DNA from: a virus
Strand: one strand, 5' to 3'
Length of the DNA: 29,679 nucleotides
IMG/VR virus record: IMGVR_UViG_3300030102_002068
Location: 493-30,171 of that record
The notes below the pieces were generated by a model. The model saw only the letters and a program-made list of their open reading frames with translations. It was not told the origin of the DNA and searched no databases. This document shows, piece by piece, positions 1 through 29,679 of the stretch; within the stretch, counting starts at the first letter, position 1, and each line of letters begins with the position of its first letter. A program made the translations under genes and the position numbers.

Positions 1-57
1 TAATGTTTGTTGAAAAGTTGCTGGAATCTTTTGACAATAAGTCAATAAATTGTGACA

Positions 58-294
58 ATGAATCAGAGCATAGAGTCCAAGATTGATAAGATAATCGGTT
101 ACAAGACTTGGTCTGACAGGCGTAAGATAGACGCCCTGCTAGAAATGGATTGCATTATGTATACAAACCTAGGCCTTGATTCTACAAAAGAAGAAATCAA
201 AAGCGTCAAGGTGGCATCTAGAAAGATATACAAGGGTGTAGGTAAGATAGATAAAACTTTAGGCGATACTATGGTCAGGGCAATGGATAGGTAA
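58..294 (+). CDS. Small hypothetical protein, first gene of plus-strand operon
   Basis: A 78-residue protein with no recognised domain. It is lysine-, aspartate- and isoleucine-rich and mostly helical in appearance, with no signal peptide or membrane segment. I start it at the ATG at 58; a GTG at 52 in the same frame would add two residues (M-T), and the TAA at 46-48 limits the frame upstream. No Shine-Dalgarno sequence precedes either start. Its TAA (292-294) shares one base with the ATG of the next gene, so the two are probably translationally coupled. It lies on the strand opposite the virion genes and may be the end of an early or metabolic gene block extending left of the window. Function unknown. 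Confidence 0.6.
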   Translation: MNQSIESKIDKIIGYKTWSDRRKIDALLEMDCIMYTNLGLDSTKEEIKSVKVASRKIYKGVGKIDKTLGDTMVRAMDR

Positions 295-458
295 TGATAC
301 GACACGCACACAGGTTTCTACACATATTGACAACAATGGAAGAGATTCACGACCTTGTCAACGATTTGTACGAAGCTTGGGCGGACGAGGATTACGAGGC
401 GGTTGAGGTGCTCTGCGCCAAGATTACCGACATACTGAAATCCATCGAAAATGACTGA
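294..458 (+). CDS. Small acidic hypothetical protein, overlapping both neighbours
   Basis: A 54-residue frame whose ATG (294-296) overlaps the upstream TAA in a TAATG junction and whose TGA (456-458) lies 8 bases inside the phosphoesterase gene. An internal in-frame ATG at 336 would give a 40-residue version. The last 40 residues are strongly acidic and look like a pair of amphipathic helices (start MEEIHDLVNDLYEAW, end DILKSIEND), while the first 14 are basic and His-rich, so the 336 start is a real alternative. I prefer 294 because of the stop-start overlap. The gene exactly fills the space between two better-supported genes on the same strand. No family recognised. Confidence 0.55.
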   Translation: MIRHAHRFLHILTTMEEIHDLVNDLYEAWADEDYEAVEVLCAKITDILKSIEND

Positions 459-1158
459 AGTTAGACCTAGGCTTAGGGGACAAAAACTAGCCGCTTACAA
501 CAACCTTACAAGTAACGAGAAACGTTTATTGGTCGTGGGTGATATCCATGAACCTTTCTGTCTACCAGGATACCTTGATTTCTGCGTAGAGACATATCAA
601 AAATTTAACTGCAACGCCGTCCATTTCTGCGGGGATATCGTGGATAATCACTACAGCGCATATCATGAGACAGACCCAAATGGGCTCGGTGGGGGAATGG
701 AGCTTGACTTTGCGATAGAGAAGGTTCAGGAGTGGAATAAGGCATTTAAGCACGCCACGGTTTGTATTGGTAACCATGACCGATTGATTGGAAGGCGTGC
801 GTTCTCATCCAACATACCTAAGGCTTGGATTAAATCCTACAATGAAGTGCTTGGCACTAACTGGGACTGGCAGCCCCGCTTTGTTATTGATGGCGTGCAA
901 TACGTACATGGCGAGGGAGGGACTGCCCGTACTAGGGTAAAGAATGATATGATTAGTTGCGTACAAGGGCATATACATACGCAGTGCTACGTCGAGCATA
1001 TGTGTGGTCAGGATAAAAATATATTCGCTATGCAGGTGGGTTGTGGCATAGATAGGGAAAGTTATTCTCAAGCCTATGCTCGCAACTATAAGAAGCCTGC
1101 CATCGCTTGTGGCGTTGTCATTGGAGGCCACACCGCCATCAATGTGATGATGGATTAA
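451..1158 (+). CDS. Calcineurin-like metallophosphoesterase
   Basis: A 235-residue soluble two-metal phosphoesterase. All five motifs of the family are visible in order: D31-x-H33 (GDIHEP), G61-D62-x-x-D65 (GDIVDN), G107-N108-H109-D110, H153 in VHGE, and G173-H174-x-H176 (GHIHT). These residues form the bimetal site that hydrolyses phosphomono- or diesters; the substrate cannot be told from sequence. Such enzymes are common in phages and may act on nucleic-acid ends, nucleotides or protein phosphates. The length fits a bare catalytic domain. The ATG at 451 lies within the preceding small gene (8-base overlap), implying an operon. The TAA at 1156-1158 overlaps the stop of the giant gene converging from the right by 4 bases. 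Confidence 0.9.
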   Translation: MTEVRPRLRGQKLAAYNNLTSNEKRLLVVGDIHEPFCLPGYLDFCVETYQKFNCNAVHFCGDIVDNHYSAYHETDPNGLGGGMELDFAIEKVQEWNKAFKHATVCIGNHDRLIGRRAFSSNIPKAWIKSYNEVLGTNWDWQPRFVIDGVQYVHGEGGTARTRVKNDMISCVQGHIHTQCYVEHMCGQDKNIFAMQVGCGIDRESYSQAYARNYKKPAIACGVVIGGHTAINVMMD

Positions 1159-4100
1159 TAATCCCTAGCAATAATCTTTGCAATGTCGTTTGCTTCTTCA
1201 ATCCTATCCTCCTCTATTAACTTCGAATAAATACCTAGAAGCAATTCTTCTCTTCCTATTTCTGTATTGATGAAGTTTGCGTAAGGGCCATCTTTCGATG
1301 AGGTAGTTATTGTTGATGGGTCAAAAACATTCTTTCCATAAGTGTTTGACCAAGCATCTAATCCATAAAGTTCAAAGGCAATAATTTCATCTTGAATCGT
1401 GGTCGATGAATGGTGAGGAGATTTGTAGTCTAACATATACTTGACAGCTTCAGTCCTGTTGCCTACTGTGTTTATAACATTTGGTATATCCTTTTTGTTT
1501 AGTGGAGCGAGAGATGGCTCGTACGTTTTATCCTCCTCCTCCTTAGTAGGATACTTCACCTCTCCTCCACCATAAAGATTTTCCTTAGCATCATCCATTA
1601 CAATTTGGACATAGTCTATAAATCCTGGAATTTGAAGTGCATAATTACTCAAAGAGTATAGAACTACATCAGTTCTTGACTGACGCAAGCTATCCCTTCT
1701 TTCTTCGAGCTCCATTCTTTTCTTTTCATCTTTAATCACGAAGTTACCATCTTCATCAACTTCTTCTAGTTTACTATTTATTCTGCCTATTTCAGATTCA
1801 AGAGAAAAGAAAGTTTCTAACCTTTCCGCACTAACACCTAATTGCGGAGCAAGTATTCCAAATATCTCAGATTCAACATCAACTTCTTTACCTTCCGATA
1901 TTTTATCAACCAAAGTTCCTAGTCTGGAATAGTTAACAGAGTGCTCGTAATCTTTATATGTCTGTGTTTCAGGGTCGTAAGTTCCCAATAGGCTCGCTAT
2001 ATATTCTTCTTCCACTGCTTGATGAAAAACAAAAGAAACCAGTTGGTCTGATAATCCACCTCCACCACCTTTCGCTCCAAAAAGAATAGATTGGCCAACA
2101 CCACGCAGCATCTGCTGCATCGTTAATTCAGATTTAGATTCAGCCCATGCATTCAAATCTTCCTCGGAAACTGCGTACCCACTACCTGTAGCTTTGACCT
2201 CTTTGAGTTCTCTTATATCTTCAGGCACATCAGCATAGTTTTCGAAGAAGTACAATCCCTTTTCTTCGTCAAATGTTGCATCTTCAACAGCCTCATCTTC
2301 ATCATCTCCAAAGAAATATCCTACAACTTGAGGGATGATAGCTTTTGTTCCTGCGGTATAGAATGACATTCTGAATAAACTACCAGCCAAAATACCAACA
2401 GCTTCCTGCTTGGTCATATCTCCATTCTTGATGCCAGCTTGTATTGCTTGAGTTACTGTTTCATACTCGTAAGAAACGAAGTTTCTCATAAAAGAGTTTG
2501 CGGCTCTACCTACACCTCTTTCAGCACCTTCAGCACTACCTTTAAACGATTCCTTACCTAAGAAGGAGCTTATTGTGGCCGACTGTTGTATAGACTTCTT
2601 GTCCGCAAAGTTTCTAGCTCTTTCTATTGCATTTTTATTTTCACGCATGAAGGCCTCGTCGTTGTCTATTATCTTATTGACGTCTTCAGTTGTCATTGGA
2701 CGCCCCGTTATGCTTTCAAATTTTTGCTGAAACGAGCCAAACCAAATGGGGTTACCCAATGCTTGGTCTGGGACAGTCATGGCATAATCAGCCATTTTTT
2801 GCCCTCCTCGATATACGCCTCCCGCAAGCTCGCCTAATGCGCCGTATTCTCTGACCCCTAGTCCATCCGTAGAGGCTTCACCTGCACTTGCAGCGGCTAT
2901 TGTAGATGATGTAGTTAATCTACCTGTTTGAGATGAGCCAACATTTATAAGAAATGTAGCCCTTCTACCGTCCTTAAACATTCCATTCTTCCAAAGAAAT
3001 GCGCTTCCTTTTGCAGTTGATTTACCAAAACCAAACCCTGCCATACCAGCATTTGATATCAATTCAATGCCACCTCTCATACCTCCTCCAAGGCGAATAG
3101 CTACGTTAGCGGCGTAAATTTCTTCAAGAGCATTAAATGCTCCCATGTTGCTAGACACTCTAAGAACTCTGTTTAAGGACTGCTCCATTGTTTCTTGAAG
3201 TCCTTTTAGTTTTTTATACCTCTCATCTTTCTCAAACTTAGACCTGTCACCATCGTACTCATTTTCAATTTGAGACATAGCGGCATTGATATTCGCCCTT
3301 ACCTGCTTTAGTGCAGGTGTTAAGTGATAATCTCTTAATGTTTCATTAAATGCTCTATGCGCTGTTGTTATCGCATCAAAGTTTATTGATGGAGCGTCTC
3401 GATGAGAAGCCCTTCCGTGAGTCGTACCTCCTCTAGTACTTACTCCTGATGCAGAGTATTTATTCATGGCATCAGCCACCTCGGCGTCTATGCCCGCTCC
3501 GTCAACGTAGTGATGTGTGTATCCACTGAAAGATTGAGAACTACCACCTCTATATAATGAGCTTGCAGAGGCCGCATTTTCAGCATTCATAGTATTAACC
3601 TCTGTTATTATATCAAACGCCTTTTTCTCCGACTGCGTTAAGCCTATATTTTCAAATCCCTCGTCAAAAGTGACACCGTCTGTAAATACAGAAGCCATTC
3701 TATCTCTTACGATAGTTAGATAATCTCTTTCTGATTCACTTACATTAGGGTCGTTAATTCTAGCATCTAAATATTCAACCGCCGTAAACACCTTGCTACC
3801 CCTCATTGATGGATTTTGCTCCCACTCTCTTTGAAGTTCTAGTGCTTTAATTAAGGCTCTTGATATTTTTGTTTGCTCGGCTGAAGCAAAAGACATCCCT
3901 ACTCCTTTTACACCCTGCTTGTTTGATAGAAGTGAGGATGCTTCTTGAAGCTTTGACATCCCTCCTGCTAACTGCGCTTTGTACGTCTCATCAGCCGAAG
4001 CTAGCGTTCCGAATGTAGCATCAAAAATTGAGGTGTTATTGTAATTCCCTAAAAGCCTATCTACAGCTATCTTAGGGTTGATTCTTAGCAACTGATTATA

Positions 4101-7100
4101 GAATCCTTGAACCCCCTTTGTGCCTCCTATTATTGAAGGGATGATGTTCATAAACGCAGCCCTAATTCTTGAGAGCCTATTCATATCGGTTACATCCGTA
4201 GCCTTAGATGCAGAGACTCTAGACGCAATGTCCGCTCCAACTTTGTTTGCTTTTATTTTAACGCTAAGCTCGAAGGCGTTATTAGATACAAACCCATTGT
4301 TTATGTTGTCCATCACATTAGACAATAAAACTTGGTCTTTGAGGCTTAAACTATTGAAATCTTCCTCCGTTAAGTTTAATAACTCACCAGCAACATTCCT
4401 AGAATCTCTGTTAGGTATTTTAGCCAACATTCCTTCTCCTCCATCCTTATAAGATTCAGAATAGTTAAATACATTTTCCTTGGCCTCATTGCTAATTCTC
4501 TGAGCCTCCTCTTCAGACATACCCTCTTTCTCTACAGCTTCGCTAACTGCAATTTCACCTTCATCTATATTGTTGAATATAGACTCCGCTTGTCTAAGCA
4601 TAACATCTCTGTCATTTAGCGGAAGCTCCTTGGCTCTAGTGCTCATATCACTAGCCATATTCTTATACCTATCTAGATAGGTGTATGATATGTCATCTCT
4701 GTTGACGTTTATCTCGGTTCCATCTTGAAGCCTGATGGCTACCCCATCCATATCCTCCATTACAACCGTAGCCTCAGCCCCATTGTACATTACCTTCTCC
4801 CCAGCTAAAAGCTCTGAGCCATCCATAACATTCCCATCCTTGTCATAAATAGCCCTAACCTCTTCCATTGATACGTCAAGAGGATTTACACCAAACAATG
4901 TGTTAAGGGCGTTTGTAAGTAATGGGTCAGCCCCTAGCTTTCCTCTGCCAACATTTGCTTTTGCTTTTTGCCTATTAGAGTTTACTTCAGCTATCTCTTC
5001 CTTAAACTTCTTGTCAGATATCATTTTATCAATCTTCTCTTCAGCTCTTGCTGCTTGAACCTCATTGGTGAAGTCTGTGGTTGATAGGATTCTCATCAAA
5101 GACCTAGTCTGAGCGTTAGACAATGTAATGCCAGCCTCCTTGAGCATTTCTATTGCATCTAGCCCAGCAGTAGCAGTGGCTTTTCTCTGCGTCATCTTAC
5201 CTTGTCTACCAGCCCTCTCTTCTGCTTTATATTGGTCTCTAAGGGCTTTGAATTGGTCAACTAAAACCTTCCCTTTGTTTTGATTGATAATCTTAGCCGT
5301 CTCTCTTTCCACCCTAGCCCTAGCGTCTGCATTGGTCATATCAGTTCTAGCGACAAGGTCATATATTCTTTTCGACTGCGCAGGGGTTAGGAAGATGCCA
5401 TTCTCTTTGAACTGCTCATTGATTTTGGCAATCATATCTCGCTCAGCTTTCTGCTGTTCACCTACAGCCAATTTACCTGCCTTTTCTTGAAGCTCTAACT
5501 CTTTCTTCATCTGCTCATACGAGTCGACAACCATCTCCGTACCAGTCATTTTCTCTGGTCTACCTTGAGCCTCAGTTAGGCTGACACCCATTTCGTTTTT
5601 GACCATATCTATGATTTGGCCTCTAGTCTCTGAGTCACCCTCTTGATAAGCCTTCGTGCCTCTAGCATACGCCAAGGCATTCTCGTATTGCTGCTCCTCT
5701 AGAGTTGTGCCCATAGCCTTCTCCTCGTTCCACCTTTCTTTGGTCTTATCGATAACTCGCTTGACCTCCTCTTGTATTCTTTCAATAGGAGCCTCGGGGT
5801 CTGATTCTGCTACAAGTTCTGCTTCTGAATTTGTGCCGTCTATACTAGCCTCTAGTTCTTCGACTCTAGCATCTACGGCGGCTTTCATTTCTTCTTGAGC
5901 CTGAAGTTCTGCCTCTGCATCAATGTTTGTCTGAACGCCATATTGGTCAATGCGCATAGGTGAGCCCATCTGCTCAAGTGACTCATTGATAGTACCGACT
6001 AGGTCTGCATCAACTTGGTCGTTCTTGTTGACGTACTGCTTGTAAAGTTCAACTGCTGTTTCAGGGTCAGATAGAGTGATGGCCTCCTTGTATTCTTCAT
6101 AGGTGACATCTTCACCTGCCCTAATCTTTTCTGTTATGTTATCTACCTTTTCGTTGGCAGTCACACTCACGTCCTCCTCAGTTACAGGAGCCTCCTCAGT
6201 TACAGGAGCACCCTCTTCTGTTGTAGTCTCCACACTTACACGCTGAGAAGAGCCCATTGCCTCGTAACCCTTGTTTATTATATCTACCATATCACCCTCA
6301 ATGAGTTGATAGTTGATATTATTGGCAAGAGCCTCATTGTGTATCCGCTCAGCAGTCTGAGGGTCGTTTTGATTCACAAGGGACTCTACTAATGCTCTTA
6401 ATTCAATCATAGGTATCGACCCTGCCCCCTCTTTTAAATATTTATCCTTAACATCAGCGATGTTAGACTGGTCAGTAAATTTATTACCAGTTTCTCTGTT
6501 GAAGTTTGTGTAGTCTTCACCTGTAACAATGTATTGCTTCTTCCCTAGCCCAAGTAATCCACCTCTTTTTTCTGTGTAGTTGAGACCTTCTGGTGGAATT
6601 TCATCAAACACATAAGAACCATCTTCTTGCTTCTTACCTTTACCTAGGGCATCCATTTTCTCTCTGAGCGCCTCGGCTTCATCTCTATTTTTCTGAGCAC
6701 CTAAGTCTCCTTCTTGAGCGGCCATAGCCATACTTGGTTCACCCTCTATAGTCACTACCTCACCGACTGCCCGCCCAGTGGCAACGTCCCCAGCCATTGC
6801 CTCGATGAGAGACTTAGCACTAGCATCTGTATTAACTTCGGTTACTAATCCAAACTTGGCTGAAAGCTTATTGAAGAAGCTTGCGGATTTGTCTGTTACT
6901 GCCTCAACATTAGTATTGGCTGAAACAATACCAAAGAATTGAGCTACAGTTTCTCTGCTTATATCCCCAGACTCGTATTGCGATACAAACGATTCTAATT
7001 GAGCTTTAGTATCTGCATCGACATCGTTCATAATGTCGTTAGCAAGTGCAACCATATCAACCTTAAAGGCTTGGTCACTATTCATAGAGTTAAATATAAT

Positions 7101-10100
7101 CGCCTCAAACACCTCGTGGCCCACAGTAGTTTTGTCTGCCTTTGCTGCGTTAATGTGAATTACATTGTACTCTGGGTCAAATGCTCCCCTTCCGTTTGTG
7201 CCTGTGGCCGAAACAAATGAGCCTTGGTCTGTGTGAACTTGAAACTTAACGCCAGGAAAATTTGCTGATAGAGATTGTCTAGCAGACTCTATCTGAATGT
7301 CTATGGCATTTATTTGGTCTCCATTAGCTTTTGTTTTTCTATCTAAATCAGTTACTTGGTCAGCATATTTTTCAGGGTCTCCTATAAATACTTTAGAAAC
7401 GCCAAACATTCTAAACTTTGTTTTTTGGTCGTCTAATTGAGCAGCCAACCCAGCGTCTTTTTCAGATATATATACCAATCCGCCGTCGTAACCCGCTTCT
7501 AGGTACTCTATCATTTGCTCTTTACTGACAACCTCTCCGTCAATAACGTAGTCATTGTCGGCAACTGCCTTTTGATGCGTCTCGTTAAGGTTCATCAAAT
7601 CTTTGATGTCAGACTCAACTTGCTCTAATGAAGCCTCATATCCTTCGGGCTTTGTTCTATTTAATAAATTTCTTTTCGCATCTAAAAGTAAATAACTACC
7701 AATGGCATCAACGCTCATGTTTATGCCATTAAGTTTTTTCATTGACTCGTAAATACTTCCATTTGCTTGTAAAAGTTTTGCGGCTTGGTCTAATGTTACG
7801 AGGCCCTTGTTGCTATACTCCTTTACTAATTGACTAAACTCATAAGGGTTACTAGCCATCATATAGGCAAGCATAAGGTTTCTTGGTTGCGACATATCTG
7901 CATCAGTAGAGCCATCGCTCGCAGCACCCATAACCGCTGCAGTCAAAAATATTACTCCATTTTCGGCCATGCCATCTACAGTGGTAAATTGTCGCACCGC
8001 AGATAAAAAGTTCTCTTGGTATTCAAGACCAAAAAGTGCCCTCGAAAAATCCTGAAGACCTGTTTCAACACCTCTTTCTTGAATAACCTCACCTGTCCCA
8101 AAACCTACTGCTCGACCTACACCAGAACCGAAGTTGCCGAATCTTGTTTTAATACCAAGCGAAAGCGCATTTGCGTTGGGCACAAATCTAGACGCACCCG
8201 CAAACAATGTTGCATACGTAGCCCTTGCGCCAATTTGTCTCCAAAACGGCTCATTTCTGTCTAACTCTAGTCCAATACCAAAGGCGGGGATTCCTAGCTG
8301 TAGCATTTGAAGGCCAACAGCATTTGTCATGCCAATGCTTCTAAGTCCCAAACCCACTAACCCCCCTCCAGTCGCAAAGGCGGCTATGCTTATTGTGCCC
8401 TGTTCAACAGCGTTGAGAATAGTGTTGCCAACGCCCGTTTCGCCCTCGAAATCAGCATTTATCATCGAACCCGATAATAGCAATTCTCCATCTCTTCCTA
8501 TACGTGCTAAAGGGCTATCATTATAGGAAACAGCTCCAGATTCAAGTCTAAAAGTAACCCCACTTGGCTGGTATGGGGAAACATTAAAAAGGCTATTACT
8601 AAGCCCTGCATCAGACCTCATTTGCAAAAGCGACGCCTCTTTATCGTCGACGCCACGATACCTATACAACGATAGCGCAGGGTCTATAAACATGTTTAAA
8701 AACATTCCAACATATCTAGGCGCTTCACCTAAAATATTTTCAGTTCCCGAAAAAGACCCTGAAGTACTTATGAAAGGGTTATTCTTAAACGAACGAACAT
8801 ATTCTTTTCTCGTCTTCTTATCCATTTCTGGATACAAATTCTCTAAATATGATTCGTAATCCTTAGGGCTGTTTGGGTCTCCACCAGCGCCTAAGTAGTC
8901 TCCTTTTGTAAAATGTAATGTTGACTCAAAAACAGCATTTTGATAGGTCTCCGAGCCTAGAGTATCGCCTAAAACTTTGGCTGCAAATTCTGGCGTGTGC
9001 CTCATGCTCTTAATGAAATTTACATTGTCTGCTATTCCATTTATCAATGCCCTTTGAAGGTCTAACTTCTCTGGGGTCATAACGTTACCCTCGTTATCTA
9101 AAATTGGCTCACCTTTGTCATTCAGAAATGGAGTGCCAAAATCAACAACGCTGACAGCATCTAGCAATTCTGAGTAGTAGTTGGTGACAAAAATCATCCC
9201 CATCTCCTCTTCACTTATGTCAACCCAAGCATCATGAGTAAGTTCTTCCTTTCTTCTAGTGCTCTCTGGAAACAAGTAATCCTTCATTCTCAGAAAGATA
9301 TTCCCATCACGCATATCCTCGCCTATCTGAACCCAATCCTCACCAGATACTGTTTCAGTGAACGCCTTAAACAAGTCTTGCGCTCCGTATTCGAGCAACT
9401 CCTCTACTTGGTATACTCTCTCATAGGATTCATTTGCGGCCTTCCTATTGCTCTGAACCTCCATAATGAAGTCTATAACATCACTTTTAAATGGTGCTGC
9501 GTAACCCTTTGCTGTATTTTCTAACAAGAATTCAGCTTGGTCTATGGGGGTCTCAAAGTCTTGGAATAGACCGTTTATTACATCAAATCCTTTCGCAATA
9601 TCAAGCTCATCTCTGAAAAAAGCAAAAACCATTTCTGGGCTCATATCTTCTCCTTGAAGAGCCTCAATTCCTTGAAATATTTCCTCGCTGCTTATACCAA
9701 AAAGACCTGCCATATTCAAATAGCCATAAAGCTTATTGGTAACCTCTTCTAGTTCTTTTGTCTCATCTTTCGAAAAGTTCCCTAAGAAGAGTTGATTTGC
9801 TATGTTTTCGGATAGAATCCTGTTTTCTATTTGCGCTAGTGGTTTTTCCTGATATTCTTTTTGAGATGCCGCAAATGTTATCCTACCGTATTCTTCGTTG
9901 TATATTATTACGGCCTCGTCGTCCTCCATGAGTTTGTTTATGAGGAATACTTCCTTGGGAAACTCGGAAAGAGACGATGAAATAGTGCCATCTGGCGTCA
10001 TAGAATATGCCTGAGCAGAATTAATTATTTTATTCTGTGTCTCTTGGTCTAGATTATCAAACTCATCCTTTGTAAGAGAAAAAGTGCCATTGCCTTCGTC

Positions 10101-11066
10101 GTTCCAATCTGCTAGAGATTTAACATTTACATCGGCCTCATAGTCCAATATACCAGTTGCAAGGGCTAACTCTCTTGCGTCAGCATCAAAAATATTAATG
10201 CCACTTGTGCCTATTCGACTTGTTATTCTTTCAGCATCTCTTTGTGTTTGTTTTATGTTTCTCTTGTCGAATGCCGCAGGACCAGGAATAAACACTCCAT
10301 TGCCTAAGTCCAAAACCGAAGGAGCTCCTACGAAAACATCACTGCCTGGATTCATTCTGTAATATTCAGAGTCAACTACTCCATTTGCACCTGTTCTTAT
10401 ATTCGTAGATGAAATCATTGGAGTAACAAGAGACATCATGTTTTTAGGCATGCCACTTTCATCGAAGTAGTTTGATATTGGGCTAAACCCCGTGGGGCTG
10501 TCCTGACTATATCCTAATGATTGATTAGACACAAAAGTGCCGTCCTCCATCTCAGTGTAGTCAACCTTCGGTGCAAAATTATATTTAGACAATAAGTTTC
10601 TCTGCGCTATAGCTCTGTCTATCCCAGTTGAGTTATTGAATTCTTCTAGAGATTTTAGTTGAAATTGCTCATACTCCGCAACGTTTGAGTGTATTGGAGC
10701 TGATTCTAGGCTTCTTATAATAGGCTCATTTTCTCTCCCATTGTTATTATACTTTTGCATTACGGGATTTAAAAACAAACTGTTTATACCACCCATAAAA
10801 CTTGCGGCCAAAGCTTCTGAATTTACCAAATCTGGCTCATCGTCAATCCCCGCCATATAATTACTATAACTGTTTGCATCACGCCTAGCCTTAAACATTC
10901 TCATGTTATAGTCGAGTCGCTGAGCAGGAGTCATTTTAAGGAACATCATGTTCCTCATATGTTCAATCGACCGAGAGGGTTTTGGCGACTCGACGGTAGA
11001 ACCTTCGCCTGACGTACCTTCCTCTCCTTCCCCAGGGATGTTATTTAAGTTGTTTTCTTCAATCAT
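1155..11066 (-). CDS. Giant polyvalent internal virion / ejection protein with zincin-like region
   Basis: A 3303-residue protein, the last gene of the virion operon. The ATG lies 8 bases inside the end of the 582-residue gene. Visible parts: an acidic, glycine-rich N-terminus; a hydrophobic Gly/Ala-rich stretch at about 880-930 that could touch membrane; a metallopeptidase-like region with HEVFE at 1317-1321; two about-97-residue related modules near 1568-1605 and 1667-1702, separated by an APVTEE tandem linker; helical repeats centred on 1827, 1890 and 1979; a small beta segment near 2060-2130; and a C-terminal region (about 2655-2925) resembling the conserved domains (such as LPD38) of phage and prophage large polyvalent proteins, with another hydrophobic patch near 2900-2920. 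I see no RNA-polymerase DxDGD motif and no lysozyme domain. By position and size it most likely enters the cell with the DNA, like T7 gp16, but that role is inferred. Confidence 0.75.
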   Translation of the reverse strand: MIEENNLNNIPGEGEEGTSGEGSTVESPKPSRSIEHMRNMMFLKMTPAQRLDYNMRMFKARRDANSYSNYMAGIDDEPDLVNSEALAASFMGGINSLFLNPVMQKYNNNGRENEPIIRSLESAPIHSNVAEYEQFQLKSLEEFNNSTGIDRAIAQRNLLSKYNFAPKVDYTEMEDGTFVSNQSLGYSQDSPTGFSPISNYFDESGMPKNMMSLVTPMISSTNIRTGANGVVDSEYYRMNPGSDVFVGAPSVLDLGNGVFIPGPAAFDKRNIKQTQRDAERITSRIGTSGINIFDADARELALATGILDYEADVNVKSLADWNDEGNGTFSLTKDEFDNLDQETQNKIINSAQAYSMTPDGTISSSLSEFPKEVFLINKLMEDDEAVIIYNEEYGRITFAASQKEYQEKPLAQIENRILSENIANQLFLGNFSKDETKELEEVTNKLYGYLNMAGLFGISSEEIFQGIEALQGEDMSPEMVFAFFRDELDIAKGFDVINGLFQDFETPIDQAEFLLENTAKGYAAPFKSDVIDFIMEVQSNRKAANESYERVYQVEELLEYGAQDLFKAFTETVSGEDWVQIGEDMRDGNIFLRMKDYLFPESTRRKEELTHDAWVDISEEEMGMIFVTNYYSELLDAVSVVDFGTPFLNDKGEPILDNEGNVMTPEKLDLQRALINGIADNVNFIKSMRHTPEFAAKVLGDTLGSETYQNAVFESTLHFTKGDYLGAGGDPNSPKDYESYLENLYPEMDKKTRKEYVRSFKNNPFISTSGSFSGTENILGEAPRYVGMFLNMFIDPALSLYRYRGVDDKEASLLQMRSDAGLSNSLFNVSPYQPSGVTFRLESGAVSYNDSPLARIGRDGELLLSGSMINADFEGETGVGNTILNAVEQGTISIAAFATGGGLVGLGLRSIGMTNAVGLQMLQLGIPAFGIGLELDRNEPFWRQIGARATYATLFAGASRFVPNANALSLGIKTRFGNFGSGVGRAVGFGTGEVIQERGVETGLQDFSRALFGLEYQENFLSAVRQFTTVDGMAENGVIFLTAAVMGAASDGSTDADMSQPRNLMLAYMMASNPYEFSQLVKEYSNKGLVTLDQAAKLLQANGSIYESMKKLNGINMSVDAIGSYLLLDAKRNLLNRTKPEGYEASLEQVESDIKDLMNLNETHQKAVADNDYVIDGEVVSKEQMIEYLEAGYDGGLVYISEKDAGLAAQLDDQKTKFRMFGVSKVFIGDPEKYADQVTDLDRKTKANGDQINAIDIQIESARQSLSANFPGVKFQVHTDQGSFVSATGTNGRGAFDPEYNVIHINAAKADKTTVGHEVFEAIIFNSMNSDQAFKVDMVALANDIMNDVDADTKAQLESFVSQYESGDISRETVAQFFGIVSANTNVEAVTDKSASFFNKLSAKFGLVTEVNTDASAKSLIEAMAGDVATGRAVGEVVTIEGEPSMAMAAQEGDLGAQKNRDEAEALREKMDALGKGKKQEDGSYVFDEIPPEGLNYTEKRGGLLGLGKKQYIVTGEDYTNFNRETGNKFTDQSNIADVKDKYLKEGAGSIPMIELRALVESLVNQNDPQTAERIHNEALANNINYQLIEGDMVDIINKGYEAMGSSQRVSVETTTEEGAPVTEEAPVTEEDVSVTANEKVDNITEKIRAGEDVTYEEYKEAITLSDPETAVELYKQYVNKNDQVDADLVGTINESLEQMGSPMRIDQYGVQTNIDAEAELQAQEEMKAAVDARVEELEASIDGTNSEAELVAESDPEAPIERIQEEVKRVIDKTKERWNEEKAMGTTLEEQQYENALAYARGTKAYQEGDSETRGQIIDMVKNEMGVSLTEAQGRPEKMTGTEMVVDSYEQMKKELELQEKAGKLAVGEQQKAERDMIAKINEQFKENGIFLTPAQSKRIYDLVARTDMTNADARARVERETAKIINQNKGKVLVDQFKALRDQYKAEERAGRQGKMTQRKATATAGLDAIEMLKEAGITLSNAQTRSLMRILSTTDFTNEVQAARAEEKIDKMISDKKFKEEIAEVNSNRQKAKANVGRGKLGADPLLTNALNTLFGVNPLDVSMEEVRAIYDKDGNVMDGSELLAGEKVMYNGAEATVVMEDMDGVAIRLQDGTEINVNRDDISYTYLDRYKNMASDMSTRAKELPLNDRDVMLRQAESIFNNIDEGEIAVSEAVEKEGMSEEEAQRISNEAKENVFNYSESYKDGGEGMLAKIPNRDSRNVAGELLNLTEEDFNSLSLKDQVLLSNVMDNINNGFVSNNAFELSVKIKANKVGADIASRVSASKATDVTDMNRLSRIRAAFMNIIPSIIGGTKGVQGFYNQLLRINPKIAVDRLLGNYNNTSIFDATFGTLASADETYKAQLAGGMSKLQEASSLLSNKQGVKGVGMSFASAEQTKISRALIKALELQREWEQNPSMRGSKVFTAVEYLDARINDPNVSESERDYLTIVRDRMASVFTDGVTFDEGFENIGLTQSEKKAFDIITEVNTMNAENAASASSLYRGGSSQSFSGYTHHYVDGAGIDAEVADAMNKYSASGVSTRGGTTHGRASHRDAPSINFDAITTAHRAFNETLRDYHLTPALKQVRANINAAMSQIENEYDGDRSKFEKDERYKKLKGLQETMEQSLNRVLRVSSNMGAFNALEEIYAANVAIRLGGGMRGGIELISNAGMAGFGFGKSTAKGSAFLWKNGMFKDGRRATFLINVGSSQTGRLTTSSTIAAASAGEASTDGLGVREYGALGELAGGVYRGGQKMADYAMTVPDQALGNPIWFGSFQQKFESITGRPMTTEDVNKIIDNDEAFMRENKNAIERARNFADKKSIQQSATISSFLGKESFKGSAEGAERGVGRAANSFMRNFVSYEYETVTQAIQAGIKNGDMTKQEAVGILAGSLFRMSFYTAGTKAIIPQVVGYFFGDDEDEAVEDATFDEEKGLYFFENYADVPEDIRELKEVKATGSGYAVSEEDLNAWAESKSELTMQQMLRGVGQSILFGAKGGGGGLSDQLVSFVFHQAVEEEYIASLLGTYDPETQTYKDYEHSVNYSRLGTLVDKISEGKEVDVESEIFGILAPQLGVSAERLETFFSLESEIGRINSKLEEVDEDGNFVIKDEKKRMELEERRDSLRQSRTDVVLYSLSNYALQIPGFIDYVQIVMDDAKENLYGGGEVKYPTKEEEDKTYEPSLAPLNKKDIPNVINTVGNRTEAVKYMLDYKSPHHSSTTIQDEIIAFELYGLDAWSNTYGKNVFDPSTITTSSKDGPYANFINTEIGREELLLGIYSKLIEEDRIEEANDIAKIIARDY
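6173..6208 (-). repeat. Perfect 18-bp tandem duplication in the giant gene
   Basis: Two identical adjacent copies of an 18-base unit (plus strand CCTCCTCAGTTACAGGAG), encoding APVTEE twice, followed by a weaker related stretch (TTEEG). It lies in the acidic linker between two related modules of the giant protein and probably arose by slippage. Confidence 0.8.
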
Positions 11067-12807
11067 TAGTTATAAGCTTTGATTGGTACTGTTCTTGTAT
11101 CAGTGCGTCTATTTGTGATGAAGTAGCATCTACAGGTATTACTGCAAGCTCATTATCCTTATTATCCCTGACGACATAATCACTGCCCTCAATACTAGTT
11201 TTTAGAGTTCCATCTACTCCTTTTTGATACGCCAAAGCAATAAATGCTCTATTAAGTATTGCCTCGTTAATTATTCTTATTTTATCTGGGTCGTCTCCAG
11301 CGTCTTCCCACTTATCGCCCCATCCTAAGTTAGGAGCAGGAACATCAAGCCTAACAGGTTTACCATCCTCCGTTTTCATGTATGCATTGACTTCACCACC
11401 TGACGAACTTTCAAAGTTGCTTGAACTTCCACCACCCTTAGGTGCTTTGGCCATCCCTGACATGTTGTCTGTAGCATATGAGCCATCTGCGTGCCCCCTG
11501 TAAACCTCGTTATGATATTGACCTGCCCCTACTTGCGTGGCAATAGAAGCGAAGAGCTGCTCTCTGTTCCCGCCGTCTCTAGTAAGACTGGTTCCCTGCG
11601 CACCTACAGTCATATCAATAAAATCTCCTGAGTCGTCAACGCTTATGTCTAAGCCTGTGGCTGATGCCACGGCGTTTAGAGAAGCAGGGTTTCCTGTAGC
11701 AAGGAAGTCGTCTAGACTTTGGTAAATTAAACTTAATTGGTCTCTCTTTGGTTTTTCTGGGCTTCTTGGCTTCTCCTTAAATTCCATTGTTTTCGTTGTC
11801 TGAACATCTATTGCATCCGACAAGAACTCAACAGCCTTGGCCCTAACCTCTTGCCAACCCTTACTATCCATAGCTGGAACAAGATTGCCCCCTTGGTTTA
11901 TAAACACAAGCGCATTGGGGTCATCCATTTTCGACTCGTCCGTGGTGTATCTATCAAAAATATCTTCTTGAAGATGGTCAGAAGCCATTGATTGTAGTTT
12001 TGATGGGCTATCAACTATTGAACTAATAAAGTCTTCCTTCGCAGGCTGATAAGCTGCGTTAAACTGCTCGCTAGTTTCATTTAATCTAATATTTCCTTGG
12101 GTTACCGCCCCTATCTCATCGACAAATGCTGTTACATCAGAAAAGTAGTCATATGCGGTAAACATCTGCTGACTCATATTTATCAGATTACCCATTGACT
12201 GAAGGCTATTAGTCTCGTATGGCATAGTAGGGTCTCCAGTGGTAAACACAACCCCTCCTGTACCATCTTTACCTATAACCAATTCTGTGCCCCCAAAGTC
12301 CATATATCTACCCGTATGCTGAGTAAGCCACTCATCACCTTTACTAAGTATCGAGCCCCCATCTATTGGGTTCCCTTCCTCATCAACACCCATTCTCATC
12401 TGCTCTCTCTTAGTAACAGCCTGATTGTATTGAGTGGTGTAGTTCTTAAAGTTGGTTACCGTGCCCTCTGTGTTTGATAGATTTCTCTTAAACTGAGCCA
12501 CTGAAATCTGTCCACTCTTTAGGAGTTTCTCTTGAGTCAGTAGGTATTGCCTCATATTGTTGGCGCCCTCAAACATCCAGTTATTAAACTCAACGTCCAT
12601 CCCAACGTCTAAGTTGTCCATAGTGGCAAGCGTCGTAGATATGTTCTTATCTATCTCTGCTTTTGCCGCCATTCTGCGGTCACGCTCTATATTGATAAAG
12701 TCTACGAACTTACCCGTAATCTCAGACCAATCTATTACGTCCTTACTTACATCTCTAGGAGCCCTAGTGAAAAAGTCTAATTGTTGAAAGTTTTGATTTA
12801 TTGCCAC
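11059..12807 (-). CDS. Probable internal virion protein (582 aa)
   Basis: 582 residues, with no domain I recognise. The first half is helical and charged (a Lys/Glu/Gln-rich stretch near 90-130), and there is a Gly/Ser-rich linker near 450-470. No signal peptide or clear membrane span. The start is a GTG at 12805-12807 whose G is the last base of the upstream TAG, giving a TAGTG junction; no better ATG lies nearby, since the next methionine is about 45 residues in. The TGA lies 8 bases inside the giant gene. Sitting between a small amphipathic protein and a giant one, it is the middle member of a three-gene set that recalls T7 gp14-gp15-gp16. A role as an ejected core protein is inference from this arrangement only. 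Confidence 0.75.
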   Translation of the reverse strand: MAINQNFQQLDFFTRAPRDVSKDVIDWSEITGKFVDFINIERDRRMAAKAEIDKNISTTLATMDNLDVGMDVEFNNWMFEGANNMRQYLLTQEKLLKSGQISVAQFKRNLSNTEGTVTNFKNYTTQYNQAVTKREQMRMGVDEEGNPIDGGSILSKGDEWLTQHTGRYMDFGGTELVIGKDGTGGVVFTTGDPTMPYETNSLQSMGNLINMSQQMFTAYDYFSDVTAFVDEIGAVTQGNIRLNETSEQFNAAYQPAKEDFISSIVDSPSKLQSMASDHLQEDIFDRYTTDESKMDDPNALVFINQGGNLVPAMDSKGWQEVRAKAVEFLSDAIDVQTTKTMEFKEKPRSPEKPKRDQLSLIYQSLDDFLATGNPASLNAVASATGLDISVDDSGDFIDMTVGAQGTSLTRDGGNREQLFASIATQVGAGQYHNEVYRGHADGSYATDNMSGMAKAPKGGGSSSNFESSSGGEVNAYMKTEDGKPVRLDVPAPNLGWGDKWEDAGDDPDKIRIINEAILNRAFIALAYQKGVDGTLKTSIEGSDYVVRDNKDNELAVIPVDATSSQIDALIQEQYQSKLITND

Positions 12808-13640
12808 TATATGTCTTTATCGGTTTCTGATGCCTGCGATATAAATTGATTATTATACGCCTCTGTTCCATATAGAGGGATTCCTGGAGCTAAAGCATCA
12901 GCTGCGCCAAATAGACCTGAAACCCCTGCAGCCAAGTTTTGCTGTCTAGACGCTCTTAATCCCTCTGCTCGCTCTCTTAAGAACTGAGATTCGCCACCAT
13001 ATAGACCCGCCATCTGCTGCGCTACGTTCTGCTTCTCTTGAATTATAGCCTCATCTCTAGCTTGTATCTGCTTGGCTTGTTCAGCCGCTAATCCAAACTG
13101 CTGTGCCGCTACTCCACTCTGAATGGCTTGTGCGGTTGCCTGAGCAGCCCTTGGGCCTGCGGCTTGTGCCGCATCAGTTTGCTGTGCCGCCGCTACTTGA
13201 GTACCCCTCATTGCTTCGTCAAAAGCCATATTGTTAATCCTTAACTCTTCTGATTCGAGCTTGCCAATCTCAGCAATGGCCTTGTTCATCATCCTCTGAG
13301 ATTTCATCTCATCCTGCTGAGCCTGCCTCTTGTCTTTTATTGCCCTAGCGAAATTTACGATTCCCCCTATGACAGAGGATGCCGCGCCAATAATAGGCAT
13401 TGCCGTTCCTACGGCGCCACTAATCTTGTCTAGTAGGCCTACAGGATTAGTTGTTACAGGGTTAGCGCTACCAGAAAGGCCAGAGGCGCCAATGTTTTGA
13501 AGCCCTAAACCGCCACCAAGTTGAGTATTGTTTTGTAGCTGTTGACCGAATGAAAGGCCTCCACCCCCGCCGAGTGAGCCACTAGTCATATCGGGTATGG
13601 TTATTTTAGTGCCATCGGCTAATGTTATTTCGTTTGGCAT
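12807..13640 (-). CDS. Probable small internal virion / ejection protein (277 aa)
   Basis: 277 residues. The N-terminal 65 are rich in Gly, Asn, Gln and Leu. Residues about 75-100 are a hydrophobic, Gly/Ala-rich segment that could span or insert in a membrane, followed by a basic patch (KDKRQ). A long Ala/Gln-rich helical region (about 105-240) looks like a coiled coil. This design (one hydrophobic helix plus Ala/Gln-rich coiled coil) is typical of small podoviral ejection proteins such as T7 gp14 or P22 gp7, but I see no specific sequence match. The ATG is at 13638-13640 and the gene ends in TAG overlapping the GTG of the next gene. The 32-base gap upstream holds a perfect inverted repeat and a promoter-like box, so this cassette may have its own transcription start. 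Confidence 0.75.
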   Translation of the reverse strand: MPNEITLADGTKITIPDMTSGSLGGGGGLSFGQQLQNNTQLGGGLGLQNIGASGLSGSANPVTTNPVGLLDKISGAVGTAMPIIGAASSVIGGIVNFARAIKDKRQAQQDEMKSQRMMNKAIAEIGKLESEELRINNMAFDEAMRGTQVAAAQQTDAAQAAGPRAAQATAQAIQSGVAAQQFGLAAEQAKQIQARDEAIIQEKQNVAQQMAGLYGGESQFLRERAEGLRASRQQNLAAGVSGLFGAADALAPGIPLYGTEAYNNQFISQASETDKDI

Positions 13641-13646
13641 AGAAAA

Positions 13647-13667
13647 AGTATATTTTACAAATATACT
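13647..13667 (-). repeat. Perfect 9-bp inverted repeat in the gap before the 277-aa gene
   Basis: AGTATATTT, a three-base centre and AAATATACT form a perfect dyad filling most of the 32-base gap between the 289-residue and 277-residue genes. The stem is almost all A/T and no T-run follows on the minus strand, so it is not a standard terminator. The TATATTTG promoter candidate lies inside it, so it could be an operator-like site, a weak hairpin in the leader, or chance in AT-rich DNA. Confidence 0.5.
13658..13665 (-). promoter_or_regulatory. Candidate -7 element (TATATTTG) ahead of the ejection-protein cassette
   Basis: On the minus strand TATATTTG matches the TAnnTTTG -7 consensus of Bacteroidota primary-sigma promoters, 17 bases before the ATG of the 277-residue gene. 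I see no TTG at the expected -33 distance, so this is a half-match. The same eight bases occur in the gap before the 104-residue gene. Confidence 0.3.
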
Positions 13668-13672
13668 AAAAA

Positions 13673-14542
13673 CTACGGCTTACTCTCCATATAGTCGGCT
13701 TCTACGGCATATACTTCAGCCCTAGATGTTGTGTTTAAACTTAGGTCTATTTCCATAATGTGACCTGTAATACCCGCAGATTCATTTTCACTAGGCCTTG
13801 CAGCAACAGATATGTAGTCTCCAGGCGCAGGTGGAGGAGGCGGAAATGGAACTGAATAGTCAACAAACAACTCTATCGCCACCTTGTCTTTTCTGTTAAT
13901 TATTTTGGTAATACTCCCTGTTTGACCTCTGTTTACGTAGACCAAATCATTAAACCTTATAGATGGGTTTATTGGGAATCCTAACTCATACTGAATAACA
14001 GTGTTAGATATTGGGTTCTCAGGCGTGTATCCAATAACACTTGTCTCGCCTGTAGGTGTGCCCACAAAATAACTTACCGAAGCAGGAGCCGTACCCACAC
14101 CCTTAAAGAATCTAACATTATCGTCGTATCCAACCTGCTTTATGTACGCAAAGTGTGCGTTCTCCTTCTTAACAAAGGTCACTGTAGTTCCTGAGTTCAT
14201 ATCAGTCTCAAGGCTAGTCCCAAGGTTAGAAGACGCATCAACCTCTGCCAAAGCTCTAATGGCTTTAAACACTTTAGATGTTATGGGTGTTCCATTAAAA
14301 CAAGTCTTTACTCTTGGCGTCACATATGGGAAAATTGACCCATCACCATCTATAGACTCCTCTAGGTAAAATGTAGCCCTCCCATTAGTGTCTGTATTGT
14401 GAATATTTAGGTTGCCATTCTTAAATGAAAAAAAATCGCTATTCATCCCAGTCATATACTCAGGATAGAACGAGTAAAAGGAAACCCATCCGCCCACATT
14501 GTCATCCGATGATGTTGGTGTATATGTAACTGTATATGCCAT
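13673..14542 (-). CDS. Hypothetical tail-type virion protein (289 aa)
   Basis: 289 residues, predominantly beta-type sequence with many Thr, Ser, Asn and Gly. The N-terminus (MAYTVTYTPTSSDDN, then GGWVSFYSFYPEYM and FFSFKNGNL) resembles a segment I recall from structural proteins of Bacteroidota podoviruses, but I cannot name the family with certainty. A PFPPPPPAP run near residue 235 separates the body from a short C-terminal domain. No signal peptide or membrane helix. The ATG shares a base with the amidase stop (TAATG), so translation is probably coupled; the gene ends in TAG. Position after the tail-hub and amidase genes suggests a tail or muzzle-associated part. It could also be an adhesin-related protein. 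Confidence 0.75.
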   Translation of the reverse strand: MAYTVTYTPTSSDDNVGGWVSFYSFYPEYMTGMNSDFFSFKNGNLNIHNTDTNGRATFYLEESIDGDGSIFPYVTPRVKTCFNGTPITSKVFKAIRALAEVDASSNLGTSLETDMNSGTTVTFVKKENAHFAYIKQVGYDDNVRFFKGVGTAPASVSYFVGTPTGETSVIGYTPENPISNTVIQYELGFPINPSIRFNDLVYVNRGQTGSITKIINRKDKVAIELFVDYSVPFPPPPPAPGDYISVAARPSENESAGITGHIMEIDLSLNTTSRAEVYAVEADYMESKP

Positions 14543-15420
14543 TATAGTTCTGTTAACATGATTAGTAATTCTTCCTGAGGGAACATATCACTCTTACCCT
14601 TGTTGGTGTTAGAATGCGACAGAAGACCCTTAATTTGCCCGTAGTACGCTTTCTCGTTCCATTCGAAGGCATCAGCCCCCTTTTCTTTTATAAGGGCAGG
14701 AAGGCCCTCTCTGACGTTTATGTTGTCTCTGTCCGCAATGAATAATATCAACTTCCGTAGTGACTCAATCTGAGCATCAGAATATCTATGCCAATTCTTA
14801 TACCCCTTGAACTCCTTTGCTAACTCGACTCTGTGGTCTTCGTGAACAGTATGTCCAGCATATGTCTTGCCATTATTTAGATATCCAAAGTTGCACACCT
14901 CAATACCTACGCTGTTTTTATGCATTTTGTGCTTTCCGTTTTTACCTAAATGCCAAGCATAGCCTCCGTCGGGGATACACTTCACAATCTCACCATCGTA
15001 TTGCGAATCATCGTTAAATATAGATGGGCCACCCAAAACAAACTCGGTTGCAATTCGCCCTCTGTCGTCTCTGCCCCAATGGTCAATAGTGCGGTATGGG
15101 TTATGCCATCCTGCTGTGTGGTGAATAAATAGCCACTCTTTTTTAGTTGGGCCTTTAAGGTATTGACCCTTAGGTAGTATATGGTGGTTAATAACAATTC
15201 CGTGTTGACTGTCTAGTGACTCTTGAATATCTGTAGTTAGTCCAAACAACTCAGCCCAAGTCTTAGGGCCCACAATACCATCAACATCCAAGTCCTCTTC
15301 TCGCTGAAACCTCATAACCTTAGCCTCTGTTATAGGGCCAAAGATGCCATCAGCCTCAATGCCGAGCTCCTTCTGAATCTGTTTTACTTCTTCTCCTGTA
15401 TGTCCTTTTCTTATTAGCAT
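14542..15420 (-). CDS. N-acetylmuramoyl-L-alanine amidase with peptidoglycan-binding domain
   Basis: A 292-residue cell-wall hydrolase. Residues 1-60 form a PG_binding_1 domain, with the typical repeat DGIFGP (24-29) and DGIVGPKTW (47-55). Residues about 90-285 form an Amidase_2 (AmpD / T7-lysozyme-like) zinc amidase that cuts the bond between MurNAc and L-Ala. FIHHTAG gives the first zinc histidine (H100), GGYAWHLG (152-159) lines the site, and SH-x5-GKSD gives H269, K276 and D278 as expected for the second histidine, catalytic lysine and zinc aspartate. No signal peptide. The ATG is one base after the TAA of the tail-hub gene, and the TAA overlaps the next ATG. It could be a virion-borne hydrolase or the endolysin; no holin or spanin is seen in the window. 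Confidence 0.92.
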   Translation of the reverse strand: MLIRKGHTGEEVKQIQKELGIEADGIFGPITEAKVMRFQREEDLDVDGIVGPKTWAELFGLTTDIQESLDSQHGIVINHHILPKGQYLKGPTKKEWLFIHHTAGWHNPYRTIDHWGRDDRGRIATEFVLGGPSIFNDDSQYDGEIVKCIPDGGYAWHLGKNGKHKMHKNSVGIEVCNFGYLNNGKTYAGHTVHEDHRVELAKEFKGYKNWHRYSDAQIESLRKLILFIADRDNINVREGLPALIKEKGADAFEWNEKAYYGQIKGLLSHSNTNKGKSDMFPQEELLIMLTEL

Positions 15421-15421
15421 A

Positions 15422-18400
15422 TTATGGATTAACTGATGTTATTACACCATTGGTATCTACATCTATACTAGAAACTCCAGCCACTCCTACTGTTACGTGG
15501 TTTCCATTACTAAGTTTTGTAGAACCATTAGCGTCTGTAAATACAAAATCTCTCACAGCAGGTGTGCCTCCTGTGCCCCCTGTGAAGGTAGAGTGAAAAA
15601 CATTTGTTGGGCCTGCAATTTGAAATGAAGGTAGCGATGCAGGGCATAAAACATCTATATTGAATAACTGAGACTTAACCAAGAAAAGGTTAATTAGTAG
15701 CCTAGATGGCGTCGCAGTTGTCTTAGGAATAACCATCACATACTCAGCCCCTCCAGTCACAGACGTTACCTCTCCACTGTTGACCACTAAGTTTTGAGTG
15801 CCTCCTAAGTTATAGTTTGTTCCATCCCACTCTTTTATTGTGAAAGGTATGGTAGCACTTCCCGAAGATGGCAATGGAGCAAGAACCCCGTTGTACGACC
15901 AAAACTTCTCTACAAATCCATCGCGAGACGATGTGTATGAATTATAGGTGCTACTACCCAAACTAGCCAACATCATGCCTGCGTGGTCAGGAGTTGAAGA
16001 TAGAGCTCCACTTAGGTCTTGATTAGGCCTTAGCCTTACAATAACCGCCCCTGTTGCGGCGTTAAGTTCTACAGGGAACTTATATAACTCTTGCGCCTGA
16101 GAAACGCTGTCTCCGCTTTCACCAAAGGTACTACAGTCCTCAGCACAGGTAGGGCACGTAACAATGTCTGCCAATGCGCCTGAGTTTACGTAGTACGCAA
16201 CCCCCTCCTCAAGGCTATATAGACCATCCGAAGCCGACGTAGTCATATTGGGAGTTGTAAATACTCCTGTAACTTTGTTTTTGTCGTCTGCATCTATATA
16301 ATAAATTGATGTTGAAGAGCCTGCACAGCATACATCATAAAGGTCATCATCAAAAGAAGTTACAGGCGACACCTCATTAAATGTTCCCACTCTAGTATTT
16401 CTTAAATCCCAAATAAGATACAGGTAGTCTTCGCCAGTGCTCCTAGTAAAAGGGAACTCTCCGAAATACCCATTCCCCGCACCATTCGCTGTTACTGTAG
16501 ATATAGTGGTGGTGTCTGGGTGAGACAATATAGTCTGTATATCGGAAGATGTATACTGCGTACTAGAAATTAAGTGCTTAAAGTTGTGCCTAGTGCTCGT
16601 AGTCATATCATCCAAGGTGAATGACTCAGTATTGAAAGCAGCCATCCTTATGTCATCACCCACCGCAGGGACAATACCATTGCCAGGTAGTCCTGCCGTT
16701 CCGATAAACTCACTAGCGAAAGCACCCACTCCAGAGCCACAGCTGAACATTCCACCCTCCGAAACCATATATCCTCCTGACTCAATTCTTGAAGCATTAT
16801 AGCTCACTTGAGAACCATTCTTCTCGTCACTTGTAAGCATTATATAGTATACATTTAGCCTGTCTGCCGCTGGGCAAGGAGCTACAACCTTAAAGCTTCC
16901 CATAAGTCCAGATGGGTACGCCATATTCAGGTTAAGTCTTGTTGGTTTTGCTGACGTCTTAGTAAACGTGTACGTAGTATCCGTAGTTATTGGAGAGCCA
17001 CTACCACCCTTAGCAACGCCATTCCATGTAATGGTAGGAGTAACACCAACAGCCGCTGCCTTTGTTATCTCATATGGGTCCTCTACCGTGAATATGCCAC
17101 TGCTTAATGATATCTCCGTCTCAGAAGTTACTGCGGTCACGTTAGCTGTCTGACCCGTCCTTTTGTTTCTTAATTGACACGCAGTCGTGACTCCATCAGT
17201 TACAAACGTAGCGTTAGTGTCGATAAGCCTTAGCGAGTCTGCGGCACTTATAATAGTATAAGGCTGTCCTTGCGATATGCCTATTTTTGAACCGAAACCT
17301 AGCTGTGTATCAGAATCAATAGTGACAATTGGTAGAGCAGTTTGTGTCGAGTCAACTCGGACGACATCGCCCACCACTACTGATGTGGTAAAAGTTTGCG
17401 ACTCATCAATAAGTTTGTTAGTAGCTCCCGTCTCGGTTGCTGTTCCCGTAACTTTTGGAGTAGGATTGCTGGTTACATCACCATCATCGACAAAGTCTCT
17501 TATGTTTTCAATGTCAACTTCAACCGCTATATCTCCAACAGTATCGCCAACCTCTATTTCAGTGTCAGTTGTGCTCCCCCCCTCAGCTATTTCGCTATCA
17601 ATAAATCTGTTTATAATTACATTACAAGGCTCTATAAAAGTAGGGGCTGGTAAATTTCTACCCGTGCTAGATAAGACATACTCCTGAGAGTGCTCGTCGT
17701 ACTCTCCCAAAGTAACCTTGTTTATAGAGCTCTTCAAGGAGTCTCTGAAGTAAGACTTCATACCTACGTTGGACACTATCGCTATCTGGTCGTTCTGACC
17801 TCTAGCACCCGTTCCTGAAACTCTTATTACTGCACCCCTTTTGGCATCAGTAAAATAATAGTCGTATCCATACTTGGCAAAACTCTCAGCATTTCTACTA
17901 ATACCAAACTCCTCTGGTCTTGGTAATTGATTGCCTAAAAAAGTATTTGATTTAGCAAGCAGTTCGCTGCCTTGCTCGTCTGACAATATATTTTTAGACA
18001 CTAGTACCCTAGATATTCTGTCTTCTTGAAGAACCAATATGTCTTCGCTCCTGTCAGCTAAAATCATTATCTCTCCAAAGTTCTTATCAAGGTCTTTGTA
18101 GTTGATATCCGCTAGATTAAACTCATTAAGAGAATTATAGTTTGTCTCATCGTTAAAAAAGCCACTATAGGTCATTGATGCGAATCTATCAGCCTCCTTG
18201 TATTCTGTATCAACTTCGATAGATACTCGCTCCCCTAAGAAGAACTTGTGAGAAGCCACCCTGTCACCTACACTTAGTGATTCTACGCCATTGTAGAATG
18301 TGTAGCAGTTGTGGAAGTTTAAGTCGCATATAGCGTCTGCGCTAGTAGCGGTGTCCTGGTCCTGAGTGTTTCCTTTATGAACTAGTTTACCTGCGCCATC

Positions 18401-21292
18401 AGTAGATACGTCAAAGACCTGATTTCCTTCATAGAATATCTCTGATGTTATTTCTTCAGGCTGTGTTTCAAATGCATAAAACCCTGAATTTCTTATAATC
18501 TCAACCTTTGCGGTTGTTTTCATTTGTTTAGTACGCCTACATCCATCTGCACCTGCTTGAGCAAGAAGAACTAATCCCCCAGAAGCGTTTATAAACTGAA
18601 ACCTATGCTCATTGTTTGTTTCTACAGGAATTCCATCTGGGTAACCTGGTCCAACGTCTGATGTAATTATGCTGTTAGGAGAAGGCGTCCCTGTATTGCT
18701 ATAATACCTAGCAGAAAGAGTCGCAGCCCCTGAGTCAAACTTAATGTCGTTCCAATTTATGCCTCCGTTATGCCCATCAAAAAACTCTTTGAAGTTGGCA
18801 TAATCATTTTGAGCCACAAAGTTGTCTATTCTAAACTCGTCAATTATCTCTTCGCATCTAGCAGTAGTTCCATCCCTCTTGTGCTTTATTTTTAAAAACA
18901 CCCTGTCGCCTGCATTTATTGGAATATCACCAGAACCGTCAAAAAGCTCTATTTCTATAGGAGGTTGCCTTCCAGACGTTGACTTGACAGACTCTGGCCT
19001 TATAGATACGACGTCAGTTCCTGCATCCTCTACGCTCATTGAGGCCCCAGGCTTTATAGACATATAAAGCCCTTGTAGTGAATTTCCTGTATTACCTGGG
19101 AGTTGGTCCTCTCCAAATGCTTTTACATCTAAAACAGTGACCTTTTGAAGTGTGTTTAGCGCCCCCGAAGAATCCGCCTTAACAGTGAGCACATCGCCCG
19201 TCTTCATCTTGTTTTGATTGTCCCCTTCTAGTTTAAAATAACAAGTACCATCAGTGCTATCTACATATACCACATCAGAGAATATAGATTCATAATCTCC
19301 TCCTGAACTTTTCAAAAAGAACTTGTACTTACTAGCCCACGAAGGTGGCTTCTGTGTTATAGGAATCCTCGCTCTAACTATATTAATTTCATCGCTACCA
19401 CTAGAAGGAACGTACGTGGTATTGTTTTCCGAAGTGAGTACTGTAGTGGCTCTATTGTGTTCGTCCAAATATACAATCCCAAGGTCATAGTCTCTGTTGC
19501 TATGAAGAGACTTACTACCATTACCACCTTGTGAAGAAAAGAAGTCAAGAGCGGTTATGTCGAAGTATTCGTAGTAATCTGCACTATCGTGATTTAACTT
19601 GAACATAGGAAAGCTGAAGGACACCTCTGTGCTTCCAGCAGCACTAGAAACCTCTATCTGTCTTGTTTCAACAAGGCTGCTTATACTTGCACCCAATGAA
19701 TCAATACCATTCCCCACCACCGAAAGGTTACTTCTGCTTCTTGACCTTTCATAAGCGCACATATATTGGTCCGTAAACGTAGTGCCAAAGTTGCAGAATG
19801 AATTATTATTTACGGTCTCTGTTGTTATTATGTTCTGTATGTTGCTCGTGCCTGGCTGAGAGCTTATATCACGACCTACAGCCAATAAAAACTCAGGGCT
19901 AGAAAATAATTCATGCACGGAGTTATAGTCTGTCGGCAACATATATGTTATTTCAAACTCAAACTCATTTCCCTCGTCAGGAGTCTGTACATATGTAGAT
20001 GCAGAGTTGTCTCTAGTAAAGACAAAAACAAGGCTTATTGTATTATTCTGCAACAGGCTAATCCCATCAAAATCTATAGTCACCTTGCCATCGACTGACT
20101 TAGTGGGGGACGGAGACTCGATATCATATATTATCGCAGAAAAAGTGGTCGGCGCAGACTCCTTAAAAACATCTGCCGTTGTTACCCTGCGTTCCGAAGT
20201 GTATGCTATCTTAACATCATTGCCATCCTCATCGGTCAAGTCCCTTCCGTCATTATAGTTTCCATACACAAGCCTATTGCCTGATATGGTCTGTGCTTTT
20301 GCTTTTAGTGGCACATTATCATATGCCCTAGCCAACTGATTCGATGGTAACGCAGCATAAGCCTTGCTATTGTCAAACACAATTGTTTTATCAGTATTGT
20401 CGGTATAGCCAAGGTCGGCCTTGTCGTATGTTTGAACAATACTTATGGTATTAGTATCGCTTACCTTGTAGCACAATTGAATCTTGTCAACGTTGCTAGG
20501 CCCCGTATTGAAAGTTACCTCTACGGCATTAAATCTGTTCTGCATCCCTCCATTGTCATAGGAAGAGCGATTAAACTCAAACGCCTTGGCGAGAAAAGCC
20601 AACTCGCTAAATGAAGACAATGCGCTATACTCTCCGTCTTTATATCTATATCTATATGCGAATGCAATCAGCTTGTCCTCAATGAAGTTCTCCTCAGCAC
20701 CCGTCTTTATCATATTAATTGATGGCGGAAGTGCTGGTGGCTTTACAATCACACTAATATCATCTTCAGTAATGTTATCCGAAAACGGACTTCCCGAAGG
20801 GAACTGATAGTGCCTTGTTACGTTAATTCTTCTAGGAGGGTTTAAGTCGTCAGTAAAAAACAACAAGTCTCCAATTCTATTTACTCCTGTAATTAAATAT
20901 CTAGGATGAAAGTTCAATACATCAACCGATATGACGTGATAAACAAGTTGACCTGTATTCATATTGTATGATACAATCATATCTACCGCATCGGTAGTCT
21001 GTCCATCAGCATTCGTCCCCCCTGGGTCATAAACGAACCAATATATGGTTTCATTGACGTCGTCCGCATAAGCTCCAATACACTTAGCAGCAAACGACAA
21101 TCTTTCTCCTGCAAACTCTAGCTCAGTAAGTCTTTTACTGCCCTGAACATTCTGAACAGCCCCCATATCATCGTTGGCTCCAGAGCTATTCACTCTGATG
21201 TTCATTGCATCAATATACTCGCCATCGGGTAGGATGCGCTTATCGACGCCCTTGTTCATGCGTCCTTGAAGGAAAGACTTAGTTTCTTTCAT
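15422..21292 (-). CDS. Very large tail-hub / stabilization-like protein (1956 aa)
   Basis: 1956 residues, beta-rich, no signal peptide. The N-terminus (FLQGRMNKGVDKRILPDGEY, then a DAMNIRVNS stretch) resembles the start of proteins annotated as phage stabilization or tail-hub proteins in crAss-like and related podoviruses; this is recalled, not searched. Around 1290-1410 are two related small beta units (IDESQTFTTSVVVGD and LIDTNATFVTDG). The C-terminal third has a domain seen twice, with a KTxAxPxRL strand followed by a CPA motif (C1473 and C1883), and a cysteine cluster TCPTCAEDC near 1710. The ATG overlaps the stop of the 307-residue gene (TAATG). Following two connector-like genes, it most likely forms the tail below the portal; receptor binding by the C-terminal domains is speculation. 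Confidence 0.8.
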   Translation of the reverse strand: MKETKSFLQGRMNKGVDKRILPDGEYIDAMNIRVNSSGANDDMGAVQNVQGSKRLTELEFAGERLSFAAKCIGAYADDVNETIYWFVYDPGGTNADGQTTDAVDMIVSYNMNTGQLVYHVISVDVLNFHPRYLITGVNRIGDLLFFTDDLNPPRRINVTRHYQFPSGSPFSDNITEDDISVIVKPPALPPSINMIKTGAEENFIEDKLIAFAYRYRYKDGEYSALSSFSELAFLAKAFEFNRSSYDNGGMQNRFNAVEVTFNTGPSNVDKIQLCYKVSDTNTISIVQTYDKADLGYTDNTDKTIVFDNSKAYAALPSNQLARAYDNVPLKAKAQTISGNRLVYGNYNDGRDLTDEDGNDVKIAYTSERRVTTADVFKESAPTTFSAIIYDIESPSPTKSVDGKVTIDFDGISLLQNNTISLVFVFTRDNSASTYVQTPDEGNEFEFEITYMLPTDYNSVHELFSSPEFLLAVGRDISSQPGTSNIQNIITTETVNNNSFCNFGTTFTDQYMCAYERSRSRSNLSVVGNGIDSLGASISSLVETRQIEVSSAAGSTEVSFSFPMFKLNHDSADYYEYFDITALDFFSSQGGNGSKSLHSNRDYDLGIVYLDEHNRATTVLTSENNTTYVPSSGSDEINIVRARIPITQKPPSWASKYKFFLKSSGGDYESIFSDVVYVDSTDGTCYFKLEGDNQNKMKTGDVLTVKADSSGALNTLQKVTVLDVKAFGEDQLPGNTGNSLQGLYMSIKPGASMSVEDAGTDVVSIRPESVKSTSGRQPPIEIELFDGSGDIPINAGDRVFLKIKHKRDGTTARCEEIIDEFRIDNFVAQNDYANFKEFFDGHNGGINWNDIKFDSGAATLSARYYSNTGTPSPNSIITSDVGPGYPDGIPVETNNEHRFQFINASGGLVLLAQAGADGCRRTKQMKTTAKVEIIRNSGFYAFETQPEEITSEIFYEGNQVFDVSTDGAGKLVHKGNTQDQDTATSADAICDLNFHNCYTFYNGVESLSVGDRVASHKFFLGERVSIEVDTEYKEADRFASMTYSGFFNDETNYNSLNEFNLADINYKDLDKNFGEIMILADRSEDILVLQEDRISRVLVSKNILSDEQGSELLAKSNTFLGNQLPRPEEFGISRNAESFAKYGYDYYFTDAKRGAVIRVSGTGARGQNDQIAIVSNVGMKSYFRDSLKSSINKVTLGEYDEHSQEYVLSSTGRNLPAPTFIEPCNVIINRFIDSEIAEGGSTTDTEIEVGDTVGDIAVEVDIENIRDFVDDGDVTSNPTPKVTGTATETGATNKLIDESQTFTTSVVVGDVVRVDSTQTALPIVTIDSDTQLGFGSKIGISQGQPYTIISAADSLRLIDTNATFVTDGVTTACQLRNKRTGQTANVTAVTSETEISLSSGIFTVEDPYEITKAAAVGVTPTITWNGVAKGGSGSPITTDTTYTFTKTSAKPTRLNLNMAYPSGLMGSFKVVAPCPAADRLNVYYIMLTSDEKNGSQVSYNASRIESGGYMVSEGGMFSCGSGVGAFASEFIGTAGLPGNGIVPAVGDDIRMAAFNTESFTLDDMTTSTRHNFKHLISSTQYTSSDIQTILSHPDTTTISTVTANGAGNGYFGEFPFTRSTGEDYLYLIWDLRNTRVGTFNEVSPVTSFDDDLYDVCCAGSSTSIYYIDADDKNKVTGVFTTPNMTTSASDGLYSLEEGVAYYVNSGALADIVTCPTCAEDCSTFGESGDSVSQAQELYKFPVELNAATGAVIVRLRPNQDLSGALSSTPDHAGMMLASLGSSTYNSYTSSRDGFVEKFWSYNGVLAPLPSSGSATIPFTIKEWDGTNYNLGGTQNLVVNSGEVTSVTGGAEYVMVIPKTTATPSRLLINLFLVKSQLFNIDVLCPASLPSFQIAGPTNVFHSTFTGGTGGTPAVRDFVFTDANGSTKLSNGNHVTVGVAGVSSIDVDTNGVITSVNP

Positions 21293-22215
21293 TATTTAAT
21301 TATGTTTCCTTGCGCTCTTAAATTCATTAGTAGTCTTCCAGGGTGAATGTTGCTCATTCTAATCTTAGCGTTTCGAAGTAGTGTAGATTTGTCTTTTTGA
21401 GACCTTCTAACTACATATTCCTGAATACCCACTCTTGAATTAAAAAGCATATATTTTATGTAGGCGTAAATATACTCCTCGAACAACTTGTTCACACTCA
21501 CGAGTGAATCATCTCCACCCTCCATTCCGTCAGAAATATACTCAACGATACACGTCTCCCCACTCATTCCTGATGAAAAATTAATAACGCCACTCTTATT
21601 GTCAATCTTAAACGTAGGGTTTGAATTGGCCGTCTCTGAGTTTAGGCCATACCTAGCCCCAATTGGGAAGTCAAAGTAGTATCTGTTGTCTATTAGATAT
21701 GCCTCTTGGCCGTGATACTTGCTGCCCTCGTTTAAGTATATGCTTTTATTTGTCTTGTTTATTCTCCCAATATCTAGTCCTGACTGCTCAGGCTGAATGA
21801 TATTGCCTAGCTCATCAAATAATATATTGCAGTCGTTGTCCTGTAAATATGTATTGGCGCTATTTATTTGAATATTTTCAGTAAGAGGGTGTAGGCATCC
21901 ATTCTTAAATAGTGATATTCTAACCCAATTAACATAGTCATTAGGCAAAATAAACCTTAGGTTTTCACATACGTCAAGCTCTAGTGCCTTAACCTCTTTG
22001 AATGCATCATAGTTAAGCTCCTGAATGCCACGCTTAGCGTGGAATATAACTTGAGCTCTAGACACGTTCGCTAGCAACTTGTCTTGCCCCGTATACATCA
22101 TCATAAAGTTTTTTACGATGTCCGATAGGGATACATACTGATAGGAGCCCCAGTTAGCGTTTTCAGGAGTAGCTCCTGCATTTTCATAATATTGATATCC
22201 TGTCAAATATGCCAT
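21292..22215 (-). CDS. Head-tail connector / tail-tubular-type protein (307 aa)
   Basis: 307 residues. The N-terminal half contains a helical core (AQVIFHAKRGIQELNYD, then LRFILPNDYVNWVRIS) of the kind found in P22 gp4-like or tail tubular A-like connector proteins of podoviruses, including crAss-like phages. The middle part is beta-type, and the C-terminal 70 residues are helical and basic (RRSQKDKSTLLRNAKIRMSN). Such proteins form the ring that joins portal and tail. The family assignment rests on remembered pattern and position, not on a search. Both ends have TAATG stop-start overlaps, with the 324-residue gene before and the 1956-residue gene after, so the three are likely made in fixed ratio. 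Confidence 0.75.
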   Translation of the reverse strand: MAYLTGYQYYENAGATPENANWGSYQYVSLSDIVKNFMMMYTGQDKLLANVSRAQVIFHAKRGIQELNYDAFKEVKALELDVCENLRFILPNDYVNWVRISLFKNGCLHPLTENIQINSANTYLQDNDCNILFDELGNIIQPEQSGLDIGRINKTNKSIYLNEGSKYHGQEAYLIDNRYYFDFPIGARYGLNSETANSNPTFKIDNKSGVINFSSGMSGETCIVEYISDGMEGGDDSLVSVNKLFEEYIYAYIKYMLFNSRVGIQEYVVRRSQKDKSTLLRNAKIRMSNIHPGRLLMNLRAQGNIIK

Positions 22216-23189
22216 TACTTATCTTGTGTGTCTTCAATTGATGCTTGTCCCACTGTGTATTGATAAATTTGCTCGTCCCTAATTGAAACACCAGCCAACT
22301 GTAATATCTTATTTACAAGTAGCGGAATCTCTGATTCAGGTAGCTCAAAGTCTTGATATCCTGGTTCTGAAGGGTTAAATAAGCCCTCGGCAAATCCTGT
22401 CCACGCAGGGTCAAGTGGTTCTCTAATATATTGTGCAATTACACTACCCTTATTAGTTATGCTGTTAGGGTACATAATTACGTTGTTTCCTTGCATTAAG
22501 CACGATGGGAACATAGTTGTAGGTTTCGTTAGGTTAGACGAGTCAAGAGACCAAATCTTTGATGGGTCTTGAATCTCAATCTCTGAGTACTTGCTTGGAT
22601 TGAATATTTTATACGTCATAAATAAACCACCCCCTAGGTCTTTGAATATGTCTTCTGTAAGGCCTAGCACAGTATCAGTGACAGACGTTACAAACGCCGT
22701 GTCCGATGTGTATGTGTTTACCACTAGGTCGCCAACAACTACTGAAGAAGTGAATGTAGCACCAGTGTCGGTTAGTGTAGGAGCAGATGGCGTTAGACTA
22801 AATGCAGTCTGCGTGCCTGAAGCATTTTCCGTGTTGTAGTATACCAACTTATTAAGAAGGTATAGGCCGCTAGGCTTGTCAAAAACGTGACTACCACTGC
22901 TTGCTATATTGTCTAGTGATTTTATTTCTGAAAATATCTCTATAACTTGTCGCTTGCGCTCTGCGAGGTCTCCATATGCCTCGTTTGTTGCAGCACTTAC
23001 CGCAGTAGACTGATTGACCGCAACCCTCTTGTTAAGTCTATTTACTTGGTCATTGTAATCATAGAAAAACTCCTTGAAGGCATCCATCTGAGCATGTCGT
23101 GCATAGTTATTGAAATCCTCTGGTGGTATATATCCGTAGTTGTTTTTATTCGCTATAGCGAGTACAGTTTGACGAACCTCGTTAATCAT
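22215..23189 (-). CDS. Probable connector / ring-type virion protein (324 aa)
   Basis: 324 residues. The helical N-terminus (about 1-95, FNNYARHAQMDAFKEFFYDY) and the C-terminal block (DFELPESEIPLLVNKILQL near 285) resemble proteins next to the portal-tail junction of Bacteroidota podoviruses. A small beta insert at about 133-195 (TDTGATFTSSVVVGD) is shared with the 1956-residue tail protein. It is the first gene after a strong terminator, with only a 21-base leader between the terminator's A-tract (T-run on the minus strand) and the ATG, so its promoter is unclear; either read-through or a start within the preceding region must supply it. Its TAA overlaps the ATG of the next gene. Exact ring or adaptor identity is not certain. 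Confidence 0.75.
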   Translation of the reverse strand: MINEVRQTVLAIANKNNYGYIPPEDFNNYARHAQMDAFKEFFYDYNDQVNRLNKRVAVNQSTAVSAATNEAYGDLAERKRQVIEIFSEIKSLDNIASSGSHVFDKPSGLYLLNKLVYYNTENASGTQTAFSLTPSAPTLTDTGATFTSSVVVGDLVVNTYTSDTAFVTSVTDTVLGLTEDIFKDLGGGLFMTYKIFNPSKYSEIEIQDPSKIWSLDSSNLTKPTTMFPSCLMQGNNVIMYPNSITNKGSVIAQYIREPLDPAWTGFAEGLFNPSEPGYQDFELPESEIPLLVNKILQLAGVSIRDEQIYQYTVGQASIEDTQDK

Positions 23190-23208
23190 AACGCTAAAGA
23201 TACAAAAT

Positions 23209-23233
23209 AAAAAAGGGGTCGAAACCGACCCCT
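23209..23233 (-). terminator. Rho-independent terminator after the 88-aa gene
   Basis: Read on the minus strand, an 8-bp perfect stem AGGGGTCG / CGACCCCT with a GTTT loop is followed at once by TTTTTTATTTTG. It lies 21 bases past the TAA of the 88-residue gene and ends the small-protein transcription unit before the connector genes. Confidence 0.9.
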
Positions 23234-23254
23234 AGTTATTGATAAGCGTTTGGA

Positions 23255-23521
23255 TTATACCGCAGCAATCTCATTCACAGCTCCACTCGGCAAATCAATT
23301 GTAATTGATGGCTCTGTGTATCCCTGAGACCAAACCTTTTTTACAGCGTCATTAAACGCAATGACATCCGCTCCTGCTGTGCTGCCACTTGCATTGCTAA
23401 TGCCAATCTGCTTGTCAAGATATGAAACTCTCAAGTTTGCCCCTGAGCGTGATACGTCGTAAATATCAGCACTAACAATGAATTGAGCTCCTGTGCTATT
23501 TAAAATAATAAACTTTTCCAT
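23255..23521 (-). CDS. Small virion protein, paralogue of the 104-aa protein (88 aa)
   Basis: 88 residues, beta-type, acidic, no membrane segment. The opening MEKFIILNSTGAQFIVSAD mirrors that of the upstream 104-residue protein (MNKYIDIANSAGSARTVRAT), and both carry a central Asp/Ala helix (AFNDAVKKVW here, DAFAIGKAIAD there) and a final hydrophobic strand. I take them as paralogues. Their leaders are also alike (19 of 22 bases). Proteins of this size and style often follow the MCP gene in marine phages and may decorate the capsid, but that is an inference. A strong terminator follows directly, consistent with high, separately controlled expression. Confidence 0.7.
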   Translation of the reverse strand: MEKFIILNSTGAQFIVSADIYDVSRSGANLRVSYLDKQIGISNASGSTAGADVIAFNDAVKKVWSQGYTEPSITIDLPSGAVNEIAAV

Positions 23522-23524
23522 GGT

Positions 23525-23546
23525 AAAAAATTAATGGGTTAAAAAA
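23525..23546 (-). repeat. 5' leader repeat, copy 2 (before the 88-aa gene)
   Basis: Twenty-two bases ending 3 bases before the ATG. Read on the minus strand it begins TTTTTTAACCCATTAA and runs into six T. It matches the leader of the 104-residue gene at 19 of 22 positions without gaps. It may be a shared translation or RNA-stability element, or what remains of a gene duplication that included the leader. Confidence 0.6.
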
Positions 23547-23550
23547 CAAT

Positions 23551-23865
23551 TTAAAAAGTAAATGCAATAGTAGCAATAGGCTGACTAAGTGTTTTACTAA
23601 ATGTTGATGAAACTTCTCTCCAATTAGTCGCTGCAGTATCTGCAATAGCCTTTCCAATAGCAAAAGCATCAGCATCGATGAAACTGTCATCTACTCCGCC
23701 TCCAGTGTCTGTAGGACTCACAGTCCACTTCGAACCATTTCCGTACAGAATTATAATAGGTGAGTCAGGGGTAGTAGCCTTATCAACAAAAACAGATGCC
23801 ACACCTGTAGCTCTTACGGTTCTTGCACTACCTGCTGAATTCGCAATATCTATATACTTGTTCAT
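23551..23865 (-). CDS. Small virion protein, possible capsid decoration (104 aa)
   Basis: 104 residues, beta-rich with Ser, Thr, Ala and Gly, no signal peptide. Its start, central Asp/Ala helix and closing hydrophobic strand correspond to those of the next gene's 88-residue product; the difference in length is mainly an insert near 32-60 (ATTPDSPIIILYGNGSKW). It is the first gene after the terminator of the 242-residue gene and has a 126-base upstream gap with a promoter candidate and a T/A-rich leader. With the following gene it forms a two-gene unit closed by a terminator. Position just past the capsid genes suggests a decoration or fibre-type head protein; this is unproven. Confidence 0.7.
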   Translation of the reverse strand: MNKYIDIANSAGSARTVRATGVASVFVDKATTPDSPIIILYGNGSKWTVSPTDTGGGVDDSFIDADAFAIGKAIADTAATNWREVSSTFSKTLSQPIATIAFTF

Positions 23866-23867
23866 AT

Positions 23868-23889
23868 AAAAAAATTATGAGTTAAAAAA
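23868..23889 (-). repeat. 5' leader repeat, copy 1 (before the 104-aa gene)
   Basis: Twenty-two bases ending 2 bases before the ATG of the 104-residue gene. On the minus strand it begins TTTTTTAACTCATAA and ends in a T-run. It differs from the leader of the 88-residue gene at three positions. Confidence 0.6.
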
Positions 23890-23896
23890 TACTATG

Positions 23897-23904
23897 CAAA
23901 TATA
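23897..23904 (-). promoter_or_regulatory. Candidate -7 element (TATATTTG) ahead of the small-protein unit
   Basis: TATATTTG on the minus strand fits the Bacteroidota TAnnTTTG -7 box and sits between the upstream terminator and the ATG at 23865, where a promoter is needed for the 104/88-residue unit. It would give a leader of roughly 25 bases. No TTG occurs at the usual -33 distance; that place is taken by the terminator stem. Confidence 0.35.
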
Positions 23905-23912
23905 AGCAAAAT

Positions 23913-23938
23913 AAAAAAAGGGCCCCCGAGAGGGCCCT
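23913..23938 (-). terminator. Rho-independent terminator after the 242-aa gene
   Basis: On the minus strand a 7-bp perfect stem AGGGCCC / GGGCCCT with a six-base loop is followed by seven T. It lies about 54 bases past the TAA of the 242-residue gene. The GC-rich stem stands out in an otherwise strongly AT-rich gap. Confidence 0.9.
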
Positions 23939-23991
23939 CTAAACAATGATTATGAATTATCTATCGAATCAAATATATAAATAAATATTTA

Positions 23992-24720
23992 TTATCCTTC
24001 TATTTTCATCAATTGTTTTTCGAGTGCATTCATAATCTCCTCGTCTTTGATAAGTAAGCCAAGCACAATATCCCTTGGGTCTTCACCGTAAGGAACGTTA
24101 GTTAACTTTTTCTTATTGTTTGGGAGATTATAGTACACCTCTTTGTTTTTATTTCTAAGAGATAGTAAGCCATTATTAAATAGTCTAGCCACTAAATCTT
24201 GAATCTCAATAGTAGAATCCTCTATAGACTCTAAGAATGCTTGAGGGTTTTGTTTAGCGAACATCAATACATCTCTTTTGATTTCAGCCGAAGTCATTGA
24301 GTCTACTCTTAAGCCAAGATATACTCTCGCTACAGTTTCCATTGTAGAGATATCCATCTGCTTCGCAGCGATAAGAGCATCTACCTCGTAGTTTATAATT
24401 TCTAGTTCTGCCTGAGCATCTCTTTCTGTATTAACTTCTTCGAACACTTGACCATTGCCTGGATGGAGTTCAAGGAATTTCTGTAATACAGGATTTGTTT
24501 CAGGAACGTTTAAAAATCCATTTTCAAAGACAACAGGCTCTAGTATGGCATTGCCATCCTGTTCGTCCTCAAATGGGCTTTTTTGATTTGAAGCGTATCG
24601 AAGCGCTCTGTTAGTTTTTCCGTCGAAATATAGAAGTGGCTTTCTGTGAGTATTTCTAGAAGCCAAGATAAAGCTTAACGGTGCAGCCTTACTCTTTAAA
24701 ACATAGATTTTATTTTTCAT
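23992..24720 (-). CDS. Conserved-looking phage protein next to the MCP gene (242 aa)
   Basis: 242 residues, soluble, mainly helical after residue 95. The N-terminus (MKNKIYVLKSKAAPLSFILA) is a beta-type segment, followed by NRALRYASNQKSPFEDEQDG and a linker. The C-terminal part contains helices rich in Glu and Leu and a conserved-looking DVLMFAKQNPQAFLESI segment near 165. I recall similar proteins directly after the MCP gene in phages of Bacteroidota, but no function is known to me. It lies between two terminators, so it is probably transcribed alone or by read-through from the MCP gene. The start context is A/T-rich without a Shine-Dalgarno. It could be a head-completion or minor capsid protein. 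Confidence 0.75.
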   Translation of the reverse strand: MKNKIYVLKSKAAPLSFILASRNTHRKPLLYFDGKTNRALRYASNQKSPFEDEQDGNAILEPVVFENGFLNVPETNPVLQKFLELHPGNGQVFEEVNTERDAQAELEIINYEVDALIAAKQMDISTMETVARVYLGLRVDSMTSAEIKRDVLMFAKQNPQAFLESIEDSTIEIQDLVARLFNNGLLSLRNKNKEVYYNLPNNKKKLTNVPYGEDPRDIVLGLLIKDEEIMNALEKQLMKIEG

Positions 24721-24732
24721 TTGATTTAATTT

Positions 24733-24758
24733 AAAAAAGGGGGGAGTTGCCTCCCCCC
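24733..24758 (-). terminator. Rho-independent terminator after the major capsid gene
   Basis: On the minus strand an 8-bp perfect stem GGGGGGAG / CTCCCCCC with a GCAA tetraloop is followed by TTTTTT. GCAA is a stabilising GNRA loop. It lies 16 bases past the MCP stop and 12 bases ahead of the ATG of the 242-residue gene, so it sharply separates capsid mRNA from what follows. Confidence 0.93.
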
Positions 24759-24774
24759 ATAAGGTTAAGGAATA

Positions 24775-26223
24775 TTATCCTTTGAAGATAAAGAAGTTGT
24801 TAGCTCCCATTACACATACCGCTCTTTCAGAGAGGAAGTGTACTTGCATAGCATCTAAGCTCGTTCCAACACGGCCATCAACCATACCAGCAGAACCAAC
24901 AATAAACGTTTTGTATCGTCTATTCTCAGTTTCTGATGCACGATATCTAACGTGTAAGAATGGTCTAGTAGCGTTTTTACCAAGAATTTGGTCGTAAACA
25001 GTTGTAGAACCAGCAGGAACTAAAAGTCCGTTTACAGCACCACCTGTAAGACCACCTCTCATTGTTGGGTCGTTCAAGTATTTCCAGTCAGTCTTGTAGA
25101 AGTCATAACCTCTGCGGAATCCTGAGAATCCAAGGTTTAATGCCATCTCCTCGTCGTTGTCGAAAAGACCGTAAGAAGTACCTCCTGCACCGTAAGAGTT
25201 TTGAGCAGCAAGCATATCATCAATATCGAAAGAGAATTGTCTGTTTAAGAACAATACGTTCTCCTCGATAGAACCTTGCTTGTCAAGTCTCTGAATAACA
25301 GCGTCAAAGTCAGAAAGTGTAGTTGGGTTACCACCACTCCAAACATTTCCTCTGTTTTCTACAGCGTGGAATACCCCCTCAGAACCTGCGGTTGTTTTAC
25401 CAGCAGCAGTGTAACCAAGAGCAGTTTCTGCTCCAGAGCCGTCAGCAGCAGGAACAGCCTCAATCATTGCAGTCTCCAAGTAGTCTTCGAAGCGAAGTCT
25501 TGTTTCGTGCTCTGATTTTAGATACCATAGGTATCCTGTTCCTCCGTCTTCAGTGCTGATTTCAATCCATCCGATTTGAGCCATATCAGAACCAGATACA
25601 GTAAATCTGTCTTTGATGATGATTGGCTTGTTTTCAAAAATCAAACCATCAGACTCTAAAGACTCAAGCATTCCGTCTGTTCCTTTTTGGAACTCAGAAC
25701 CATAAATGAATACTGAAACAACAGACGCTGCACCATATGCTGCCTGAGTGGCTTCATAGTAAGCTACATCAAAAGTTCCAGCACCGTAGTTTACGCTTGT
25801 AACTACAGCCTTGTTTGACAATGCTGAAGCCGCTGTGTTGTCTGAAATCATTACAGTTTGTCCAACTCTAACCGCTATCTGACCGTCAGTAAACCCTAAA
25901 GCTGATAAACTGTCTGAAACAGTGATAGTCTGAGTTGTTTCACTTCCAGTGTAACTACCCAATGTACAGTTAGTGTACTTAACGTGTAGACGACCCTGCT
26001 CAGCCCACTTGATTAAGTCAGAGTTAGTTGGCATCTCTGCACCTACCATTCTTAAGAAAGAAGAGATAGTACGATTGCCATAACGCTCGAACTCAGCCTC
26101 GTAAACGTCTGGTAAATACTGATTCAAAAAGTTGAAGTCAGTTAAATAATTTGTAGAGGTTGCGACCCTCTCTGCACTAGGTTGTAAATTAAACCCTGGA
26201 GTGCTCGCTAATGAACCTGCCAT
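24775..26223 (-). CDS. Major capsid protein
   Basis: 482 residues. I assign it as the HK97-fold major capsid protein from its size, its place after portal and scaffold-like genes, its own strong terminator and its very A-rich start context, all signs of the most abundant virion protein. The N-terminus (LPDVYEAEFERYGNRTISSF, then a GAEMPTNSDLIKWAEQGR stretch) and the C-terminal DARYRASE-like part (FLHVRYRASETENRRYKTFI) resemble MCPs of podoviruses infecting Bacteroidota; this is recalled, not searched. No proteolytic delta-domain is obvious, in keeping with a separate scaffold gene upstream. The ATG lies 10 bases after the scaffold stop. Confidence 0.85.
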   Translation of the reverse strand: MAGSLASTPGFNLQPSAERVATSTNYLTDFNFLNQYLPDVYEAEFERYGNRTISSFLRMVGAEMPTNSDLIKWAEQGRLHVKYTNCTLGSYTGSETTQTITVSDSLSALGFTDGQIAVRVGQTVMISDNTAASALSNKAVVTSVNYGAGTFDVAYYEATQAAYGAASVVSVFIYGSEFQKGTDGMLESLESDGLIFENKPIIIKDRFTVSGSDMAQIGWIEISTEDGGTGYLWYLKSEHETRLRFEDYLETAMIEAVPAADGSGAETALGYTAAGKTTAGSEGVFHAVENRGNVWSGGNPTTLSDFDAVIQRLDKQGSIEENVLFLNRQFSFDIDDMLAAQNSYGAGGTSYGLFDNDEEMALNLGFSGFRRGYDFYKTDWKYLNDPTMRGGLTGGAVNGLLVPAGSTTVYDQILGKNATRPFLHVRYRASETENRRYKTFIVGSAGMVDGRVGTSLDAMQVHFLSERAVCVMGANNFFIFKG

Positions 26224-26250
26224 TTTTTATGTTTTATGTTTTTTTAATAC
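26224..26250 (-). promoter_or_regulatory. A-rich translation start region of the MCP gene
   Basis: The 27 bases before the MCP ATG are 19 A on the minus strand, include a direct repeat of ACATAAAA and end in AAAAA-ATG. There is no Shine-Dalgarno. A-rich leaders are the known efficient start context in Flavobacteriia, whose ribosomes make little use of Shine-Dalgarno pairing. The region also contains the end of the scaffold-like gene. Confidence 0.55.
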
Positions 26251-27304
26251 TTTTTATCCTAAGCCCGTTGCCTCGGCTTTGGCCGACACTACGAACGTTG
26301 AACCCACCTTTATTAGAGAATTGTGGAGCTTGCTTGACATCCATGTTAATATTTTTAGCACGTCTTGCATCACTCTCTATAGCCTCAGCTCGCCCTTGCT
26401 CATAAAAGAACTTGGCAAACTTATCTGGGTTCATGGCCGCAGCTAAAGCCTTATGGTATCCGCTAGCATCCTTAATCATGCCATCATCATCTAAGTACTT
26501 TGATATAAAGTTGTTTAGGTTTGATTGGTCATTCATAACTTGACTCGCTTCGCCAGGTGAGTACGTGTAAGAATTGTCTCCGATATTAACTTCAAAACCT
26601 TTGAAATCATCATTGAAAACAGCCTTTGTTTTCTCATTAAAAAACTCTGTTTGTCGCTTTGTCCGCTCCTCATAAGTTTTCGCCTGATTAACATACTCTC
26701 GGTAAGCCTCCATCTCTTCGCTAGAAATTGCATCTGCCCTTGACTCAAGTGGCGCATTATATTTCTCTTTCTGAGATTCGAAGTGCTTTTTAGCTTTAGC
26801 TAATTCTCTTTTCTTATCTACTTGCTTTCTTTTAGACTCTTTACTGTTATTATCCTCAGTGTCAAATCTATCAGAAATAAGTATATCTATATCTGTATCG
26901 TCTAGGTCTGGCTCTACTTCCTTGTAGTAAGAAAATAAAAGTTCATCCTCTGTTAAATCATCCGTGCTGCTATTAAGCCTCAAAAAGTCCTGCATACTTC
27001 TGCCAGTTTGTTTTTTGTACTCATAGTACGCCTTAACATCCTCTGGTAATTCCTCAGATTGACTTCTCTCGGCGGTTAGCTCATCGAAGGATTCGATTTT
27101 CTTGCCATACCTTTCCGATATATATGAAAGAACATCTTCGTCACTAAGTGACTTGTTTTCTTGTTTGGGCTCTTCTTGTTGTGTATTGGAATTTTGTGAT
27201 TCAACCTCGGCTTGCTCAGCCTCGTGCTTATTCAGTAATTCCTGTTCCACTTCCTGCTTAGACTTCTGCTCCGCAGAGTCTAGAGCCCTTACTTTGATTT
27301 CCAT
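26234..27304 (-). CDS. Scaffold-like protein (356 aa)
   Basis: 356 residues, highly charged and low in hydrophobic residues. The first 60 residues are Glu/Gln/Lys-rich (EQELLNKHEAEQAEVESQN), residues about 145-180 are Lys/Glu-rich and probably coiled coil (KRKQVDKKRELAKAKKHFES), and the C-terminus is basic (GLRIKSIKKT), as in scaffolds whose basic tail contacts the capsid protein. No serine-protease or other enzyme motif is visible. It sits exactly between portal and MCP genes, the classical scaffold position. It starts at ATG 27304 after a 31-base AT-rich gap and ends 10 bases before the MCP start. The call rests on position and composition, not on homology. Confidence 0.7.
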   Translation of the reverse strand: MEIKVRALDSAEQKSKQEVEQELLNKHEAEQAEVESQNSNTQQEEPKQENKSLSDEDVLSYISERYGKKIESFDELTAERSQSEELPEDVKAYYEYKKQTGRSMQDFLRLNSSTDDLTEDELLFSYYKEVEPDLDDTDIDILISDRFDTEDNNSKESKRKQVDKKRELAKAKKHFESQKEKYNAPLESRADAISSEEMEAYREYVNQAKTYEERTKRQTEFFNEKTKAVFNDDFKGFEVNIGDNSYTYSPGEASQVMNDQSNLNNFISKYLDDDGMIKDASGYHKALAAAMNPDKFAKFFYEQGRAEAIESDARRAKNINMDVKQAPQFSNKGGFNVRSVGQSRGNGLRIKSIKKT

Positions 27305-27335
27305 AGATTAAATTTTGTGTAAAGTTACTACTTTT

Positions 27336-29679
27336 TTATTTTGGGGCGAATGGGTCTCCAACTCCCTCCGCTACCTTGTTGAGGTCTTCAGACTCTTTCA
27401 TAAAATCAATAGGAGCTCCACCTTTCTTTCTTTGGTTAATCAACATTGATTGCTGAGTGTTCTGCCTATCAATTCTATCATCCTTTGCCTCTTCCTTTTC
27501 TTTATTTCTTTGGTCAAGACTTTGCTCTTTAACCATGGCTATCTGATAATCGTGCTGGAATTGTTGCTGCATTAACTGGCTCTTTATTTGAGCCTCATTC
27601 TTGAGCTTCTCAATTTCGAACGCCACCCCTGCCTGAAGCTCTCTAAGAGTAACTTGGTGTTCCATAGACAACTTTTGCTGAGCGTTTTGTGCTGCTTGCT
27701 GTTGAGACTGCATCTGCATTTGCATCTGCATTTGTTGTTGAGCCATTTGTTGCTGTTGCTCAGCCTCCTTGTTTTTCGCTCTTTTTATCTTGAGAAGTTG
27801 ATTTGCAACCTTAGTGTTGTTTATCTCTCTTATATCAATGGCATCCTCTAGGTTGATATCATTCTTACTTAATGCCATCTGAATGTTTTGCTCAAGCATT
27901 GCTTTTTGCTCTTCATCTGGTGCAACCTGTATAAACACACCAAAGTCACGCATATATAAGTCTTTGATGTCACTCAGCATAGCCACGTTATACTTACCTA
28001 TCTGCATTGCAAACTCTTCTGCGAACTCATAGTACTCAAGTATATCTGCTATTCTGCAAGATAATGCTTGGGCTAATCTCTTTATAACAAACATGCTTGA
28101 TTCCATAATATGCCTTGTAGCCGTATTAGAGTTGGCTGCCGCTAGCTTCTGAACACCCACTAATGCGTCAGGGTCTGGTGTTGAGCCATCTCTAGCCTCA
28201 TTAAGGCCAGTTACGCTACGAATCATATCTAGATAATAGTTGTAGTTTCCTAGCAACGCCTGTAACTTGCTTTGACTAGAATGCCCTGTAATAGGCTGAA
28301 TAGGTACTCTAGCGTTGTTGAACTCTCCATCCTGAGTGTAAGAGCGACCAACAACAGAGCCTGTTTGGAAATACAGCCTTAGTGCATCCTCAGGGTTGTA
28401 TGCCGCCCCTGTTCCTAAGTCAACCTCATTAAGTCCGTCTGCGTCAATAAAGACTCCATCAGGAGTCATTCGATTCATAACCTGCTGAATCTTTAAATGT
28501 GTAATCTGAATAAGGTCAGCATATGGAATCATACGTCTAACTAGCGACTCAACATTCCCCTTGTACATTCTTGGTGCAACAGCGACATAATTTGGTAAAG
28601 CGTGCTGAGATGCTGAGGCGGGTCTAACCATATTCTCCATCATATTCCATCGAAGAACAATATCAGTTCCCATAACCATTACGCCCTCGTACCAAACATC
28701 AATGGTCTTTTCGATTACTTCAAACCTACCCTCTTCCAACATCTCTGGTGGAGGATTAAATGCAGAGTCTTTCTCTACCATCTTTACAGCACCACCTTCA
28801 GATATTTTCTTCTTATACTTAAACGTGTTAGTTGTCTTGTAATTGAAATACAGCAGGGTAGCTGTATCTCTGTAGAACGTATCATTCTGATAGTACTGCT
28901 TGACATTATAGTAGTTATACCAATTTTGACTATACTTAGATATCTTTTCTAAATCCTCAGGACCTAGCAAAGGGTCAATCTTTACGAGCTCTGTGATAGG
29001 AACTGTTTTTATCTCCCCCCAATAGAAGCAATCATTAAAGTATGGGTCTTCAGTGTAACTATGAATTACGTTGGCAGGGTCAACATACTTGACCTCAACC
29101 CCAGAACCAGGATTAAACTCGTGTTTTGCAACCGCCATACCTAACACTGCTAAGTCGTAGTCTATACGCTTCCTGGTGTCATCATAGTCATTGTCTTCAA
29201 GAATAGTGTTTATCGCTGTTTCTTCAGCAATCTCTATTGCGGGCTTGTAATTCAACTGAAGATGAATATTTAACTCATCATCATTGGCAGGTATTTGGTC
29301 AGGGTCTAGGTTAAACGTATCAACGCCAAACTCATCTTTTATCTTTTGAAGGACAGGCTTGGCAATCATATCCGCCTTGACCATCTCTTGGTATGCGTTC
29401 TTCTCGTCAGCAGACATTGCATCCTGCGCCTCAGCCTTAATAGTAAATGGCCTACTCGACATACCATTAACCACGATATCAACAAACTTTGGAAGTATAG
29501 GAACAGGAGTCCAATCTAAGTTTAAATAACTAAGGTCTCCATCTACAGCAAGTTCTTTTTTGTACTTCGCCACCGACTGTTCGCCACGAGCATATAGTCT
29601 TAGCTTGTGAAAGTTTCGATACCTATCATAGTATCTACCATTGTTGCCGTCTCTTCGAAACCATTCATATTGAATTGCT
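27336..29679 (-). CDS. Portal protein, 5' end beyond the window
   Basis: At least 780 residues are visible. A GTG at 29573 is an internal valine: the frame stays open upstream for 35 more codons (including YEWFRRDGNN and RNFHKLRLYARGEQS) to the window edge, so the true start lies outside. Portal features: VDPANVIHSYTEDPYF at about residue 193 of the visible part, SVTGLNEARDGSTPDPDALV near 487 and the following helical region, all in the style of large podoviral portals, which form the dodecameric DNA gate. The C-terminal 150 residues are a Gln/Met-rich helical tail, including (MQ)4 encoded by a hexanucleotide repeat. The scaffold-like and MCP genes follow. The large terminase gene would be expected to the right. 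Confidence 0.88.
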   Translation of the reverse strand, partial: AIQYEWFRRDGNNGRYYDRYRNFHKLRLYARGEQSVAKYKKELAVDGDLSYLNLDWTPVPILPKFVDIVVNGMSSRPFTIKAEAQDAMSADEKNAYQEMVKADMIAKPVLQKIKDEFGVDTFNLDPDQIPANDDELNIHLQLNYKPAIEIAEETAINTILEDNDYDDTRKRIDYDLAVLGMAVAKHEFNPGSGVEVKYVDPANVIHSYTEDPYFNDCFYWGEIKTVPITELVKIDPLLGPEDLEKISKYSQNWYNYYNVKQYYQNDTFYRDTATLLYFNYKTTNTFKYKKKISEGGAVKMVEKDSAFNPPPEMLEEGRFEVIEKTIDVWYEGVMVMGTDIVLRWNMMENMVRPASASQHALPNYVAVAPRMYKGNVESLVRRMIPYADLIQITHLKIQQVMNRMTPDGVFIDADGLNEVDLGTGAAYNPEDALRLYFQTGSVVGRSYTQDGEFNNARVPIQPITGHSSQSKLQALLGNYNYYLDMIRSVTGLNEARDGSTPDPDALVGVQKLAAANSNTATRHIMESSMFVIKRLAQALSCRIADILEYYEFAEEFAMQIGKYNVAMLSDIKDLYMRDFGVFIQVAPDEEQKAMLEQNIQMALSKNDINLEDAIDIREINNTKVANQLLKIKRAKNKEAEQQQQMAQQQMQMQMQMQSQQQAAQNAQQKLSMEHQVTLRELQAGVAFEIEKLKNEAQIKSQLMQQQFQHDYQIAMVKEQSLDQRNKEKEEAKDDRIDRQNTQQSMLINQRKKGGAPIDFMKESEDLNKVAEGVGDPFAPK
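27708..27731 (-). repeat. Hexanucleotide repeat encoding (Met-Gln)4 in the portal
   Basis: Four tandem YTGCAT units on the plus strand (CTGCAT, CTGCAT, TTGCAT, CTGCAT) encode MQMQMQMQ on the minus strand, inside a longer Gln-rich tail. Such a repeat could change length by slippage without breaking the frame. Confidence 0.7.

What the first reader, a model, noticed from the sequence alone, without database searches (positions are those of the whole stretch)
6930..7200. Zincin-like region of the giant protein appears to have lost two metal ligands
The segment FDPEYNVIHINAAKA followed by GHEVFEAII looks like the strand and active-site helix of zincin metallopeptidases found in phage large polyvalent proteins. 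The helix reads H1317-E-V-F-E1321, where the family motif is HExxH. About 55 residues later SRETVAQFFG has Gln1376 where a third-ligand glutamate (as in a VAE motif) would be expected. Both changes at once suggest a pseudoenzyme that keeps its fold, or an altered metal site (HExxE).
Basis: partly seen in the sequence, partly recalled or inferred. Interest (0 to 1): 0.6.

Follow-up and report, generated by a model that had tools for sequence, protein, structure and literature searches.

The report
Phage zincin domain with rewired metal site
A huge protein that a marine bacterial virus probably carries in its particle contains a protein-cutting-enzyme fold in which one metal-holding histidine and the neighbour that should steer it were exchanged together for an oppositely charged pair; the pair is kept by all four related viruses found, so it looks like a retuned or repurposed site rather than a decaying one.

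Summary
The sequence facts are right: H1317-E-V-F-E1321 and Q1376 lie where stated in a 3303-aa ORF. Homologues support a gluzincin-type domain, and HExxH is the family rule: 96 of 100 non-redundant relatives have HExxH. The only four with HExxE (window, L005, L016, L017) form one clade.

Q1376 is unlikely to be a lost third ligand. The residue four before it, E1372, is invariant (100/100), is the second Glu of an EE tandem, and matches the metal ligand of ArdC (E229) and PPEP-3 (Glu197). Gln at 1376 also occurs in nine normal HExxH members, eight of them with Asp at 1311.

So one ligand changed, not two. A paired change was missed: residue 1371, Glu or Asp in 96/96 HExxH members, is Arg/Lys in exactly the four HExxE members. 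In ArdC the matching Glu orients that histidine. The general-base Glu, the Tyr and the other two ligands are kept. The block is the best conserved of the protein's first 1500 residues (dN/dS about 0.05-0.12 in the three closest).

Best reading: a conserved, rewired site (His-Glu-Glu, or a Glu-Arg pair replacing metal), not decay. Metal content and activity are untested.

The parts
1155..11066 (-). giant protein, 3303 aa, putative virion/ejection protein
   Evidence: homologous to the 3694-aa Elemovirus 'structural protein' QMP85339.1
6777..7382 (-). gluzincin-like domain, approx. residues 1229-1430
   Evidence: alignments A4/A7; AF2 model and fold matches
7149..7163 (-). strand VIHIN, residues 1302-1306, before the active-site helix
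   Evidence: DSSP of the model; matches GAYDPE..ILIN of IrrE
7134..7136 (-). D1311, associated with Q at 1376 across the family
   Evidence: listed as '1310' in the script output; the residue is 1311
7104..7118 (-). active-site helix motif H1317-E-V-F-E1321 (HExxE in place of HExxH)
7104..7106 (-). E1321, in place of the second metal-ligand His (His in 96 of 100 relatives)
6975..6977 (-). Y1364, conserved Tyr 8 residues before E1372, 99/100; candidate oxyanion Tyr
   Evidence: PPEP-3 Tyr190/Glu197
6954..6956 (-). R1371, in place of the Glu equivalent to ArdC E228; Arg/Lys only in HExxE members
6951..6953 (-). E1372, most likely true third metal ligand, 100/100
6939..6941 (-). Q1376, probable second-shell residue (Glu in 87, Gln in 13 of 100)
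11059..13640 (-). two ORFs (582 and 277 aa) upstream of the giant gene, in the position of N4 gp51/gp52; candidate co-ejected proteins
   Evidence: gene order only

Best explanation
The domain is a gluzincin-type metallopeptidase domain inside a giant phage protein, probably packaged and ejected, in a podovirus group related to Elemovirus and Cellulophaga phages. In one lineage the second metal-binding His of HExxH is Glu (E1321), and the Glu that in ArdC orients that His is Arg/Lys (R1371): a His-Glu pair became Glu-Arg/Lys. The first His (1317), general-base Glu (1318), Tyr (1364) and third-ligand Glu (1372) are kept. I infer that the site still works as a site: most likely it holds a divalent metal through His1317, Glu1321 and Glu1372, with Arg/Lys1371 steering or neutralising Glu1321, and does a narrowed cleavage such as processing of the giant protein itself. 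Shown: homology, the paired changes, single origin, purifying selection. Inferred: third-ligand assignment (strong), side-chain pairing (from ArdC), metal binding and cleavage (not tested).
For: 100 non-redundant relatives: H1317 100, E1318 100, E1372 100, Y1364 99. Of the columns at least 97% conserved in the 96 HExxH members, the HExxE clade departs at two only: 1321 and 1371. HExxE arose once on the tree, support 99-100. A pattern scan for HE[VI]FE found only the same three contigs. Residues 1301-1400 are 85-86% identical to L016/L017 against 27-48% over residues 1-1100; block-minus-upstream identity is 0.31 in the HExxE pairs and 0.23 in 38 sampled pairs of HExxH members. dN/dS over the 77-codon block is 0.055-0.061 (NG86) or 0.105-0.124 (YN00). 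ArdC: H201, H205, E229 bind the metal and E228 orients H205 (PMC7213743). PPEP-3: His153, His157, Glu197, tandem Glu196/197, Tyr190 (PMC12828418). Fold matches: M34 peptidases Z about 7, IrrE Z 4.9; N4 vRNAP zincin domain Z 6.2 for the HExxH member; viral giant proteins E down to 2e-8.
Against: Foldseek against PDB gives no match under E 0.001, Z about 7 is in the range of chance matches, and pLDDT in the third-ligand helix is about 65. Only four HExxE sequences exist, three of them close. Keeping H1317, E1318, Y1364 and E1372 by chance at an average column is about 0.35^4, or 1.5%, and likelier for buried columns. A non-enzymatic role could be under the same selection. Nothing shows metal or proteolysis.
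Confidence: 0.45

Rival explanations
1. Conserved pseudoprotease: the site no longer binds metal. E1321 and R/K1371 form a salt bridge that replaces the metal as the tie between the two helices, and the domain serves as a scaffold, packing or regulatory module of the giant protein.
For: Exchanging a ligand and its partner for an oppositely charged pair is what a metal-replacing salt bridge would need. The ArdC E229A mutant, expected inactive, still supports conjugation to P. putida, and the N4 vRNAP C-terminal region that holds its zincin domain inhibits the polymerase allosterically, so these domains can matter without cleavage. Constraint is high, which also fits a structural role.
Against: The general-base Glu1318 and Tyr1364, whose known role is catalytic, and the two other ligands are kept in 4/4.
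Confidence: 0.42
2. One reading: Q1376 is the mutated third ligand, so two ligands are lost at once.
For: The column is Glu in 87/100 and lies in the right helix.
Against: E1372 is invariant and in the EE tandem of ArdC and PPEP-3, whose second Glu is the ligand. Nine HExxH members also have Gln at 1376. The IrrE alignment (model 29-157 on chain 32-126) would put E1372 at IrrE residue 113, a zinc ligand as I recall it, if ungapped at its end.
Confidence: 0.06
3. Drift or assembly error in a domain that is no longer needed.
For: HExxE is rare: four contigs.
Against: Same changes in contigs of separate metagenomes, open frames, strong purifying selection, best-conserved block of the first 1500 residues.
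Confidence: 0.04

Closest known systems
MPTase domains of phage polyvalent proteins, including the N4 vRNAP C1 domain (PMC5512222, PMC12633501)
   Same: zincin strand plus helix and later Glu helix inside a ~3500-aa phage protein encoded with virion genes; the HExxH member aligns over 1-207 with N4 gp50 2129-2366
   Different: HExxE with Arg/Lys before the third ligand; the variants that paper describes are HExxxH and added His/Asp residues; sequence similarity to the N4 domain is very weak
ArdC C-terminal metalloprotease domain (PMC7213743)
   Same: HExxH helix, E228-E229 tandem whose second Glu binds the metal and whose first orients the second His
   Different: second His and first Glu both replaced here; no Pfam domain of ArdC found in the giant protein
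Pro-Pro endopeptidases / M34-like fold (PPEP-1, -2, -3)
   Same: fold match Z about 7, Glu tandem, Tyr 7 residues before the ligand (8 here)
   Different: canonical HExxH; secreted. PDB 6r55 is an engineered PPEP-1 E184K, Lys in the first Glu of the tandem, a man-made parallel to R/K1371
IrrE / peptidase M78
   Same: best PDB sequence match of the profile, strand and helix (E 0.013); fold Z 4.9
   Different: HExxH intact; a repressor-cleaving regulator, not a virion protein
Zincins with substituted HExxH sites (CLCA and others, PMC3650047)
   Same: conserved, non-random substitutions of HExxH
   Different: second-His changes reported as enriched are to Lys, Arg or Leu, not Glu with a compensating partner

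Membership tests
gluzincin metallopeptidases (HExxH + Glu) | HExxH on the active-site helix | tested here: not met
   window has HEVFE; 96/100 relatives have HExxH
gluzincin metallopeptidases (HExxH + Glu) | third-ligand Glu on a following helix | tested here: met
   E1372 invariant 100/100, EE tandem as in ArdC and PPEP-3; by sequence register, not by measured geometry
gluzincin metallopeptidases (HExxH + Glu) | zincin fold | tested here: inconclusive
   best rows are zincins, but Z about 7 and Foldseek E above 0.1 against PDB
gluzincin metallopeptidases (HExxH + Glu) | metal-dependent proteolysis | not testable with these tools
   needs biochemistry
phage polyvalent-protein MPTases | zincin domain within a giant protein next to late virion genes | tested here: met
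   3303-aa ORF, portal and capsid genes nearby; viral fold matches
phage polyvalent-protein MPTases | match to a Pfam large-polyvalent-protein model | tested here: not met
   full protein: no LPD or MPTase hit; domain alone: LPD29 at E 0.013, below its cut-off
N4 virion RNA polymerase | single-subunit RNA polymerase module in the giant protein | tested here: inconclusive
   no Pfam RNA polymerase hit in the window protein; no structure of the rest was predicted

The most novel reading that the evidence does not exclude
A naturally evolved His-Glu-Glu metal site in a gluzincin: the second His ligand was replaced by Glu and its orienting Glu by Arg/Lys, giving an active enzyme with a different metal or chemistry, perhaps reached through a D1311/Q1376 state still seen in HExxH relatives.
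Probability: 0.35. Interest if true: 0.7.

Novelty: new variant of a known kind. Interest (0 to 1): 0.5.

Why it matters
Zincins with a broken HExxH are usually set aside as dead. Here a paired first- and second-shell change is held under strong selection, with HExxH relatives in the same phage group, including culturable Flavobacterium phages, as controls. That makes testable whether a metallopeptidase site can be rewired to one His and two carboxylates, and what zincin domains in giant virion proteins do.

Tried and rejected
Pfam and PHROGs on the full protein: nothing significant. DNA-level search in phages: nothing. Single-sequence scan of viral contigs: nothing confirmed; it took a two-row alignment to reach relatives. 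An early idea that D1311 occurs only with Q1376 was refuted by an unbiased scan: D occurs with E in 12 of 24, though Q is far commoner with D (12/24) than without (1/76; Fisher 3e-8, not corrected for relatedness; phylogenetic pairs about 4:0, too few for significance). Foldseek on the HExxH model alone gave globin-like noise. A capsid-guided search for nearer relatives added no HExxE member; L151 (90% capsid identity) has no zincin match on its 15.6-kb contig. The R388 record for ArdC was not held. The main paper on PPEP-1 E184K was not held. 'HEXXE' in an M35 paper (PMC7215534) is probably a misprint of HEXXH (my judgement).

Full report
OBSERVATION. The window carries a 3303-aa ORF on the minus strand, 1155-11066. 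The window is most of a 30,171-bp virus record. Neighbouring genes encode a portal, a capsid-type protein and other virion proteins.

FAMILY. tblastn found the giant structural proteins of Flavobacterium Elemovirus phages (E 2e-9). Their 3694-aa protein has HEIFH exactly at HEVFE. Iterated scans of viral contigs gave about 80 loci; a pattern scan and a capsid-guided search gave more. After removing rows over 97% identical, 100 domain sequences remained. The capsid protein's named relatives are phages of Flavobacterium, Cellulophaga and Maribacter, so the host is probably a member of the Bacteroidota (inference).

WHAT VARIES. H1317, E1318 and E1372 are invariant (100/100), Y1364 is 99/100. The second His is His in 96 and Glu in 4: window, L005, L016, L017/L123. 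These four form one clade (support 99-100). A scan for HE[VI]FE with any residue at 1311 returned only the same three contigs besides the window. Residue 1371 is Glu in 95, Asp in 1, and Arg/Lys in exactly the four HExxE members. Among columns at least 97% conserved in the HExxH members, only 1321 and 1371 differ in the HExxE clade.

THE THIRD LIGAND. In ArdC the ligands are H201, H205 and E229, and E228 orients H205 (PMC7213743). In PPEP-3 they are His153, His157 and Glu197, in a Glu196-Glu197 tandem, with catalytic Tyr190 (PMC12828418). The family has the same tandem, EExLAE, and a Tyr 8 residues before its second Glu. So E1372 is the likely ligand, 1371 the residue that orients the second His, and 1376 second shell. 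This rests on motif register and invariance; I had no model coordinates.

Q1376 AND D1311. Gln at 1376 occurs in 13 of 100: the four HExxE members and nine HExxH members. With Asp at 1311 it is 12 of 24, without it 1 of 76. The tree needs about 8 changes at 1376. The sample was enriched for Asp by the scan; the comparison is conditional on Asp, so that does not create it, but relatedness is not removed (pairs about 4:0). Gln alone is therefore no sign of a dead enzyme. A path through Asp1311/Gln1376 before the His-to-Glu change is plausible but not shown, because deep branches are weak.

FOLD. The AF2 model of the window domain (78 sequences, mean pLDDT 70.7; 80-95 up to the active-site helix, about 65 in the third-ligand helix) gives weak Foldseek matches in PDB, led by IrrE (E 0.3). 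VIA-align places M34-type peptidases first (Z about 7, PPEP-3 7.0) and IrrE at 4.9. The HExxH Elemovirus model matches the N4 vRNAP zincin domain over its length (Z 6.2) together with PPEPs, but helical bundles score as high. In BFVD, giant viral proteins match to E 2e-8, including an Elemovirus protein. Profile search of PDB sequences gives IrrE first (E 0.013) over the strand and HExxH. Each is modest; together with the motif pattern I regard the zincin assignment as sound.

SELECTION. In the HExxE clade residues 1301-1400 are 85-86% identical to L016/L017, while residues 1-1100 run at 27-48%. The excess over upstream sequence is at least that of 38 sampled HExxH pairs (0.31 against 0.23). 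dN/dS over 77 codons is 0.055-0.061 (NG86) or 0.105-0.124 (YN00) among the three closest. The altered site is not decaying.

MECHANISM. His-Glu became Glu-Arg/Lys at two positions whose counterparts touch in ArdC. Either the new Glu is a metal ligand steered by the base (His-Glu-Glu site), or the new pair is a salt bridge in place of the metal. Retention of Glu1318 and Tyr1364 tilts me slightly to the first. The likely job, by analogy with polyvalent-protein MPTases, is processing of the giant protein or of a host protein around ejection (PMC5512222); N4 vRNAP, however, is packaged uncut (same paper), so cleavage is not a given.

NOVELTY. Substituted HExxH sites are known, with second-His changes enriched for Lys, Arg or Leu (PMC3650047). 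I found no described natural HExxE gluzincin with a compensating second-shell exchange; my paper searches were few. New variant of a known kind.

Noticed in passing
window 5067-6266 (residues 1601-2000): This stretch is 83-97% identical to L005 although L016 is the closer relative in the zincin domain; it suggests a recombined segment of the giant gene.
   Followed up: partly
L017, giant ORF 6740-15361: L017 has no counterpart to window residues of about 1640-2000 and its ORF is shorter (2874 aa), so that segment looks dispensable or exchangeable.
   Followed up: no
L085:6497-15334: The giant ORF holds a second HExxH-type domain (HEVQH, residues 1439-1584) after the main one.
   Followed up: no
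L244:741-12320 (MW202828.1): The giant protein of the closest named capsid relative lacks this domain by HMM but has two HEFGH motifs, perhaps another zincin type.
   Followed up: partly
window 11059-29573: Gene order giant protein, two mid-size ORFs, tail genes, capsid, portal resembles phage N4 (gp50-gp51-gp52 to capsid and portal), suggesting a three-part set of ejection proteins.
   Followed up: partly
window 14542-15420: ORF with endolysin-type and amidase matches lies among the virion genes.
   Followed up: no
family alignment, columns of window residues 1311 and 1376: Asp at 1311 goes with Gln at 1376 (12/24 against 1/76), hinting that these side chains touch or share a charge.
   Followed up: yes
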